Source of the DNA: Pseudomonadota bacterium
GTDB lineage: Bacteria > Pseudomonadota > Alphaproteobacteria > Acetobacterales > Acetobacteraceae
DNA: 64,000 nt
Direction: 5' to 3'
Assembly: GCA_021801255.1 (NCBI GenBank)
Contig: JAJYYH010000063.1
Location: 62,001-126,000 of the forward strand
Below, piece after piece: positions 1 through 64,000 of this stretch. Both the position numbers and the translations under genes were made by a program. The notes below the pieces were generated by a model that was given only the letters and a program-made list of their open reading frames with translations, did not search any database and had not been told where the DNA came from. Positions within the stretch are counted from its first letter, which is position 1. Every line of letters starts with the position of its first letter.

Positions 1-1904
1 CGCAGCAAGCCGCGCAAGCCGAGCGAGACGATCAGATCGAGCGCCAGGAGCGCAAGGGCCATGCCGAGCAAAAGCGGCCCGAAATCGCGCGTCCGGCCGA
101 TCGCGGCGAGCGAGGCCTGCTGCGCTCCGGCGATCGGGGCGCTTGCCGCGAGCGGCGGCAGACCATCGGCGAGGTTGCGCGCTTCCCGTGCGTTCTCCGG
201 TCCATAGAGCCCCGGCGGCGCCGCTGGCCCGGCCGGGGTGGTGGCGAGCGCGTTGGCGGGAAGGGCGCGGGCGGCGGGTGGCGGCGGGCCGAGCACGCCG
301 AAGCCATCGAGGGTCTCGGCCGGGGCGAGCGGCGTCGCATCGGGGGTTGCCGCGACCCCGGCCGAGAGCTGCACGATGCGCCGCAGCATGTCCACGAAGA
401 GGCCGGAGAGCGGCAGATTCGACCAATCGTCATTGGCGGTGACGTGGAACAGCACGATCCGCCCGGGCCCACGCGCCGCGCTGGTCACCAGCGGCGTGCC
501 ATCGGAGAGCGAGGCCCAGGTCTCGGAGGCAAGCCGCGCCGAGGGCTCGGCCAGAACCTGCCGCGCGATGCTGACCTCCGCCGGCGTCGGCAGGCCGGCG
601 AAGGGAGAGTCCGGCGGGAAGGGCGCGAGATGGGCTGGCTTGTCCCACGACATCGCCCCCCCCAGCGTGCGATCGCCGAGCAGCAGCGGCACCGGGAGGA
701 AGTCATCGGGATGGGCGGCCAGGCGCGGGCCGGCAAAGCGCACCAGCACCCCACCCTGCGCGAGGAAACGCGCCACCCCCTCGGCCTCCACGCCCTCGCC
801 GAGCGGCCGGTCGGCGAGGATCAGCACCGCCAGCTTGCTTGCCAGGAGGCGCGCGAGATCGCCTTCGCGGATTTCGGCGAAGGGCGCGAGCGCCCGGCGG
901 AGATAATAGAGATCGCCAATCAGCGGCGCATCGGCGGCGGTCGCATCGGCGGCGGCGAGCCCGACCGGGCGGCGCCGCCAGCGTTCATCGAGCAGCACCA
1001 CGCCCCCCGCCGAGGCGGGGCCGACGAGCACCAGCCGGGCGAGCTGGTTGCGCAGTTCGGGCGGCAAGGCGATCGCCCGCTCGGCCGTCGCGGCACCCGG
1101 CGCCCCCCGCAGCTCGACCCGCGCCAAAGTCCGGCCATCGCCGGTCTCAGCCAGGATGGCGGCGGGGGGTGTGGCACCGCCGGGGATTTGTGCCATGCGG
1201 GCGATCAGCGCCGCAGCGGTGGCCCGCGGGGGCAGCAGCAGGCGGAGAGGGACCGGGGCACGCAACTCCAGCACATGGCCGGCGGCTTTGAGCGCGCCGG
1301 CGAAGGCGGGGTCGCCCCCGGTCGCAAGGCCATCGGCGAGATAGACGATGCCGGCGTCGCGGACCGCCGCAAGCGCGCGGGCGCTCGCGTCGCGGTCGGG
1401 CGGCCAGGGCAGGGGCGCGAGGGCGGCCAGCCGGGCGCGCGCCGCGGCGACCGGGAGCGCCGGGCTGAGCCGGGGCGGGCTGCCATCGGCGCTGGGCGCG
1501 GTGGCGAGGAGCGCCACATCGCGGCCGGCGCGCGCCGCGCGATCGAGAATACCTTGTGCCGCTGCGATGCGGGCCGACCAGTCCGCCGCCGCCGCCCAGC
1601 CGTTATCGATCACCAGCAAAACCGTGCCCTGCCCCGGCAGCGCGGAACCCGCCTCGCGGAGCGGCCCGGCAAGGCCAATGATCAGCAGCACGGCCGCGAG
1701 CAGGCGCAGAACGAGCAGCCAGAGCGGCGTGCGGGCGCTGGTTTCCTCCTTGGTCGGCAAGCCGAGCAGCAGCCGGATCGCCGGGAAATTCTGCCGCCGC
1801 GGCGCCGGCGGCGTCACCCGCAGCAGCCACCACAGGAGCGGCAGGCCGGCCAGCGCCAGCAGCAACCAGGGCGAGGCGAAACCGAACGCGGCCACGCCAC
1901 GCAT
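1..1904 (-). CDS. DUF4159/BatA-type membrane protein (C-terminus outside window)
   Basis: The first 634 codons of a large membrane protein; the frame stays open to the window edge. It opens MRGVAAFGFASPWLLLALAG, then a short RRQNFPAIRLL stretch and a second hydrophobic segment (LLVLRLLAAVLLIIGLAG), the double-membrane-span N-terminus of BatA-type proteins. A VWA-like region follows (VLLVIDNGWAAAADW). Near the window edge there is another hydrophobic stretch (ALALLALDLIVSLGL), as in alphaproteobacterial DUF4159 proteins; the DUF4159 domain itself should lie beyond base 1. The ATG overlaps the TGA of the DUF58 gene by one base, so it is co-translated with it. The molecular role is unproven; MoxR/DUF58/BatA sets are linked to envelope-protein assembly or stress. 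Confidence 0.82.
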   Translation of the reverse strand, partial: MRGVAAFGFASPWLLLALAGLPLLWWLLRVTPPAPRRQNFPAIRLLLGLPTKEETSARTPLWLLVLRLLAAVLLIIGLAGPLREAGSALPGQGTVLLVIDNGWAAAADWSARIAAAQGILDRAARAGRDVALLATAPSADGSPPRLSPALPVAAARARLAALAPLPWPPDRDASARALAAVRDAGIVYLADGLATGGDPAFAGALKAAGHVLELRAPVPLRLLLPPRATAAALIARMAQIPGGATPPAAILAETGDGRTLARVELRGAPGAATAERAIALPPELRNQLARLVLVGPASAGGVVLLDERWRRRPVGLAAADATAADAPLIGDLYYLRRALAPFAEIREGDLARLLASKLAVLILADRPLGEGVEAEGVARFLAQGGVLVRFAGPRLAAHPDDFLPVPLLLGDRTLGGAMSWDKPAHLAPFPPDSPFAGLPTPAEVSIARQVLAEPSARLASETWASLSDGTPLVTSAARGPGRIVLFHVTANDDWSNLPLSGLFVDMLRRIVQLSAGVAATPDATPLAPAETLDGFGVLGPPPPAARALPANALATTPAGPAAPPGLYGPENAREARNLADGLPPLAASAPIAGAQQASLAAIGRTRDFGPLLLGMALALLALDLIVSLGLRGLL

Positions 1905-2770
1905 CAAGCGAGCGCCGTGTAGAGCGCGAGCAGCGCGGTCTCCGGCGGCTGATCGGTGGTGTGGCTGAAAAACCCGAACCGCGCCGCCCGCGCGAGATCG
2001 GCAATGCCCGTGATCTGCGCCGCGAGGCGGTGTTGATAGGCCTCGCGCACCGCCTCGACCCGGGGGATCAGGGCCGCCGGTTCGCCCTCCAGCCCAAGAA
2101 ATCGTATCCGTCCGTCATAGGGCAGGGCGCGCTCGGCGGGGTCGAGGGTCTGCACCAGGAACCCGGCGACCGGGATGGCCGCGAGCCGGGTGATCATCGT
2201 CCGGATCTCGTCGAGGGGGGCGAGAAAATCGCCGAACATCACGATGCGGGCAAAGCGCGGCAAGGGAGCATCACCCGGCAGCGCGAGGTTGGCACTTCCC
2301 GAGGCGGGGGCGCGATCGAGGGCCTCGGCAAGACCGGCGAGGCCGGCGGCGCCGCCGGCAAGCGGGCCAGAGTCGAGCAAGCGCACCCGCTCGCCCGCCT
2401 TGAGCAGCAGCGCGGCCAGCGCCAACAGCAGCAATTCGGCCCGCGCGCGCTTGTCGGAGAGGTTCCGCGCCGAGTGCCAGCGCATCGAGGCCGAGGCGTC
2501 GCGCCAGAGAAAACAAGTCTGCGCCGCCTCCCACTCGGTTTCGCGGACATAGACGCGGTGCGATTTCGCCGATTGCCGCCAGTCGATCCGGCTGCGCGGA
2601 TCGCCCTCGGAGAACGGCCGGAACTGCCAGAAACTATCGCCCTGGCCGACCCGGCGGCGGCCATGCACGCCTTGGGCGACGGTGGCGGCGACGCGCTCGG
2701 CGGCAAGCAGCAGCGGCGGCAGCCGCGCGGCGAGCGCTTCCGCGCGGCCGGTCGCGGCGGCCGCGCTCAT
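1904..2770 (-). CDS. DUF58 domain-containing protein
   Basis: A 288-residue protein of the DUF58 family, which accompanies MoxR ATPases. The family signature is visible around residues 55-85: SEGDPRSRIDWRQSAKS, then YVRETEWE. The C-terminal half resembles a degenerate VWA fold. I chose the ATG at 2770 because it forms an ATGA overlap with the stop of the moxR gene; longer versions of this frame run over moxR and add arginine-rich shadow sequence. It has no clear membrane span. It probably acts with the MoxR ATPase and the downstream BatA/DUF4159 protein; its biochemical activity is unknown. Confidence 0.88.
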   Translation of the reverse strand: MSAAAATGRAEALAARLPPLLLAAERVAATVAQGVHGRRRVGQGDSFWQFRPFSEGDPRSRIDWRQSAKSHRVYVRETEWEAAQTCFLWRDASASMRWHSARNLSDKRARAELLLLALAALLLKAGERVRLLDSGPLAGGAAGLAGLAEALDRAPASGSANLALPGDAPLPRFARIVMFGDFLAPLDEIRTMITRLAAIPVAGFLVQTLDPAERALPYDGRIRFLGLEGEPAALIPRVEAVREAYQHRLAAQITGIADLARAARFGFFSHTTDQPPETALLALYTALA

Positions 2771-3765
2771 TCGAGCCGCTCCACCAGCCGCGCGATCACC
2801 GCATCGAGGCGCACGCCCTCGGCGCGCGCGGCGAAAGAGAGGGCCATGCGGTGGCGCAGCACCGCAGGCGCAAGGGCCGCGACATCCTCGATACTCGGGG
2901 CCAGCCTGCCATCGAGCAGGGCACGGGCGCGGGTCGCCAGCATCAGCGCCTGCGCGGCGCGCGGCCCGGCGCCCCAAGCGAGCTGGGTGCGGATCTCCGG
3001 ATCGGCGGCGCTCTCGGGACGGCTGCCGCGCACCAGATCGAGAATCGCCGTGACCACCCCCGCGCCAATCGGCAGGCGACGGATCAGCCGTTGCGCCGCG
3101 CTCAGTTCCTCGGCCCCGATCGCCGGACGCAGGCGCACGCGCGCCTCTGAAGTGGTGGCGAGCAGCATCGCCCGCTCGTCTTCGAGCGCGGGATAGCCGA
3201 TATCAATCTCCATGAGAAACCGGTCGAGCTGCGCCTCGGGCAGCGGGTAGGTGCCCTCCTGCTCGATCGGGTTTTGCGTCGCCAGCACATGGAACGGCCG
3301 CGGCAGGGCGTGGCGGGCGCCGGCGATCGCCACCTCACCCTCCTGCATCGCCTGCAACAGCGCCGATTGCGTGCGCGGGCTGGCGCGGTTGATCTCATCG
3401 GCCATCAGCAACTGGCAAAACACCGGGCCGGGGAGAAAGCGAAAGCTCCGCTTGCCATCCGCGCCCTCGTCGAGCACCTCGCTGCCGAGAATATCCGCCG
3501 GCATCAGATCGGGGGTGAACTGCACGCGCCGCGCCGCAAGGCCGAGCACCGTTCCCAGGGTCTCGACCAGCAGCGTCTTGCCCAGGCCGGGCACGCCGAC
3601 CAGCAGCACATGGCCACCCGCCAGGAGGGTGATGAGCGTCTGCTCGATCACCGCGCGCTGGCCGAAGATCGCCTGCCCGATCTCGGCGCGGATCGCCGCC
3701 AGACGCGGGGCCAGCGCCTCGATCTCGGCGACAATCGCCGCGTCGCTCTGGTTTGCCGGGAACAT
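2767..3765 (-). CDS. MoxR-family AAA+ ATPase
   Basis: A 332-residue cytoplasmic AAA+ ATPase of the MoxR group, chaperone-like proteins often paired with VWA proteins. Walker A is GVPGLGKT (about residue 50), and Walker B with the MoxR signature is LLMADEINRASPRTQSALLQ (about residues 115-135). The family lid domain follows to the end. Start ATG 3765 (MFPANQSDAA) gives the usual family length; the frame extends further upstream only with low-complexity arginine-rich sequence. It is first in a minus-strand operon with the DUF58 and DUF4159 genes and is divergent from the DUF1285 gene. The client protein is not evident. Confidence 0.9.
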   Translation of the reverse strand: MFPANQSDAAIVAEIEALAPRLAAIRAEIGQAIFGQRAVIEQTLITLLAGGHVLLVGVPGLGKTLLVETLGTVLGLAARRVQFTPDLMPADILGSEVLDEGADGKRSFRFLPGPVFCQLLMADEINRASPRTQSALLQAMQEGEVAIAGARHALPRPFHVLATQNPIEQEGTYPLPEAQLDRFLMEIDIGYPALEDERAMLLATTSEARVRLRPAIGAEELSAAQRLIRRLPIGAGVVTAILDLVRGSRPESAADPEIRTQLAWGAGPRAAQALMLATRARALLDGRLAPSIEDVAALAPAVLRHRMALSFAARAEGVRLDAVIARLVERLE

Positions 3766-4061
3766 CCGCCGGCCACTCCTCTTTCCGGTTGCACGACGCC
3801 GCCCGCGGCGAGGAATCTCTATGCGCGCTCTTTCATCGCCGCGGCAAGCATCCCTATATGTGGGGCGGTGCTTGCGGGTGACGAGGTCTCGCATGGCAGG
3901 CGGGACCGCAGGCGGGGAGCGGGCTATTTTACGCCAGATTTGGCCATGGCGAAGAAGCGGGAGTGACGTTGAACCATGAAGATGTCGCAACCGGTGGGCG
4001 TGCTGAACGAGATCGGTTCGCTGAGCAAGACAGATCAAACGATCGAGGCGGGGAGGGTCCA
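3766..4061. promoter_or_regulatory. Divergent intergenic region, moxR / DUF1285
   Basis: This 296 bp holds the 5' ends of two divergent operons and no convincing gene. A purine-rich Shine-Dalgarno (ggggaggg, about 4050-4057) precedes the GTG start of the DUF1285 gene. I could not assign -35/-10 boxes with confidence on either strand. Confidence 0.35.
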
Positions 4062-4712
4062 GTGAACGACGCATCGCCGCAAGAAAGCCGCACCGCGCAG
4101 CCAGCATCTTTTGAGCCGCGCCTGGCCATTCCGCTCCGTCCCCCGGGCCCGAGACCGCCGCCCGAGCGCGCGCTCGCCGCCCCGAAACCGCCGCGCCGGC
4201 CCGTTGAATGCGGCGACCTTCCCTTTCTCATCCGTCGCGATGGCACCTGGCTCTATCGCGGCAGCCCGATCGGGCGCAAGGAAATGGTCTGCCTCTTCGC
4301 CTCTGTCCTCAAGCGCGAGGCCGATGGCAGTTTCTGGCTGGAAACCCCCGCCGAACGCGGCCGTATCGAGGTCGAGGACGCGCCCTTTCTCGCCGTCGAA
4401 CTCGACTGGCGCGGCAATGGCCGCCAGCAGGTGCTGAGCTTCCGCACGAATGTCGATGAAATCGTCACCGCCGGCCCCGATCACCCGATCCGCATCGCCC
4501 ACGACCTCATCACCTGCGAGCCGACCCCCTATCTCAAGGTGCGTGAGGGCGCCGGACGCTACGCCGTCGAGGCGCGCATCACGCGAGCGGTCTATTATGA
4601 ACTGGTGGCGCTGGCGGTGCCGAACCGCGTGCTGGGGCGGGAATTGCTCGGCGTCTGGAGCCGCGGGCGGTTTTTCCCGCTCGGCGAGATGCCCTCCCAT
4701 GACGACGAATAG
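4062..4712 (+). CDS. DUF1285 domain-containing protein
   Basis: A 216-residue protein. After a proline-rich N-terminus (about residues 20-50), the DUF1285 core begins at CGDLPFLIRRDGTWLYRGSP and continues through FWLETPAERGRIEVEDAPF. I chose GTG 4062 because ggggaggg lies just upstream; an upstream ATG at 3963 would add 33 residues of poor composition. It is followed by the Nudix and cca genes, an order common in alphaproteobacteria. The function of DUF1285 is unknown; the linkage to RNA/CoA housekeeping genes is suggestive only. Confidence 0.85.
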   Translation: MNDASPQESRTAQPASFEPRLAIPLRPPGPRPPPERALAAPKPPRRPVECGDLPFLIRRDGTWLYRGSPIGRKEMVCLFASVLKREADGSFWLETPAERGRIEVEDAPFLAVELDWRGNGRQQVLSFRTNVDEIVTAGPDHPIRIAHDLITCEPTPYLKVREGAGRYAVEARITRAVYYELVALAVPNRVLGRELLGVWSRGRFFPLGEMPSHDDE

Positions 4713-4742
4713 CCGCCGCCGAGGGCCGGCCGCCGCTGGCCC

Positions 4743-5321
4743 GTGACGGAGAACGAGCTGCGCGCCCGCCTCGCCGCGCTCCCCCTGCAAGGTGGGCCGG
4801 CGCGCGAGGATCTCGGGTTTACCGAACCGCCGATCGCCGCCGCCGTGCTGGTGCCCCTGGTGCTCGGCCGGTGCCCCTCGGTGCTACTCACCCGGCGCAC
4901 CGAAACGCTTGCCCGTCACGCGGGCCAGGTTAGTTTTCCCGGCGGGCGGATCGACCCCGAAGACGCCTCGCCCGAGGCGGCGGCACTGCGCGAGGCCGAG
5001 GAGGAAATCGGCCTCGACCCGGCCCGGGTCGAACTCGCCGGACGCCTGCACGATCACCTCACCGGCACCGGTTTTCGCATCACGCCCGTCCTCGGCCTGT
5101 TGCCGCCCGGTCTCGCGCTCTGCGCCGCCCCGGACGAGGTTGATGCGATTTTTCATCTGCCGCTCGCCACCGTCCTCGACCCCGCCGCCCCGCAACGCCG
5201 CCAGGCGATGTGGCGCGGCAGGATGCGCGAGTTCTGGGTGTTCCCCCACGATAAGCATTATATCTGGGGCGCCACCGCCGCGATCCTCTTGCAACTCGCC
5301 GAGACCCTGCGCGCCCGATGA
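4743..5321 (+). CDS. Nudix hydrolase, CoA pyrophosphatase type (NudL/YeaB)
   Basis: A 192-residue Nudix hydrolase, expected to hydrolyse CoA or CoA derivatives to 3',5'-ADP and phosphopantetheine. The Nudix box is intact: GGRIDPEDASPEAAALREAE followed by EEIGL (about residues 66-90). The UPF0035-type motif LLTRRTETLARHAGQVSFPG precedes it, which is what sets CoA pyrophosphatases apart from other Nudix enzymes. The start is a GTG at 4743. The stop overlaps the cca start as ATGA, so the two genes are translationally coupled. Substrate specificity comes from family resemblance. Confidence 0.9.
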   Translation: MTENELRARLAALPLQGGPAREDLGFTEPPIAAAVLVPLVLGRCPSVLLTRRTETLARHAGQVSFPGGRIDPEDASPEAAALREAEEEIGLDPARVELAGRLHDHLTGTGFRITPVLGLLPPGLALCAAPDEVDAIFHLPLATVLDPAAPQRRQAMWRGRMREFWVFPHDKHYIWGATAAILLQLAETLRAR

Positions 5322-6472
5322 GCGGCCCCGCCCGCCGCATCGCCCCGCCCGATTTTCTCGCTAGCCCGGAGATCGCCGCCGTGCTCGCTGCTTTGCCCGG
5401 CGCGCGGCTGGTGGGCGGCGCGGTGCGCGATACCCTGCTCGGCCTGCCGGTCGGCGATATCGACCTCGCCACCCCTTGGCCGCCGCAACAGGTGAGGGCG
5501 GCGCTCGAACGCGCCGGGCTTCCCGCCATCCCGACCGGGCTCGCCCACGGCACCATCACGACGCTTGCCGGGCCCCACCATGTCGAAATCACGACACTGC
5601 GGCGCGACGTCGCGACCGACGGCCGGCACGCCCGCGTCGCCTTCACCGATGCCTGGGAAGAAGACGCAAAGCGGCGCGACTTCACCCTCAACGCCCTCTC
5701 GATGACCCCCGACGGCGCGGTGTTCGACACGGTGGGCGGGCTCGCCGACCTCGCGGCGGGACGGGTGCGCTTCGTCGGCGATCCGGGCGCGCGCCTCGCC
5801 GAGGACTATCTCCGCCTGCTCCGCTTTTTCCGCTTTCAGGCGCGCTTTGCCCGCACGCCGCCCGATGCCGCGACCAGGGCTGCCCTTCAGGCCGCCATCC
5901 CTGGCCTCGCGCGGCTCTCCGCCGAGCGCGTCTGGGCCGAACTCAAGCGCCTGCTCGCCACCCCCGATCCCGCGCCCGCGATCGCCCTGATGGCCGAACT
6001 CGGCGTGCTCGCCGCGATCATCCCCGAAGGCGCCGACCCCAGCCGCGCCCTGCCCGCACAGAGCGATCCCATCCTCCGCCTCGCCGCCCTGCTCACCGGC
6101 GATCCCGCGCGTCTCGCCGATCGCCTCCGGCTCTCGCGGGCCGAGCGCAAGCGGCTGATCGCGCTGCGCGCGCCACCACCCGACCCCGAGCGCCTCGCCG
6201 CCGCCCTTGCCGAAACCCCCCCCGATATCCTCGCCGGCCGCGCGCTGCTGGCCGGCAATCCCGCCCTCGCCGAGGCCATCCGCGCCCACGAAATTCCCCA
6301 GTTCCCGCTCTCGGGCGAAGACGCGCTCGCCGCCGGCATCCCGGAGGGACCGGAAATCGGCAAGGCCCTGGCCGAACTTCGCCGCTGGTGGCAAAACACC
6401 AACTGCACCGCCAACCCCACCACCTGCCGCGCCGAACTCTCCCGCTACGCAGCGAGCCGATCATGCCCATGA
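5318..6472 (+). CDS. cca: CCA tRNA nucleotidyltransferase / poly(A) polymerase family
   Basis: A 384-residue class II nucleotidyltransferase that adds or repairs the 3'-CCA end of tRNA. The nucleotidyltransferase core shows LVGGAVRDTLLGLPVGDIDL (about residues 30-50) with the catalytic D-x-D pair. Downstream are RRDFTLNALSM (about residue 125) and the RNA/nucleotide-binding EDYLRLLRFFRFQARF (about residue 165). Alphaproteobacterial enzymes of this size usually lack the HD domain, and none is seen here. It overlaps the Nudix gene by 4 bp and is the last gene before a repeat-rich gap. Confidence 0.92.
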   Translation: MSGPARRIAPPDFLASPEIAAVLAALPGARLVGGAVRDTLLGLPVGDIDLATPWPPQQVRAALERAGLPAIPTGLAHGTITTLAGPHHVEITTLRRDVATDGRHARVAFTDAWEEDAKRRDFTLNALSMTPDGAVFDTVGGLADLAAGRVRFVGDPGARLAEDYLRLLRFFRFQARFARTPPDAATRAALQAAIPGLARLSAERVWAELKRLLATPDPAPAIALMAELGVLAAIIPEGADPSRALPAQSDPILRLAALLTGDPARLADRLRLSRAERKRLIALRAPPPDPERLAAALAETPPDILAGRALLAGNPALAEAIRAHEIPQFPLSGEDALAAGIPEGPEIGKALAELRRWWQNTNCTANPTTCRAELSRYAASRSCP

Positions 6473-6698
6473 GAGGAAGAAGAGCAGGGGCGCTGCCCCT
6501 GCACCCCGCTGGGGCCAGTGGCCCCAGACCCCCATCCTGGAGAAGGTGGGTCGCAGGGGAGGCGCAACTCATGGGCGGCAAACGCATTTTCGCGCCCCCC
6601 CTGCGACCCGCCTCCCTTCGGGACAGGCTCCAGGGACATTGTCCCTGGCGAGGGTGCGGGGGGCAGCGCCCCCTGCTCTTTCTTTCTTCATCTCGCGC
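6473..6698. repeat. Pair of facing REP-like elements (large imperfect inverted repeat)
   Basis: The two ends of this gap are inverted copies of one another: gaagaagagcagggg...gctgcccc at the left and its reverse complement at the right end (about 6651-6695). Inside is a second inverted pair (gggtcgcagggg near 6549 and its complement near 6605). Each unit contains perfect small hairpins: 6484-6502 (gcaggggc-gct-gcccctgc), 6509-6527 (ctggggcc-agt-ggccccag) and 6659-6673. The arrangement resembles a BIME, two REP elements in opposite orientation. It may terminate or insulate transcription between cca and the ABC exporter. Confidence 0.75.
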
Positions 6699-8429
6699 AT
6701 GAACGGCACGATGGCGTTGCTGGGGCGGCTGTGGCGGGAGCAGGTGCGTCGGCAGTGGGGGCGGATTGCGGTGGTGGTGCTGGCCACCGCGTTGATGTCG
6801 GGCGCGACGGCGCTTTATCCGGTGGTGATCGAGCACGCATTTTCGCTTTTTGCCGCCAGGGACGCGCGTATTCTTTATCAAGTGCCGGCGATTGTGCTGG
6901 TGATCACGTCGGTCAAGGCGCTGGCGCAGTATGTCCAGAACGTAGTGGTGCAGCAGGTGGTGCTGCTAGCCATTCGGGGATTGCAGGAAAGTATGTTCCG
7001 GCATCTTGTGCGCGCCGATCTGGCCCGGCTGGAGCGTGAGGCGCCGGCGCAGTGGGCGGCGCGGTTCACCACCGACGCGACGGTGATCCGCGAGGCCCTG
7101 ACGCGCGCGGTCAATGGGGTCGCTGACCTGTTGACGGTGGTCGGGCTGGTGGCCTCGATGATTTATCTCGACTGGCTGCTGAGCCTGATCGCGGCGGCGC
7201 TTTATCCCTTGGCGGCGCTGCCGATCGCGCGGATTGGGCGGCGGGTGCGCCGGGCCTCGGGGGGAATGCAGGAGCGGATCGGCGAGACCGCGGCGATTTT
7301 GCACGAAAGTTTCGCGCAGGCCCGGATCGTGCGCGCCTATCGCCTGGAGGAGATGGAGGAGCGGCGGGCCGCGGCGACGTTTGGCCGGCTTTATCAGGCG
7401 TTGCTGGGGATGGCGCGGGCGCGGGCGCGGATCGATCCGGTGCTCGAAGTGCTCGGCGGCGTTGCGGTTGCGGCGGTGATCGGGTTTGCCGGCTGGCGGG
7501 CGGCGATGGGGGGCGCGAGTATCGGCAATTTCACCGGGTTTGTCGCCGCGCTGCTGATTGCGTCACGGCCGCTCCGCGCGTTGGGAACGATGAACGCGGC
7601 GTTGCAGGAGGGACTGGCGGGGCTGGCGCGGGTGTTCGCGGTGATCGATGAGCCGCCCTCGGTGGTTGATCGTGAGGCGGCGCGGGACTTGCCTTCGGGG
7701 CGTGGTCTTGTGGTGTTCGAGGACGTGCATTTTGCCTATCCCGATGGCCGGGCGGGGCTTCGGGGCTTGTCGTTGGTCGCCGAGCCGGGGCGAACGCTGG
7801 CGCTGGTCGGGCCGTCGGGGGCGGGGAAATCGACCGCGCTCGCGCTCATCCCGCGCCTGATGGATGTTGGCGCCGGGCGGGTGATGGTTGATGGGGCGGA
7901 TGTGCGGGAGATCGCGATCGCCAGCTTGCGTGATGCCATCGCCTATGTCGGCCAGGATGCGCTGCTGTTCGATGACACGATCGCCGCCAATATCCGCATG
8001 GGCCGGCCAGCAGCGCGCGACGACGAGGTCGAGGCGGCGGCCGCGGCCGCGGCGGGGGCGTTCATCGACGCGCTGCCCGAGGGGTTCGCGACCCGCGTCG
8101 GGCCCGGCGGGCAGCGGCTTTCGGGCGGCCAGCGCCAGCGCGTGGCCCTGGCGCGGGCGATTCTGCGCAATCCGCGTATTCTGCTGCTCGACGAGGCGAC
8201 CAGTGCGCTCGATGCCGAGAGCGAGGCGGCGGTGCAGGCGGCGCTGGCGCGGCTCCGTGCCGGGCGCACGACGATCGTTGTTGCGCATCGGCTCTCCACC
8301 GTGCGCGAGGCTGACCTGGTGGTGGTGATGGCGGACGGCCGGGCGGTCGAGCAGGGCGGGCACCGCGCGCTTTTGGCCGAGGACGGGCTCTATGCCCGGC
8401 TGGTTCGCACGCAGGCTTTCGCGCCGTAA
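6699..8429 (+). CDS. ABC exporter, fused permease/ATPase (MsbA-like)
   Basis: A 576-residue half-transporter: six predicted membrane helices (residues 20-310) fused to an ABC ATPase domain. The ATPase has Walker A GPSGAGKST (about residue 370), signature LSGGQRQR (about residue 475), Walker B ILLLDEATSALD and H-loop VAHRLS. It would act as a homodimer exporting lipid A core, lipids or drugs. The family resemblance is to MsbA/type I exporters; the substrate cannot be read from sequence. The start is ATG 6699 (MNGTMALLGRLW); the upstream part of the open frame is repeat DNA. It is a single gene before the emrA promoter gap. Confidence 0.85.
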   Translation: MNGTMALLGRLWREQVRRQWGRIAVVVLATALMSGATALYPVVIEHAFSLFAARDARILYQVPAIVLVITSVKALAQYVQNVVVQQVVLLAIRGLQESMFRHLVRADLARLEREAPAQWAARFTTDATVIREALTRAVNGVADLLTVVGLVASMIYLDWLLSLIAAALYPLAALPIARIGRRVRRASGGMQERIGETAAILHESFAQARIVRAYRLEEMEERRAAATFGRLYQALLGMARARARIDPVLEVLGGVAVAAVIGFAGWRAAMGGASIGNFTGFVAALLIASRPLRALGTMNAALQEGLAGLARVFAVIDEPPSVVDREAARDLPSGRGLVVFEDVHFAYPDGRAGLRGLSLVAEPGRTLALVGPSGAGKSTALALIPRLMDVGAGRVMVDGADVREIAIASLRDAIAYVGQDALLFDDTIAANIRMGRPAARDDEVEAAAAAAAGAFIDALPEGFATRVGPGGQRLSGGQRQRVALARAILRNPRILLLDEATSALDAESEAAVQAALARLRAGRTTIVVAHRLSTVREADLVVVMADGRAVEQGGHRALLAEDGLYARLVRTQAFAP

Positions 8430-8487
8430 AATTTTCTGTTTGTTTCGCGGGCGTGCCGCTAAGCTTAAGCTTCGGCCGATAGGCTTG

Positions 8488-8513
8488 CTGACCGAACCGT
8501 TCAGTTCTATCTG
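8488..8513 (+). promoter_or_regulatory. Possible promoter/operator of emrAB
   Basis: Upstream of emrA there is an imperfect palindrome, ctgaccgaaccgttcag (8488-8504), of the size bound by TetR-family repressors. It overlaps a possible -35 ttgctg (8485-8490), which is 17 bp from a weak -10 tatctg (8508-8513). EmrAB-type pumps are often under TetR or MarR control, but no regulator gene lies next to it. This is a weak call based on pattern only. Confidence 0.25.
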
Positions 8514-8539
8514 TCGCGGTGGACCGGCATCACTTGATG

Positions 8540-8577
8540 CTTGGGCCGGGCTTTCTGGCTTGGGCCGGGCTTTCTGG
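8540..8577 (+). repeat. Tandem duplication, 19 bp x 2
   Basis: Two perfect head-to-tail copies of cttgggccgggctttctgg (8540-8558 and 8559-8577) lie in the emrA leader. The 19 bp period would shift the reading frame, which argues against the longer emrA start at 8519 and for the ATG at 8597. Confidence 0.9.
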
Positions 8578-8596
8578 GTCGGCGGGAGTGTTGGGC

Positions 8597-9703
8597 ATGG
8601 CTGACTATCCGGATGCGGCGGAGCAGGTGCGCAAGGAAGCCTCGGGCGCGACGCGGCGGGTGAAGCGTCGTCTGCCGTGGAAACGCGCGCTGCTGGCCCT
8701 TATCGGGCTCGGCGTCATCGCCGGGGCGAGCTATTACTGGTATCTCACCAAGGACGAGGAGAGCACCGACGACGCCTATACCGATGGCCGCGCCATCAGC
8801 ATCGCGCCGCAGGTCGCCGGCAATGTGGTCAATCTCGCGATCGATGATAACCAGTTCGTCCATCGCGGGGATTTGCTGGTGGCGATCGATGCGCGGCCTT
8901 TCCGGGCGGCGCGCGATCAGGCGCGTGGCCAGTTGGAACTCGGGCAGGCGCAGTTGCAGAGCGCCCGGCTCGCCCTCACGATCGCCCAGATAACCTATCC
9001 CGCCAAGCGCGCCGCCGCCGAGGCGCAACTGGCCTCGGCCGAGGCCGCCGAGGTCAAGGCCGAGGCCGATCTCAGGCGCCAGCGCAATCTGCCGGTCGCG
9101 GCGACCACGCGGGAGAATATCGATGCCGCCGTCGCCGCCGCGGCCGAGGCCACGGCGCAGGTGGAACAGGCGCGCGCCGCGCTCAAGGAGGCTGATCTCG
9201 TGGCGGAAAATATCGCCGTCGCCGAGGCCCAGGTAAAACAGCTCGCGGCCCAGGTGGATGCGGCGAAGGCGGCGCTCGATCAGGCCGCGATCAATCTCGG
9301 CTATACCGAGGTCACGGCGCCGCAGGACGGCTGGGTTACCAAGCGCAATGTCGAGCTTGGCACCTATGTCCAGCCCGGCCAGCAGATCCTCGCGATCGTC
9401 TCGCCGGAGGTCTGGATCACCGCTAATTTCAAGGAAACCCAGCTTGATCGCATGCGGCCGGGGCAAAAAGTGGCGATCCATGTCGATGCCTATCCGGGGC
9501 TGACGCTGGCCGGCCACGTTGACAGCATCCAGAAGGGCTCGGGCAGCAAGTTCACCGCTTTTCCGCCGGAGAACGCCACCGGCAATTTCGTGAAAATCGT
9601 CCAGCGCGTGCCCGTCAAGATCGTCATCGAGAGCGGGCTCGACCCGAAACTGCCACTGCCACTCGGCATCTCGGTCGAGCCTACCGTCAAACTCCTCGAT
9701 TAG
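8597..9703 (+). CDS. emrA: HlyD/EmrA-family membrane fusion protein
   Basis: A 368-residue periplasmic adaptor linking an inner-membrane MFS pump to an outer-membrane channel. The N-terminus is cytoplasmic and basic, followed by one membrane anchor (ALLALIGLGVIAGASYYWYL, about residues 32-51). A biotinyl-lipoyl half-motif (DGRAISIAPQVAGNVVNLAI) leads into a long alanine-rich coiled-coil hairpin (about residues 110-230), then the second lipoyl half (GYTEVTAPQDGWVTKRNVE) and a beta-barrel. The ATG at 8597 has ggcgggag upstream. emrB starts 8 bp after the stop, so the two form one transport unit. Confidence 0.9.
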   Translation: MADYPDAAEQVRKEASGATRRVKRRLPWKRALLALIGLGVIAGASYYWYLTKDEESTDDAYTDGRAISIAPQVAGNVVNLAIDDNQFVHRGDLLVAIDARPFRAARDQARGQLELGQAQLQSARLALTIAQITYPAKRAAAEAQLASAEAAEVKAEADLRRQRNLPVAATTRENIDAAVAAAAEATAQVEQARAALKEADLVAENIAVAEAQVKQLAAQVDAAKAALDQAAINLGYTEVTAPQDGWVTKRNVELGTYVQPGQQILAIVSPEVWITANFKETQLDRMRPGQKVAIHVDAYPGLTLAGHVDSIQKGSGSKFTAFPPENATGNFVKIVQRVPVKIVIESGLDPKLPLPLGISVEPTVKLLD

Positions 9704-9711
9704 GTGGCCTC

Positions 9712-11304
9712 ATGACCGCGCCTGCCACAGCGCCCGGAGCGGCCTCCTGGGCGCCCGCCGCCAACCCTTGGGCGATTGCCCTGGTTGTCACGCTGGCCGC
9801 CTTCATGGAGGTGCTGGATACCACCATCGTCAATGTCTCGCTACCCTATATCGCTGGCAGCATGTCGGTGAGCAACGACCAGAGCACCTGGACGCTGACC
9901 TCCTATCTCGTCGCCAACGGCATCGTGCTGCCAATTTCCGGCTGGTTGTCGAGCCTGATCGGGCGCAAGCGCTATTTTCTCCTCTGCATCGGCGCCTTCA
10001 CGCTGTTTTCCTTTCTTTGCGGCAGCGCCACCAGCCTTTCGGAACTGATCGTCTTTCGCCTGTTGCAAGGATTTTTCGGCGGCGGGCTGCAACCGAGCCA
10101 GCAGGCGATCATTCTCGACACATTTCCCCCGGCGCAGCGCGGTCGCGCGTTCGGCGTCGTCGCCATGGCGATCATCGTGGCGCCGGTGCTCGGCCCCACT
10201 TTGGGTGGTTGGCTCACCGATCACTACAACTGGCGCTGGATTTTTTTCATCAATGTGCCGATCGGGCTGATCACGCTGCTCGGCGTTGCCCGTCTGGTCG
10301 AGGATCCACCTTGGTTGGCGGCGCTTGAGCGCACCCGCGCGCGGCGCGGCATCGACTATATCGGGCTCGGCCTGATCATGCTCGGCTTCGGCGCGTTGCA
10401 GGTGTTCATGGATCGCGGCGAGGACGCCGACTGGTTCGGCTCGCCCTTCATCGTTCTGATGGCCGGGCTCGCCGCTTCCAGCCTGATCGCGGCCAGCGTC
10501 TGGCTGTGGCAGGCGAAGGCGCCGGTGGTCAAGCTCCGGGTTCTCAAGGATCGCAATTTCGCCATCGGCTGCCTGATGATTTTCGCAACCGGCCTGGTGC
10601 TCTACGCGAGCGCGGTGATCGTGCCGCTGCTCGCGCAGACCGTGCTCGGTTATACGTCGTTCCTGGCTGGCCTGTTGCTCGCGCCGGGGGCGGCGCTGGT
10701 GATCGCGACCATCCCCATCGTGATCGCGTTGATGGCGCGGGTCGAGACCAGGCTGATCATCGCGTTCGGCTTTTTCACCCTCGGCGCGGCGCTGATTTTC
10801 TCGCGCGCGCTCGCGCCCGATATCGATTTCACCACGCTGCTCGCCATGCGCTCGGCGCAGAGCTTCGGGCTGGCCTTCCTGTTCGTGCCGATCAGCACGA
10901 TTACCTTTGTTACCTTGCCGGCGGCCGACAATGCCGATGGCACGGCGCTGTTCACCATGTTCCGCAACCTGGCGGGCTCGATCGGCATCGCCGCGGCGAC
11001 CGCGCTGATCACCGAGCGGGCGCAGGTGCATCAGGCGTTTCTCGCCCCCCACCTGACGGCCCTCGATGCCCCGTTCACGGCGCTGCTGAACCAGCGCACG
11101 GCGAGCCTGCTGGGCCAGGGGATGGCGCCGTCATCGGTCCATCAGCAGGCGCTCGGCATGATCGAGCAGACGCTGCACACCCAGGCCTCGATCCTCGGCT
11201 ATATCGATGTCTTCGGCTATGCCGCGCTCGCCGCCTTCATGGTGGTGCCGTTCGCCTTTCTGCTGCGCCCGGGGCGCGGCAGCGCGCCCGGCGCCATCCA
11301 TTGA
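9712..11304 (+). CDS. emrB: DHA2-family MFS drug efflux permease (EmrB type)
   Basis: A 530-residue inner-membrane proton/drug antiporter with about 14 hydrophobic segments, the DHA2 pattern. The first helix carries the family motif LDTTIVNVSLPYI (about residues 35-47), and motif A (GWLSSLIGRKRYF) follows helix 2. A long periplasmic stretch near the C-terminus is typical of EmrB. It partners with the upstream adaptor and would need a TolC-like channel; one is encoded at 61279 in this window. Substrates are probably hydrophobic toxicants, by family inference. Confidence 0.9.
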   Translation: MTAPATAPGAASWAPAANPWAIALVVTLAAFMEVLDTTIVNVSLPYIAGSMSVSNDQSTWTLTSYLVANGIVLPISGWLSSLIGRKRYFLLCIGAFTLFSFLCGSATSLSELIVFRLLQGFFGGGLQPSQQAIILDTFPPAQRGRAFGVVAMAIIVAPVLGPTLGGWLTDHYNWRWIFFINVPIGLITLLGVARLVEDPPWLAALERTRARRGIDYIGLGLIMLGFGALQVFMDRGEDADWFGSPFIVLMAGLAASSLIAASVWLWQAKAPVVKLRVLKDRNFAIGCLMIFATGLVLYASAVIVPLLAQTVLGYTSFLAGLLLAPGAALVIATIPIVIALMARVETRLIIAFGFFTLGAALIFSRALAPDIDFTTLLAMRSAQSFGLAFLFVPISTITFVTLPAADNADGTALFTMFRNLAGSIGIAAATALITERAQVHQAFLAPHLTALDAPFTALLNQRTASLLGQGMAPSSVHQQALGMIEQTLHTQASILGYIDVFGYAALAAFMVVPFAFLLRPGRGSAPGAIH

Positions 11305-11321
11305 CCCCGCGCCGCGCGGGG
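11305..11321 (+). terminator. GC-rich hairpin after emrB
   Basis: A perfect 7 bp stem, ccccgcg-ccg-cgcgggg, starts immediately after the emrB stop. No T-tract follows, so intrinsic termination is uncertain; it may instead protect the mRNA 3' end. Confidence 0.4.
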
Positions 11322-11395
11322 CCATCTGCCCGAGGCGGCGTGCTTTGCGTTCGCCGGGTACTATGCGAGGTTAACGTAAGCGAGGTTGGGGACGG

Positions 11396-12589
11396 ATGCG
11401 AAGGCTGCGAAACGCGTTGATCGTGACGCTCGGTCTTGCCGGCGGGCTTGCCGGCCCGGCGGCGGCGCAGTTCGGCGCTGCCGGGCCGCCAGCGGTTGGC
11501 GTGGTGCGGGTCGAGCGCCAGCCGGTGACCGAGACCAGTGAATTCGTCGGCCGCATCCAGGCCACCGACCGGGTCAATCTCGTGGCGCGTGTCACCGCTT
11601 TCCTGGAAGAGATCCATTTCACCGAAGGCGCCGAGGTCAAGAAAGGCGCCCTCCTCTATCGCCTCGAACAGCCGCCCTTCCAGGCCGATCTCCAGGCCAA
11701 GGCGGCCACTGTTCAGCAAATGCAGGCGCAATTGCAGAACGCCGAGATTACATTGCACCGTGCCGAGACGCTGCTGCACACGCCCGCCGGCCAGCAATCG
11801 ACGGTTGATGACGCGCGCGCCAACGAATTGTCCTATCAAGCGCAGATGATGCAGGCCCAGGCCAATCTCCGCGTCTCGCAGATCAATCTCGGCTATACCG
11901 AAATCCGCGCCCCGATCGATGGCAAGATCGGCCGCACGGCGGTGACCATCGGCAATGTCGTGAGCCCCTCCTCGGGCACGCTCACCACCATCGTCAGCCA
12001 GGATCCGATGTATGTGGTGTTTCCGGTCTCGGTGCGTGAGGCTATCGATCTGCGTCAGCGCTACCGCGACAAGGGTGGGCTCGACGCCGTGCTGATCCGC
12101 GTCCGCCTGCCTGACGGGCGGCTCTATGGGCAGGCCGGCAAGGTTGATTTCGTCGATAACACGATCTCCGCCAATACCGATACGATCATTCTCCGCGGGG
12201 TCATCGCCAACCCGCTGCTGGCGGCGGAGAAAGAGGCAAGCGTCGTCGCCGCGCGCGAGCTGACCGATGGCGAGTTCGTGAGCGTGCTGCTGGAAGGGAT
12301 CAATCCGGTCGAGGCGCTCACCGTGCCGCGCGCCGCGGTGCTGTCCGACCAGACCGGCGATTATGTCTATGTGGTAGGTGCGGGCAACAAGATCGAGCAG
12401 CGGCGCGTGCAGTTGGGCCAGTCGAGCCCGACGACGGCGGTGGTGATGAGCGGGCTCTCGCCGGGCGAGATGGTGGTGCTCGAGGGCTTGCAGCGGGCGC
12501 GCCCTGGCCTCGTCGTCGCGCCCGGCCCGGCGAGCCCGCCGCCCAACGCGCATGCTGCCGCCGGCGGCGCTGGCGCGAAGCAGGACTGA
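11396..12589 (+). CDS. RND efflux periplasmic adaptor subunit (AcrA/MexA type)
   Basis: A 397-residue membrane fusion protein. The N-terminal signal peptide runs to about residue 24 ([16 protein letters not shown]) with no lipobox cysteine. A lipoyl half ([20 protein letters not shown]), a helical hairpin (about residues 100-160), the second lipoyl half ([20 protein letters not shown]), a beta-barrel and a membrane-proximal domain follow in the usual order. It bridges the RND pump encoded 4 bp downstream to an outer-membrane factor. No outer-membrane factor is in this operon, so a shared TolC is likely. Confidence 0.9.
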
Positions 12590-12593
12590 GAAG

Positions 12594-15500
12594 GTGATCT
12601 CGGCGGTTTTCGTCGATCGGCCGCGGCTCGCGATGGTGATCGCGATCATCACCACGCTCGCCGGCCTGCTCGCCATGCTGCGCATTCCAGTGGCGCAGTT
12701 CCCCGATATCGTGCCGCCGCAGGTGACGGTGACGGCGGTTTATCCCGGCGCTTCGGCCGATGTCGTCGAGACCAATGTCGCGCAGCCGATCGAGGGCCAG
12801 GTGGTCGGCGTCGATCGCATGCTCTACATGAAATCGAACAGCGGTAACGACGGCAGCTACACCCTCAACACCAGCTTCGCACTTGGCACCAATCCCGATA
12901 TCGACGTCGTCAACGTCAACAACCGGGTGCAGACGGCGCTCTCGCAGCTCCCCTTCGAGGTCCAGCAGGAAGGCCTGGTGGTCCAGAAAAAATCCGCCGC
13001 CGTCCTGCAATTCATCGTGCTTTACAGCGAAACCGGCAAGCAGGATCCGCTGTTCATCACCAATTACGTGATCATCAACGTGCTTGATGCGATTGCGCGC
13101 ACGCCGGGCGTCGGGCAGGCGTCGCTGTTCGCCAAGATGAACTATTCGATGCGTATATGGTTTGATATCCAGCGCCTCGTGAGCCTCAACCTCGCGCCCT
13201 CGGATGTCATCGCGGCGATCCAGGCGCAGAACGTGCAAGCCCCGGTGGGCCGCATCGGCGCGCGGCCGATCAAGGGCGATCAGCAATTCCAGCTCAATGT
13301 CCAGACCCAGGGTCAGCTCAAGACCCCGGCGCAATTCGGCGCCATCGTGCTGCGCGCCTTCCCCGATGGCTCGGTGCTGCGGGTGCGCGATGTCGCGCGT
13401 GTCGAGATGGGAGCGCAGAACGAGGATAGCGAGAGCCGCATCGATGGCCGCCCTGGCGTGCCGATCGGCATCTATCTCTCGCCCGGGGCCAATGCGGTCG
13501 CGACCGCGACGGCGGTCAACCAGACGCTGGCGCGGCTCAGCCAGCGTTTTCCCGCGGGCATGAAGGCGCAGGTGATGTATGACAGCACCACCTTCGTCTC
13601 GGACACCATTCACGAAGTGATCCGCACCCTCACCGAGGCGTTTTTGCTCGTCGTCCTCGTGGTCTATCTCTTTCTCGGCAATTTCCGCGCGACGCTGATC
13701 CCGATGGTCGCCGTGCCGGTGAGCCTGATCGGCACCTTTGCCGCTTTGCTGGCACTCGGCTACTCGGCCAATACCGTCTCGCTGCTCGCCATGGTGCTCG
13801 CGATCGGCATCGTCGTCGATGACGCGATCGTCGTCGTCGAGAATGTCGAGCGGGTGATGGAGGAGGAGCCGGAGATTTCCCCCGCCGAGGCAACCAAGAA
13901 GGCGATGCGCCAGATCACCGGCCCGATCATCGCGATCACGCTGGTTTTACTTTCGGTGTTCGTGCCCGTGGCCTTCATTCCCGGCCTCTCGGGAACGCTG
14001 TTTCGCCAGTTCGCGGTGACCATCAGTTGCGCGATGCTGATTTCCGCGATCAACGCGCTCACCCTCTCGCCGGCGCTCTGCGCGGTATTTCTTCGCCATG
14101 AGGGGAAAAAGCGCGGGATCATGGGAGGGGTGCTGCGCGGCGTCGATTTTCTCCGCGACGGCTATGCCGCGATCGTGCGGCGGCTGTTGCGCGTGGCCGC
14201 GCTCGCGCTCGTACTGATCGCAGTTTTTGCTGCCTCCATCTGGGGATTATCGCTCCGCACGCCGACCGGGTTTCTCCCCGAGGAGGATCAGGGGGCCTTC
14301 TTCGTCGCGGTGCAATTGCCCGACGGCGCCTCGGTCGCGCGCACCGCGGCAACCACCCGCGAGGTCGAGGGCATCCTGCACAAGATGCCGCAAGTCGCCA
14401 ACACGCTCTCGATCATCGGCTTCTCGCTGCTCGATTACGTCTCCGAGCCCAATGCCGCGTTCATGGTCGCGCGTCTCGCACCCTTCGCCGACCGGCGTGG
14501 CGCGGCGAACGCGGCGCAAGCGCTGATCCGCCAGATGTTTGGCGCGGCCCTCGGCATCCGCTCGGCAATCGTTTTCCCCTTCAACCTGCCCCCGATCATC
14601 GGACTTTCGACCTCGGGCGGGTTCGAATACGATCTCGAGGGTCTGGAGGGTCAGGACCCGGTGGCGATGGGCAGCGTCATGAACGGCCTGCTCGCCGTGG
14701 CCAATCGCGACCCCCATCTGGCGCGCGTCTTCTCGACCTTCACCGCCTCCAACCCCTCGATCTATCTCGATATCGACCGCGAGAAGGCGCAAGCGCTCGG
14801 GCTCAACATCAACGACGTGTTCACCGCGCTGCAAGCGACATTGGGTGGAATCTACGTCAATAATTTCAGCCTGTTCGGGCGTACCTGGCAGGTCAATATC
14901 GAGGGCGAGGCGGCGAACCGGCGCGATATGTCCGATATCTGGCAGATCTATGTGCGCAACAATGTCGGGCAGATGGTGCCGCTGCGCTCGATCGCCGAAC
15001 TGCGCATCATCCAGGGCCCGCAGGTGATCGTGCGCTATAACAACTACCGTGCGATCTCGATCCTCGGCAGCCCGGCGCCCGGCGTCTCCTCGGGTGATGC
15101 GCTTGCCGCCATGGCGGCGATTTCGGCCAAAACCTTGCCGCCCGGCTATGCTTTCGAATGGACCGGCACCGCCTATCAGGAGCAGCTCGCCGCCGGGCGC
15201 ACCGGCCTCATCCTCGGCCTCGCGGTGCTGTTCGCTTATTTGTTTCTGGTCGGACTCTATGAGAGCTGGATGATCCCGATCCCGGTGCTGTTGTCCGTCG
15301 TCGTGGGCGTCACCGGCTCGTTCATCGCGTTGCTGATCGCTGGCTTGCCGCTCGATCTCTACGCCCAGATCGGCCTCGTCGTGCTGATCGCGCTGGCCGC
15401 CAAGAACGGCATTCTGATCGTCGAATTCGCCAAGGAGCAGCGGGAGGCCGGACATTCGATCCGCGACGCCGCCGCCCTGGGCGCGCGCATGCGGTTCCGC

Positions 15501-15749
15501 GCGGTGATGATGACCTCGGTTGCTTTCATCCTCGGCCTGGTGCCGCTGGTCTGGGCCGAGGGCGCGGCGATGCTGAGCCGGCGCGGCGTCGGCACGGCGG
15601 TATTCGGCGGCATGATCGCGGCAAGCTCGGTCGGCATCTTCCTCATCCCGATGCTGTACATGAGCTTCCAACGCCTCCGCGAATGGGGCAAGGCACGCTT
15701 TTCGCGGCGGGGCGTAGAGCGCCAAAAGGTGGAGATGCCGGGGGAATGA
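12594..15749 (+). CDS. RND efflux pump permease, HAE1 family (AcrB-like)
   Basis: A 1051-residue inner-membrane pump, the usual AcrB size, with a large periplasmic loop after helix 1 and another after helix 7. Recognisable family segments include [19 protein letters not shown] (pore domain), the helix 4 region [20 protein letters not shown] with the proton-relay aspartates, and helix 10-11 [20 protein letters not shown] chose GTG 12594 ([13 protein letters not shown]) because ggactgagaag precedes it and the usual short cytoplasmic N-terminus results. It works as a trimer with the adaptor just upstream. Substrate range is not predictable. Confidence 0.93.
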
Positions 15750-15843
15750 GCCGGCGCCTGCATCCGTACCGCGCCACTTGGCCTTGGCCGGCGGCGCGTA
15801 CATCTGTAGCGTGATGTTGAATGGGAAGCGGAGAGCGCAAGCG

Positions 15844-18174
15844 ATGACCAAATTCGGCCTGGCCCAACCCGTGCGACGCATCGAGGATCCGCGCCTTCTC
15901 AAAGGCGATGGCCGCTATACCGACGACATAACGCCGCCCGGGACGCTGATCGGCGTGGTGCTGCGCAGCCCGCACGCCCATGCCCGCATCACCGCGATCG
16001 ACACCAGCCGCGCCAGGACAGTGCCGGGCGTGGTCGCGGTCTATACCCATGCCGATCTCGCCGAGGATGGCATCGGCGGTCTGCCCTGCGCTGTCCCGCT
16101 CAAGAATCGCGACGGCAGCCCGCGCTTCGATCCGCCCCATCCGGTGCTCGCCGATGGCGTCGTGCGCCATGTCGGCGATCCGGTCGCCTTCATCGTCGCC
16201 GAGACCGCGCAAGCGGCGCGCGACGGCGCCGAGGCGGTCGATGTCGCCTACGATATCCTGCCCGCGATCACCGATCTGGCGCGCGCCACCCAGGCGGACG
16301 CACCGCTGGTCTGGGCCGGGGCTGCGCGCAATATCTGCTTCGACTGGGAAACCGGCGATCGTGCCAAGACCGAGGCGCTGTTCGCCAAGGCCGCGCATGT
16401 CACGCGCCTCACCGTGGTCAACAACCGCGTCGTCGTCAACAGCATGGAGGCGCGCGCCGCACTCGCGGAGTTCGACGCCCGCGACGCACGCTGGCGGCTG
16501 ACCACCAACACCCAGGGCGGCTGGCTGCTCAAGCAATTGCTGGCGGAGGCGGTGTTCCGCGTCCCGCAGGAAAAATTCCGCGTGATCACCCCCGATGTCG
16601 GCGGTGGCTTCGGGATGAAGATTTTCCTTTATGCCGAGCACGCGCTCACCTGCTACGCCGCGCGCAAACTCGGGCGGGCGGTGAAATGGCGCTCCGAGCG
16701 CTCGGAGGCGTTTCTCTCCGATACGCAAGGCCGCGCCAATCTCACGGAAGGTGAGATCGCGCTCGACGCGGCCGGCAAGGTTCTCGCGCTCAGAACCCGG
16801 AACTATGCCGACATGGGCGCCTATCTCTCGACCTTCGCACCCTTCATCCCGACCCTGGCGGGAACCAAGGTGCTCGCCAGCGTCTATGGTTTTCAGGCCA
16901 TCCACGCCAATGTCATCGGCGTTTTCACCAACACCGTGCCGGTTGATGCCTATCGCGGCGCCGGCCGCCCGGAAAGCAACTACCTGGTCGAGCGCTTGAT
17001 CGATGCGGCGGCGCGTGAACTCAAAATCGACCCCGTGGAGCTGCGCAAGCGCAATCTCGTGCCGCCCGCCGCCATGCCCTTCACCTCGGCGATGGGCCAG
17101 ACCTATGACAGCGGCGATTTTGGCCGGGTGATGGACGCGGCGCTCCTCAAGATCGACTATGCGGGCTTCCCCGCCCGCCGCGCCGAGGCGCGGGAGCGGG
17201 GCCGGCTGCGCGGCATCGGCATGGCCTATTACCTCGAGGCCACGGGCGGCGCGCCCTCCGAGCGGGCCGAGATCCGCTTCGCCGGAGATGGCGGCGTCGA
17301 TCTCTATGTCGGCACGCAATCGACCGGCCAAGGCCACGAGACCGCCTATGTCATGCTCACCGCCAACCGGCTCGGCATCGACCCCGACAATATCCGCGTC
17401 CACCAGGGCGATACCGACGAAATCCCGACCGGCGGCGGCACGGGCGGTGCGCGCAGCCTCTACTCCGAGGGCCAGGCCATTCTTGTCACCACCGCGACCG
17501 TGATCGAGAAGGGCAAGGCCGCGGCCGCCGAGATGCTCGAAGCGGCGGTCGCCGATATCGTGTTCGACGATGGGCGGTTTTCCATCATCGGTACCGATCG
17601 CGGCGTTGATATTCTCGAACTCGCCCGCCTGCAGCGCGAAAAATTCGCCGCCGGCAAGGACGTGACGCTGCTTGACGCCGCGGAAGTGGCGGAAATCAGC
17701 AGCCACACCTTCCCCAATGGCTGCCATATGGCCGAGGTCGAGATCGATCCCGAGACCGGGGTCGCGCGCGTCGTGCGCTATGTCGTCTGCGACGATGTCG
17801 GCAAGGCGGTCAATCCGATGATCGTGCGCGGCCAGGTGCATGGCGGCGTGGCGCAGGGGCTGGGTCAGGCGCTGCTGGAGCGCACCGCCTACGATCCGCA
17901 ATCGGGCCAGCTGCTTTCGGGGAGTTTCATGGATTACGCGGTGCCGCGCGCCGATGATCTCCCTGATATCGAGGTTGATCTGATCGAGGTGCCGTGCGGC
18001 ACCAACCCGCTCGGCGTCAAGGGCGCGGGCGAGGCCGGCGCGGTCGGCAGCCCGCCGGCGGTCATGAATGCCCTGCTCAACGCGCTTGCCGAGCGCGGCG
18101 TTGTGCATCTCGATATGCCGGCGACGCCTGAACGGGTATGGGAGGCGCTGCACCAGGCGCGCCCTGCGGCATAG
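15844..18174 (+). CDS. Molybdenum hydroxylase large subunit, xanthine dehydrogenase/CoxL family (orphan)
   Basis: A 776-residue molybdopterin-binding large subunit. The N-terminal hammerhead domain begins RRIEDPRLLKGDGRYTDDI. The active-site loop reads AYRGAGRPESNYLVER (about residue 370), the form II pattern, not the AYRCSFR loop of true aerobic CO dehydrogenase. The catalytic glutamate lies in GVKGAGEAGAVGSPPAV near residue 727. The ATG at 15844 has ggagag upstream. The medium (FAD) and small (2Fe-2S) subunits that normally complete this enzyme are not adjacent, and the next gene is convergent. The substrate is unknown; hydroxylation of an N-heterocycle or aldehyde is typical. Confidence 0.88.
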   Translation: MTKFGLAQPVRRIEDPRLLKGDGRYTDDITPPGTLIGVVLRSPHAHARITAIDTSRARTVPGVVAVYTHADLAEDGIGGLPCAVPLKNRDGSPRFDPPHPVLADGVVRHVGDPVAFIVAETAQAARDGAEAVDVAYDILPAITDLARATQADAPLVWAGAARNICFDWETGDRAKTEALFAKAAHVTRLTVVNNRVVVNSMEARAALAEFDARDARWRLTTNTQGGWLLKQLLAEAVFRVPQEKFRVITPDVGGGFGMKIFLYAEHALTCYAARKLGRAVKWRSERSEAFLSDTQGRANLTEGEIALDAAGKVLALRTRNYADMGAYLSTFAPFIPTLAGTKVLASVYGFQAIHANVIGVFTNTVPVDAYRGAGRPESNYLVERLIDAAARELKIDPVELRKRNLVPPAAMPFTSAMGQTYDSGDFGRVMDAALLKIDYAGFPARRAEARERGRLRGIGMAYYLEATGGAPSERAEIRFAGDGGVDLYVGTQSTGQGHETAYVMLTANRLGIDPDNIRVHQGDTDEIPTGGGTGGARSLYSEGQAILVTTATVIEKGKAAAAEMLEAAVADIVFDDGRFSIIGTDRGVDILELARLQREKFAAGKDVTLLDAAEVAEISSHTFPNGCHMAEVEIDPETGVARVVRYVVCDDVGKAVNPMIVRGQVHGGVAQGLGQALLERTAYDPQSGQLLSGSFMDYAVPRADDLPDIEVDLIEVPCGTNPLGVKGAGEAGAVGSPPAVMNALLNALAERGVVHLDMPATPERVWEALHQARPAA

Positions 18175-18199
18175 GCAAGGGCTTTTATCTTGGGCCTGC

Positions 18200-18913
18200 T
18201 TAGGCGCCGAGCCCGAAATAGGCGCGGTGCAGGGCGTTGTCCGCGTGCAGTTCGGCGACGCTGCCGGAAAACCCAACGCGCCCGCCCTCCAGCGTAAAAA
18301 CCCGCTCGGCGAGATCGAGAAATTTCACGTTCTGCTCGGCGATCAGCAGCGCCAGGCCAGTGGCGTGGAAGCGCCTGAGAATGCCGATCACCTGGCCGAC
18401 GAAAAGCGGCGAAAGCCCGGCCGAGGGCTCGTCCATGATGAGCAGGCGTGGCGCGCCGGCCAGGGCCTTGGCGATGCCGAGCATCTTGCGCTGCCCGCCC
18501 GAGAGGCTGCCGGCCAAGGCGCCGCGCCGCGCCGCGAGATCGGGGAACACCGCGTAGAGTTCATCGAGCCGGCGCCGGAGCCGCGCGGGCGGGCTGAACT
18601 GGCCGCCGATCGCCAGATTTTCGGCAATGCTGAGTGCTGTGAAAACGCCGATCTCCGACATATAGGCAAGCCCCCGCCGCACCCGCCGATCGCTCGGCCA
18701 GGTGGTGATCTCCTCGCCCTCCAGGCTGACCCGCCCCGCCCAGGCCGGCATCAGCCCGAGGAGCACTTTCAGCAGCGTCGTCTTGCCAGCGCCATTGGGG
18801 CCGAGCAGCACCACGCTCTCGCCCGCGCCAACCGTGAGCCCCGCGCCCCACAGCACCCGCACCTTGCCGTAGCCCGCCGCCAAGCCTTCGGCGCGGAGCA
18901 GATCAGCCGGCAT
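18200..18913 (-). CDS. livF: Branched-chain-type ABC transporter ATPase (LivF-like)
   Basis: A 237-residue ATP-binding subunit of a HAAT-family importer. Walker A GPNGAGKTT (about residue 40), signature LSGGQRKM (about residue 140) and Walker B LLIMDEPSAGLSP are intact; the short length and GLAYMSEIGVFTALSI region fit LivF. The ATG at 18913 gives the usual N-terminus (ADLLRAEGLAAGYG) and overlaps livG by 11 bp. It is the last gene of the transporter set livK-H-M-G-F. The stop is 25 bp from the convergent molybdenum hydroxylase gene. Confidence 0.88.
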   Translation of the reverse strand: MPADLLRAEGLAAGYGKVRVLWGAGLTVGAGESVVLLGPNGAGKTTLLKVLLGLMPAWAGRVSLEGEEITTWPSDRRVRRGLAYMSEIGVFTALSIAENLAIGGQFSPPARLRRRLDELYAVFPDLAARRGALAGSLSGGQRKMLGIAKALAGAPRLLIMDEPSAGLSPLFVGQVIGILRRFHATGLALLIAEQNVKFLDLAERVFTLEGGRVGFSGSVAELHADNALHRAYFGLGA

Positions 18914-19628
18914 GATCGCTCCCGAGAAACACCCGCACCACTTCGGGGTGCCGCACCGCCGCCGACAAATCGCCCTCGAAAATCTCGCGCCCGGCATTCA
19001 TCACGATCACCCGGTCGGTGACGCTCTCGAGGAATCCGAGCAGATGCTCGACCACGAGCAGCGCCATGCCGCCGCGCGCCAGTGCCCGCAGCCGCTCCGC
19101 CATGCGCGCAAGCTCCGCCGGATTGAGCCCGGCGGCCAGTTCATCGACGAGCAGCAACCGCGGCGCGGTGGCGAGCGCGCGCGCGAGATCGAGAAGTTTT
19201 TGTTGCGCGCTGTTGAGATCCTCGGCGCGGCGCGGCGCCAGGCTATCGAGATCGAGGCTCGCGAGAAGGGCTGGAATATCGGCGCGCGGACCCTCGGCGT
19301 GGCCATAGAAAGCGGCGAGTTCGACATTCTGGCGCACGCTGAGCGAGGCGAAGGGGCGCGGCGATTGAAAAGTGCGGTTGATGCCGAGGCGGGCGCGCCG
19401 ATGCATCGCATTGCCGCCGAGCGGCCGCCCGGCAAACCGCATCTCTCCGCCATCCGGCGCATAGAGGCCGGAAATCACGTTGATACACGTAGTCTTGCCC
19501 GAACCGTTCGGCCCGACGAGACCCAGAACCTCGCCAGGGCCGAGCGAAAAACTGACCCCATCGAGCGCGCGAAAACCGCCGAAGCGCTTGACCAGGCCAG
19601 CAATTTCGAGAAGGGGCTCAGGGGACAT
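18903..19628 (-). CDS. livG: Branched-chain-type ABC transporter ATPase (LivG-like)
   Basis: A 241-residue ATP-binding subunit. Walker A is GPNGSGKTT (about residue 40). The signature is degenerate: LNSAQQKLLDLARAL in place of LSGGQ. Walker B is LLLVDELAAGLNP, with E retained but A in place of the usual P, and the H-loop is VVEHLL. In LivG the signature is normally LSYGQQ, so NSAQQ is a mild deviation. It starts 11 bp inside the end of livM and overlaps livF, so all are translationally coupled. Confidence 0.87.
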   Translation of the reverse strand: MSPEPLLEIAGLVKRFGGFRALDGVSFSLGPGEVLGLVGPNGSGKTTCINVISGLYAPDGGEMRFAGRPLGGNAMHRRARLGINRTFQSPRPFASLSVRQNVELAAFYGHAEGPRADIPALLASLDLDSLAPRRAEDLNSAQQKLLDLARALATAPRLLLVDELAAGLNPAELARMAERLRALARGGMALLVVEHLLGFLESVTDRVIVMNAGREIFEGDLSAAVRHPEVVRVFLGSDHAG

Positions 19629-20538
19629 CGATCCCCCTTCGGCTCAAGAGCGAGGCGAAACCACGCGGCAAAAACAGCACGAGACCCACGATCAACGCGC
19701 CGTAGATGAGCTGAAAATACTGCGGCACGCTGATGCCGATCACATTGTAGAGCCCATAGAGCACCAGGACGCCGGCGATCGGGCCGGTGAGCGTCGCGGC
19801 CCCGCCGAACAGGGTAAAAACGATGGCGAAAATGCTGATCGAGATGTCGAACGCGGTTTCGGGGTAAAATACCGAGATGTGCCAGGCGAAAACCCCGCCC
19901 GCGAGGCCAGCGATCAACGCCGAGAGCAGCCACGCCACCACCCGCCCGCGCAGTACCGGAATCCCGGCCATCGCCGCGCTCACCGGATCGTCACGCATCG
20001 CCTGCAACGCCAAACCGAACCGCCCATGCCGCAGCCAGGCGACCAGGCCGAGCACAAAGGCGAGAATGACGAGCGCCACGGCATAGCTCGCGCGCGGGGC
20101 AAAGACGCTGGCCAGCGACACCCCATAGGGCCCCTTGGTGATATCGGCGAGCGCCGGGTTGGCGATGATCTGATAGACCATCTGCGCGGCGGCAAGATTG
20201 GCGATGGCGAAATAAGCGCCCGAGAGCCGCAGCAGCGGCGTGAGAATGAGCCCCAAGACCACCCCGGCAAGCCCGGCGAGCAGCAAGGCGAGCAGCGGCG
20301 GGGCCGCGAGATGCATCACGGCGAGGGCAAATCCATAGGCGCCCGCACCAAAAAACCCGACATAGCCGAACGGCAGATAGCCGGTGAAACCATAGACCGC
20401 GTTCAGCCCTTGCGTGAGGATCAGGAACAGCACGAAATTGAACAGCAGCAGTTCGTTCTGATAGAACAATGGCAACAGCGCGAACAACAGCACAACCGGC
20501 ACGCCGACCCGCAAGAAATCGCGTGCCGCCCTAGGCAA
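19618..20538 (-). CDS. livM: Branched-chain-type ABC transporter permease (LivM-like)
   Basis: A roughly 306-residue inner-membrane permease with 8-10 hydrophobic segments and the LivM motif GYLPFGYVGFFGAGAYGFAL (about residues 50-70). The start is uncertain. I place it at TTG 20538 (PRAARDFLRVGVPVV), which overlaps the livH stop; a longer version to 20625 adds a cysteine-rich segment that overlaps livH in another frame and looks like shadow. It pairs with LivH to form the membrane channel. Confidence 0.82.
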   Translation of the reverse strand: MPRAARDFLRVGVPVVLLFALLPLFYQNELLLFNFVLFLILTQGLNAVYGFTGYLPFGYVGFFGAGAYGFALAVMHLAAPPLLALLLAGLAGVVLGLILTPLLRLSGAYFAIANLAAAQMVYQIIANPALADITKGPYGVSLASVFAPRASYAVALVILAFVLGLVAWLRHGRFGLALQAMRDDPVSAAMAGIPVLRGRVVAWLLSALIAGLAGGVFAWHISVFYPETAFDISISIFAIVFTLFGGAATLTGPIAGVLVLYGLYNVIGISVPQYFQLIYGALIVGLVLFLPRGFASLLSRRGIDVP

Positions 20539-21406
20539 GCCGCACCCGCCGCCCGAGCAGGCCGCTCGGGCGCACCAGCAGCACCAGAATAAGCAACAGA
20601 TTGGGCAGGAGATCCGCCCAGGCACTAAGGTAGGTCTGCATCATCAACAGCCCGACGCCATAGACTAGGCCCCCGAGCACGGTGCCGAGCGGATTGCCGA
20701 GCGTGCCGACCACGATCACCGCGAAGGCCGCGAGATTGATGGTGCTGCCCATCGCCGGGGTGATGCTGCCGAGCATGAAGGGCGCGAAGACGCCAGCCAA
20801 GCCGGCCAGCGCGAGCCCGATGCCAAAGGCGATCGCCGAGACCCGATGGATATCGATGCCCGACGCGCGCGCTTCCTCGCGGCTCGCCATCACCGCGCGC
20901 GTAAGAAGGCCAAGGCGGGTGTGATAAAGATAGAGATAAAGCGCCAGCACCGCGGCGAGCGCGACCAACGCGCTGATCACCCAGGCGCGCGGCAGGCTCT
21001 GGCCCCAGAGATGCACCGCGCCGATCCCCAGCACGCGCGCCGGGATAGAGCGCTCCGAGGAGCCAAAGGCGATCGCGGCAAGCGCCTCGATGATCTGCTG
21101 GACGCCGAAGAACAGGATGAAGGAGAGCATCTCGGCATCACGCGATGCCGCCAGACGCGGCACGACGAGATAATAGAACGGCAAGCCGAGCAGAAAAAAG
21201 CCAATGACGATCAGGGGCGCGGCCGAGAGCGGCGAGAGTGCCGCGAGATGGAACAGGAAATAGGCGGCAAAGCTGCCGAGCATCAGCACGTCGCCATGCG
21301 CGAGATTGACGATGCGCATGACGCCGAACACGAGATTGAGCCCGAGCCCGATGAGCGTGAAATAGCAGCCGAAAACCACCCCACCGAGCAGCGCGTGCAG
21401 CAGCAT
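20531..21406 (-). CDS. livH: Branched-chain-type ABC transporter permease (LivH-like)
   Basis: A 291-residue inner-membrane permease starting MLLHALLGGVVFGCYFTLIG, with the family segment GVMRIVNLAHGDVLMLGSF (about residues 28-46), diagnostic for LivH. About eight membrane helices; the C-terminus LLVRPSGLLGRR is typical. ATG 21406 lies 10 bp after the binding-protein stop. The transported compound could be an amino acid, an aromatic or dicarboxylic acid, or an amide, since HAAT permeases serve all of these. Confidence 0.9.
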   Translation of the reverse strand: MLLHALLGGVVFGCYFTLIGLGLNLVFGVMRIVNLAHGDVLMLGSFAAYFLFHLAALSPLSAAPLIVIGFFLLGLPFYYLVVPRLAASRDAEMLSFILFFGVQQIIEALAAIAFGSSERSIPARVLGIGAVHLWGQSLPRAWVISALVALAAVLALYLYLYHTRLGLLTRAVMASREEARASGIDIHRVSAIAFGIGLALAGLAGVFAPFMLGSITPAMGSTINLAAFAVIVVGTLGNPLGTVLGGLVYGVGLLMMQTYLSAWADLLPNLLLILVLLVRPSGLLGRRVRLA

Positions 21407-21416
21407 CCGCCGCCCC

Positions 21417-22682
21417 TCAGGGCGCGTTGATCTTGGGTTTCGCGGTGGCGAACTCATGCGGATAGACGACGGCGAGCTTGCCATCGGGGCCGAACTGCCC
21501 GATCGGGGTCAGCTCGCCGATCTGCGCCCCGTCCTCGCGCAATTCGAACGTGCCCACCAGGGTCTTGAGCTTTCCCGAGAGCCCGAAAACCGCCTGGCGC
21601 AGGTCGGCTTGCGAGAGACTATCGGCGTGGGCCAAGGTTTCTCCGATGACGAGCCCGGTGACATGCCCGGCGATGGCGTTCCAGCCGAACTCGACGCCGC
21701 CCCCGCCATAGGCTTTTTCGAACGCCGCGCGCAATTCCTCGACCGTCATACCAATCTCGGGCTTGAGCGTGAGGCCGAGCGCGGTGACATAGGTGAACAC
21801 GCCGGCCAAGCCTTGCGCGCCGACATTCTTCATCAGCACGTTGGTCTCGATCCCCGGATAGAGCGTGAAGACGGCCTTGAATTTGTGGTCCTGATCCTGA
21901 AGATTGCGAAGAAAGGCGATATCGTTGCCGACATAGCCGAGTTCGAGCACAATGTCCGGATTGGTCGCGGCGATATTGTCGATGAGCACTGAATAGTTCG
22001 AGGTGCTGGTCGGAACACCCTGATCGAAGACGATCTCGGAGGGCGATCCCGCTTCCTTCAGCGCGGCGCGGATGGCGCTTGCCTGGGTGCCGGTGAAATC
22101 ATTGGTGGCATAGAGAATGGCGACGCGCTTGAGGCCGAGAGCGGCCGCGTCGCTTTTCAGGAACTCCCAGAGATAGCGTGGCCAGACCGTCGAGACCGGG
22201 TCGGCGAGCAGCGCGATATAGGGATTGTCCTTGCTGAAAAACGCCGCGCCGGTGCCGGTCGGATCGAACAGGAACATCTTGTGTTCGCGCGCGATCGGCA
22301 CCGCGACGGCGGTCAGCACCGAGCCCGAATCGCAGACCAGGAGATCGACCTTGTCCTGGGTGATGAGCTGGTTGATGAGGATCGCGGCGGTACCGGGGTT
22401 GCTCTGATCATCGTAGGAAATCAACTTGAGTGGAATTTTTTTGTTGAACGCCTTGACGAAGGCGCCGCCCGCCGCGTTTTGCTGATCGACCCAGAGTTTC
22501 AGCGTGTCGTACACCGGCATCGAGATGCTGGCATAGGGGCCGGAGGCGGCATGGAGATGGCCGATCTTGATTTCCGCCGGCGCCGCGCCCTCGGCGCCCG
22601 CGGCGATCGGCGAAGCGATGGCCAGCGTGATCAGTAACATCAGCAGCGCGTTCAAAAAACCGCGCCTGCGCCCTTGGTTCAT
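21417..22682 (-). CDS. Periplasmic substrate-binding protein, LivK/HAAT family
   Basis: A 421-residue type I periplasmic binding protein with a cleavable signal peptide (residues 1 to about 30, LLMLLITLAIASPIAAGAEG). The mature start IKIGHLHAASGPYASISMPV matches the ligand-binding family, followed by LKLISYDDQSNPGTAAILIN (about residues 88-107). It is the first gene of the transporter cluster, 77 bp after the CoA-transferase gene upstream on this strand. Being well diverged from classical LivK and next to CoA-transferases, it may bind an organic acid. Confidence 0.88.
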   Translation of the reverse strand: MNQGRRRGFLNALLMLLITLAIASPIAAGAEGAAPAEIKIGHLHAASGPYASISMPVYDTLKLWVDQQNAAGGAFVKAFNKKIPLKLISYDDQSNPGTAAILINQLITQDKVDLLVCDSGSVLTAVAVPIAREHKMFLFDPTGTGAAFFSKDNPYIALLADPVSTVWPRYLWEFLKSDAAALGLKRVAILYATNDFTGTQASAIRAALKEAGSPSEIVFDQGVPTSTSNYSVLIDNIAATNPDIVLELGYVGNDIAFLRNLQDQDHKFKAVFTLYPGIETNVLMKNVGAQGLAGVFTYVTALGLTLKPEIGMTVEELRAAFEKAYGGGGVEFGWNAIAGHVTGLVIGETLAHADSLSQADLRQAVFGLSGKLKTLVGTFELREDGAQIGELTPIGQFGPDGKLAVVYPHEFATAKPKINAP

Positions 22683-22759
22683 TCCATCCTCCCCGTTTTT
22701 TGCCGCGCCGGAGTTTTACGGCCAGGCGGCCAAACCCGTCAATGCGGCCCGCCGCCGCC

Positions 22760-23983
22760 CTATTTCCGACGCCGGCGCGTGATCACGCCGTCGCGCTCCA
22801 GCGCCGCGATGTCGTCCGGCGCGAAGCCGAAGCCGGCCAGCACGTCATCGGTATGTTCCGCGAAGCGGGGCGGGGCGGTGCGCGGGCCGCCGGGCGTGCG
22901 CGAGAGCTTGATCGGCGTCCCGAGACCCTGCCAGGTGCCGATCTCGGCGACCATGAAGCGCGCGTGCGCGTGCGCGCTCGCCAGCGCCTCATCGACCGCG
23001 CGCACCGGCCCCGCCGGCAACCCGGCACGCAAAAGGCGGAGCGTCAGCGCGTCGCCATCGACCTCGGCCAGCACCGCTTTGAACGCCGCGATCAGCGCCG
23101 CGCGATGGGCGAGGCGGTCGGCATTGGTGCGAAACCGCGCATCCTCCGCCAGTTCGGGCCGGCCAAGTTCGGCGCAGAGCTTTTTGAACTGCGCATCATT
23201 GCCGGCGGCGATGAAGATATCGCCGGTGCGGGTGGCATAGGTCTCATAGGGCGCGAGATTGGGATGCGGGTTGCCAGTCGGCATTGGGCGGCGATGATTG
23301 AGAAAATAATTCGCCGCTTGCGGGTGCAAAAGTGCCATTCCACAATCATGCAGCGTCATGTCGAGATACTGCCCACGCCCTGATTGATGCCGCTCGTGCA
23401 GCGCCATGAGAATGGCGATCGCCGCATAGAGACCCGTGGCGAGGTCGACGACCGGCGTGCCGATCCTGACCGGCCCGCTCGCCGGGTCGCCATTGACGCT
23501 CATCAGCCCGGTCATCGCCTGCAAAATGGCGTCATAGCCGGGCAAGCCACCCAGCGGGCCGTCCGCACCGAAGCCCGAGACGCGGCAATGGATCAGCCCG
23601 GGAAACCGCGGGGCGAGGGTTTCGTGATAGCCGAGCCCCCATTTTTCCATCCCGCCCGGCTTGAAATTCTCCACCAGCACATCGGCGCCTTCGAGCAGGC
23701 GGAGCAGCACGCGCCGGCCCTCGGCGCGCCCGAGATCGAGCGCCAGCGCGCGCTTGCCGCGGTTGACGCCGAGGAAATAGCTGGCATCGCGCGTGCCATC
23801 CGGCTGTTCAAGAAAAGGCGGCCCCCAGTCACGCACTTCATCGCCCTGGGGCGGCTCGATCTTGATCACCTCGGCGCCGTGATCGGCGAGGATCATGGTG
23901 CAGTAGGGGCCGCCGAGGACGCGGGTGAGGTCGATCACCTTGACGCCCTGGAGAGCACCCGGCGAGAGGGGCATGCCGCTCAT
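22760..23983 (-). CDS. CaiB/BaiF-family (class III) CoA-transferase
   Basis: A 407-residue class III CoA-transferase. The N-terminus GVKVIDLTRVLGGPYCTMIL and then LADHGAEVIKIEPPQGD are family hallmarks. The catalytic aspartate is expected in RIGTPVVDLATGLYAAI (about residue 170). Members transfer CoA between carboxylic acids (oxalate, carnitine, bile acids, succinate). It lies between the CoA-transferase A/B genes and the transporter, all on the minus strand, so it probably activates the imported acid. The specific acid is not determinable. Confidence 0.9.
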   Translation of the reverse strand: MSGMPLSPGALQGVKVIDLTRVLGGPYCTMILADHGAEVIKIEPPQGDEVRDWGPPFLEQPDGTRDASYFLGVNRGKRALALDLGRAEGRRVLLRLLEGADVLVENFKPGGMEKWGLGYHETLAPRFPGLIHCRVSGFGADGPLGGLPGYDAILQAMTGLMSVNGDPASGPVRIGTPVVDLATGLYAAIAILMALHERHQSGRGQYLDMTLHDCGMALLHPQAANYFLNHRRPMPTGNPHPNLAPYETYATRTGDIFIAAGNDAQFKKLCAELGRPELAEDARFRTNADRLAHRAALIAAFKAVLAEVDGDALTLRLLRAGLPAGPVRAVDEALASAHAHARFMVAEIGTWQGLGTPIKLSRTPGGPRTAPPRFAEHTDDVLAGFGFAPDDIAALERDGVITRRRRK

Positions 23984-24010
23984 GCGCAGTCCGTTCCGTT
24001 CTTGTTTTGC

Positions 24011-24748
24011 TCAGTTGCCCCAGACGCGGGCACAGAAAGCCGGATAGGTTTCGCGCATCTCGGCATAAACCGGGCCACGCAGCAAGGCGAGTTCGGTGGC
24101 ACTCGGCGCCGGCGTCTCCGGCACGGTTGCCGGCGCGTCGTAGGCAAACCCGGTATGCTCGGCGATGCTCGCCGCGCTCTCGCCAGGATGACAGGACGCC
24201 AGACGGAAACGCCCGTTCACGAAACGAAAAACCGCGCGCCCGGTGACCAGCGCCTGCGCCGTGCCACGGCGGAAATGCCCGGGCGGCGAAACGCCGGGCG
24301 CCGAGATCCAATCGACGCGTGGCACCAGCACGCGCCGCGTGTGCTCCTCGCGGAACAAAATGGTGCGCGGCACCATGAGATACATGAAGGCCGAGCCGAA
24401 ACTGCCGGGGAATCGCACCCCCTGCCCCGGCCATGCGCCGGTGCCGATCAGGTTGATATTGGCCGCCCCGTCGATCTGTCCGCCGCCCAGGAAAAACAGA
24501 TCGATCCGCCCCTGTCCGGCGAGATCGAACAATTCGCGCGTGCCCTCGCTGAACGGATTGCCCTTTATTTTATGCAAAAGCGAGAGCCGCACGGGATGGC
24601 CGATTTGCTTGATCAGCCAGCACGCGGCAGCGGGAATGGGGCTCGCCGCCCCCACAGCGATATGCCGCGCCGGCGGCGCCTCGGGGTCGAGGATCAGCCG
24701 CGCGAGCGCCACCGCGAGGCGCTCCTCCGGAGCAATCGCGCCGCTCAT
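24011..24748 (-). CDS. CoA-transferase beta subunit (IpdB/glutaconate CoA-transferase type)
   Basis: A 245-residue beta subunit of the class I CoA-transferase fold. The stretch GRIDLFFLGGGQIDGAANIN (about residues 81-100) is characteristic. The SENG catalytic motif of true family I transferases is not visible, and IpdB-like hydrolases of ring-opened steroid acyl-CoAs also lack it. The enzyme might therefore hydrolyse a C-C bond rather than transfer CoA; that is inference. It overlaps the alpha gene by ATGA, so the two are made in equal amounts. Confidence 0.8.
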   Translation of the reverse strand: MSGAIAPEERLAVALARLILDPEAPPARHIAVGAASPIPAAACWLIKQIGHPVRLSLLHKIKGNPFSEGTRELFDLAGQGRIDLFFLGGGQIDGAANINLIGTGAWPGQGVRFPGSFGSAFMYLMVPRTILFREEHTRRVLVPRVDWISAPGVSPPGHFRRGTAQALVTGRAVFRFVNGRFRLASCHPGESAASIAEHTGFAYDAPATVPETPAPSATELALLRGPVYAEMRETYPAFCARVWGN

Positions 24749-25566
24749 GTCAGGGCGGGGGCGCGCTGCACGAAGCGCGCGAGATAATCGGCAAAACCCG
24801 CGGCGCTCCGCGCCGCCCGCGCATAGGCCGCGATATGCTCGGCATCGGCGGGATATTCGTCGAGCAGCCCAAGCGGGGCGGCGCCCTTCGGGGCAAGCGC
24901 GATGGCGCCGACATAGACGCCGCTGATCACGCCAGGCGCCAGCCGCTCATCCTCCAGCATGTCGCCGGCGATAACGCGCTCGACACTCACCAGCGCCTCA
25001 CGCGCGGCATGCGCCATGGTCGCAAGATCACGCCGCCGGCCGACCCAGACATTGCCCGCCTGGTCCGCGAAGGGCGCATGAAACAGCGCGAAATCAGGCT
25101 GGATGGCAGGGATCAGCACGATCGGGTCGGGCGTGGGGGCGAAGGGATTGTCGATCACCTTCCAGTCCGGGCGATGGGCGAGGATATCGCTGCCGAGGAG
25201 GCCGCGCAGCGGCAGGAAGGGAACCCCCTTCTCAGCCGCCTGCAGCGCGGTATGGATCGCGGGACAGGTGGCATCGCGCAGCCGCAACCCGCCCGCGGCG
25301 AGAGCGGTGGTAAAGCGCGGCGCGGTGCCGGCCTCCCCGAGACTGACCGCAGAGGTCTCGATCTCGGCAACCGCGCCAGCCCCGATCAGGAGATCAAACA
25401 GAAATCCGCCGACCGGCACGCCAAGCAGGCGCAGATCGCGCGCGCCACGCCGGATCAGGGCATGGACCAGCGCCACCGAGCCCAGCGAGTGATCCGGCGG
25501 CAGCGCCAGCAGCGCGCCATCGGGGATGGTTCGCGCGAGATCATCGACATTCGGTAAATCGGCCAT
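24745..25566 (-). CDS. CoA-transferase alpha subunit (IpdA/glutaconate CoA-transferase type)
   Basis: A 273-residue alpha subunit, the partner of the gene just downstream. The opening IPDGALLALPPDHSLGSVALVH replaces the usual V-x-DGMxxxxGG motif, and the family segment IVLIPAIQPDFALFHAPFAD (about residue 165) is clear. ATG 25566 has aggagag upstream; the frame continues further up only through accC shadow. It starts 10 bp after accC on the same strand, so it may be read from the aroQ-accB-accC operon. Confidence 0.8.
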   Translation of the reverse strand: MADLPNVDDLARTIPDGALLALPPDHSLGSVALVHALIRRGARDLRLLGVPVGGFLFDLLIGAGAVAEIETSAVSLGEAGTAPRFTTALAAGGLRLRDATCPAIHTALQAAEKGVPFLPLRGLLGSDILAHRPDWKVIDNPFAPTPDPIVLIPAIQPDFALFHAPFADQAGNVWVGRRRDLATMAHAAREALVSVERVIAGDMLEDERLAPGVISGVYVGAIALAPKGAAPLGLLDEYPADAEHIAAYARAARSAAGFADYLARFVQRAPALT

Positions 25567-25576
25567 GACGCTCTCC

Positions 25577-26923
25577 TCACTCTTGCGCGACAAAGCGCTC
25601 AAGCCAGTGGATGGTGTAGTCGCCGGCACGAAAATCGGCCGCCTCGACGAGGCGCCGATGCAGCGGCAGCGTGGTCTGGATGCCATCGATGACGAATTCA
25701 TCGAGCGCGCGCGCCAGCCGCGCGATGGCATCCTCGCGGGTCGCGGCGTGCACGATCAGCTTGGCGATCAGGCTGTCATAATAGGGCGGCACGACATAGC
25801 CGGCATAGAGCGCCGAATCGACGCGCACCCCGGGCCCGCCCGGCGGATGATAGACGGCAATCTGCCCCGGCGTCGGCATGAAGCTTTGCGGATCCTCGGC
25901 ATTGATGCGGCACTCGATGGCGTGCCCGGAAAAGCGGATGTCTTTTTGTCCGTAGCCGAGCGGCTCACCGGACGCGATGCGGATCTGCTCGCGCACGAGA
26001 TCGATCCCGGTGATCATCTCGCTCACCGGATGCTCGACCTGGAGCCGTGTGTTCATTTCGATGAACGCGAACTGGCCGTCCTGGTAAAGGAATTCGAGAG
26101 TGCCGGCGTTGCGGTAGCCGAGCTTGCCAAGAGCGGTGGTGACCCGCGCGCCGAGGGCGGCGCGTGCTTCGGGGGCGAGCGCGGGGGAGCCCGCTTCTTC
26201 GAGCACCTTCTGATGGCGGCGCTGCAAACTGCAATCGCGCTCGCCGAGATGCACGACATTGCCGGCGTTATCGGCCAGCACCTGAAGCTCGACATGGCGC
26301 GGACGATCGAGATATTTCTCGATATAGACGGCGTCGTTGCCAAAGGCGCTAGCCGCCTCGGCGCGCGCGAGGGAAAATGCCCCGGCAAGCCCCGCCTCAT
26401 CCGCGGCAACCTTCATGCCGCGCCCGCCGCCCCCGGCGGCGGCCTTGATCAGCACCGGATAGCCGATCCGCTGGGCCACCCGGCGGCCCTCCGCGATATC
26501 GGCCACCACCCCCGCAGAGCCCGGCACCAGCGGCACGCCGAGCCCGGCCATCGCCTCCTTGGCGGCGATCTTGTCGCCCATCATGCGGATATGCGCCGGG
26601 CTCGGCCCAATGAAGGTGATGCCATGCGCCTCGACCATCTCGGCGAACCGGGCGTTCTCGGAAAGAAAGCCGTAGCCGGGATGGATGGCGTCCGCTCCGG
26701 TGATGGCGGCGGCCGAGAGGATGGCGGGGATGTTGAGATAGCTCTCGCGTGCCGGCGGCGGGCCGATGCACACGCTCTCATCGGCGAGCCGCACATGCAT
26801 CGCCGTCGCGTCCGCCGTCGAATGCACAGCAACCGTCGGGATCCCGAGTTCGCGGCAGGCGCGCTGGATGCGGAGCGCGATCTCGCCGCGATTGGCGATC
26901 AGGATTTTCTGGAACAACGCCAT
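25577..26923 (-). CDS. accC: Acetyl-CoA carboxylase, biotin carboxylase subunit
   Basis: A 448-residue ATP-grasp enzyme that carboxylates biotin on AccB in the first step of fatty acid synthesis. It opens [20 protein letters not shown]. The glycine-rich ATP loop [14 protein letters not shown] (about residues 159-172) and the catalytic region [20 protein letters not shown] (about residues 286-305) are intact. Length is standard. It is 18 bp downstream of accB in the conserved aroQ-accB-accC order. The carboxyltransferase genes accA/accD are not in the window. Confidence 0.96.
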
Positions 26924-26941
26924 GTCATTCGCGGCAACCGG

Positions 26942-27385
26942 TCATTCGATGAGCATGAGCGGTTCGCCAAACTCGACCGGCGCGCCGGCGCGCACCAGGA
27001 TGCGGCTCACCTCCCCCGCTTTCGTTGCCTTGATCTGGTTAAAAGTCTTCATCGCCTCGATCAGCAGCAGCGTCTGCCCGATCTCGACGCGCTGGCCGAG
27101 GGTGACGAAAGCCGGCGCGCCGGGTTCCGGGGCGAGATAGACGACGCCCACCATCGGGCTCAACACCGCGCCGGGGTGGCGCGTGAGATCCTCGCTCGCC
27201 GCCGGCTCGGCGGGTCCCTCCGGTGGCGGCCGGTGCGGAAGGGAAACCCGCTGCGCCGGCGCCGGGCTGCGCTTGATGCGGATGCGGCGATCCTGCTCGG
27301 CGATCTCGATTTCGGTGAGCCCGGTCTCGTTCAGGATGGCGGCGAGCGCGCGAATGGCCGCTGGATCGAAGGGCACGCCGCTCAC
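26942..27385 (-). CDS. accB: Acetyl-CoA carboxylase, biotin carboxyl carrier protein
   Basis: A 147-residue carrier with the biotin domain at the C-terminus. The biotinylated lysine is in LLLIEAMKTFNQIKA (about residue 112); TFN replaces the frequent MMN after the lysine, seen in other alphaproteobacteria. A proline/alanine-rich linker (residues 45-75) precedes it. I chose GTG 27385 (SGVPFDPAAIRALA), which overlaps the aroQ stop as GTGA; the longer frame runs into aroQ. Confidence 0.93.
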   Translation of the reverse strand: MSGVPFDPAAIRALAAILNETGLTEIEIAEQDRRIRIKRSPAPAQRVSLPHRPPPEGPAEPAASEDLTRHPGAVLSPMVGVVYLAPEPGAPAFVTLGQRVEIGQTLLLIEAMKTFNQIKATKAGEVSRILVRAGAPVEFGEPLMLIE

Positions 27386-27834
27386 GCCCCGTCCTCCCGC
27401 AACAATTCCGCCATCGCTTCCAGCGCCAGCGCATAGCCGCGCGCGCCGAACCCGCAAATCATGCCGTTCGCCGCCTCCGAGCTATAGGTATGGTGGCGAT
27501 AGGGTTCGCGCTTGTGGATATTGGTGAGATGCACCTCGATCACCGGGCATTCGAGCGCCAGCAGGGCATCCATCAGCGCCACCGAGGAATGGCCATAGCC
27601 GGCGGGATTGAGGATCACCCCGGCGGCCCGGTCGCGGCATTCCTGAACCCAGGAAATCAGCTCGCCCTCGCCATTGGTCTGGCGGAAATCGATCGCGAGA
27701 TCGAGCGCCTCGGCGGCCTCGGCGCACAGTGCCTCGACGTCATCGAGCGTCGTCACACCATAGAGTTCGGGCTCGCGGGTGCCGAGCAAGTTGAGATTGG
27801 GGCCGTTGAGCACGGCGATCAGGGGACGGGTCAT
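27382..27834 (-). CDS. aroQ: Type II 3-dehydroquinate dehydratase
   Basis: A 150-residue enzyme of the shikimate pathway converting 3-dehydroquinate to 3-dehydroshikimate. The N-terminal signature VLNGPNLNLLGTREPELYG carries the catalytic arginine and tyrosine; NPAGYGHSSVAL and EVHLTNIHKREPYRHHTYSS supply the remaining active-site residues, including the catalytic histidine. It is a dodecameric cytoplasmic enzyme by family. ATG 27834 gives the standard length. It heads the aroQ-accB-accC operon, and its promoter must lie in the 27835-28101 gap shared with the decarboxylase gene. Confidence 0.95.
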   Translation of the reverse strand: MTRPLIAVLNGPNLNLLGTREPELYGVTTLDDVEALCAEAAEALDLAIDFRQTNGEGELISWVQECRDRAAGVILNPAGYGHSSVALMDALLALECPVIEVHLTNIHKREPYRHHTYSSEAANGMICGFGARGYALALEAMAELLREDGA

Positions 27835-28101
27835 GCAGGCGGCGATAGCATATTCCCCCGCTTCCCTCCAACTTCTCCGCGCAAATTTATGACGGAGCGA
27901 TGAAATTCGCCTCTTGCGCTGCCCGTCGGGGGGGATTATGTCGGCCGTCACGCAGCAACGCACGTGCCTCTAACCTTAGTGGTTACGCAACGACGTCAAG
28001 CGTTCTGGCAATCGTCTGGTCGCTGGTTCGTTCGACCGTTTCGCAACTCCGCCCGCCGCTTATCCGAGGTGGGCGCCTGTTTCCTGGGGAGGCACGGTGC
28101 T
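27835..28101 (+). promoter_or_regulatory. Divergent promoter region and structured leader of the decarboxylase gene
   Basis: This 267 bp gap separates the divergent aroQ and ornithine decarboxylase genes. A possible plus-strand promoter is ttgcgc (27914-27919), 17 bp, tatgtc (27937-27942), which is weak. It would leave a leader of about 150 nt with a perfect stem taacc-ttagt-ggtta (27971-27985). Alphaproteobacterial ornithine decarboxylase genes are often preceded by a speF-type leader RNA; I cannot confirm one by eye. A strong ggggagg Shine-Dalgarno lies just before ATG 28102. Confidence 0.35.
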
Positions 28102-29232
28102 ATGACGCCGAAGATTGCCCGTTTTTTTGCCGATACGCAGCCGGCGCTGCCCTGCCTCGTCGTCGATCTCGATCGCATGGCGGAAAATTTCCGCGCGCTG
28201 CGCGCCGCCCTGCCGCTGGCGCGGATCTATTATGCGGTCAAGGCCAACCCCGCCGCGCCCATCCTGGAGCGCCTGGTGCGGCTGGAAAGCGCCTTCGATG
28301 CCGCGAGCTTCGAGGAAATCGAGGCCTGTCTCAAGGCCGGGGCGGCACCGGGGGAGATCAGCTTCGGCAATACCATCAAGAAGGCCCGCGCCATCGCCGC
28401 CGCCCATGCCGCCGGCGTCTCGCTGTTCGCCTTCGATTCCGCCGAGGAGCTGGAAAAAATCGCCCGCCACGCCCCCGGCGCGCGCGTCTATTGCCGCATC
28501 CTGGTCACCAACGAGGGCGCCGATTGGCCGCTCTCGCGCAAATTCGGCACCTCGGTCGCGGCCGGTCGCGCCCTGATGCTGCGCGCCGGCGCGCTCGGGC
28601 TCGACCCCTATGGCCTCTCGTTTCATGTCGGTAGCCAGCAGAAGCACGGCGCCGCCTATGAGGCGGCGATCGGCCAGGTCGCCATGCTGTTCACCGATCT
28701 CACCGAACGCGGCGTCGATCTGCGCATGCTCAATCTCGGCGGCGGCTTTCCCATTCCCTATCGCGAGACGGTGCCCGAGATCGACCACTTCGCCCACGCC
28801 ATCACCCGCGCGCTCACCCGGCATTTCGGCAATGATCTGCCCGAGATCGTCATCGAGCCGGGACGTTTCATTGTGGGCGACGCCGGGGTGGTGCGCTCGG
28901 AGGTGGTGCTGGTCAGCCGGCGTGACCCGGACCAGCCGCTGCGCTGGGTCTATCTCGATATCGGCCGCTTCGGCGGCCTCGCGGAGACCGAGGGCGAGGC
29001 CATCCGCTATCACCTCGCCACCCGCCATGACGGTGGCCCGACCGGCCCCGTGGCAATCGCCGGCCCGACATGCGACGGCGCGGATATTCTCTACGAGAAA
29101 TCGAATTATCGTCTGCCGCTGGCGCTGACCGCGGGCGATGCGGTCGATCTGCTCGCCACGGGGGCCTATGTCAGCACCTATGCAAGCCAGGGATTCAACG
29201 GCTTCGCGCCGCTCGCCGAGCATTATATCTGA
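28102..29232 (+). CDS. Type III PLP-dependent decarboxylase, ornithine decarboxylase-like
   Basis: A 376-residue alanine-racemase-fold decarboxylase, probably converting ornithine (or lysine) to putrescine (or cadaverine). The PLP lysine is in IYYAVKANPAAPILERLV (about residue 49). GGGFPIPY, IEPGRFIVGDAG and the catalytic cysteine loop GPTCDGADILYE (about residue 325) are all intact. Diaminopimelate decarboxylase is less likely, given the shorter length and the CDGADIL loop. ATG 28102 follows ggggagg. It is monocistronic, followed by a REP-like hairpin. Confidence 0.9.
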   Translation: MTPKIARFFADTQPALPCLVVDLDRMAENFRALRAALPLARIYYAVKANPAAPILERLVRLESAFDAASFEEIEACLKAGAAPGEISFGNTIKKARAIAAAHAAGVSLFAFDSAEELEKIARHAPGARVYCRILVTNEGADWPLSRKFGTSVAAGRALMLRAGALGLDPYGLSFHVGSQQKHGAAYEAAIGQVAMLFTDLTERGVDLRMLNLGGGFPIPYRETVPEIDHFAHAITRALTRHFGNDLPEIVIEPGRFIVGDAGVVRSEVVLVSRRDPDQPLRWVYLDIGRFGGLAETEGEAIRYHLATRHDGGPTGPVAIAGPTCDGADILYEKSNYRLPLALTAGDAVDLLATGAYVSTYASQGFNGFAPLAEHYI

Positions 29233-29262
29233 CGCGATACGAAACATCCCATCTCAGGTATA

Positions 29263-29335
29263 AGGCCAGGGCGCTGCCCTGGACCGACGGGGGCCTCCTG
29301 CCGCAGACCCTCCATCCCACAGAGGATTGCGCAGG
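29263..29335. repeat. REP-like palindromic repeat
   Basis: Contains the perfect hairpin ccagggc-gct-gccctgg (29266-29282), followed by gacgggggcctcctgccgcag. It shares its core (ggccagggcgctgccctgg) with the copy at 53001 and resembles those at 6484, 44040 and 57453. It sits between two convergent genes, where it could end transcription in both directions. Confidence 0.7.
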
Positions 29336-30568
29336 CTATGCCGCGAGCGCCAGCCGCGCTGCGCCAACCGCCGCCTCGCTCGCGCGCGCCGGCCGGAACG
29401 GCACGCCGAGCAGCCGGGCACGGATGGCCGTGAAGGTCGGGTTGGCAGCACCCCCGCCGACCGCGCGGATCGAGGCAAGCGCCGAGGCCCCGAGTTCGCC
29501 CAGGCGCTGGTAGCCGAGCGCCTCGACCCGCGCCAGACCTTCGAGCATGCCATGCAGAAAACGCGCGTCCTCCGCCGGGCGCGGGGTCAGCCGCGGCGCC
29601 AGGGCGGGATCGCTGATGGGAAACCGCTCGCCCGGACGGAGCAGCGGATAATAGTCGAGCCCGCTCGGCACGCTGGGGTCGATCGCCGCCGAGAGCGCGG
29701 CCAGCCGCGCCGGGTCGAAATAGGCCGCGAGCACCGCGCCGCCGGCATTCGAGGCCCCGCCAGCCAGCCACATCTCGCCCAGGCGGTGGCTGTAGATGCC
29801 ATAATGCGGGGCAAAAACAGGGCGGGACGAGAGCAGCTTGATCGTCAGGGTCGAGCCGAGCGAGGTCACGGCGTCCCCGGCCGCGGCGGCTCCCGTGGCG
29901 AGGAAGGCCGCGCAGCCATCGGTGGTGCCGGCGATCACCAGGGCGGCGGGGTCCAGACCGAGCGCCCGGCCCTCGGGCCCGACCGGCCCGAGCGCGCTGC
30001 CCGGCGGCACGACGCGCGGCAGATCGTCGGGACCAAGACCCAGCGCCGCAAACCAATCCGGCCAGCGCCGCGCCACTGGATCATAGCCGGTCTTGAGCGC
30101 GTTGTTCTCATCGGTCACGTCGAACGCGCCACGCAACCGCCCGGCGATCCAGTCGGCCTCATGCAGCACCCGCGCCACCCCCGGCCGCGCGCGCAACGCC
30201 AGCAGCTTGGCCAGCGGCGAGGCCGCGCCATGCGCCGCACTCTCCCCCGGCGCGAGAGCGGCGATGCGGGCAACCAGGGCCGGCGCGGCGGGGTCGTTGT
30301 AGAGTTCGGCCGGCGCGCGCGGCGACCCACCCGCATCGATCGCGACCAGCGTGCCCGACGTGCCATCGACGGCGACGCCGCGGATGGCCCCGAGCGCGCC
30401 GAGTTTGCCGAGCGTCGTCTGCACCGCGCCCCATAACGCCGCCGCATCGCGCCGCGCCACGCCGTCAAGCGGCGTGGTGGCAAAAACCACAGGCTCGCCC
30501 GCCGCATCGATCACCGCCGCGCGCACGCCGGACGTGCCGAGATCGATGCCGAGCGCGATTCCGCTCAT
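29336..30568 (-). CDS. FGGY-family kinase, D-ribulokinase/xylulokinase-like (SePSK type)
   Basis: A 410-residue sugar kinase. The N-terminal phosphate loop is LGIDLGTSGVRAAVID, then IRGVAVDGTSGTLVAID (catalytic aspartate, about residue 70) and LVIAGTTDGCAAFLATGAAA, GDAVTSLGSTLTIKLLSS, YSHRLGEMWLAGGASNAGGA. This pattern matches, from memory, the compact cyanobacterial/plant SePSK/XK-1 group with D-ribulokinase activity, not classical XylB. It is the last gene of the 13.4 kb polyol operon and starts with an ATGA overlap with the aldolase gene. Likely product: D-ribulose 5-phosphate or a related ketose phosphate; substrate unproven. Confidence 0.85.
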   Translation of the reverse strand: MSGIALGIDLGTSGVRAAVIDAAGEPVVFATTPLDGVARRDAAALWGAVQTTLGKLGALGAIRGVAVDGTSGTLVAIDAGGSPRAPAELYNDPAAPALVARIAALAPGESAAHGAASPLAKLLALRARPGVARVLHEADWIAGRLRGAFDVTDENNALKTGYDPVARRWPDWFAALGLGPDDLPRVVPPGSALGPVGPEGRALGLDPAALVIAGTTDGCAAFLATGAAAAGDAVTSLGSTLTIKLLSSRPVFAPHYGIYSHRLGEMWLAGGASNAGGAVLAAYFDPARLAALSAAIDPSVPSGLDYYPLLRPGERFPISDPALAPRLTPRPAEDARFLHGMLEGLARVEALGYQRLGELGASALASIRAVGGGAANPTFTAIRARLLGVPFRPARASEAAVGAARLALAA

Positions 30569-31590
30569 GGCCGCGCCGCCAGGGTACGGCGGTAGTGCTC
30601 GGCCTCCCAGTTCATCAGCGCCTGCTCCTCGGCGGCACGCAAGGGGCGAAGCGGCAGCGCCGGGTCGAGCCGCGCCGTGACATCGGCCAGGCAGCGCGCG
30701 AGCGCGGCCACCCCCGGCGCCGCGTCGCGGCGCAGCAATACCCCCTGGCCCGGCACGACCAGCATCGGCGGCAGCGGCCCCTCCCGCGGCAGCGGCGCAT
30801 CGAGCGCTGCCACGACGATGCCGGGGCCAAGAAAAATCACGTGATCGGGATAGAACGAGCCCAGCCGCGCCACCGCGAGCGCCAAGGGATCGGTCGCGAT
30901 GGCGTGGATATCGGGCGCGGCCAGACCATAGGCGCTGCCGGCGGCGAGCCGGGCCAGGGCCGCGGTGTCGGCGGGCGGGGCCAGGCGCCGAACCAGCCGC
31001 AGCCGCGCCGCAACCGTTGCGACCAGAGCGGCGGCGGCCGCGGTATCCTCGGCCCCAACGACGAGGCCGTGATTGCCGAGCACCAGGATGTTGGTCGCGG
31101 GCCGCAGGCGCGCCATGATCGCGCGCGTGAGCGGCGGGCCGGGGCGGATATAGGGGATGAATGCCCAATCGAGCCCGGCGAGCGGGCCGGCCAGCGCCTT
31201 CTCGGCATCCCCCCGCGCCGCCCAGGCGATGGTCTCGATGCAATGCACATGGACCACGACGCGATGCGGCAAGGCGGCGTGCAGCGTCGTTTCGATCGAT
31301 GGTCGCAAGCCGCCCGGATTGTCCGCATCGACGACGAAATCGCGCGCCGTCTCGGCGCGGGGATCGCCAGCCGCAAGGGCTGCCAGCAGTGGCGCCAGCC
31401 GCACCGGCACCATGATCGGGCGGCAAGCGGCATCGCGGAGCCAGGTGCCAGAGGCCTTCACCCACAAAATGCCCGCGCGCTTGAGCGAGGTATTGCCGCC
31501 TGCGCCCTGCACCAGCGCCGGATCGGCGCCGATGCGCGCGGAATAGAGCGCAAGGGCTCGGAATTCCGGATCCTCGGTGATGCCGCTCAT
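30565..31590 (-). CDS. Class II aldolase/adducin-family protein, long form
   Basis: A 341-residue zinc-type class II aldolase domain. GAGGNTSLKRAGILWVKASG (about residues 27-46), zinc ligands in RVVVHVHCIET (HxH, about residues 127-129) and LVLGNHGLVVGAED (about residue 190) are intact. It corresponds to the N-terminal aldolase half of bifunctional aldolase/short-chain dehydrogenases such as RhaD/YuxG types, but has no dehydrogenase domain. It overlaps glpD by ATGA. It may cleave a ketose 1-phosphate to DHAP and an aldehyde; which ketose is unknown. It is the second class II aldolase in this operon. Confidence 0.85.
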   Translation of the reverse strand: MSGITEDPEFRALALYSARIGADPALVQGAGGNTSLKRAGILWVKASGTWLRDAACRPIMVPVRLAPLLAALAAGDPRAETARDFVVDADNPGGLRPSIETTLHAALPHRVVVHVHCIETIAWAARGDAEKALAGPLAGLDWAFIPYIRPGPPLTRAIMARLRPATNILVLGNHGLVVGAEDTAAAAALVATVAARLRLVRRLAPPADTAALARLAAGSAYGLAAPDIHAIATDPLALAVARLGSFYPDHVIFLGPGIVVAALDAPLPREGPLPPMLVVPGQGVLLRRDAAPGVAALARCLADVTARLDPALPLRPLRAAEEQALMNWEAEHYRRTLAARP

Positions 31591-33080
31591 GCCGCCTGCG
31601 CCATCCACGCCGCGAAACTGTCGATCTCCGCCGCGCTCATGTGGAGATGATGCTTGGTGCGCCGCAAGAGCACGTCCTCGGGGCGCCGCGCCCACTCGCA
31701 ACGGATGAGAAAATCCGCCTCGCGGGCATAGAGCTGGCCGCCGAAATGTTGCCCCAAATCGGCGAGATCGCGCGCCCCATCGAGCAAGGCCTCGGCGCGC
31801 GTGCCATAGCTCCGCGCGTAATGATGGGCGAGGGGCGCGGGAAGAAAACCAAACCGCGCGGTGAAGGACGCGAAATAGCGCGCGAAATCGGCATCCGGCA
31901 TATCGCCGCCCGGCAAGGGTGCCTTCTCCGTCCAGGCCCCGCCGAGTTCAGGCGCGAACGGCGCGAGCTTGGCCAGCGCGTGTTCGGCGAGCTTGCGATA
32001 GGTCGTCAGTTTGCCACCAAAAACCGATAAAAGCGGCGGGCCGTCGGCGGGCTGGTCAATATCGAACACATAATCGCGCGTCACCGCTGAGGGGTTTGCG
32101 GCCTTGTCGTCATAGAGTGGGCGCACGCCGGAAAAACTGTAGCGGATATCGCCCAGCGCGAGCTGATGGCGGGTGTAGCGATTGACCGCGCGCAGAAGAT
32201 AGGTCTGCTCGGATGGCTCGATCGCGACCGCCTCGGCCGCGCCTTCGTAGGGAATATCGGTGGTGCCGATCAGACAAAGATCGCCTTGATAAGGATTGAC
32301 GAAAATCACCCTCTTGTCATCGTTTTGCAGCAGATACGCCTGTTGCCCGGACCAGAATTTCGGCACCACGATATGGCTGCCTTTGACCAGACGCACGCGG
32401 CGCGGCGTGTTCGCGCCGATGACGCCGAACAACACGCGCTCGACCCACGGGCCCGCAGCATTGACCAGAATACGCGCCCGCACCAGGCGCTCGCTCCCAT
32501 CGGGCGAGCGCAGCGTCACCCGCCACAGCCCGGCCACACGCCGGGCGGCAACCGCCTCGGTGCGTGGGCAGATCTCGGCCCCGCGGCGCGCCGCGTCGAG
32601 CGCGTTGAGCACAACCAGCCGGGCATCCTCGACCCAGCAATCGGAATATTCGAAAGCGGTGGTGAATTCCCCGCGAATCGCCTGGCCCTCGGGATCGCGG
32701 CGCAGATCGATGCGCCGCGTCGGCGGCAAGCGCTGGCGCCCGCCGAGATGATCATAGAGAAAAAGCCCAAGCCGGATCATCCAGGCCGGGCGCTGCTCGC
32801 GGCTATGGGGCAATACGAAACGCATCGGCCAGACGATATGCGGGGCCAAAGCGAGCAACACCTCGCGCTCAATCAGCGCCTCGCGCACCAGGCGGAATTC
32901 ATAATATTCGAGATAGCGCAAACCACCATGAATGAGCTTGCCCGAGCGCGAGGACGTACCCTCCCCGAGATCGCCTTTTTCGCAGAGCAGAACCTTCAAT
33001 CCCCGCCCCACCGCATCGCGCGCTATGCCAACGCCGTTGATGCCGCCGCCAATAACGACCAGATCGAACGGCACGCTCAT
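31587..33080 (-). CDS. glpD: FAD-dependent glycerol-3-phosphate / polyol-phosphate dehydrogenase (GlpD/EryB-like)
   Basis: A 497-residue membrane-associated flavoprotein. The FAD motif VVIGGGINGVGIARDAVGRG is followed by GTSSRSGKLIHGGLRYLEYY, the GlpD signature. The C-terminal cap domain (ending HLHMSAAEIDSFAAWMAQAA) is present. GlpD oxidises glycerol 3-phosphate to DHAP and passes electrons to quinone. The related EryB does the same to erythritol phosphate. Because it sits among an EryA-like kinase and aldolases, oxidation of a longer polyol phosphate is as likely as glycerol phosphate. It overlaps both neighbours by 4 bp. Confidence 0.88.
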   Translation of the reverse strand: MSVPFDLVVIGGGINGVGIARDAVGRGLKVLLCEKGDLGEGTSSRSGKLIHGGLRYLEYYEFRLVREALIEREVLLALAPHIVWPMRFVLPHSREQRPAWMIRLGLFLYDHLGGRQRLPPTRRIDLRRDPEGQAIRGEFTTAFEYSDCWVEDARLVVLNALDAARRGAEICPRTEAVAARRVAGLWRVTLRSPDGSERLVRARILVNAAGPWVERVLFGVIGANTPRRVRLVKGSHIVVPKFWSGQQAYLLQNDDKRVIFVNPYQGDLCLIGTTDIPYEGAAEAVAIEPSEQTYLLRAVNRYTRHQLALGDIRYSFSGVRPLYDDKAANPSAVTRDYVFDIDQPADGPPLLSVFGGKLTTYRKLAEHALAKLAPFAPELGGAWTEKAPLPGGDMPDADFARYFASFTARFGFLPAPLAHHYARSYGTRAEALLDGARDLADLGQHFGGQLYAREADFLIRCEWARRPEDVLLRRTKHHLHMSAAEIDSFAAWMAQAA

Positions 33081-33739
33081 GCCGCGCTCGCGGGTTCCTG
33101 CACGCCGTAATTCTCGAATTTCCGGGCGGTCTCGGCGATTTCTTCATCCGAGAGCAGCACCGGCCCACCGATCAGCAAACTGTGATAATATTGCCGCGCG
33201 ATGGTTTCAAGCTCGACCGCCCGCCACATCGCCTTGGTGAGCGATTCGCCGAGCGCGATCATGCCGTGATTGGCAAGCAAACAGGCAAACCGCCCCTCGA
33301 GCGCCTGCAACGCATGTTCGGAAAGCGCCTTGGTGCCGAACGTCGCATACGGCGCGCAGCGCACATTGGTGCCACCGAAAGCCGCGATCATGTAGTGGCA
33401 GGCGGGGATTTCCCGCCGCGTGATGGCGATCGTGGTGCAGAACGTGGGATGGCTATGCACCACCGCATGCACTTCCGGGCGTGCCTTCATGATATCGAGG
33501 TGAAAGCGCCATTCACTGGAGGGCTGCAAGGGCCCCGACCAGGCGCCATACTCACCCGCGATCGGCATCACCGCGATGTCTTCCGGCCGCATCGTGTCAT
33601 AGGCGACCGCGGAAGGCGAAATCAGCATATCCGTGCCATGCCGCACGCTGATATTGCCCGAAGTGCCTTGATTGATGCCAAGCGCGTTCATCTGCCGGCA
33701 GGCGGTCACGATGGCGTGGCGCAGGTTTTTTTCGGCCAT
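33077..33739 (-). CDS. Class II aldolase, L-fuculose-phosphate aldolase-like (FucA type)
   Basis: A 220-residue zinc aldolase of the FucA/AraD fold. LGINQGTSGNISVRHG (phosphate-binding loop, about residues 18-33), SSEWRFHLDI (catalytic glutamate, about residue 73), VVHSHPTFCTTIA (zinc HxH, about residues 92-94) and LLANHGMIALG (third zinc histidine, about residue 155) are all intact, so it should be active. I chose ATG 33739 (AEKNLRHAI). Overlaps glpD by ATGA; 13 bp from the hydroxyacid dehydrogenase gene. It would give DHAP plus an aldehyde from a ketose 1-phosphate. Confidence 0.88.
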   Translation of the reverse strand: MAEKNLRHAIVTACRQMNALGINQGTSGNISVRHGTDMLISPSAVAYDTMRPEDIAVMPIAGEYGAWSGPLQPSSEWRFHLDIMKARPEVHAVVHSHPTFCTTIAITRREIPACHYMIAAFGGTNVRCAPYATFGTKALSEHALQALEGRFACLLANHGMIALGESLTKAMWRAVELETIARQYYHSLLIGGPVLLSDEEIAETARKFENYGVQEPASAA

Positions 33740-33752
33740 GACAAGCATTCCT

Positions 33753-34790
33753 CTAGCAGGGGTGAAGTGGCGGCAAGCCCGCGAAATAGCGTCTGACATC
33801 CTCGGCGATCTCCCGCGCCGCGATGGTGATGGTCTTGCGCGAGGCCCCGGCGATATGTGGCGTCAATGTCACGTTCGGCAATTTCAGAAGTGGCCAGTCG
33901 GGAGGTGCCGGCTCGATCGCGAAGGTCTCCAGCATCGCGCCGCCGAGATGGCCGGAGGCGAGTGCCGTGTATAGCGCCTCGTAGTCAACAAGCGGTCCGC
34001 GCGCGGTGTTGACGAGAAGCGCCCCCGGCTTCATCGCCGCCAATTCCCTGGCGCCGATGAAACCAGTGGTCTCCGGCGTCACCCGCGCATGGAGCGTGAC
34101 GATATCGGCCTCATGCAATACCTGCGCGAGATCGGTCTGCACGACCGCCGCAAGGCGATCGGCCGCCGAGATTTGCACATAGGGATCGGCGACCAGAATG
34201 CGGCAGCCAAAGGGCTTGAGCAGCGCCACCACCCGCGTGCCGATCGCGCCATAGCCCACCACACCCACCGTCATTTCCGATAATTCGCGCCCGGTTCGAT
34301 CGGCGCGGTAGAGATCGCCGCGCCATTCCCCGGCGCGCAGCGCCTCGTGTCCCGCGCGGATCAGCCGCGTCTCGGCGAGGATCGCGCCGATGGTGAACTC
34401 GGCGACCGCGCTGGCATTGCGCCCCGGCGTATTGACGACGCGCAAGCCCCGCGCGCGCGCCGCCTTCATATCGATATTCACCGGTCCGCCGCGCGAGACC
34501 GCGATCATGCGCAATTCCGGCAAGCCCGCGAGCATTGCCTCGGAAACCGGCGCGAGATGCGTCACAAGCACCTCGGCCGCGCCGATGAAATCGGCGATAA
34601 TTTTGGGATCTCCCTGATACTCTTTGAGCCCGTCGAGACCCGAGCGGGCATAGCCGTGCTCCATCGGCGCATCCGGCCAAGGCAATGTCATGCTCCGCGA
34701 GGCGATATCAGCCGGGCATGCCGCGGCGAGGGCGGCGGCGAATTCTTCCGGCAGCATGAAGTGATCGCCGACGATCGCAATCTCACGCAT
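33753..34790 (-). CDS. D-isomer-specific 2-hydroxyacid dehydrogenase
   Basis: A 345-residue NAD(P)-dependent dehydrogenase. The Rossmann loop is VGVVGYGAIGTRVV (about residue 165). The active-site arginine is in VNTARGPLVDYEAL, the glutamate in LETFAIEPAP and the histidine in LTPHIAGASRKT. Closest general types are phosphoglycerate or glyoxylate/hydroxypyruvate reductases. Starts inside the end of the kinase gene (8 bp overlap). In this operon it might reduce or oxidise a product of the aldehyde released by the aldolase, such as glycolate or glycerate; that is inference. Confidence 0.86.
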   Translation of the reverse strand: MREIAIVGDHFMLPEEFAAALAAACPADIASRSMTLPWPDAPMEHGYARSGLDGLKEYQGDPKIIADFIGAAEVLVTHLAPVSEAMLAGLPELRMIAVSRGGPVNIDMKAARARGLRVVNTPGRNASAVAEFTIGAILAETRLIRAGHEALRAGEWRGDLYRADRTGRELSEMTVGVVGYGAIGTRVVALLKPFGCRILVADPYVQISAADRLAAVVQTDLAQVLHEADIVTLHARVTPETTGFIGARELAAMKPGALLVNTARGPLVDYEALYTALASGHLGGAMLETFAIEPAPPDWPLLKLPNVTLTPHIAGASRKTITIAAREIAEDVRRYFAGLPPLHPC

Positions 34791-36342
34791 TGTGCAGCCC
34801 CTCCCTCGCGATCGCGAGACCACGCCAAGTGCTCTGCAACGCCTGATAGGATTGGCGGTAGAGCGGATAGAGTTCACGATAGCGCGCGGCAAGCGCCCGA
34901 TCGGGCTGCTCCACGCGACCAAGAAGCGGCGCGACCCAACGTGCGGCGCAGTCCTGCATGTTGGAGAAAATGCCCGTCGCGACCGCGGCAATCATTGCCG
35001 CGCCCGCCGCACCCGCTTCCGCCTGCGCCACCGTGCCGACCGGACGATCGAGACAGGCGGCCAGAATGCTGCGCATCAAGGGTGATTTCGCCGCCCCGCC
35101 GGTCGCTCGCAGCGCCGCCGGCGCCCCCCCCATCGCCGCGAAACAATCCTGCGCCGCGAAGCCGAGGCTCTCAAATACCGCGCGCGCAAGCTCGGCCAGC
35201 CCCGTGGTCTGATCGATGCCGATCCAGGCGGCGCGTGCCGCGGCATCGGTGAACGGGCCGCGCTCGCCGGCGGTGGAGATGAAGGGGTGAAACAGCAAGG
35301 CGCCGGGCCGCGCGCGCGCCGCCACCGTACCCAGCGCCGCGAGAATATCCCCCTCCCCCGGCACCCCGGCAAGTGTCGCCGCCTCTTGCACCAGCCCGAC
35401 CAACCAGTCGATATTGAGCGTCGCCGCCATGTTGGTCTGGGCCTGCATGACCGCGCCGGGCAGCGGAAAAACCATGCAATAGCCGGTCATCTCAGCGCTT
35501 GGCCGCACATCTTCTTCGCGCAGCGCAAGTCGCAGATGCATGCCCGTGCTGCCGAGGATCGACACCCCCGACTGACCAGCGCCGTAGATCCCACCACCAA
35601 GCGCGGTGCACACGACATCGACATAGCCGAGCACCACCGGCAATCCTTCCGCCAGACCGATCGCCCGTGCCGCCGCCGCGCGCAAAGGATGCCACTGCCG
35701 CGTGCCATCGACGATCGGTGGCAGCAAACCACGCTGATCGGCAAGCCCAAGCGCGTCGAGCACGTCCGCGGCATAGCCACGTCGCCGCCAGTCGCCAAAG
35801 GTAAAGCAGGCTTCGGAAGGATCGCTACAGCGTATGCCAGTCAGGTTGAAATAGAGCCAGTCCTTGCAATGCAAGGCCGTCGCGGCGCGGCGCAGCGTCT
35901 CGGGCTGATGTTCCTTGAGCCACAGGAGCTGGCTTGATTGTTGGCAGGCGTTGAGACCCGAGCCGGTGAAGGCGAAGGCCCGCCGTGCCGCCTCGCCCGC
36001 GCGCAGCTTTGCCACCAGTTCGCCGGCGCGGCCATCGAGCCAGAGCCAGGCAGGGCCAACGGGCTCGCCCGCCGCGTCGATCAGCCAGGTGCCGTCACCC
36101 TGCCCGGTCACGGCAAGTGCCGCAACCTCGCGCCCCGGCAAGCGCGCGCGCAATTCGGCCAACGCCGCGATCGCGTCGCGCCAGCTTCGCGCCATGTCCT
36201 GCTCGACACCACCGCCCGCGACGTGTTCGATGCGGTTAGGCCGCGCGGCGCTCGCGAGTGTCCGCCCCGCCGCGTCGAACGCTACCGCCTTGACCACCGA
36301 CGTTCCTGAATCAAGCGCGAAAATCACTGCCTCGCTCATCAT
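34783..36342 (-). CDS. FGGY-family polyol kinase, erythritol kinase (EryA)-like
   Basis: A 519-residue FGGY kinase, the same length as EryA of Brucella and rhizobia as I recall it. Stretches typical of that group are AVTGQGDGTWLIDAAGEPVG, ALHCKDWLYFNLTG, SEACFTFGDW, VVLGYVDVVCTALGGG, SILGSTGMHLRLAL and NMAATLNIDWLVGLV. Other FGGY kinases do not share these, so a tetritol or pentitol substrate is favoured over glycerol or xylulose. The start is ATGATG: the first ATG (36342) overlaps the ABC gene stop, and the second (36339) has better spacing from ggggaggg. It phosphorylates the imported polyol. Confidence 0.85.
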   Translation of the reverse strand: MMSEAVIFALDSGTSVVKAVAFDAAGRTLASAARPNRIEHVAGGGVEQDMARSWRDAIAALAELRARLPGREVAALAVTGQGDGTWLIDAAGEPVGPAWLWLDGRAGELVAKLRAGEAARRAFAFTGSGLNACQQSSQLLWLKEHQPETLRRAATALHCKDWLYFNLTGIRCSDPSEACFTFGDWRRRGYAADVLDALGLADQRGLLPPIVDGTRQWHPLRAAAARAIGLAEGLPVVLGYVDVVCTALGGGIYGAGQSGVSILGSTGMHLRLALREEDVRPSAEMTGYCMVFPLPGAVMQAQTNMAATLNIDWLVGLVQEAATLAGVPGEGDILAALGTVAARARPGALLFHPFISTAGERGPFTDAAARAAWIGIDQTTGLAELARAVFESLGFAAQDCFAAMGGAPAALRATGGAAKSPLMRSILAACLDRPVGTVAQAEAGAAGAAMIAAVATGIFSNMQDCAARWVAPLLGRVEQPDRALAARYRELYPLYRQSYQALQSTWRGLAIAREGLHNA

Positions 36343-37412
36343 CCCTCCCCGCCGTGACGAAGCGCCGCCCCAGTCGCGGCATCGAAAAAATGCGCATCCT
36401 CCGGGGCAAAGCCAAAGGCGATTTTTTCTTCTACGCGCACGGCGACCTTGTGATGCGAGACGGCGACCAGAAGCTGATCGGCAAACGCGATCACGACATG
36501 CGCCTGATCGCCGAGCCATTGGTTGGAGACGATGGTCCCGGCAAGCGCGCCCTCGCCGAGCCGCAAGCGATGCGGCCGGATGCCGAGCATGACGCGCCGC
36601 CCCGGCGGCAATGCCAGACCGGGGAACGCCACCGCCGCCGCGCCCCCGAGTGCGACGCCATCCCCGCACCGCTCGGCCGTCAACACGTTCATCGGCGGCT
36701 CGCCGATGAAGGTCGCGACAAAGAGATTTTCCGGGTGATCGCGCAATGCGTCAGGCGAGCCGAATTGTTGCAGAACGCCACCCTCCATCACCGCGATGCG
36801 GTCGGCCATGGCATTGGCCTCGGTCTGGTCATGGGTGACCAGCACCGCGGTGAGATGGCGCTCCTTGATGAGAGCCTTGACGCGCCCGCGCAGAATGGCG
36901 CGAAGCTGCGGCTCAAGCTGCCCCATCGGCTCATCGAGGAGATAGAGATCAGCCTCGCGCGCGAGCGCCCGCGCAAGGCTCGCGCGCTGCTGCTGCCCGC
37001 CGGAAAGACGGCTCGGGCGGCGCTCAAGAATATCGCCGATTTCGAGCAGTTCGGCGATTTCGCGCACCTTGCGATCGACCTCATCGCGCCCATTTCGGCG
37101 CGCCAGGCCGAAGCCGATATTTTCGGCGACCGTCAGCGGTGGATAGAGCGCGTAACCTTCGAACGCCATGGCAACGCCGCGCGAAGCCGGCTCAAGCGTA
37201 TCGATACGCCGCCCGGCGAGCGTGATCGCGCCTTCGGTCACACTCTCGAAACCGGCAACCATACGAAGGGTAGAGGTCTTGCCGCAGCCGGAGGAACCGA
37301 GCAAGGCAACGATTTCGCCTGCCTCCATGGCAAACGACATGTCTTGCACGGCGCGCACCGCGATCGCGCCACGACCATAGACTTTGCTGACGTGATCAAG
37401 AACGAGGCTCAT
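36339..37412 (-). CDS. CUT1 ABC transporter ATPase, subunit B (MsmK/GlpT-like)
   Basis: A 357-residue sugar ABC ATPase with a C-terminal regulatory/OB domain. Walker A GSSGCGKTST, signature LSGGQQQRASLARALA, Walker B LYLLDEPMGQLEP and H-loop LVTHDQTEANAM are canonical. The Q-loop is unusual: AFEGYALYP, with Glu replacing the expected Gln. It is paired with a second, different ATPase gene immediately upstream (ATGA overlap), so the transporter probably uses a heterodimer, as in rhizobial GlpST glycerol importers. Confidence 0.88.
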   Translation of the reverse strand: MSLVLDHVSKVYGRGAIAVRAVQDMSFAMEAGEIVALLGSSGCGKTSTLRMVAGFESVTEGAITLAGRRIDTLEPASRGVAMAFEGYALYPPLTVAENIGFGLARRNGRDEVDRKVREIAELLEIGDILERRPSRLSGGQQQRASLARALAREADLYLLDEPMGQLEPQLRAILRGRVKALIKERHLTAVLVTHDQTEANAMADRIAVMEGGVLQQFGSPDALRDHPENLFVATFIGEPPMNVLTAERCGDGVALGGAAAVAFPGLALPPGRRVMLGIRPHRLRLGEGALAGTIVSNQWLGDQAHVVIAFADQLLVAVSHHKVAVRVEEKIAFGFAPEDAHFFDAATGAALRHGGEG

Positions 37413-38509
37413 GCCGCTTTTCCGGCCATGACCCGGCGGGCGGGAATACGCGCCCCGGATGCGGCATCGAACAGCAGCGCCGCGGCGGCGTCCGCCGCGA
37501 CAGCGACCTGCGCGCCCGGCGGCGGGGCCGCGCCGAGCAGGCTCGCGACGATCTCCGTTCCATCGCCGGCGCGAAGCAGAACGACCAGACGCTCGTGCAA
37601 GGGCGTGGTCGCGATCACCTCCAGGCGCGCGGCATCCGGCCCCGCCGCCGCGAGCGACAGGGTCTCCGGCCGCAGGCCCAGCAGGCACTCTTGCCCCGCC
37701 GCCTCGGCGCTGGCATCGAGCACGAGACGAAACCCCGCGGCCTCGGCCCGTAAGCCGGCGGGATCGGCCACCGGCCGGCACGCCAAAAGGTTCACCGGCG
37801 GGTCGCCGAAAAGCCGCGCCACCGCCGCCGTCGCCGGCCGGTCATAGACCGTCTCGGAAGCGTCGCATTGCTCGATGCGGCCCGCGCGCAGCACCGCGAC
37901 GCGATCGCCGAGCGCCATTGCCTCACGATAATCCTGCGTCACATAGAGCGTCGCCGCCTGGCTTTCGCGCAAAAGCCGGGGCAGCTCGAGGCGCATCTCG
38001 TAGCGCAGCTTGGCATCGACATTGCGCAGCGGGTCATCGAGCAGCAGCACGCGCGGGCGCCCGACCAGGGCGCGCGCGAGCGCTGTGCGCTGCTTCTGGC
38101 CATTGGAGAGCGCGCGCGGCGGATGGCTCAGCACGTGGCCGATGCGCAAGAGCTTGGCAATTTCCGCGACGCGCGCGGCGATCTCGTCGGCCTGCAGACC
38201 GCGCGCGACCAGCGGGCTCGCGATGTTGTCGCGCGCCGACATATGGGGATAAAGCGCGAAATTCTGAAAGGCCATGCCAATATTGCGCGCCTCCGGCCCA
38301 CGCGCCGAGACATCCTGGCCGTCGATCACAACCTGGCCGAGAGCCCCCGGCTCGAGCCCGGCGATGGCGCGCAGCAGCACCGTCTTGCCGGCACCCGACG
38401 GTCCGAACAGCACCAGCGTCTCACCCGGCGCGACCGCCAGGTCAACGCCGCGCAGTACCTCATGGCGGCCGAACCGCGCGTGGATCGCTGCGACTTTGAG
38501 CCCGGTCAT
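37409..38509 (-). CDS. CUT1 ABC transporter ATPase, subunit A (GlpS-like, degenerate catalytic site)
   Basis: A 366-residue sugar ABC ATPase with intact Walker A (GPSGAGKT) and Q-loop (AFQNFALYP). The signature is LSNGQKQR in place of LSGGQ, Walker B is VLLLDDPL with Asp at the catalytic Glu position, and the H-loop is YVTQDYREAM with Gln for His. These changes suggest weak or no hydrolysis at its own Walker site. The C-terminal domain is retained. It overlaps both neighbours by 4 bp and most likely works with subunit B in one asymmetric importer. Confidence 0.87.
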   Translation of the reverse strand: MTGLKVAAIHARFGRHEVLRGVDLAVAPGETLVLFGPSGAGKTVLLRAIAGLEPGALGQVVIDGQDVSARGPEARNIGMAFQNFALYPHMSARDNIASPLVARGLQADEIAARVAEIAKLLRIGHVLSHPPRALSNGQKQRTALARALVGRPRVLLLDDPLRNVDAKLRYEMRLELPRLLRESQAATLYVTQDYREAMALGDRVAVLRAGRIEQCDASETVYDRPATAAVARLFGDPPVNLLACRPVADPAGLRAEAAGFRLVLDASAEAAGQECLLGLRPETLSLAAAGPDAARLEVIATTPLHERLVVLLRAGDGTEIVASLLGAAPPPGAQVAVAADAAAALLFDAASGARIPARRVMAGKAA

Positions 38510-39351
38510 CCCTTGACCGCTCCCAGCGACAAGCCCTCGACGAGCCAGCGTTGGGCGTAAAGTGCGAGTGCCAGCGTGGGTAAAATCGAAAGCACGATGG
38601 CCGCGGCGATCTGGCCGTACTGGATACCCGAGGCGGTGACAAAGGCCAGCGCGCCCACCGTCACCGGCTGCTTGTCGGCGGAAGCCAAGATCAGCGCGAA
38701 GACAAAATTATTCCAGGCGAAAATGAACGAGAGCAGACCCGCCGCCGCGATCCCCGGTCCAGCGAGCGGGATGGCGATGCGGGTGAAAGCGCGCCACCAG
38801 GAATGGCCGTCGATCCGGTACGCGTATTCGATGTCCGGGCTCGCATCCTCGAAATAGCCGCGCACGATCCAGAGAATGAGCGGCAGGCAGATGAGCTGAT
38901 AGATCCAGATGAGGCCAATATAGGTGTCGTTCAGGCCGAGATCCTGGAAATAGAGCGAAAGCGGCAGGAGAACGAGGAGCGGCGGGGCGAAGCGGAATGA
39001 GAGCATGGTGAAGGCGATGTCCTCGCCGAGCCGAAAACGGAAGCGCGCGAAGGCGTAGGCCGCCGGCACGCCGAGCACGAGGGCGAGCAGCACCGAGCAG
39101 GTCGAGAGCAAAATCGAATTCCACAAATTATGCAGGAACGTGATATCAAGAATGCCAGATGCCGTCTGCAAATGGCCGGAAATCAGCGCGGTATAGTTGG
39201 CAAGCGTCGGGGCAAAGACGAGGCTCGGGGGCAGGCGCAGGATCTCCTCGTTGGTCTGGAACGACATCACGACGATCCAGAAAATCGGAAAGAGGAAGAA
39301 CAGCAGAACCAAGGTGAGTGCCGCGGCCCGCAGCAACTTATGCAGCGCCAT
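38506..39351 (-). CDS. CUT1 sugar/polyol ABC transporter permease (MalG-like)
   Basis: A 281-residue permease with six predicted membrane helices. The N-terminal span LTLVLLFFLFPIFWIVVMSF is typical of MalG-type subunits. The coupling (EAA) loop reads EYAYRIDGHSWWRAFTRIAI (about residues 170-190), which docks to the ATPases. C-terminus LVEGLSLGAVKG fits the family. Overlaps the downstream ATPase gene by 4 bp and the upstream permease by 14 bp. The substrate is presumably the polyol handled by the rest of the operon. Confidence 0.9.
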   Translation of the reverse strand: MALHKLLRAAALTLVLLFFLFPIFWIVVMSFQTNEEILRLPPSLVFAPTLANYTALISGHLQTASGILDITFLHNLWNSILLSTCSVLLALVLGVPAAYAFARFRFRLGEDIAFTMLSFRFAPPLLVLLPLSLYFQDLGLNDTYIGLIWIYQLICLPLILWIVRGYFEDASPDIEYAYRIDGHSWWRAFTRIAIPLAGPGIAAAGLLSFIFAWNNFVFALILASADKQPVTVGALAFVTASGIQYGQIAAAIVLSILPTLALALYAQRWLVEGLSLGAVKG

Positions 39352-40267
39352 GGGTACGCTCCCGCAATTTCAGCCACTGCTTGATGAAGACGTTGGACAA
39401 CGCATAGGTCAACGCCCAGAGCACGATCATCAGCGCCGCCGATGTGCCGACATTGGTGTATTGGAAGAAGTCGAGATAGGCACGCACCTGGAACAACATC
39501 AACGAATCGCCCGGTCCACCCTGGGTCATCGCATAAACGATATCGAATTGCTGCATCGAGTCGAGCATGCGGAAGAGCGTCGCGGTAACGATATAAGGTG
39601 CTAGCATCGGCAGGGTGATCCGGAAAAACACAAAATGCCCGGCCACGCCATCGAGCCGCGCCGCCTCGAAGGGCTGCTGCGGCAGGCTGCGCAGGCCGGC
39701 CAGCAACAACACCATCATGAACGGCGTATAGACCCAGATATCGACGAGCACGACAGTAAACATCGCGCTCGACGGCGCCGAGGCCCAGCGGAAGTCGTGG
39801 ACGCCGAAGAGCGCGACGAGCCAGCTCAGGACACCGAAATTTGGGTTGGTCATGAGCTTCCACATCAGCGAGGCGATCGCCGGCGCGGTCATCAGCGGCA
39901 GCAGCAGCGCAACCGAGACGATATTGTTGAAGCGTGTCCGCTCGCGCAGCAACAAGGCGATGCCGAGGCCGAGCAGCAACTCCAGCCCGACGGTGGAAGC
40001 CGCATAGACCGCCGAGACCCGCACCGTGGCCCAGAAATCGGGGTCGGTCAGCATGTCGAGATACTGGCCAAACCAGACAAATTCCCGGTTTAACGGCATC
40101 GCGAGATTGTAGCGCTGCAGGCTGTACCAGGCGGCGGTGAAGAAGGGCACCAGAATGCCGATACAGACAATCAGCGCTGGCAGGCTCAGTAGATAGGGCA
40201 GCAGCCGGGGCAGCAGCGGCCTCGCGGGCGCCTTGGCGGGGGTCGGGATAATAACGGTCGTTGACAT
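39338..40267 (-). CDS. CUT1 sugar/polyol ABC transporter permease (MalF-like)
   Basis: A 309-residue permease with six predicted helices, the first at about residues 25-50 (LLSLPALIVCIGILVPFFTA). The EAA loop is FEAARLDGVAGHFVFFRITL (about residues 205-225). It forms the channel with the MalG-like subunit. ATG 40267 lies 45 bp after the binding-protein stop. Confidence 0.9.
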   Translation of the reverse strand: MSTTVIIPTPAKAPARPLLPRLLPYLLSLPALIVCIGILVPFFTAAWYSLQRYNLAMPLNREFVWFGQYLDMLTDPDFWATVRVSAVYAASTVGLELLLGLGIALLLRERTRFNNIVSVALLLPLMTAPAIASLMWKLMTNPNFGVLSWLVALFGVHDFRWASAPSSAMFTVVLVDIWVYTPFMMVLLLAGLRSLPQQPFEAARLDGVAGHFVFFRITLPMLAPYIVTATLFRMLDSMQQFDIVYAMTQGGPGDSLMLFQVRAYLDFFQYTNVGTSAALMIVLWALTYALSNVFIKQWLKLRERTHGAA

Positions 40268-40312
40268 GGCAAATCGGGAAGCGGCAGCGCGCCGCTCCCC
40301 TTGCTCCCACTC

Positions 40313-41752
40313 TCAGCCGATGCCGGCCTGATGCAATTGCCGATTGACGCTGTCGGCAAGTTTGTCAAGGCCCTCATCGACGCTCACTTCACGCGCCACC
40401 ATGCGCTGGAGCGAGGCCGCCCATTCGGTGGTGAGATTGAAGAACAGCGGCTGCGGCGTGAAGTAGATTTTCGCGTCCGGCGCGGTTTTTTCGTACTGGT
40501 TGAGATAGCCAGGATAGGATTTGGCGATCCGCTCCTTGAACTCGGCATCCTGCCAGACGCTGTTGCGCACCGGGTTGACGACATCGCTCTTGCGCGCCCC
40601 GTAGAACAGATGATCGGTTCCCGATGCCCACTGGATGAAAGTCCATCCGGCATCTTTCTGCCTGGAGAAGTTCGACATCGCGAGCGACCAGATCCAGACA
40701 TTCGAGGTCGGGCCCTTGGCCGCCGGATTGGCGGCAAACGGCGCGTAGGCGAGATGGCCGCGCTCGCGGTTGTCACCGCCGTTCATGAAATAGCCGAGGA
40801 TGTCGGCGTCGTAGATCATGCCGGAGGCGCCGGCGCCAAGATCGGTGCCAACCTGATACCAGGTATAGGTTGCCCAGTTCTTCGGCCCCGATTCCTGGAT
40901 CATCTGCACCCAGAGCTTGTGGAACGCCTTCGACTCCGGCGTGTTCATCGCCGCCCGGAGCCGGCCATTCGCCATGGTGAAGTCGCGCTGGCCATAGTTC
41001 GAATAGGCCGAGAGAAATCCCGGATGGATCGTCGCCCAGGAGCGGCTGCCGCGCACGCCGATGCCGTAGGGACCACCGGCATCCTTGGTGATTTTTGCCG
41101 CAACCGCCATCAGCTCTTCCATGTTCCGCGGCGGCGAGAGCTTGAGCTTGTCGAAGATCGTTTGATTATAGGAGAGATTGTTCAGCTCGAACCCCCACGG
41201 CACCGCCCATTGATGGGCACCCGGGCCGCCCAATTCAGCGCCGGGCTTGCCCGACCAGGCGGTCGAGGCGCGCAGATTGGGCAGAATGTCGTCCCAGTTA
41301 TAGGTCGCCGCGGTTTTCGTCGGATCCTTGAGGTATTCGTTGAAATCGACGAGCCAGCCGGCCGGGCCATATTGCCAGGTCTGATAGGCGCCGGTCATGA
41401 ACACATCGTATTGCGTCGCGTGCGAGGACAGCGCCGCAGTTACTTTATCGAAATAAACATCCTCGGGGAAAATGTCATAGGTCACCTCCATCCCCGTGAG
41501 CGTCTCGAAATTCGCGAGATCGGCGATCAAGGCGTCGGCATAGGGGTGCTTGTTGAGCAGCACCTTGATCTGGGTGCCCTGGTGCTTTTTCCAGTCGAAA
41601 TCGGCGGCGAGCGCCCGGGTCGCTGCCGCGTTCAGCAGCGTCTCGGCGCTGCCCAGCGCCAGGCCGAGGCCGGCCAGACGGCGGGCGAGTTCGCGGCGAC
41701 CTATCCGGCCTGCGAGAAAGGCGGTTGCGAGATCTTGTGCTTTTTCGTGCAT
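40313..41752 (-). CDS. Extracellular solute-binding protein, family 1 (polyol/sugar)
   Basis: A 479-residue periplasmic binding protein of cluster D type. The N-terminus is unusual: about 30 residues precede the hydrophobic stretch, with the twin-arginine-like GRRELARRLAGLGLALG (about residues 18-34) and possible cleavage after AAATRALAA, so Tat export is plausible. The mature part shows IKVLLNKHPYADALIADLAN and FETLTGMEVTYDIFPEDVYF. The 5' end overlaps the 3' end of the SorC regulator gene by 52 bp in another frame; no good internal start exists. Binds the substrate of the transporter; ligand unknown. Confidence 0.87.
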   Translation of the reverse strand: MHEKAQDLATAFLAGRIGRRELARRLAGLGLALGSAETLLNAAATRALAADFDWKKHQGTQIKVLLNKHPYADALIADLANFETLTGMEVTYDIFPEDVYFDKVTAALSSHATQYDVFMTGAYQTWQYGPAGWLVDFNEYLKDPTKTAATYNWDDILPNLRASTAWSGKPGAELGGPGAHQWAVPWGFELNNLSYNQTIFDKLKLSPPRNMEELMAVAAKITKDAGGPYGIGVRGSRSWATIHPGFLSAYSNYGQRDFTMANGRLRAAMNTPESKAFHKLWVQMIQESGPKNWATYTWYQVGTDLGAGASGMIYDADILGYFMNGGDNRERGHLAYAPFAANPAAKGPTSNVWIWSLAMSNFSRQKDAGWTFIQWASGTDHLFYGARKSDVVNPVRNSVWQDAEFKERIAKSYPGYLNQYEKTAPDAKIYFTPQPLFFNLTTEWAASLQRMVAREVSVDEGLDKLADSVNRQLHQAGIG

Positions 41753-42753
41753 GTTCCACTCCCTGTGGTTGGACGACGCGGGTCGGGATGGTCGAGGAGC
41801 CGCCGCGCCGTCGGCTCATCGGTGATCAGGCCGCTCAGAATGCGCGACGCGAGCACGGCGCGGAGCGCCGCGACCTTGGCGAGCCCGCCCGCGACGGCGA
41901 CGACCTCCCGCCCCGCCATCGCCTCGAGCGGCAGCGCGATGACGCGATCGTGCAGATCGGTTTTTACCCGGCGCCCGGCGGCGTCGAGATAGCACCCCAG
42001 CACTTCGCCCACCGCCCCTGCCCCGCGCAGCGTCTCCGCCTCTTCCTCGGACACCACCCCGGCTTGCGGCAGAAACGTCTCGGCGCCGCTGACCTCGCCG
42101 ACGCCGACGAGAAACAGCGTCGCCTCGCGGGCCATCGCCATCGCCTCCGCCACCCCACGCTGTGCCAGCAGCACCGCGCGATCTTCGGCCGTGTTGGCGA
42201 AGAACGGCACCGGCAAAAGATAGGCCTCGGCGCCGGTTTTCTCGGCCAGGCGATGGATCATGTCGAAGGGATTGGCGCTCATCTGGCGCGGCACGCCGCC
42301 GAGCAGAGAAACGAAGCGCAGATCGGGACGCGGGAAACGCGGCAGGTGATCGACGGCGGCGGCGAGGGTGCGGCCATGGCCGACGCCGATCACACGATGG
42401 CGGTTGTTTTCCAGCTCGTTGAGCAGCATCCCCGCGGCCGCCAGGCCAAGCGCGCGGAGCGGCGGATCGCTCGGCCCCAGCGTCGGGACGACGCGGCAAA
42501 AACGGAGATCGAATTCGCGCATCAAATGCCGCTCAAGCGGCATGCAGCCAGCGATCGGCCCCTCGACGAACACCCGCACCGCGCCGGCGCGGCTGGCGCG
42601 CGCCACCAGGCGATGCGCCTTGGCGGGCGCGACCCCCAAGGCGGCGGCGACTTGCGACTGGGTCAGGCCGCCGGCGTAGTAGAGCCAGGCCGCGCGGGTC
42701 GCGAGCGCGTCTTCCGGGTCGATCTCCGGGGTCATTGGGCTCGGCGTTTCCAT
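41701..42753 (-). CDS. SorC/DeoR-type sugar-binding transcriptional regulator (EryD/LsrR-like)
   Basis: A 350-residue regulator with an N-terminal helix-turn-helix (LYYAGGLTQSQVAAALGVAP, about residues 22-41, then AKAHRLVARASRAG) and a C-terminal sugar-phosphate-binding domain (VIGVGHGRTLAAAVDHLP, VSLLGGVPRQMSANPFDMIH). SorC members such as EryD and LsrR control polyol and AI-2 operons and respond to phosphorylated sugars. ATG 42753 is chosen; ATG 42735 is an alternative. It is the first gene of the 13.4 kb operon and probably represses it through the inverted repeat just upstream. Confidence 0.88.
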   Translation of the reverse strand: METPSPMTPEIDPEDALATRAAWLYYAGGLTQSQVAAALGVAPAKAHRLVARASRAGAVRVFVEGPIAGCMPLERHLMREFDLRFCRVVPTLGPSDPPLRALGLAAAGMLLNELENNRHRVIGVGHGRTLAAAVDHLPRFPRPDLRFVSLLGGVPRQMSANPFDMIHRLAEKTGAEAYLLPVPFFANTAEDRAVLLAQRGVAEAMAMAREATLFLVGVGEVSGAETFLPQAGVVSEEEAETLRGAGAVGEVLGCYLDAAGRRVKTDLHDRVIALPLEAMAGREVVAVAGGLAKVAALRAVLASRILSGLITDEPTARRLLDHPDPRRPTTGSGTCTKKHKISQPPFSQAG

Positions 42754-42770
42754 TCGCGTTTCCACCCGAT

Positions 42771-42803
42771 TGCAAAATTTTTTGTTATGTGAAAAAATTT
42801 GCA
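42771..42803 (-). promoter_or_regulatory. AT-rich inverted repeat, probable SorC operator/promoter
   Basis: The arms are tgcaaaattttttg (42771-42784) and tgaaaaaatttgca (42790-42803), nearly perfect inverted copies around ttatg, 18-50 bp upstream of the SorC start. The AT-rich patch stands out sharply in GC-rich surroundings. On the minus strand it overlaps plausible -35 ttgggt and -10 ataaca sequences, as expected for a repressor operator. It also lies upstream of rfbB and could affect that promoter. Confidence 0.55.
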
Positions 42804-42956
42804 TACCCAAGGCCGTCCGTCAAGCGCAAAATGCGTCCCCCTGAAAATGTGCCCCCGCCCGAAAATACGCCCCTTCACGCCGGCGGCGGGGCTGCGATGG
42901 ACCAGCGCCGGCAGAGCGGCTATTGCGGGCGGGTTTCGCCACCTCATGGGGGAAAA

Positions 42957-44009
42957 ATGCGGATATTGCTCACGGGCGGCTGCGGCTTCATCGGCTCGGC
43001 GGTGGTGCGCCACAGTCTCGCCGCGACCGGGCATGAGATCGTCAATGTCGATAAAATGACCTATGCCGCCTCGGAGGACGCGCTGGAGGCGGCGCGCGGC
43101 GATCCCCGCCATCGCCTGATCCGCGCCGATATCGCCGAACCCGGCGCGATGCGCGAGATTTTCGCCACCTACCGGCCCGATGCCGTCATGCATCTCGCCG
43201 CCGAGAGCCATGTCGATCGCTCGATCGACGGACCGGCCGAGTTCATCCGCACCAACATCACCGGCAGTTTTTCGCTCCTGGAGGCGGCGCGCGCGTATTG
43301 GGCGGGGCTCGGGGCCGCGGCGCGGGCGCGGTTTCGCTTTCATCACGTTTCGACCGACGAGGTATTCGGCGCCCTCGGCCCCACCGATCCGCCCTTCACC
43401 GAGACCACGCCCTACGATCCGCGCAGCCCCTATTCGGCGAGCAAGGCCGCCTCCGACCACCTCGTGCGCGCCTGGTTCCACACCTATGGTCTGCCGACGA
43501 TCGTCAGCAATACCACCAACAATTACGGCCCCTGGCAATTTCCCGAAAAACTCATCCCGCTGGTCACGCTGAACGCGCTCGAGGGCAAGCCGTTGCCGGT
43601 TTACGGCGACGGCTCGAACCAGCGCGACTGGCTTTTCGTCGCGGACCACGCCGAGGCGTTGCTGGCGGTGCTGGAGCGCGGCGAACCGGGTGCGACCTAC
43701 GCCATCGGCGCGCGCCAGCCGCGCTCCAACCTCGAGGTGGTGCGTGAAATTTGCGCAACCCTCGACGATTTGCGCCCCGATCCCGCCGGTCCGCGCGAGC
43801 GGCTGATCACCTTCGTTGCCGATCGGCCGGGGCATGATTTCCGCTACGAGATCGATCCCTCGCGAACCGCTGCGGCGCTGGGCTGGCAGGCCAAACACGA
43901 TTTCGCCGCCGGGCTCCGGCGCACCGTCGCCTGGTATCTCGATCATGCGCCGTGGTGGCAGGCCTTGCGTGCCGAGCGCTACGGCGGCGAGCGGCTGGGC
44001 GCGGCTTAG
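42957..44009 (+). CDS. rfbB: dTDP-glucose 4,6-dehydratase
   Basis: A 350-residue short-chain dehydrogenase-type enzyme converting dTDP-glucose to dTDP-4-keto-6-deoxyglucose, the second step of dTDP-rhamnose synthesis. The NAD loop is [15 protein letters not shown]. The catalytic residues are visible in [11 protein letters not shown] (Thr, Asp, Glu), and [15 protein letters not shown] gives the Y-x-x-x-K pair. [16 protein letters not shown] and [18 protein letters not shown] are family motifs. I chose ATG 42957 (preceded by ggggga); a longer open frame up to 42735 runs through the AT-rich operator and is not supported. First of rfbB-A-C-D. Confidence 0.94.
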
Positions 44010-44229
44010 GCGTGGGAGGGTTATCCCATCGGAACGGCCAGGGCACTGCCCCCTCTTCCCCTGGGGACAAGCTGGGGCCAGCTTCCCGAGACCCGCATCA
44101 AGGATTGCACGGGCTTCGCTCTTGGTCGGGCCCCAATGGGAAGATGGGGAGCAAAGCCCCGGGCCTGCAAAGCCATCTTCCAACGATCACCTATCTTCCA
44201 ACGATCACCGTGGCCAAAATGGAGTGGGC
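44010..44229. repeat. rfbB-rfbA gap with REP-like sequence and an 18 bp-period tandem repeat
   Basis: The 220 bp between rfbB and rfbA holds a diverged REP-like unit (ggccagggcactgccccc near 44037-44054, and cttcccctggggacaagctggggcc). It also has two perfect copies of atcttccaacgatcacc (44175-44191 and 44193-44209). I see no gene here. Such a long gap inside an otherwise tight operon suggests a separate promoter or processing site before rfbA. Confidence 0.7.
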
Positions 44230-45105
44230 ATGAAAGGGATTCTTCTCGCTGGCGGCTCGGGCACCCGGCTTTCGCCGATGACGCTCGCCGCCTCGAAGCA
44301 ATTGCTGCCGGTCTATGACAAGCCGATGGTCTATTATCCGCTTTCGACGCTGATGCTGGCCGGCATCCGCGACATCATGGTGATTTCGACGCCCGAGGAT
44401 CTGCCGCAATTCCGCCGCCTGCTCGGCGACGGCGCGCGCTTCGGGGTACGCTTCGCCTATGCCGAGCAGCCGCGCCCCGACGGCATCGCCGAGGCCTTTC
44501 TGATCGGGCGGGACTGGATCGCCGGCGAGGCCTGCGCGCTCGCCCTCGGCGATAACCTGATTTTCGCCGATCATCTCTCGGTGCTGCTGCGCGCCGCCTC
44601 GGCCCGCCCGCGCGGGGCGACCGTGTTCGCCTATCGCGTGCGCGATCCCGAGCGCTATGGCGTGGTTTCCTTCGACGAGGCCGGCCACGCCCGCGACATC
44701 ATCGAGAAACCCGCCCAGCCGGAATCCAACTGGGCGGTCACCGGGCTCTATTTCTATGACGAGCGGGTCAGCGACTTCGCCGCCGCCATCAAACCTTCGG
44801 CGCGTGGCGAGCTGGAGATCACCGATCTCAACCGCCGCTATCTCGAGGAGGGTTCGCTGCATGTCGAGCGGCTCGGCCGCGGCTGTGCCTGGCTCGACGC
44901 CGGCACGCCCGATAGTCTGCTTCAGGCCGCGACCTTCGTGCAGACCATCCAGTCGCGCCAGGGCATGCTGGTCGGCTGTCCCGAGGAGGTCGCGTTCCGT
45001 CTCGGCCATATCGACGCCGCGACGCTGCACGCCCATGCGATGAGCCTTGGCAAGACCGAACTGGGGCGGGTGCTTGCCGAACTCGCCGACGATCATCATG
45101 GTTGA
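44230..45105 (+). CDS. rfbA: Glucose-1-phosphate thymidylyltransferase
   Basis: A 291-residue nucleotidyltransferase making dTDP-glucose from dTTP and glucose 1-phosphate. The signature [16 protein letters not shown] (about residues 3-18) is followed by [20 protein letters not shown], and the metal-binding [12 protein letters not shown] (about residue 110). [20 protein letters not shown] confirms RfbA/RmlA. ATG 44230 has ggag 9 bp upstream; the open frame before it crosses the repeat-rich gap. It feeds RfbB, whose gene is upstream. Confidence 0.95.
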
Positions 45106-45114
45106 GGCGTGGTG

Positions 45115-45678
45115 ATGCAGATCGAACGCTTGGCCATCCCCGCGGTCATCCTCCTGACCCCGGCGAAATTCACCGATCAGCGCGGCTTTTTCTCGGAAAC
45201 CTGGAGCCAGGCGCGCTGGGCCGAGGCGGGCATCGCCGGCCCGTTCGTGCAGGACAATCACAGCTATTCCGCCGCACGCGGCACCATCCGCGGCCTCCAT
45301 TGCCAGATCGCGCCGGCCATCCAGGGTAAGCTGGTGCGCTGCGTGCGGGGGGCCATCTGGGATGTCGCGGTCGATCTCAGATCCGGCTCGCCGAGCTATG
45401 GGCACCATGCCAGCGCCGTGCTGAGCGCGGAGAACTGGCGGCAACTCTGGATCCCCGGCGGTTTCCTGCACGGCTTCTGCACGCTGGAACCCGACACCGA
45501 GGTGATCTACAAGGTCACGGCCCCTTACGACCGCGAGGCCGAGCGCGGCGTGATCTGGAACGATCCCGATCTGGCGCTACCCTGGCCGGTGGCGCCCGCG
45601 GAAGCCGTGCTTTCCGAGAAAGATCGCGTGCTGCCGTGTCTTGCCGGCGCCGAGCCGTGGTTCCACTACACGCCATGA
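45115..45678 (+). CDS. rfbC: dTDP-4-dehydrorhamnose 3,5-epimerase
   Basis: A 187-residue cupin-type epimerase. The catalytic histidine is in TIRGLHCQ (about residue 62), GKLVRCVRGAIWDVAVDLR follows, and the second histidine lies in WIPGGFLHGFCTLE. The tyrosine in EVIYKVTAPY and LSEKDRVLP (aspartate) complete the site. Three in-frame starts are adjacent (GTG 45109, GTG 45112, ATG 45115); the ATG is best placed relative to the gagg at 45104. rfbD begins inside its stop codon (ATGA). Confidence 0.94.
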   Translation: MQIERLAIPAVILLTPAKFTDQRGFFSETWSQARWAEAGIAGPFVQDNHSYSAARGTIRGLHCQIAPAIQGKLVRCVRGAIWDVAVDLRSGSPSYGHHASAVLSAENWRQLWIPGGFLHGFCTLEPDTEVIYKVTAPYDREAERGVIWNDPDLALPWPVAPAEAVLSEKDRVLPCLAGAEPWFHYTP

Positions 45679-46568
45679 AAAATGGCAAAACAATCCTGAT
45701 CACCGGCGGTGGCGGCCAGCTCGCCCAGGCGCTCGCCAGCGAAGCGCGTGGGCGCGGGCTCACGTTCTCCCTCGTCGGCCGCCCGGCATTCGATTTCGAC
45801 CGGCCCGAAACGCTGGACGCCACCTTCGCGCAAGCCGCCCCCGCCCTCGTCATCAACGCCGCCGCCTACACCGCGGTCGATGCCGCCGAGGACGACCCGG
45901 ACGCCGCCTTCCGCGCCAACCGTGATGGTCCGGCGCGGCTGGCCGCCCTCTGCGCCGGCGCCGCCGTGCCGCTCATTCACGTCTCGACCGATTATGTTTT
46001 CGACGGCACCAAGGGTGCGCCCTATCTCGAGACCGACCCCACCAATCCGACCGGGGTCTATGGCGCGAGCAAGCTGGCCGGCGAGGAGGCCGTGCTGGCC
46101 AGCCCGGCGCAGGCGCTCATTCTGCGCACCGCCTGGGTTTACGCGGCGCAGGGAAAAAACTTCGTTCGCACGATGCTGGGCGCGGCACGCGCCGGGCGGG
46201 AGTTGCGCGTGGTCGCCGATCAGCGCGGCGCGCCGACCGCTTCCGAGGCGCTGGCGCCCGTCATCCTCGACATCGCCGCCCGGCTGGGCGGCGCATGGCG
46301 GGGGGAATGGCGGGGGATCTACCATGCCGCCGGGGCGGGTGAGGCCACCTGGCACGAATTCGCCACCGCGATCTTCACCGAGGCCGCCCGCTTCGGCGTC
46401 GCGCCGCCCGAAATCGTCGCCATCACCACCGCCGAATGGCCGACACGGGCCAAGCGGCCGGCCGACTCCCGGCTCGATTGCGGCAAGCTCGCGCGGGTCT
46501 TCGGCCTCGCCCTGCCGCCCTGGCGCGCCAGCCTCGCGCGCGTCGTCGCGGCGCTGCATGGGGGCTGA
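45675..46568 (+). CDS. rfbD: dTDP-4-dehydrorhamnose reductase
   Basis: A 297-residue NAD(P)H-dependent reductase completing dTDP-L-rhamnose. The nucleotide loop is ILITGGGGQLAQAL, followed by VINAAAYTAVDAAEDDP, IHVSTDYVFDG, and Y-x-x-x-K in VYGASKLAGEEAV (about residue 128). RTAWVYAAQGKNFVRTML and the C-terminal RPADSRLDCGKL are family motifs. The ATG at 45675 overlaps the rfbC stop. It lies 9 bp before the glycosyltransferase gene, so product and user enzyme are likely coexpressed. Confidence 0.94.
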   Translation: MKNGKTILITGGGGQLAQALASEARGRGLTFSLVGRPAFDFDRPETLDATFAQAAPALVINAAAYTAVDAAEDDPDAAFRANRDGPARLAALCAGAAVPLIHVSTDYVFDGTKGAPYLETDPTNPTGVYGASKLAGEEAVLASPAQALILRTAWVYAAQGKNFVRTMLGAARAGRELRVVADQRGAPTASEALAPVILDIAARLGGAWRGEWRGIYHAAGAGEATWHEFATAIFTEAARFGVAPPEIVAITTAEWPTRAKRPADSRLDCGKLARVFGLALPPWRASLARVVAALHGG

Positions 46569-46577
46569 TCGAGCCCG

Positions 46578-47495
46578 ATGTCCGGCCGCGTCGCCGTGCT
46601 GCTCGCCGCCTATCAAGGCGCGCGCTTCCTGCCTGCGCAATTGCAAAGCCTCGCGGAACAAACCTATCCCGACTGGGCGCTCTACTGGCGCGATGATGGC
46701 TCGAGCGATGCGACGCCAGCCCTGCTCGGCGCGTTCCGGGCGCGGCCGAGCCATGCCATCGACGACGCGCCCGGCCGATTAGGCGCGGCAGGCAATTTCT
46801 TCCATCTGCTGCGCGCGGCGCTCGCCGAGCCCGACATGGCCTATTTCGCCTTCTGCGACCAGGACGATGTCTGGCACGCGGACAAACTCGCCCGCGCGGT
46901 CGCCCGCCTCGGCGGTCTGCCAGCGGCGCGGCCGGCGCTCTATTGCGCCCGCGCCATTCTGGTCGACGCCGATCTCCGGCCGCTGGGAGAAACCCCGCGC
47001 TTGCGCCGCGCGCCCGGTTTTCCCGCCGCGCTGACGCAAAACATCGCCATCGGCTGCACCACCGTGCTCAACCGCGCCGCCGCCGAGCTGGTCGCCGCCA
47101 GCCGCCCGCCAGCGGAAACCCTGCATGATTGGTGGAGCTATCTCCTGGTGAGCGCGGCAGGGGGCGCGGTGCTGGCCGATCCCGCCCCGGTGCTCGCGTA
47201 TCGCCAGCACCGGGAAAACGCCATCGGCGCGCGGCCTTCCCTGCCAGGCCGCGCCTTTGGCGCCATGCGCCGTGGCCGGACATCCTTCGTGGCGCAGTTC
47301 CGCGCCCATCTCGCGGGCCTCGGGGAGAACAGGGCGCTGCTCCCCGAACCCCGCCGCGCGGAGGTCGCGTCCCTGGCCGCCGCCCTCGCGCGTCGCCGCC
47401 GGCGCCGGCTCGCGCTGCTGTTCTGGCCAGGTCTCAAGCGGCAGACGGCGCTCGAAACCCTCGTCTTCCGCCTCTGGCTGTTCGCGACCCGCTAA
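46578..47495 (+). CDS. GT2-family glycosyltransferase, probable rhamnosyltransferase
   Basis: A 305-residue GT-A glycosyltransferase. The nucleotide-sugar domain begins VAVLLAAYQGARFLPAQLQS and includes LYWRDDGSSDATPALL. The DQDDVWHADKLARAV motif (about residues 94-108) is characteristic of the rhamnosyltransferase branch of GT2. No membrane span is clear; a C-terminal basic segment may bind the membrane. With rfbBACD upstream it probably transfers rhamnose into an O-antigen or exopolysaccharide. No polymerase or flippase genes follow; the DNA beyond is the AT-rich element. Confidence 0.88.
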   Translation: MSGRVAVLLAAYQGARFLPAQLQSLAEQTYPDWALYWRDDGSSDATPALLGAFRARPSHAIDDAPGRLGAAGNFFHLLRAALAEPDMAYFAFCDQDDVWHADKLARAVARLGGLPAARPALYCARAILVDADLRPLGETPRLRRAPGFPAALTQNIAIGCTTVLNRAAAELVAASRPPAETLHDWWSYLLVSAAGGAVLADPAPVLAYRQHRENAIGARPSLPGRAFGAMRRGRTSFVAQFRAHLAGLGENRALLPEPRRAEVASLAAALARRRRRRLALLFWPGLKRQTALETLVFRLWLFATR

Positions 47496-47513
47496 AACCC
47501 AACCCACCGGCCC

Positions 47514-47534
47514 AGCAAAGACGGAGCCTTTGCT
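47514..47534 (+). terminator. Stem-loop after the glycosyltransferase gene
   Basis: A perfect 7 bp stem agcaaag / ctttgct with a 7 nt loop, 19 bp after the stop codon, followed by accttatt. A second stem, tggggc-cgatc-gcccca, lies at 47560-47576. Together they plausibly end the rfb transcript before the mobile element. Confidence 0.5.
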
Positions 47535-47627
47535 ACCTTATTCCTTGGGCAATGGAGACTGGGGCCGATCGCCCCAAAGTCTGAAAATCAATCGAACCTG
47601 GAAAAGAGCGCCATCTGGAAACATTGG

Positions 47628-47635
47628 CTTTTTCC
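47628..47635 (+). repeat. Left copy of 8 bp direct flanking duplication
   Basis: ctttttcc lies directly outside the left terminal inverted repeat. The identical sequence in the same orientation is directly outside the right one (49295-49302), the pattern left by a transposition event. Confidence 0.75.
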
Positions 47636-47661
47636 CGGTATTATGTAGCAAACGCCACCAA
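47636..47661 (+). repeat. Left terminal inverted repeat (26 bp)
   Basis: cggt-a-ttatgtagcaaacgcc..., matching the reverse complement of 49269-49294 at 25 of 26 positions (the fifth base differs). The inner 21 bp are identical. Base composition drops to AT-rich just inside it. Confidence 0.9.
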
Positions 47662-47691
47662 ATCACCAATCCTCCATGCTTCATTCCAATC

Positions 47692-47697
47692 TATAAT
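47692..47697 (+). promoter_or_regulatory. Consensus -10 box tataat just before the first cargo gene
   Basis: A perfect tataat begins 11 bp before ATG 47703. No good -35 is seen 16-18 bp upstream. If used, transcription would begin at or next to the ATG, implying a leaderless mRNA or a start codon further in (for example ATG 47766). Confidence 0.35.
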
Positions 47698-47702
47698 GAG
47701 GC

Positions 47703-48155
47703 ATGGAGAATGAGCACGTTATCTCAGGTCTAATCCGCAAGCATGCAGAGATTGAGGGCGAGATCATGGCCCTCAATAAAAGACTAAGGCTCCTAGCCGA
47801 GCAAAAATCCGCCATAGCTCTATCTCTCAAGACCTTCGATCCGAACTACACCCACAGGCTTTTGCCTCCGATCCGGCCCAAGAGCAAATCCAGGATATTC
47901 CCCCACGGAACATTCGCCAGGGGCATTTTAGAGGTCATGCGGGATGCCTCATGCCCTCTGACCGTCCGAGAGATAACGAATAGGTTACTAGCAAAATATG
48001 GTATTGAATTGGCGGATAAATCGGATATTAATTTTGTTTTAGGAAAGGTTCGCAAAGATCTCCATAGGAGGAAAGGGCGATTGTTTGCTGGTGAGACAAA
48101 TGGCGAAGCAACATTGTGGTTTTTAATGAAACAAAATATAGGAGATGTGCAATGA
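47703..48155 (+). CDS. Cargo gene 1: coiled-coil plus winged-helix protein, uncharacterised
   Basis: A 150-residue AT-rich gene. Residues 8-45 look like a charged coiled coil (KHAEIEGEIMALNKRLRLLA). A linker with a basic IRPKSKSRIFPHG segment follows, then a C-terminal domain resembling a winged helix (GILEVMRDASCPLTVREITN then RLLAKYGIEL). I recall similar coiled-coil/IRPK/winged-helix proteins as common hypothetical proteins in alphaproteobacteria; their function is unknown, probably DNA binding. The stop overlaps gene 2 as ATGA. It may regulate the element's cargo. Confidence 0.7.
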   Translation: MENEHVISGLIRKHAEIEGEIMALNKRLRLLAEQKSAIALSLKTFDPNYTHRLLPPIRPKSKSRIFPHGTFARGILEVMRDASCPLTVREITNRLLAKYGIELADKSDINFVLGKVRKDLHRRKGRLFAGETNGEATLWFLMKQNIGDVQ

Positions 48156-48367
48156 TCAAGTTTGATTCTTTAAAGATATCTAAAGGAGATCACAATACTA
48201 TAGAAAAAATAGAAGGAGAAACTACTTTTATGTTTAACGGTAGAGAGGCACATATAAATGTCAATTTTTCTATGTCTCGCCCTAAAACCTTTGAAGATAT
48301 TTATTTAGAGCTTCATAAGTTATTTCAAGTCATTTTGTCTATTGAGTCAAACAAGACTCCAGAATGA
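48152..48367 (+). CDS. Cargo gene 2: small uncharacterised protein
   Basis: A 71-residue protein translationally coupled to gene 1 (ATGA overlap) with a good ggag Shine-Dalgarno (about 48141-48144). It reads IKFDSLKISKGDHNTIEKIE, then FMFNGREAHINVNFSMSRP, and ends in a predicted helix (FEDIYLELHKLFQVILSI). No signal peptide, membrane span or known motif. The size and coupling to a putative DNA-binding protein recall a two-gene regulatory or toxin-antitoxin pair, but nothing in the sequence proves it. Confidence 0.6.
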   Translation: MIKFDSLKISKGDHNTIEKIEGETTFMFNGREAHINVNFSMSRPKTFEDIYLELHKLFQVILSIESNKTPE

Positions 48368-48560
48368 GGCTTAGCTTGCAGAAAACCAAAAAGCTATTCA
48401 CAAATTCGTGATTATGCTCAGTGCAGTTTTTCTGCATAATCCCAAAATTCTACCCCTAATACCCTCGGCGGTAAAAATATTTTTCATAAAAATACGCCCA
48501 CAATCTAATCAGTAGGCCAATAGCAATTCCAATTAACCCGCCAATAGAATAGAGAATAAG
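48368..48560 (+). other. AT-rich spacer inside the mobile element
   Basis: A 193 bp spacer between cargo genes 2 and 3. It contains the stem-loop tgcag-ttttt-ctgca (48422-48436), a possible terminator for genes 1-2, and no convincing ORF. Gene 3 would need its own promoter in this stretch. Confidence 0.5.
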
Positions 48561-49241
48561 ATGACCATAGTCGAGAGTTTGTGGTCGCCCAGCACTTGGC
48601 AACCCATTACTGCGCTCACATTTCTCTTGACTATCTGCACATTGATTTTGGGTCTGTTCACAGCCTTTTTGTGGTGGGAAACGCGCAAAGCCGTAGTCGA
48701 TTCTAGAGATTCCATTACCATTTCCCGAGCCAATTCCGAAATCATGAAAAAGAGCTTGCTGCATTATCAAGCTATGGCCGAATCGGCGCGGGAGAAAACA
48801 AGAAAAATGAATGTTCCCTACAGACCTTATCTGTATTTTGGTAATAATGCCATTCTCGACCATCCTCTCAATGACGTAAATTTGTCTATAGCAAATATTG
48901 GAAGAACATCTGCAATTATAAAAGATATTTGGATTTATCAGGGAGACACTATTCCGCCCAATATGAGGGCCGAGATGTTTGATGATAGAAAAACCTGCAA
49001 ATGTATCAAAGAGAACTTTATCATGTGGCCGGAGCAAAAACATATCATTATTAGCGTTCCTGATTTCGGGAAGCACAATCATATTATGGGAAGGGTAGAG
49101 TTCAGAGATGTTTTTTGGAATACTCGATGGCAAACCTTTAGATATGACAAAATTTCTTCCGACAAATGGGAGATTCGTGGCGGCCTGACATGGAATGAAG
49201 TTACAAATCCCAATGAAAATTATGAAGAAGGTTATCCATGA
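48561..49241 (+). CDS. Cargo gene 3: single-pass membrane protein, uncharacterised
   Basis: A 226-residue protein with one strong hydrophobic segment near the N-terminus (ALTFLLTICTLILGLFTAFL, about residues 18-37). A short coiled coil follows (residues 40-80), then a soluble domain with VNLSIANIGRTSAIIKDIWI (about residues 108-127). The N-x-G-x-T-x-A pattern is seen in many uncharacterised membrane-anchored beta-domain proteins. An opposite-strand frame (48456-49427) also contains hydrophobic stretches, but its composition is less protein-like. Function unknown. Confidence 0.7.
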   Translation: MTIVESLWSPSTWQPITALTFLLTICTLILGLFTAFLWWETRKAVVDSRDSITISRANSEIMKKSLLHYQAMAESAREKTRKMNVPYRPYLYFGNNAILDHPLNDVNLSIANIGRTSAIIKDIWIYQGDTIPPNMRAEMFDDRKTCKCIKENFIMWPEQKHIIISVPDFGKHNHIMGRVEFRDVFWNTRWQTFRYDKISSDKWEIRGGLTWNEVTNPNENYEEGYP

Positions 49242-49268
49242 AATTCGTTTCATAACACCACCACATTC

Positions 49269-49294
49269 TTGGTGGCGTTTGCTACATAAGACCG
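49269..49294 (-). repeat. Right terminal inverted repeat (26 bp)
   Basis: Reverse complement of the left TIR at 47636-47661 with one mismatch; the inner 21 bp (49269-49289) are identical. It lies 28 bp after the stop of cargo gene 3. Confidence 0.9.
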
Positions 49295-49302
49295 CTTTTT
49301 CC
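49295..49302 (+). repeat. Right copy of 8 bp direct flanking duplication
   Basis: ctttttcc, identical to 47628-47635 and directly adjacent to the right TIR. Confidence 0.75.
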
Positions 49303-49340
49303 GTCGATTTCCGAAAAAGAGGGCATTCCTTTTCAAACTC

Positions 49341-49355
49341 CCCGCGGGTCGCGGG
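49341..49355 (-). terminator. GC-rich hairpin downstream of the lpxR-like gene
   Basis: cccgcg-ggt-cgcggg forms a perfect 6 bp stem 23 bp beyond the lpxR-like stop codon on the minus strand. No long T-tract follows, so its role as an intrinsic terminator is tentative. Confidence 0.4.
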
Positions 49356-49377
49356 CGGAGCCCTCGTCTTGCCTTCC

Positions 49378-50397
49378 CTAAAACCGCACCTGCGCGAGCA
49401 GGGAGCCGAACTGGTGGAGGCCGCCATGTTCGCCGTGAAAAGTCGTGGTCTGGAAGACCTGGGTATAGGAAATCCGCACGCCCTTGAGGATGACGGCGAA
49501 GCCGGCCTCCATTTCGCCGACCAGGGGGTCCATGCTCACGCCGGGGGTTGACTGGAGAGGCTCGCCCTGGAGCACGGCGTTATAGCCAAAGACTTGCGCG
49601 TCCGCGCCGGCAAAAAAATACCAGTTGAAATCGCGCACCGGCGTAAAACCATCGCCGCCCGACATGCCGGGGCGGATGCGCGCCACGCCGTAGTCGGAAT
49701 CGAGCCCTTGGCCGATGCGGAAAACCGCGCCGGCGAGGCCGTAGATCCAGAGATTGCCGACGCCGGCCGTGACATTGGGCAGGGCGTCGGTTTCGAGCCC
49801 GCCGACATGGCCCGTCGGCAAGCGCCAGACCCGTTCGCTGATGAATTCGAGGATCGGCTCGTTCGGCATCTGATAGCTCCAGCCGACGGGGGTGCTCTGG
49901 CCGATCAGGTTGTGGAAATTGTGCTGCACGAACCCCGCCCCGGCGTCGGGGCCGAGAACGCCGATATCGACGCCGAGAATGCTGCGCCAGTAGTCGGTAT
50001 CCTGCATCAGGGAGAAATCGGCGGTGAGCACGCCAGCATAGGGTTCGTCGCTGGCGGGTGGCGGGGCGATATCGGTGGCCGCCGGGGTGTACATCCACTG
50101 ATCGAGATTGACCGAGATGCGTTGCAGCCCGTCGCCCCAGAGCGTGTGACCGATATTGGCCACGAAATCCGGCACATCGCCGGTCGGCGAGGTATAGCCC
50201 GCGCGGAGCCCGTTGACATAGTAGCGATCGGGCAAATCCGATGTGGTGATCGAGGCGTTTTCCCACTGGAAGGTGATGATCGAGTCCGGATCGGGGATGA
50301 CAATGTTGGTCTCATCGGCGCGCGCTGCCGGCGCGATGAGGCAGAGGAAGAGGGCGCAACCGGCCAGCAGCAAGGCGCGGGATTTTACGAGGGCCAT
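49378..50397 (-). CDS. lpxR: LpxR-family lipid A deacylase (DUF2219)
   Basis: A 339-residue outer-membrane beta-barrel with a signal peptide (residues 1-27, LLLAGCALFLCLIAPAARA) and a terminal phenylalanine. Family features include YYVNGLRAGYTSPTGDVPDF, ASDEPYAGVLTADFSLMQDT, and VLGPDAGAGFVQHNFHNLIG, where conserved polar residues for 3'-O-deacylation of lipid A are expected. Salmonella LpxR is calcium dependent. It would remodel lipid A in the outer leaflet. The last strand LLAQVRF fits barrel-assembly recognition. Confidence 0.83.
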   Translation of the reverse strand: MALVKSRALLLAGCALFLCLIAPAARADETNIVIPDPDSIITFQWENASITTSDLPDRYYVNGLRAGYTSPTGDVPDFVANIGHTLWGDGLQRISVNLDQWMYTPAATDIAPPPASDEPYAGVLTADFSLMQDTDYWRSILGVDIGVLGPDAGAGFVQHNFHNLIGQSTPVGWSYQMPNEPILEFISERVWRLPTGHVGGLETDALPNVTAGVGNLWIYGLAGAVFRIGQGLDSDYGVARIRPGMSGGDGFTPVRDFNWYFFAGADAQVFGYNAVLQGEPLQSTPGVSMDPLVGEMEAGFAVILKGVRISYTQVFQTTTFHGEHGGLHQFGSLLAQVRF

Positions 50398-50424
50398 CGG
50401 GCAAGTCCGGTTATCGTGTCGGGT

Positions 50425-51438
50425 TCAGGCGCAGAATTCTTCGGCGCGGCGCAGCAGGCGGAGGAAATTACCGCCCCAGAGGGCCGCGATTTCGCCGCGC
50501 CCATAGCCGCGGGCGAGCAATTCAGCGGTGATGGCGGCGCTGTCGGCGGCGCTCATCCAGCCCTTGATGCCGCCACCGCCATCGAAATCCGACGAGATGC
50601 CGACATGCGCGACCCCGATGCGCCGGGTTACGTAGTCGATATGATCGGCGAAGTCTGCAACGCTCACGGTTTCGCTGGTGCCTTTGGCGCGCAGGAAGGC
50701 GGGCATGGCGGTGATCTGGATCAGGCCACCGCTGTCGCGCAGTGCGTCGAGCTGTTCGTCGTCGAGGTTGCGCGGATGATCGCAGCGCGCGCGGGCGCAG
50801 GAGTGGCTGGCGAGCACCGGGACGCGCGAGATTTCCACCGCCTGCAGCATGGTCGATTTGGCGGTGTGGGAGACATCGACGAGTATGCCGAGCCGGTTCA
50901 TCTCGGCGACCGCGGCGCGGCCGAGAGGCGACAGCCCGCCATGCTCGGTCTCAGCGTCGCCGAGATCGCGCCGCGCGATGGCGGCGTCGGCCAGCGCGTT
51001 GTGGCCGTTATGGGTGAGCGTCATGTAGCGCGCGCCGAGGCCCCGGAACTCGGCGAGATGGGCTGGGTCGCCACCGATGGCGTGGCCGTTTTCGACCACC
51101 GGAATGACACTGATGACGCCTTCGCGCCAAGCCGCCTCGACCTCGTCGGCGGTCTCGGTGACGCGGACGCTGAGACCGTGTTCGGTGCGGCCCATGGCGC
51201 GGATGGTTTGCAGCATCTGGAGCGCGCGGGTGAAGGCGGCCTGATGGCCCTCATCGGTGCGCGGGCCTTGCGGCACGTAGGCAGCGAAGCAGCCGGCGGC
51301 GAGGCCGCCCTGGCGCATTTTCGGGAAATCGACGCAGCGCGTCGTCTCGCCGAAGGGGTCGGCTCCTTCCGGCCAGGGAATGTCGATATGGCTGTCGAGG
51401 GTGAGGGTGTCGCGGTGCAGGGCGGCAGGATCGATCAT
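50425..51438 (-). CDS. Membrane dipeptidase, peptidase family M19
   Basis: A 337-residue zinc dipeptidase of the renal dipeptidase family. The first zinc ligands are in LTLDSHIDIPWPEGA (H-x-D, about residues 17-19). YMTLTHNGHNALAD and VDVSHTAKSTMLQAVEIS supply others, and VPVLASHSCARARCDHPRN and GISSDFDGGGGIKGW close the site. No signal peptide is seen, so it is probably cytoplasmic. Substrates are dipeptides, possibly with D-amino acids. It lies 27 bp upstream of the lpxR-like gene on the same strand. Confidence 0.9.
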   Translation of the reverse strand: MIDPAALHRDTLTLDSHIDIPWPEGADPFGETTRCVDFPKMRQGGLAAGCFAAYVPQGPRTDEGHQAAFTRALQMLQTIRAMGRTEHGLSVRVTETADEVEAAWREGVISVIPVVENGHAIGGDPAHLAEFRGLGARYMTLTHNGHNALADAAIARRDLGDAETEHGGLSPLGRAAVAEMNRLGILVDVSHTAKSTMLQAVEISRVPVLASHSCARARCDHPRNLDDEQLDALRDSGGLIQITAMPAFLRAKGTSETVSVADFADHIDYVTRRIGVAHVGISSDFDGGGGIKGWMSAADSAAITAELLARGYGRGEIAALWGGNFLRLLRRAEEFCA

Positions 51439-51493
51439 GTTCTAACGCTTCTCCCTCAAATCTCCGGCGTCAAGCAAAAGCTGCGCCGCACCA

Positions 51494-51928
51494 TCAGAGC
51501 AGGCAGAGTTCGCGCAATACGCGTTCGAGATCTTCCGGCAGCGCGCCTGGGACATCGCCGAGCACCCCGACATCGGCGGGCGCCTCAGCCGGGGCGAGAT
51601 AGCGCCAGCCCTGGAACGCCTTCACCGGACGCGGAACGATGGCCACCAGGGTGGGGTCGAGGTAGAGCGCCGTGCAGGGGGTTCCGTCCTCACGCGCCGA
51701 GGCGGTGATCGCGAGGATGCGCTGGCGCACCGAAAGCAGCCCGCCGATCACCCAGTAGATCGAGCCGCCGGCGAGGATTTCCGGGGCACGGCGGGGATGG
51801 CTGCGGGTCAGGTGGCGGAGCGGCGGGTCGGCCAGGCCGCGGCGCGCCTGAACGGACGCGAGATGCGCGCGGTCGCGGATGCCGACGGCGAGTTTCGTGA
51901 GATGCAGCACGACCCCAATGTGCGCCAT
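51494..51928 (-). CDS. DUF1489 family protein
   Basis: A 144-residue protein of the alphaproteobacterial DUF1489 family. Characteristic segments are VLHLTKLAVGIRDRAHLASV, RRAPEILAGGSIYWVIGGLL and PVKAFQGWRYLAPAEAPADV. No known catalytic motif; function unknown. ATG 51928 gives the usual length; a longer frame reaches back into the cation exporter gene and is not supported. Confidence 0.87.
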   Translation of the reverse strand: MAHIGVVLHLTKLAVGIRDRAHLASVQARRGLADPPLRHLTRSHPRRAPEILAGGSIYWVIGGLLSVRQRILAITASAREDGTPCTALYLDPTLVAIVPRPVKAFQGWRYLAPAEAPADVGVLGDVPGALPEDLERVLRELCLL

Positions 51929-51950
51929 CCGCGCCGCCCTGCAAGGGCGT

Positions 51951-52871
51951 TCAGGCGGGCAGCGGCTCGATCTCGATCGTGAGATGCGAGAGGCCCTCGA
52001 CCTCGGCGAGGCGGGCGCGGTAATCGGCGAGACCGTGCGGCGCACAGGCGGCGACCGAGACCACGGCCGAGAGATGGCCGGGGCCGACGCGCCAGACATG
52101 GAGGTCGAGAATCCGCGTGCCGTCCTGCTCGAGGCTGCGGCGGATGCGCTCGGCGACCTGATCGTCGGGGGCCATGTCGAGCAGCACGGCGCCGGTCGCG
52201 CGCAGCAAGGTCCACGACCAGCTCACGATGACGCCGGCGCCGATCAGTGCCATCACCGGGTCGAGCCAGACCCAGCCAAGAAATTTCGCCCCGCTCAGGC
52301 CGAGAATAACGAGGAGCGAGACGGAAATATCGGCGAGAATATGCGCCCGGGCCGCCCGCATGTTGTTGTCGCGCCCCTCCGCGCCCCCTGGCGCGCCCTC
52401 CTGCCCATGATCGTGCGCATGGGCATGGTCATGCGCGCCCCCGAGCAGCGCCACGCTGACGATATTGACGACAAGGCCGAGGGCGGCGATCGGAATGGCG
52501 GCGCGGAACTCGATGGCGACCGGCTGGACCAGCCGCGCCACCGCGTCCCAGGCGATCAGGGCGGCGATCAGGGCGAGCACGATGGCGCTGGAAAAACCCG
52601 CGAGATCGCCGAATTTGCCGGTGCCGAAGGCGAAACGCGGGTCGGCGAGGTGGCGCCGGGCAAAACGATAGGCGAGTGCCGCCAGTAAAAGCGCGCCGAC
52701 ATGGGTCGCCATGTGCAGGCCATCGGCGATCAGCGCGATCGAGCCGAAGATCGCCCCGCCCACCATCTCGGCAGCCATGGTGGCGGCGCAAAATCCCACC
52801 ACCCACCAGGTCCGCCGCTCGTTCTCGTCGTGCTGCGCGCCGAGAAAAACATGGCAATGCGGGTTCTTCAT
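51951..52871 (-). CDS. Cation diffusion facilitator, DmeF-like (Co/Ni/Zn export)
   Basis: A 306-residue metal/proton antiporter with six predicted membrane helices and a C-terminal cytoplasmic domain. The N-terminus HCHVFLGAQHDENERRTWWV and the TM2 motif LIADGLHMATHVGALLL match DmeF. TM5 has MRAARAHILADISVSLLVIL with the metal-binding H-x-x-x-D. A histidine-rich loop, GGAHDHAHAHDHGQEGA, lies between helices 4 and 5. It exports divalent metals from the cytoplasm. The start is ATG 52871; the longer frame upstream runs through the tandem repeat. Confidence 0.9.
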   Translation of the reverse strand: MKNPHCHVFLGAQHDENERRTWWVVGFCAATMAAEMVGGAIFGSIALIADGLHMATHVGALLLAALAYRFARRHLADPRFAFGTGKFGDLAGFSSAIVLALIAALIAWDAVARLVQPVAIEFRAAIPIAALGLVVNIVSVALLGGAHDHAHAHDHGQEGAPGGAEGRDNNMRAARAHILADISVSLLVILGLSGAKFLGWVWLDPVMALIGAGVIVSWSWTLLRATGAVLLDMAPDDQVAERIRRSLEQDGTRILDLHVWRVGPGHLSAVVSVAACAPHGLADYRARLAEVEGLSHLTIEIEPLPA

Positions 52872-52880
52872 GCGGCGATC

Positions 52881-52915
52881 TTCCCTGTCAGGGCGCCCTT
52901 CCCGGTCAGGGCGCC
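52881..52915 (-). repeat. Tandem repeat, 17 bp units with 18 bp period, in the CDF leader
   Basis: Units ttccctgtcagggcgcc (52881-52897) and ttcccggtcagggcgcc (52899-52915) differ at one base; a third, decayed unit may follow (52917-52930). They lie 10-45 bp before the CDF start codon, in the leader or promoter, and could be regulator-binding sites or simple slippage. Confidence 0.8.
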
Positions 52916-53000
52916 GTTTCCGATCGGCGGTTCTGATTATCGCCGAACTGCGGGCCGCTCTCAAGGGCGCCCCGCGAAAGCCGGGGAAAGTCTCAGCAAA

Positions 53001-53097
53001 ATGAGGCCAGGGCGCTGCCCTGGACCCGCTGGGGGCCGCGCCCCCAGAGCCGCATCGCGGAAGATAAGGGCCCCAGGGGACAAAGCCCCTGGCCAAG
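53001..53097. repeat. REP-like palindromic repeat
   Basis: Three hairpins in a row: ccagggc-gct-gccctgg (53007-53023), ctgggggc-cgc-gcccccag (53029-53047) and ccagggg/cccctgg (53073-53092). Same family as 29263 and 6484. It lies between the ispF stop and the CDF promoter and may stop ispF transcription. Confidence 0.75.
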
Positions 53098-53610
53098 CTA
53101 TCTTGGCAGCAGCACCATGACGCTCGCCATCGCCGCGATGCCCTCGCCGCGGCCAGTGAAGCCGAGTTTTTCACTCGTCGTCGCCTTGATCGAGACCTGG
53201 CTCGCAGCAACGCCGAGAAGCCGCGAAAGTTTTGTGGTCATTTCTGCAACATGGGGGGCAATTTTCGGGCGTTCGCAGACCAGTGTGAGATCGGCGTTGA
53301 CGAGGACGCCGCGCCTTGCGGCGATCCGCCCGGCGGCGTGGTTGAGGAAAACGGCGCTGTCGGCGTCTTTCCAGGCAGCCTCCGAGGGCGGAAAATGCCG
53401 GCCGATATCGCCCTCGGCGAGGGCGCCATAGATCGCATCGCAGAGCGCGTGGATGCCGGCATCGGCGTCGGAATGCCCAGCCAGACCCTTCTCATGCGGA
53501 ATGCGCACGCCGCAGAGAATGAGCGGGCGGCCGGCCACCAGGGCATGCACGTCGAAGCCGTTGCCCACCCGCGGCAGCCAGGTCGGCAAGGGTGTTTCCG
53601 TCTGAGCCAA
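53098..53610 (-). CDS. ispF: 2-C-methyl-D-erythritol 2,4-cyclodiphosphate synthase
   Basis: A 170-residue trimeric zinc enzyme of the MEP isoprenoid pathway. The metal ligands are in GNGFDVHAL and [40 protein letters not shown] is the C-terminal signature. The start is uncertain: TTG 53610 is favoured because ggaggg lies 5 bp upstream, while the frame continues to 53688. In many alphaproteobacteria IspF is fused behind IspD; here no IspD domain precedes it. Divergent from dusB. Confidence 0.92.
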
Positions 53611-53708
53611 AAGACCCTCCGTCGCGGCTAGGCAATTGCCATGCGAGCGCGCACAATCGCGGCAGCCAGGTTGCGCGTCAAGCAGCAACGGGTTAGTTTG
53701 CCCAAATC

Positions 53709-54773
53709 ATGAGCAATTCCGCTGCTTGCTTCCCGCCGCGCGCGCTCGCCCCGATCGATCTTGGGGACGGGGTGCGGCTGGCCGCGCCGGTCATCCTCGC
53801 GCCGATGTCGGGCGTTACCGATCTGCCGTTCCGCCGCCTCGCGCGCGCGCTCGGCGCCGGGCTCGTGGTCTCGGAAATGATCGCCTCCTGGGCGATGATC
53901 CGCGAGAACCGCGCGAGCTTGCGCATGGCCGAAGTGGTGGCCGGCGAGGGGCCGAACGCGGTACAGCTCGCCGGCTGTGAGCCCGCGGCCATGGCCGAGG
54001 CGGCACGGCTCGCAGTCGGGCGCGGCGCCGATCTCATCGACATCAATTTCGGCTGTCCGGTGAAAAAAGTCGCGCTTGGCCAGCAGGCCGGCTCGGCCCT
54101 GATGCGCGATGAAGCCCGGGCGGGGCGCCTCCTGGAGGCGACGGTGCGTGCCGTTCCGGTCCCGGTCACGCTGAAAATGCGCCTCGGCTGGGACCACGCC
54201 AGCCGCAACGCCCCGCGTCTCGCCCGCATCGCCGAGGCGGCGGGCATCCGCATGGTCAGCGTGCATGGCCGCACCCGCCAGCAATTCTATACCGGCACGG
54301 CGGATTGGGAATTCATCGCCGAGGTCAAGCAGGCGGTTGCCATTCCGGTGATCGTCAATGGCGACATCCAGAACGAGGCCGATGCCGCGCGGGCGCTCGC
54401 CCGCTCCGGCGCCGATGGCGTGATGATCGGGCGGGCCTGCTACGGCCGGCCCTGGCTGCCCGCCCATGTCGCGCACTATCTGCGCACCGGGGAAACCCTG
54501 CCGCCGCCCCCGCTCGGGCGCCAGAAAACCATTTTGTCCGGCCATTTCCACGCCATGCTGGCGGAATACGGCGTCTCGGCCGGGCTGCGCATCGCGCGGA
54601 AGCACCTCTCCTGGTACACCGCCGGCCTGCCCGGCTCGGCCGCCTTCCGCGCCGCCGTCAACCGCATCGATGAGGTCGCCGCCGTCGAGCGGCTGATCGA
54701 TGCGTTCTATGATCCGCTGATCGCCCGCGGCCTCGCTCCGGCGGCTGATGCGGCGTTCGAGGCGGCGGCGTGA
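53709..54773 (+). CDS. dusB: tRNA-dihydrouridine synthase
   Basis: A 354-residue FMN enzyme (NifR3/DusB) reducing specific uridines in tRNA D-loops. APMSGVTDLPFRRLARALGA (about residues 32-51), DLIDINFGCPVKKV with the catalytic cysteine (about residue 118), LKMRLGWD and VNGDIQNEADAARAL are intact. Placement just before ntrB is a classic alphaproteobacterial arrangement. The stop overlaps the ntrB GTG start (GTGA). Confidence 0.95.
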   Translation: MSNSAACFPPRALAPIDLGDGVRLAAPVILAPMSGVTDLPFRRLARALGAGLVVSEMIASWAMIRENRASLRMAEVVAGEGPNAVQLAGCEPAAMAEAARLAVGRGADLIDINFGCPVKKVALGQQAGSALMRDEARAGRLLEATVRAVPVPVTLKMRLGWDHASRNAPRLARIAEAAGIRMVSVHGRTRQQFYTGTADWEFIAEVKQAVAIPVIVNGDIQNEADAARALARSGADGVMIGRACYGRPWLPAHVAHYLRTGETLPPPPLGRQKTILSGHFHAMLAEYGVSAGLRIARKHLSWYTAGLPGSAAFRAAVNRIDEVAAVERLIDAFYDPLIARGLAPAADAAFEAAA

Positions 54774-55954
54774 CCCGTCCGGCCTTTGCCGAGGCGAACC
54801 CCATCGCGCCGGCAGCGCTGCTTGGCGCGCTCGCGGTGCCGGTGGCGCTGCTCGATGCCGGGGGCCGCTTTCGCTACGCCAATCCCGCCGCCGAGCAGTT
54901 TTTTGGCCTCTCGGACACCCAGCTCGGCCAAATCCGGCTGCTCGATCTGGTACCACCCGACAATCCGATTTTTCAGTTGATCGCGCAGGTGCGCGAGCGC
55001 GGCATCACTGTCGTCGATCACGATCTCAACCTCGAAAGCCCGCGCCTCACCCGGCGCGGCATTACCGTCCATGGCGCCCCCCTGCCCGAGGAGCCTGGTT
55101 CCGTCGTACTGGTTTTGCAGGATTTTTCGGCAGCCCGCACGCTCGACCGCCAGCTCAGCTTTCGCGGCGCGGCGCGCAGCGTCGCAGGGCTCGCGGCGAC
55201 ACTCGCGCATGAGGTGAAAAACCCGCTCTCAGGCATCCGGGGAGCGGCGCAATTGCTGGAAAATTCAGCCGGCGAGGCGGATCGCGAGCTTGCCGTGCTG
55301 ATCCGCGAGGAGGCCGATCGCATCCGCGCCCTGGTCGAGCGCATGGAGGCGTTCGGCGAGCGGCCGCTGCGCTGCGAGGCGGTCAATATCCATCGCGTGC
55401 TGGAGCATGTGCGCCGGCTGGCGCAATCAGGCTTCGCCGCCGGCATCCGCTTTCAGGAACTCTATGATCCCTCGCTGCCGCCGGTGGCGGGGCATCGCGA
55501 CCAGATCGTCCAGGTGCTGCTCAATCTGGTGAAAAACGCCGCCGAAGCCCTCGTGGAAGCGAAGACGCCGCATGGCGAGATCGTGCTCGCCACGGCCTAT
55601 CAGCAGGGCATCCGGCTGGCCGCGCCGGGGGCGGCCAGGGCGCTCCATCTGCCGCTTCTGGTCAGTGTGCGCGACAATGGCCCCGGCATTCCCGAGGATA
55701 TCCGCCCGCATCTGTTTGAGCCCTTCGTGACCTCGCGGGTTGCCGGCAGCGGGCTTGGGCTCGCGCTGGTGGCCAAGATCATCGGCGATCATGGCGGGCT
55801 GATCGAGGTCGAGAGCCGCCCCGGCCGCACCGAATTCCGCCTGCATCTGCCGATTTTCGCCCCCCCCGAAACGCCGCCGGAGCGCGACGCGATCTCCGGC
55901 GACGCGATCTCCGGCGACGTGATCTCCGGTGACTTTGGCCGAGTCCGCGCATGA
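54770..55954 (+). CDS. ntrB: Nitrogen regulation sensor histidine kinase NtrB
   Basis: A 394-residue cytoplasmic kinase/phosphatase controlling NtrC in response to PII. An N-terminal PAS domain ([20 protein letters not shown]) precedes the phosphorylated histidine in [20 protein letters not shown] (about residue 147). The ATPase domain has [21 protein letters not shown] and [12 protein letters not shown] 54770 overlaps the dusB stop. The C-terminus carries three direct five-residue repeats (A/V-ISGD), beyond the normal end of the family. Confidence 0.95.
55889..55933 (+). repeat. 15 bp x 3 in-frame tandem repeat at the 3' end of ntrB
   Basis: Three units of gcgatctccggcgac (third unit gtgatctccggtgac) encode a repeated A/V-I-S-G-D. 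A length of 15 preserves the reading frame, so copy number can vary without breaking the protein. Confidence 0.9.
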
Positions 55955-57402
55955 CCCCGCCCACCATCCTGGTCGCCGATGACGACCGCTCGATCCGCAC
56001 CGTGCTGACCCAGGCGCTGGGCCGTGCCGGCTATCAGGTGCGCAGCACCCAGGCGGCGGCGACGCTGTGGCGCTGGGTCGAGGAGGGCGAGGGCGATCTC
56101 GTCATCACCGACGTCGTGATGCCTGACGAAAACGGGCTCGATCTGGTTCCGCGCATCCGCCGGCTGCGTCCGGACCTCCGGGTGATCGTGATGAGCGCGC
56201 AATCGACGCTGCTGATGGCGGTGCAGGCGACCCGGCGCGGCGCTTTCGAGTATCTCCCCAAACCCTTTGACCTCAAGGAATTGCTCGCCGCAGTGGCGCG
56301 CGCGCTGGCGGCGCCGCCAGCGCCGGCGGAACTCACGCCGCCGGAGCCGCATGCCGGCGAAGAGCGTCTGCCGCTGATCGGGCGCAGCCCGGCCATGCAG
56401 GAGATCTACCGCACCATCGCCCGCCTCACCACCGCCGATCTCACGGTCATGATCAATGGCGAATCCGGCACTGGCAAGGAGCTAGTGGCGCGCGCGCTGC
56501 ACGATTATGGGCGCCGCCGCGGCGGACCGTTTGTCGCCATCAACATGGCGGCGATCCCGCGCGAGCTGATCGAGAGCGAGCTGTTCGGCCATGAGCGCGG
56601 GGCCTTCACCGGCGCCACCAATCGCAGTCCCGGGCGCTTCGAGCAGGCCGCCGGCGGCACGCTGTTTCTCGACGAGATCGGCGATATGCCGCCCGAGGCG
56701 CAGACCAGGCTGTTGCGCGTGCTGCAGGAGGGCGAGTTCACTTCCGTCGGTGGGCGCCAGGCGATGCGCGCCAATGTCCGCATCATCGCCGCCACCCATC
56801 GCGATCTCCGCCAGGCGATCCGCCAGGGCCTGTTCCGCGAGGACCTGTTTTATCGCCTCAACGTGGTGCCGATCCGCCTGCCGCCTTTGCGCGAGCGCGC
56901 CGAGGATGTCGCGGTGCTGGCGCGGCATTTCCTCGATCGCGCGCGCGCGCTGGGCCTGCCCGCCAAGACGCTCGATGGCGAGGCGATCGCGGCGCTCAGG
57001 GCTTATCGCTGGCCGGGCAATGTCCGCGAGCTGGAAAACCTGATGCAGCGCCTGGCCGCGCTCTATCCTGAGGAGACCATCTCGCGCGAGGTGATCGAGG
57101 TCGAGCTTGCCGAACCGGTCGCCGCCGCGGACGCCGATCCGGCAGCGCCGGCGGCCGAACCCCTGGCGCGCGCGGTAGAACAGCACGTGGCGCATGTGCT
57201 CGCCGCCCATCGCGACGGCCTGGCTGGCGGCGGCATCTATGATCAGGTGCTGGCCGAGGTCGAGCGGCCGCTGATCCAGATGATCCTCTCGGCCACCCGC
57301 GGCAACCAGATCAAGGCGGCCGAGCTGCTCGGTCTCAACCGCAACACGCTGCGCAAAAAAATCCGCGATCACGCGATCCAGGTGCTGCGCGGCGTGTCAT
57401 GA
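55951..57402 (+). CDS. ntrC: Nitrogen assimilation response regulator NtrC
   Basis: A 483-residue sigma-54 activator. The receiver domain has [14 protein letters not shown] and the phosphorylated Asp in [12 protein letters not shown] (about residue 54). The AAA+ domain has Walker [17 protein letters not shown], an intact GAFTGA loop ([19 protein letters not shown]) and Walker [17 protein letters not shown]. The C-terminal Fis-type helix-turn-helix is [18 protein letters not shown]. It should therefore open sigma-54 promoters. ATGA overlap with ntrB. Confidence 0.96.
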
Positions 57403-57422
57403 TCGCCCCATGATCCGGGATC

Positions 57423-57471
57423 GGTTTGCAAAACCATTGCCTTTGTCGGGGTCAAGGGGCAGCGCCCCTTG
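57423..57471. repeat. Hairpins between ntrC and ntrY (REP-like)
   Basis: ggttt-gca-aaacc (57423-57435) and caaggggc-agc-gccccttg (57453-57471). The second shares the ggggc-agc-gcccc core of the REP-like family. They separate the ntrBC and ntrYX pairs and may attenuate readthrough. Confidence 0.65.
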
Positions 57472-57486
57472 CCTGTCGTTGGCGCG

Positions 57487-59787
57487 ATGAACCTGATCGG
57501 CGTCTCGCGTCTGCGCAGGCTGCGCGCGCTGCCGGGCGCGGAACGTCCGGGATGGCTGGCCCGCCTGCTCGATCTCGTGCTCGGCAAGGTGGCCACACTG
57601 GTGCTCGCGGTGGGCGCGCTCGCGCTCGGCATCGGCACGTTTTCGGTGTTGGCCAATGGCGTGCCGCTCGGACTCCGGCCCAATCTCGTTTTCGGCCTGG
57701 CACTCGCCAATATCGTTGTGTTGCTGCTGTTGGGCGCGTTGCTCGCCGGGCGGGTCACGCGGGTCTGGGTGGAGCGCCGGCGGGGATCGGCGGGGGCGCG
57801 GCTGCATGTCCGCCTGGTGCTGCTGTTTTCCGGCGTCGCCGTGGTGCCGGCGATCGTGGTCGCGGGGTTCGCGGCGCTGATTTTCAATGTCGGGATCGAG
57901 GCGTGGTTCAACGAGCGCGTGCGCACCGCGCTCGAGGAAAGCCTGCAAGCCGCTCAGGGCTATCTCGACGAGCACCGCAACAATATTCGCGCCGACGCGC
58001 TCGGCATGGCCAACGACCTCGCCCAGGCCGGCCGTTTCCTGGCCGACGACCCGGAAACCTTCGTGCGCATCCTGGCAACGCAGGCGGCGCTGCGCGGCCT
58101 CACCGAGGCGGTGGTGTTCGAGCCCGAGACCGGCCAGGTGCTGGCCTCGGCCGGGCTGATGTCGGGGCTCGGCGCCGAGCTGCCGCCGGCCTGGGCGGTG
58201 GATGCGGCGCGCGGCGGCGATGCCGTGGTGATGGATGCCGGAGACGGCACGCGGGTGCGCGCGGTGGTGCAGATCAATTCCATCCCCTCGCTGATGCTGC
58301 TGATCGACCGCCCGGTCGATCCCGAAATTCTCGATCACATGGCGCGCGTGCAGAAGGCGGTCGCGGAATATGACCGGCTCGACCAGAACCGCTCGGGGTT
58401 GCAGATCACCTTCGTCGTGGTTTTCGCGCTCGTGGCGCTCCTGGTGCTGGCGGCGGCGATCCTGATCGGCCTGGTCATCGCCAATCAGATCGCCCGCCCG
58501 ATCGGGAGGCTGATCCAGGCGGCGGAGCGGGTACGCGCCGGCGATCTCACGGTGCGGGTGCCCGAGGCCGCGACCGAGGACGAGATCGCCGGCCTCTCGC
58601 GCGCCTTCAACCGCATGACGGGTCAGTTGGGCGCGCAGCGCAGCGAGCTGATGGACGCCTACAGCCAGATCGACGAGCGCCGGCGTTTTACCGAGGCGGT
58701 GCTGTCCGGGGTTTCGGCCGGGGTGATCGGGCTCGACGCCGAGGGGTTGATCGAATTGCCCAACCGCGCCGCGAGCCATCTGCTCGATCGCGACCTGATG
58801 GCGCTGATCGGGCGCGATCTTGCCGTGGCGGTGCCGGAATTCGCCCCCCTGCTCGCCGCCGCCCGCGCCGCGCCCGAGCGCGCCCAGACCGCCGAGATCG
58901 CCATCGGCCCGGCGCAGCATCGCCGGATCCTACTGGCCCGGATCGGCGCCGATCGCGAGGCCGCGGCTGAACACGGGGCAGCGCGCGGGGAGGGCTTCGT
59001 CGTCACCTTCGACGACATCACCGAGCTGCAATCGGCGCAGCGCAAGGCCGCCTGGGCCGACGTCGCGCGGCGCATCGCCCACGAGATCAAGAATCCCCTC
59101 ACGCCGATCCAGCTCGCCGCCGAACGCCTCAAGCGCCGTTTCGCCAAGGAAATCCACTCCGATCCTGACACCTTCACCCAGTGCGCCGATACCATCGTCC
59201 GCCATGTCGGCGATATCGGGCGGATGGTCGATGAGTTTTCCGCCTTCGCCCGCATGCCGCAGCCGGTGATCCGCGCGGAGGATGTCGGGCGCATCGCCCG
59301 CGAGATGCTCATTCTGCAGCGCCACGCCCACCCCGAGATTGCCTGGACGACGGAGATCCCGGCGAAGGGGCCGCTGGCGCCCTGCGACCGGCGGCTGATC
59401 GGCCAGGCGCTGACCAATCTCTTGCAGAACGCGACCGACGCCATCGCCATGCGCCCCGGCGCCGGGGCGATCTGGCTGGCGGTGCGCGAGGAGGGGGACG
59501 AGGTGCGGATCATCGTCGGCGATGACGGCGTGGGGCTGCCCGCCGAGGACCGCGCCCGGCTCGCCGAACCCTATGTCACCCACAAACCCAAAGGCACCGG
59601 GCTCGGCCTGGCCATCGTCAAGAAGATCATGGAGGACCATAATGGCAGCCTCCTGCTCGATGATCGCGGCCAGGAGCCGGGGGCGGTCGCAACGCTGGTG
59701 CTGCGGCGCCGGCAGGCGGCGGCAATGGCGATGGCGCAAGGCGACACCGAGCGGATCGGCGAGATGGGTAAGATCGGAACAGGATGA
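57487..59787 (+). CDS. ntrY: Sensor histidine kinase NtrY
   Basis: A 766-residue membrane kinase, partner of NtrX. Several N-terminal membrane segments (about residues 30-130) precede an extracytoplasmic domain; another membrane segment (FALVALLVLAAAILIGLVIA, about residues 315-335) leads to a HAMP (PIGRLIQAAERVRAGDLTVR), a PAS region, the phosphorylated histidine in VARRIAHEIKNPLTPIQLAA (about residue 535), and an ATPase domain (LLQNATDAI, GTGLGLAIVKKI). ATG 57487 is chosen. NtrYX is linked to nitrogen, redox and envelope regulation in alphaproteobacteria. Confidence 0.94.
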   Translation: MNLIGVSRLRRLRALPGAERPGWLARLLDLVLGKVATLVLAVGALALGIGTFSVLANGVPLGLRPNLVFGLALANIVVLLLLGALLAGRVTRVWVERRRGSAGARLHVRLVLLFSGVAVVPAIVVAGFAALIFNVGIEAWFNERVRTALEESLQAAQGYLDEHRNNIRADALGMANDLAQAGRFLADDPETFVRILATQAALRGLTEAVVFEPETGQVLASAGLMSGLGAELPPAWAVDAARGGDAVVMDAGDGTRVRAVVQINSIPSLMLLIDRPVDPEILDHMARVQKAVAEYDRLDQNRSGLQITFVVVFALVALLVLAAAILIGLVIANQIARPIGRLIQAAERVRAGDLTVRVPEAATEDEIAGLSRAFNRMTGQLGAQRSELMDAYSQIDERRRFTEAVLSGVSAGVIGLDAEGLIELPNRAASHLLDRDLMALIGRDLAVAVPEFAPLLAAARAAPERAQTAEIAIGPAQHRRILLARIGADREAAAEHGAARGEGFVVTFDDITELQSAQRKAAWADVARRIAHEIKNPLTPIQLAAERLKRRFAKEIHSDPDTFTQCADTIVRHVGDIGRMVDEFSAFARMPQPVIRAEDVGRIAREMLILQRHAHPEIAWTTEIPAKGPLAPCDRRLIGQALTNLLQNATDAIAMRPGAGAIWLAVREEGDEVRIIVGDDGVGLPAEDRARLAEPYVTHKPKGTGLGLAIVKKIMEDHNGSLLLDDRGQEPGAVATLVLRRRQAAAMAMAQGDTERIGEMGKIGTG

Positions 59788-61178
59788 TGGCGCACGAGAT
59801 CCTCATCGTCGATGACGAACCCGATATCCGCCTGCTGATCGATGGGCTGCTGGCGGATGAGGGATTTGCCACCCGCCAGGCGGGCACCGCCGAGGCGGCG
59901 ATCGCGGCGTTCCGTGACCGCCGTCCCGCCCTCGTCGTTCTCGATGTCTGGCTGCAGGAAAGCGCGATGGACGGCCTCGGGATTCTCGAGGTGCTGCATC
60001 GCGAAGAGCCGCAATTGCCGGTGATCATGATCTCCGGCCACGGCACCATCGAAATGGCGGTCGCGGCGATCCAGCAGGGCGCCTATGATTTCATCGAAAA
60101 ACCGTTCAAGGCCGACCGCCTGCTGCTGGTCGTGCGGCGGGCGCTGGAGGCGGCGCGGCTGGCCGCGGAAAATGCCGAATTGCGCCTGCGTGCCGGCCCT
60201 GAGAGCGAGCTGATCGGGCGCTCGGCGGCGATCGAGGCCTTGCGCGCGGGGATCGAGCGGGTAGCGCCAACCGGCTCGCGGGTGCTGATCACCGGGGCCG
60301 CCGGCGTCGGCAAGGAGATCGTGGCGCGCCTGATCCATCGTCGCTCGCGCCGCGCCGAGGGGCCGTTCGTGGTGCTGAATTGCGCCACTTTGAGCCCTGG
60401 GCGTTTCGAGGAAGAGCTGTTCGGCATCGAGGCCGGCCCCGATCCGCTCACCCGGCCGCGCCGCGTTGGCATGCTGGAGCGCGCCCATGGCGGCACCTTG
60501 CTGCTCGATGAGGTGTCCGACATGCCGCTCGAAACCCAGGGCAAGATCGTCCGCGCGCTACAGGACCAGACCTTCGAGCGCATCGGCGGCGCCGCGCGGG
60601 TGCGGGTCGATGTGCGGGTGCTGGCGATTTCCAATCGCGACCTCCAGGCCGAGATCGCGCAAGGGCGGTTTCGCGAGGATCTCTACTACCGCCTCGCCGT
60701 GGTGCCGCTCCGCGTCCCTGCGCTGCGCGAGCGGCGCGAGGATATTCCGCTCCTCGCCGCGCATTTCCTCGCCCGCTCGGCGGCAAGCGCGGGCATGGTC
60801 CGGCGCGAGCTTTCGACCGACGCGCTGACCGCGCTCCAGGCCTATGAGTGGCCGGGCAATGTGCGCCAGCTCCGCAATCTGATGGACTGGCTGATGATCA
60901 TGGCGCCGAGCGTGCCCGGCGAGCCGATCCGCGCCGATGCCCTGCCCGCCGAGATCGCGCTTGGCGCCCCGGCGGTCCTGGCCATCGACCCCAACGCCGA
61001 TATCATGGCGCTGCCGCTCCGTGAGGCGCGCGATTTGTTCGAGACGCACTATCTCCAGGCGCAGCTCATGCGGTTTGGCGGCAATATCAGCCGCACCGCG
61101 CAATTCGTCGGGCTCGACCGCAGCGCACTGCACCGCAAGCTCAAGCAGCTCGGCGTGCATGGCGAGGACCATGATTAA
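59784..61178 (+). CDS. ntrX: Response regulator NtrX
   Basis: A 464-residue response regulator. The receiver begins EILIVDDEPDIRLLIDGLLA, with the phospho-Asp in VVLDVWLQESAMDGLGI. The AAA+ domain has TGAAGVGKEIVARLIH and GGTLLLDEVSDMPLETQG, but at the GAFTGA position the sequence is LFGIEAGPDPLTRPRRVG. The loop that contacts sigma-54 is thus absent, as in other alphaproteobacterial NtrX proteins, and it probably works through sigma-70-type promoters. A Fis-type helix-turn-helix ends the protein (ISRTAQFVGLDRSALHRKL). Overlaps ntrY by 4 bp. Confidence 0.94.
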   Translation: MMAHEILIVDDEPDIRLLIDGLLADEGFATRQAGTAEAAIAAFRDRRPALVVLDVWLQESAMDGLGILEVLHREEPQLPVIMISGHGTIEMAVAAIQQGAYDFIEKPFKADRLLLVVRRALEAARLAAENAELRLRAGPESELIGRSAAIEALRAGIERVAPTGSRVLITGAAGVGKEIVARLIHRRSRRAEGPFVVLNCATLSPGRFEEELFGIEAGPDPLTRPRRVGMLERAHGGTLLLDEVSDMPLETQGKIVRALQDQTFERIGGAARVRVDVRVLAISNRDLQAEIAQGRFREDLYYRLAVVPLRVPALRERREDIPLLAAHFLARSAASAGMVRRELSTDALTALQAYEWPGNVRQLRNLMDWLMIMAPSVPGEPIRADALPAEIALGAPAVLAIDPNADIMALPLREARDLFETHYLQAQLMRFGGNISRTAQFVGLDRSALHRKLKQLGVHGEDHD

Positions 61179-61278
61179 AACCCGGTTGCGGGATTAACGG
61201 AATATTGGCGCGCGCGGCGCATTTATGGCAAGAACAGGGCCCCCGTGGCGAGGCGGGGTGACTTTGGAGGAGGGCGGC

Positions 61279-62742
61279 ATGGCGCGGCGGAATCGGCGGT
61301 TGGGCGGGCTTGCGCGAAGGGCTGGATGGGCCCTGGCGGTCGGCGCCGGGCTGGCGATCGGCGCGGCGGGCCTGGCGCTCGCGGCCGACCCGTCGGCGCC
61401 AAAGTCGGCCGAGCCACCGCGCACTTTGGTCGAGGCGCTGGTCGCCGCCTATTCGACCAACCCGACATTGCTCAGCGAGCGGGCGCATCTGCGCTCGGTC
61501 GATGAAAACGTGCCCCAGGCGCTCGCCGGCTGGCGCCCGCAAGTCGCGGTGCAGGGCGAGGCCGGCTATGGCTACGGCACCCAGAGTTTTTACATCGCGC
61601 CCGGCCCGGCGACGGTGTTCAGCAACGCCCGCGACATCAGCATCGCCCAGGTTAACGTCACGCAGCCGCTCTATACCGGCGGCAAGGTGCACGCGCAGAC
61701 CCAGCAGGCCGAAAACACGGTGATGGCCGAGCGCGCCAAGCTGATCGCGACCGAGCAGCAGGTATTTTCCTCCGCCGTCAGCGCCTATGTCACGGTGATC
61801 GAGGACCAGCAGCTCCTCGCCCTCAACATCAATAACGAGCAGGTGCTGACCAAGCAGCTCCAGGCGACGAATGACCGTTTCCGCGTGGGCGAGATCACCC
61901 GCACCGATGTCGCCCAGGCCGAGGCGGCGCTGGCCCAGGCGCGCTCGCAGCGCGAGACCGCGGAGGGCACGCTGCAGACCGCGCGCGCGACCTATCTCAG
62001 CGTCATCGGCGAACAGGCCGCCCGGCTGATCGAGCCGCAGCCCCTCAAACTGCCAGTCAGGAACGAGGGCGACGCCAACAAGCTCGCCGCCGCCAACAAC
62101 CCCAATGTCATCAATGCGCAATTCCAGCTCGCCGCCGCGCAGGACGCGATCGATACCGCCTTCTCCAGCCTGATGCCAACGGTGAGCGCGCAGGTGCAGA
62201 ATTTCGTGCAGAACAACGTCGGCTTTCCTTATAGTTCGGTGACCGGCGGACAGGCGACGCTCAACCTCAACATGCCGATCTATCAGGGCGGCTCGGAATA
62301 CGCCGCCATCCGCCAGGCGCGCCAGAGCGAGCAGGCGGCGCGCAAGAGCCTCGATGAGGCCCGCCGCACCGCGGTCCAGCAGGCGACGCAATCATGGGAA
62401 ACCCTGATTGCCGCGCGCGCCGCGATCGACAGCGACCGCGCCGCGGTGCGCTCGAACCAGATCGCGCTCGAGGGCGTGGAGCGCGAGGCGATCGTCGGCA
62501 GCCGCACCACGCTCGACGTGCTCAATGCCCAGCAGGCCCTGCTCGCCTCGCAGGTGACGCTGGTGCAGGATCTGGCGAGCATGGTGAACGGCTCCTACAA
62601 CGTCGCCGCGGCAATCGGGCGGCTTACCGCGCGCGATCTCGGTCTGCCGGTGGCGGTCTATGACGAGACGGCCTATTATCGCGCGGTGCGCAACCGCTGG
62701 TTCGGCAGCGGCGACTACGCGACGGGCCAGCCCGGGCGTTGA
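61279..62742 (+). CDS. tolC: TolC-family outer-membrane efflux protein
   Basis: A 487-residue outer-membrane channel subunit. A signal peptide precedes the mature start near AADPSAPKSAE (about residue 36), and the family opening TLVEALVAAYSTNPTLLSER follows. Two internally similar halves of long helices plus short strands are evident: NVTQPLYTGGKVHAQTQQAE and LNMPIYQGGSEYAAIRQARQ. It forms a trimeric tunnel for RND, MFS and type I systems, and is the natural partner for the pumps at 8597-15749. ATG 61279 has ggaggaggg upstream. Confidence 0.93.
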   Translation: MARRNRRLGGLARRAGWALAVGAGLAIGAAGLALAADPSAPKSAEPPRTLVEALVAAYSTNPTLLSERAHLRSVDENVPQALAGWRPQVAVQGEAGYGYGTQSFYIAPGPATVFSNARDISIAQVNVTQPLYTGGKVHAQTQQAENTVMAERAKLIATEQQVFSSAVSAYVTVIEDQQLLALNINNEQVLTKQLQATNDRFRVGEITRTDVAQAEAALAQARSQRETAEGTLQTARATYLSVIGEQAARLIEPQPLKLPVRNEGDANKLAAANNPNVINAQFQLAAAQDAIDTAFSSLMPTVSAQVQNFVQNNVGFPYSSVTGGQATLNLNMPIYQGGSEYAAIRQARQSEQAARKSLDEARRTAVQQATQSWETLIAARAAIDSDRAAVRSNQIALEGVEREAIVGSRTTLDVLNAQQALLASQVTLVQDLASMVNGSYNVAAAIGRLTARDLGLPVAVYDETAYYRAVRNRWFGSGDYATGQPGR

Positions 62743-62788
62743 GATGTCGGGTCGTTGAACCAGAACGCCGGCAAAGGATGGAGTGGGC

Positions 62789-63322
62789 ATGAGCAATGAA
62801 CGGCTTGCGGAAGGGGCTGCGGGTGATCCCTCGATGGAGGATATCCTCGCCTCGATCCGCCGTATCCTGAGCGAGGATGAGGCCAGTGGCGCCAAGGCGC
62901 CCGCCAGCGATGACGTGCTGCTGCTGGACCCTTCGATGATGGTGAACGAGACGACAAAAGTGACCCCGACCCCTGAACCCGTGCCCGCGGCCAGCGCCCC
63001 CGAGCCCGCCCCCCCCGGGCCGCCCGCCCAGGATCGCGCCGCGGAGAGCCCCGCCGAGGCGAGCGCCGGGGCGGCGGCGCCCGAGGGGCTGGTCGCTCCC
63101 GATACCGCCGAGAGTGCTGCGGTCTCGGTCCTCGGGCTGATACGCGCGCTTGCCGCCGACCGGGCGACGCCGGTGCATCGCACCGGCCCGACCATCGAGG
63201 ATCTGGTGCGCGAAGAACTCCGCCCGCTGCTCAAGGCGTGGTTGGATGCGCATCTTCCCGCCCTCGTCGAGCGCCTCGTGCGCAACGAGATCGAGCGCGT
63301 GGTCAACCGCGCCGTCCCCTAG
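62789..63322 (+). CDS. popZ: Polar organizing protein PopZ (DUF2497)
   Basis: A 177-residue pole-organising protein. The N-terminal helix SMEDILASIRRILSEDE (about residues 13-29) is the partner-binding motif of PopZ. A proline/glutamate/alanine-rich disordered stretch (about residues 55-105) links it to the C-terminal oligomerisation helices TIEDLVREELRPLLKAWLDA and LPALVERLVRNEIERVV. PopZ condenses at the pole and anchors ParB and cell-cycle proteins in alphaproteobacteria. It lies between tolC and valS, its usual neighbourhood. Confidence 0.92.
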   Translation: MSNERLAEGAAGDPSMEDILASIRRILSEDEASGAKAPASDDVLLLDPSMMVNETTKVTPTPEPVPAASAPEPAPPGPPAQDRAAESPAEASAGAAAPEGLVAPDTAESAAVSVLGLIRALAADRATPVHRTGPTIEDLVREELRPLLKAWLDAHLPALVERLVRNEIERVVNRAVP

Positions 63323-63364
63323 CGGCGGCTATGCAAGCTTAGGCCGAAAGCGCGTGAAAAAGCC

Positions 63365-63467
63365 CTTCTTTTTCTGAAGAAAAAGAAGCAAAAAGACTTT
63401 TACCCGTTTGCCTCAGATAACCCCCAACGAGCAAAAGTTTTTTGGTTCTTTTTTTCAAAAAAGAACC
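63365..63467. repeat. Two A/T-rich perfect hairpins before valS (Acetobacteraceae-type intergenic repeat)
   Basis: Hairpin 1: cttctttttct-ga-agaaaaagaag (63365-63388). Hairpin 2: ggttctttttt-tc-aaaaaagaacc (63444-63467), preceded by gcaaaagttttt. Both stems are 11 bp and perfect. I recall this pair as recurrent between genes in Acetobacteraceae genomes. It may act as a terminator for popZ; its low GC contrasts with the flanking genes. Confidence 0.75.
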
Positions 63468-63494
63468 CCTTCCCTTTTCCGACCCGGAATCAAC

Positions 63495-64000
63495 ATGACC
63501 GATCACGACCCATTGGACAAAAACTTTTCACCGCGCGCCGTGGAAGCGCGGCTTTATGACATGTGGGAAAATTCCGGCGCTTTCGCCGCCGATCCGGCGA
63601 GCGGAAAGCGGCCTTTCACGATCATGATCCCGCCGCCGAACGTCACCGGTAGTCTGCACATGGGTCATGCGCTCACCTTCACCTTGCAGGACATTCTCAT
63701 TCGCTGGAAGCGCATGCAGGGGTTCGACGCGCTGTGGCAGCCAGGCACCGATCACGCCGGGATCGCGACGCAGATGGTGGTCGAGCGCTTGCTTGCGGCC
63801 GAGGGCGTCTCGCGCAAGGAACTCGGGCGCGAAAAATTTCTGGAGCGCGTCTGGCAGTGGAAAGCCTCCTCCGGTGGCGAGATCACGCGGCAATTGCGCC
63901 GCCTTGGCGCGTCGCTCGACTGGCGGCGCGAGCGGTTTACGCTGGACGAGGGGCTGTCGGCGGCGGTGCGGAAGGTTTTTGTCCGGCTTTACCGCGAAAA
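63495..64000 (+). CDS. valS: Valyl-tRNA synthetase (N-terminal part, runs off the window)
   Basis: The first 168 codons of a class I aminoacyl-tRNA synthetase charging tRNA-Val. [20 protein letters not shown] contains the HIGH-type motif (HMGH). It is followed by [20 protein letters not shown] and the typical [20 protein letters not shown], identifying ValS rather than IleS or LeuS. ATG 63495 follows ccggaatcaac with a weak Shine-Dalgarno. The KMSKS motif and anticodon-binding domain lie beyond the window. Confidence 0.95.

What the first reader, a model, noticed from the sequence alone, without database searches (positions are those of the whole stretch)
36339..38509. Asymmetric sugar-importer ATPase pair with one degenerate catalytic site
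CUT1 importers usually use one ATPase as a homodimer. Here two unequal genes are coupled. Subunit A has LSNGQ, Asp at the Walker B catalytic position and Gln at the H-loop. Subunit B has canonical LSGGQ/DE/H but Glu in the Q-loop. The changes are complementary, as in ABC exporters with one non-hydrolysing site, which is unusual for sugar importers.
Basis: seen in the sequence. Interest (0 to 1): 0.5.

Follow-up and report, generated by a model that had tools for sequence, protein, structure and literature searches.

The report
Lopsided motor of a polyol importer
This is the known bacterial uptake pump for small sugar alcohols such as erythritol, and its two ATP-burning subunits are unequal in a fixed, conserved way that suggests one of its two ATP sites does most of the work, a trait well known in export pumps that we did not find described for this family of import pumps.

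Summary
Observation confirmed. Two overlapping minus-strand genes (A 37409-38509, B 36339-37412) encode MalK-like ATPases. A has LSNGQ, Asp159 in Walker B and Gln192 in the H-loop. B has canonical LSGGQ, DE and H, but Glu85 in the Q-loop.

The changes are fixed in every orthologue row counted (105 A, 102 B besides the window), including 28 of each found without motif seeds. All 116 MalK-like background ATPases have Q, E and H. Synonymous codons vary at each site, so selection holds the residues.

By operon and homology this is MptABCDE, the polyol importer (erythritol, adonitol, L-arabitol in S. meliloti), not GlpST, which has its own, different degeneracy.

The catalytic losses lie in one composite site (A's), but A's signature change and B's Q-loop change lie in the other. 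That is not the exporter pattern; GlpST comes closer to it.

Best reading: an obligate A-B heterodimer with one hydrolysing and one ATP-holding site. This is inferred; no biochemistry of this pair was found in the searches made. New variant of a known kind.

The parts
37409..38509 (-). ATPase subunit A (MptD-like by gene order; MalK/UgpC-type NBD with C-terminal TOBE)
   Evidence: AlphaFold2 pLDDT 91.1, Foldseek hits to MalK-family chains
36339..37412 (-). ATPase subunit B (MptE-like by gene order; MalK/UgpC-type NBD with OB_MalK and TOBE), overlaps A by 4 nt
   Evidence: AlphaFold2 pLDDT 91.4, Foldseek hits to MalK-family chains
38102..38104 (-). A Asn136, third position of the ABC signature (LSNGQ)
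   Evidence: 28/28 seed-free and 77/77 seeded rows; codons AAC 89, AAT 16
38033..38035 (-). A Asp159, Walker B position of the catalytic Glu
   Evidence: 28/28 and 77/77; codons GAT 75, GAC 30
37934..37936 (-). A Gln192, H-loop position of the switch His
   Evidence: 28/28 and 77/77; codons CAG 99, CAA 6
37158..37160 (-). B Glu85, Q-loop position
   Evidence: 28/28 and 74/74; codons GAG 60, GAA 42
36912..36914 (-). B Glu167, D-loop (GQLE; background has Asp here)
   Evidence: 28/28 and 74/74; codons GAG 72, GAA 30; background Asp 116/116
38506..39351 (-). permease, MalG-like (MptC-like), with a non-canonical EAA coupling loop (EYAYRIDGH)
   Evidence: loop counts
39338..40267 (-). permease, UgpA/MalF-like (MptB-like), canonical EAA loop (FEAARLDGV)
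40313..41752 (-). periplasmic substrate-binding protein (SBP_bac_1; MptA-like)
41701..42810 (-). sugar-binding transcriptional regulator (EryD/LsrR-like); start codon uncertain
   Evidence: 53% to the EryD-type regulator of L140
34783..36342 (-). FGGY kinase (EryA-like)
   Evidence: 54% to the S. meliloti locus, 49% to the EryA-type kinase of L140
33753..34991 (-). 2-hydroxyacid dehydrogenase family (RbtA by gene position, inferred); start codon uncertain
33077..33799 (-). class II aldolase (FucA-like)
31587..33080 (-). GlpD-family dehydrogenase, nearer the EryB-type protein of L140 (62%) than the GlpD of L139 (53%)
30565..31701 (-). class II aldolase-like protein; start codon uncertain
29336..30577 (-). 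second FGGY kinase; start codon uncertain

Best explanation
The genes are mptD/mptE-type ATPases of an MptABCDE polyol importer (erythritol, ribitol, L-arabitol class), encoded near the head of a polyol catabolic operon. A and B most likely work only as an A-B heterodimer. Site 1 (A's Walker A/B, Q- and H-loops with B's signature, and probably B's D-loop) binds ATP but hydrolyses it slowly or not at all, and serves as a regulatory pivot. Site 2 (B's Walker A, Glu161 and His194 with A's LSNGQ) is the hydrolysing site. B's Glu in the Q-loop and the odd EAA loop of the MalG-like permease probably retune coupling between the motor and one permease. Shown: sequences, conservation, gene pairing, operon, predicted fold. 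Inferred: heterodimerisation, which site hydrolyses, one ATP per transport cycle, and a possible energy saving when importing small polyols.
For: Fixed substitutions in every orthologue row counted: 105 A and 102 B, including 28 of each found without motif seeds. Each site uses two synonymous codons; for A D159, A Q192, B E85 and B E167 the usual residue is one nucleotide change away, yet it is not seen in these rows. ATP-binding residues of site 1 are kept: A G39, G41, K42 and Q82 in 105/105, B signature Ser and following fixed Gly in 102/102. A is not decaying: over 101 loci the mean pairwise identity is 57% for A and 61% for B. A and B lie together in 101 of 105 loci with A; in L046, L047 and L052 the DNA held ends within or just after A, and L086 has only a short B-like frame near its contig end. 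Of 55 full-length loci, 54 or 55 hold homologues of regulator, binding protein, both permeases, A, B, first kinase, 2-hydroxyacid dehydrogenase and GlpD homologue; the first aldolase is in 45, the second in 49, the second kinase in 50. S. meliloti MptABCDE takes up erythritol, adonitol and L-arabitol, and Bradyrhizobium BTAi1, whose locus L062 carries this pair, is listed there with MptA (PMC3599248, passages). In ABCC1 the Asp in place of the Walker B Glu marks the poorly hydrolysing site, and putting Glu there raises hydrolysis but lowers transport (PMC7756269, passages).
Against: No biochemistry. Asp may support slow hydrolysis, and ABCC1 keeps transport with Gln at the H-loop of its hydrolysing site, so site 1 may not be inert. 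Site 2 is not fully canonical either (LSNGQ, Glu in the Q-loop), so which site hydrolyses is an inference. A B-B homodimer is not excluded. The substrate in this organism is inferred from homology: no match to the S. meliloti EryC-type protein was found in the window or the genome, as in the published group 3 loci, so erythritol itself may not be the main substrate. The seed-free rows were still chosen by overall similarity to A.
Confidence: 0.68

Rival explanations
1. Both sites hydrolyse: Asp159/Gln192 in A are compensated by other residues, and the sequence asymmetry reflects specialisation of each ATPase for a different permease (docking), not loss of hydrolysis at one site.
For: The permeases are asymmetric too: the MalG-like one has Tyr (80) or His (2) at the second Ala of the EAA loop in 82 of 82 Mpt permeases, background Ala or Gly in 49 of 49. 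Some changes (B Q-loop, signature third position) are in contact or coupling regions rather than catalytic. Gln at the H-loop supports transport in ABCC1.
Against: The two classical catalytic residues are lost together in one subunit and in no row of the other; a Walker B Asp marks the degenerate site of ABCC1.
Confidence: 0.2
2. A is a mainly regulatory or structural subunit, and B-B homodimers do the transport; A-B exists only as an inhibited or sensing form.
For: B keeps the Walker B Glu and the H-loop His; B scores above the Pfam cut-off for OB_MalK, A just below it.
Against: B's own D-loop and Q-loop are unusual; A's ATP-binding motifs are conserved and A evolves nearly as slowly as B; coupled genes with a 4-nt overlap.
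Confidence: 0.08
3. Random drift or a pseudogene-like state of A.
For: None found beyond the departure from consensus itself.
Against: Full-length open frame, 66 of 359 A columns invariant over 106 rows, synonymous codon variation at fixed residues.
Confidence: 0.01

Closest known systems
MptABCDE, multiple polyol transporter of Sinorhizobium meliloti (erythritol, adonitol, L-arabitol)
   Same: Same gene content and order in the S. meliloti Ak57 locus L144: regulator, binding protein, two permeases, two ATPases, kinase, 2-hydroxyacid dehydrogenase, aldolase, GlpD-family dehydrogenase, aldolase, kinase. Its A-B pair is 55-57% identical and carries the same motifs.
   Different: No match to L144's eryC-, eryR-, tpiB- or rpiB-like genes in the window, and none to eryC in the genome; this resembles the group 3 arrangement described for Acidiphilium and Bradyrhizobium (PMC3599248, passages). 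The ATPase asymmetry was not seen described in the listings and passages searched.
GlpSTPQUV, glycerol ABC importer of Rhizobium leguminosarum and relatives
   Same: Importer for a small polyol with two adjacent unequal MalK-like ATPases; GlpS also lacks the H-loop His (Thr 17, Ser 5 of 22).
   Different: Different operon, with a DUF2160 protein and glpK (L141). GlpS keeps Walker B Glu and LSGGQ but has a non-Gly residue at the fourth Walker A position in 19 of 22; GlpT has Asp for the key signature Gly in 23 of 23 but keeps Gln, Glu and His. All these losses fall in one composite site. Counts come from Alphaproteobacteria at large; of R. leguminosarum itself only GlpS (L139) was read, as no GlpT frame of 200 aa or more was found there.
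MalK/UgpC ATPases of CUT1 importers
   Same: Nearest families and fold.
   Different: Usually one ATPase as homodimer (recalled), with Q, E and H in 116 of 116 background rows.
Heterodimeric exporters with a degenerate site (TM287/288, TAP1/2, ABCC1)
   Same: Walker B Asp in one NBD and consensus catalytic residues in the other (ABCC1: PMC7756269, passages; the Asp and H-loop Gln of TM287 and TAP1 are recalled).
   Different: There the opposing signature of the same site is degenerate too (recalled for TAP2); here it is canonical, and the odd signature faces the intact site. Importer with separate TMD and NBD chains.
RbsA and NupO, fused-NBD importers with one degenerate site
   Same: Bacterial importers with unequal ATP sites (PMC11466899, passages).
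   Different: Type II topology there, both NBDs on one polypeptide, and no Walker A Lys in the second half; here Walker A is intact in both subunits.

Membership tests
MptABCDE polyol importer | Five-gene transporter (binding protein, two permeases, two ATPases) next to eryA/eryB/eryD-type genes | tested here: met
   literature passages
[quoted passage not shown]
   growth or uptake assay needed
CUT1 (MalK-type) importer | MalK/UgpC-like ATPase with C-terminal OB/TOBE domain, MalF/MalG-like permeases, SBP_bac_1 binding protein | tested here: met
   A scores 25.0 bits for OB_MalK against a cut-off of 27, but TOBE_2 is above cut-off in both
CUT1 (MalK-type) importer | Single ATPase gene acting as homodimer | tested here: not met
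   two adjacent unequal ATPase genes; the oligomeric state itself is not testable here
GlpST glycerol importer | glpU (DUF2160), glpK and glpR-glpD neighbourhood | tested here: not met
   compare
GlpST glycerol importer | GlpS with altered Walker A and H-loop, GlpT with ruined signature (as measured here) | tested here: not met
   A and B have intact Walker A, B an intact signature
Degenerate-site heterodimeric ABC transporter (exporter type) | One NBD lacks the catalytic Glu | tested here: met
   A Asp159 in 105/105 rows
Degenerate-site heterodimeric ABC transporter (exporter type) | Signature of the opposite NBD, facing the same site, is degenerate | tested here: not met
   B signature third position Gly 92, Ala 9, Ser 1 of 102; fourth position Gly 102/102
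Degenerate-site heterodimeric ABC transporter (exporter type) | Only one site hydrolyses ATP at a significant rate | not testable with these tools
   ATPase assay needed

The most novel reading that the evidence does not exclude
Importers of very small polyols built on MalK-like ATPases (Mpt for tetritols and pentitols, Glp for glycerol, a dihydroxyacetone-kinase-linked pair) form an ancient branch in which the MalK homodimer was replaced by an unequal ATPase pair, with A and GlpS descending from one subunit that had already lost its switch histidine. Mpt then took a route that I do not know from exporters: catalytic losses in one site, signature and Q-loop changes in the other, and an altered coupling loop on one permease. 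The result would be an importer spending one ATP per small polyol instead of two.
Probability: 0.2. Interest if true: 0.68.

Novelty: new variant of a known kind. Interest (0 to 1): 0.5.

Why it matters
MalFGK2, the textbook importer, has two equal ATP sites, and how many ATPs a cycle needs is a long-standing question (recalled). A close relative in which nature has fixed one catalytically weakened site gives a natural test: if Mpt and Glp import with one hydrolysis per cycle, two hydrolyses are not needed for a type I importer. It also matters for annotation: both subunits look like generic UgpC-like ATPases (NCBIfam best hit PRK11650, below its cut-off), so the weakened subunit is not flagged.

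Tried and rejected

Drift of A: rejected.

Seed bias: one search used short peptide patterns, one of which includes the A H-loop and one the Q-loop, so its 80 loci cannot by themselves prove that Gln192 is fixed. I therefore counted loci from other searches apart (with 26 and 45, 32, 56): 28 A and 28 B, same result. These were still chosen by overall similarity to A.

Rarity: A was found in 6 of 385 genomes of the class (own included, E 1e-88) and 20 of 151 of one family. In one search (phylum, 12 of 398 at E 1e-100) only 4 genomes, own included, scored beyond 1e-160; the other 8 matched at about 1e-101 to 1e-104. Of those 8 I printed four loci; the three whose ATPase frame was shown far enough have a canonical signature and Walker B, and all 8 were counted in the background.

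Ancestry of the pairs: not resolved. With motif columns left out, A, B, S and T each form one group in an 88-row tree (SH-aLRT 99, 100, 86, 100). In that tree A and S are not a group by themselves; they lie with four other rows in an unsupported group (25). In an 82-row tree from which I left out six rows (three distant or long U rows, the two L185 rows, a duplicate of the GlpT reference), A+S is a group with support 96. AU tests did not reject B+T (p 0.434), A+B (0.425) or S+T (0.122). So one ancient duplication and separate ones both remain open.

Plasmid hits H98, H101, H100, H146, H33 and H43 proved to be single-ATPase or other systems. H197 and H200 had no ABC transporter beside glpD.

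Structure prediction of single chains shows intact MalK-like folds but says nothing about hydrolysis; no complex was modelled.

Paper searches aimed at a degenerate site in a CUT1 importer, or at Mpt or Glp ATPases. None of the listings or passages that I saw described one. The library is open-access PMC only; the 2012 primary papers on mpt and glp did not appear in these listings and were not read. Papers seen as found passages: PMC3599248, PMC10433430, PMC7912956, PMC7756269, PMC11466899, PMC12136057; all others only as search listings.

Rows dropped before counts: nine duplicate or own-genome rows, and rows failing a score or identity filter (77 A and 74 B rows remain from 80 seeded loci). 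still held the L141 GlpS and GlpT twice; the Glp counts given here are the recount.
Full report
What is there. Two genes on the minus strand overlap by four bases: A (37409-38509, 366 aa) and B (36339-37412, 357 aa). Both are MalK/UgpC-type ATPases by NCBIfam and Pfam, by PDB sequence search and by predicted fold: pLDDT 91.1 and 91.4, best Foldseek hits MalK-family chains. They share 32% identity with each other.

Conservation. I collected orthologous pairs in two ways. The 80 loci were found with short peptide seeds, one of which contains the A H-loop, so I count them apart. In 77 seeded and 28 seed-free A rows, Asn136, Asp159 and Gln192 are invariant, and so is the normal Q-loop Gln82. In 74 seeded and 28 seed-free B rows, Glu85 (Q-loop), Glu161 (Walker B), His194 and Glu167 (D-loop) are invariant. 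The background is 118 MalK/UgpC-like ATPases, mostly from the same class; two turned out to be mis-sorted, and the remaining 116 all have Gln, Glu, His and Asp at the Q-loop, Walker B, H-loop and D-loop positions. Codons at the fixed sites vary synonymously (for example Asp159 GAT 75, GAC 30; Glu85 GAG 60, GAA 42), although the usual residue is one base away at A Asp159, A Gln192, B Glu85 and B Glu167. A is nearly as constrained as B (mean pairwise identity 57% and 61% over 101 loci). This looks held by selection, not drift.

Where the changes sit. One composite ATP site is built from Walker A and B, A-, Q- and H-loops of one subunit and the signature of the other (PMC7756269, passages). Site 1, with A's catalytic residues, has Asp159 and Gln192 but faces B's canonical signature (third position Gly 92, Ala 9, Ser 1 of 102). 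Site 2, with B's catalytic residues, has Glu161 and His194 but carries B's Glu85 Q-loop and faces A's LSNGQ. B's D-loop ([GS]QLE) is a further fixed change; in an inward-facing TM287/288 structure the TM288 D-loop touches the nucleotide of the degenerate site, and by analogy B's D-loop would lie at site 1 (inference).

Coupling side. The MalG-like permease (38506-39351) has an odd EAA loop. The second Ala is Tyr in 80 and His in 2 of 82 Mpt permeases, against Ala or Gly in 49 of 49 background permeases. The Asp of the DG pair is lost in 64 of 82 (Ala 60) but kept in the window itself; in the background it is Asp 42 and Glu 5 of 49. The other permease is canonical. The asymmetry therefore reaches the motor-permease interface. 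Which ATPase docks on which permease is unknown.

What system it is. The operon is regulator, binding protein, two permeases, A, B, FGGY kinase, 2-hydroxyacid dehydrogenase, class II aldolase, GlpD-family dehydrogenase, aldolase, FGGY kinase. Its GlpD homologue is nearer the EryB-type protein of a R. leguminosarum locus (L140, 62%; named Ery by me from its gene order) than GlpD (L139, 53%). Of 55 full-length related loci (54 of them seeded), 54 or 55 hold homologues of regulator, transporter genes, first kinase, 2-hydroxyacid dehydrogenase and GlpD homologue; the aldolases are in 45 and 49 and the second kinase in 50. This is the S. meliloti-type polyol locus: the transporter mptABCDE takes up erythritol, adonitol and L-arabitol, and loci of Bradyrhizobium and Acidiphilium have an MptA-type transporter without eryC, eryR and tpiB (PMC3599248, passages). 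The S. meliloti Ak57 locus carries the same pair and continues into eryC-, eryR-, tpiB- and rpiB-like genes (names by position). None of these four matches the window. EryC has no match in the whole genome, and the TpiB query hits only a 39% homologue on another contig. The name MptDE for the two ATPases follows gene order and is inferred.

Comparison with GlpST. The glycerol operon (L141: glpD, two ATPases, two permeases, DUF2160, binding protein, glpK) has a different pair. GlpS (22 distinct rows) keeps LSGGQ and Walker B Glu but has Thr or Ser for the H-loop His in 22 of 22 and a non-Gly residue at the fourth Walker A position in 19 of 22. GlpT (23) has Asp for the key signature Gly in 23 of 23 and keeps Gln, Glu and His. 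Those losses all fall in one composite site, the exporter-like arrangement. A third kind of pair (L266, L269, L271, L273, L275) keeps canonical catalytic residues in both subunits. It is followed by a full-length dihydroxyacetone-kinase-like gene in L266 and L269 and by a partial match (31-34% over about 190-210 aa) in the other three. So having two ATPases does not by itself mean a degenerate site.

Mechanism. Most likely an obligate A-B heterodimer, ATP held at site 1, hydrolysis at site 2. Shown: sequence, conservation, pairing in 101 of 105 loci, operon and predicted fold. Inferred: heterodimerisation, site roles, ATP per cycle. Precedent: in ABCC1, putting Glu at the degenerate Walker B raises hydrolysis but lowers transport, and the review suggests that TAP needs its non-hydrolysing site for full activity. 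Against full inactivity of site 1: Gln at the H-loop of the ABCC1 second site supports transport.

Ancestry. Each subunit is one group. The deeper order is not resolved: A with GlpS is a supported group in one tree only, and alternatives were not rejected.

Novelty. Degenerate sites are known in exporters and in fused importer ATPases such as RbsA and NupO (PMC11466899, passages). In ten searches of the open-access library I saw no description of one in a CUT1 importer, nor any remark on Mpt or Glp ATPase motifs (listings and passages only). The primary mpt and glp papers of 2012 were not read. I call it a new variant of a known kind.

Noticed in passing
L141 (11534-13702), L139, L164-L185: GlpS/GlpT glycerol-importer ATPases: GlpS has H-loop Thr/Ser (22/22) and altered Walker A (19/22), GlpT a ruined signature (Gly to Asp 23/23), all in one composite ATP site; the cleaner exporter-like case.
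   Followed up: partly
L266, L269, L271, L273, L275 (about 3.7-7.7 kb): Another MalK-type importer with two adjacent ATPases, both with canonical Q, E and H, followed by a dihydroxyacetone-kinase-like gene (full match in two loci, partial 31-34% match in three).
   Followed up: partly
L270 4574-7822: A further adjacent ATPase pair: the first has signature SVNE, the second Ser at the fourth Walker A position; an amidohydrolase gene lies downstream. A possible further degenerate-site importer.
   Followed up: no
window 38506-39351: The MalG-like permease of Mpt systems has an unusual EAA coupling loop (Tyr at the second Ala in 80 of 82, His in 2), while its partner permease is canonical.
   Followed up: partly
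L139 12576-13622: In R. leguminosarum Ta9k the stretch between glpS and the first permease holds no frame of 200 aa or more where GlpT should lie; the gene may be broken in this record.
   Followed up: no
window 42735-45105 (+): Next to the regulator, on the other strand, two frames that read like dTDP-sugar genes (dehydratase and nucleotidyltransferase, by eye only).
   Followed up: no
L144 (CP090106.1): A 3.7 Mb S. meliloti record is labelled plasmid pSymB; its size suggests the chromosome (label probably wrong, by recall of replicon sizes).
   Followed up: no
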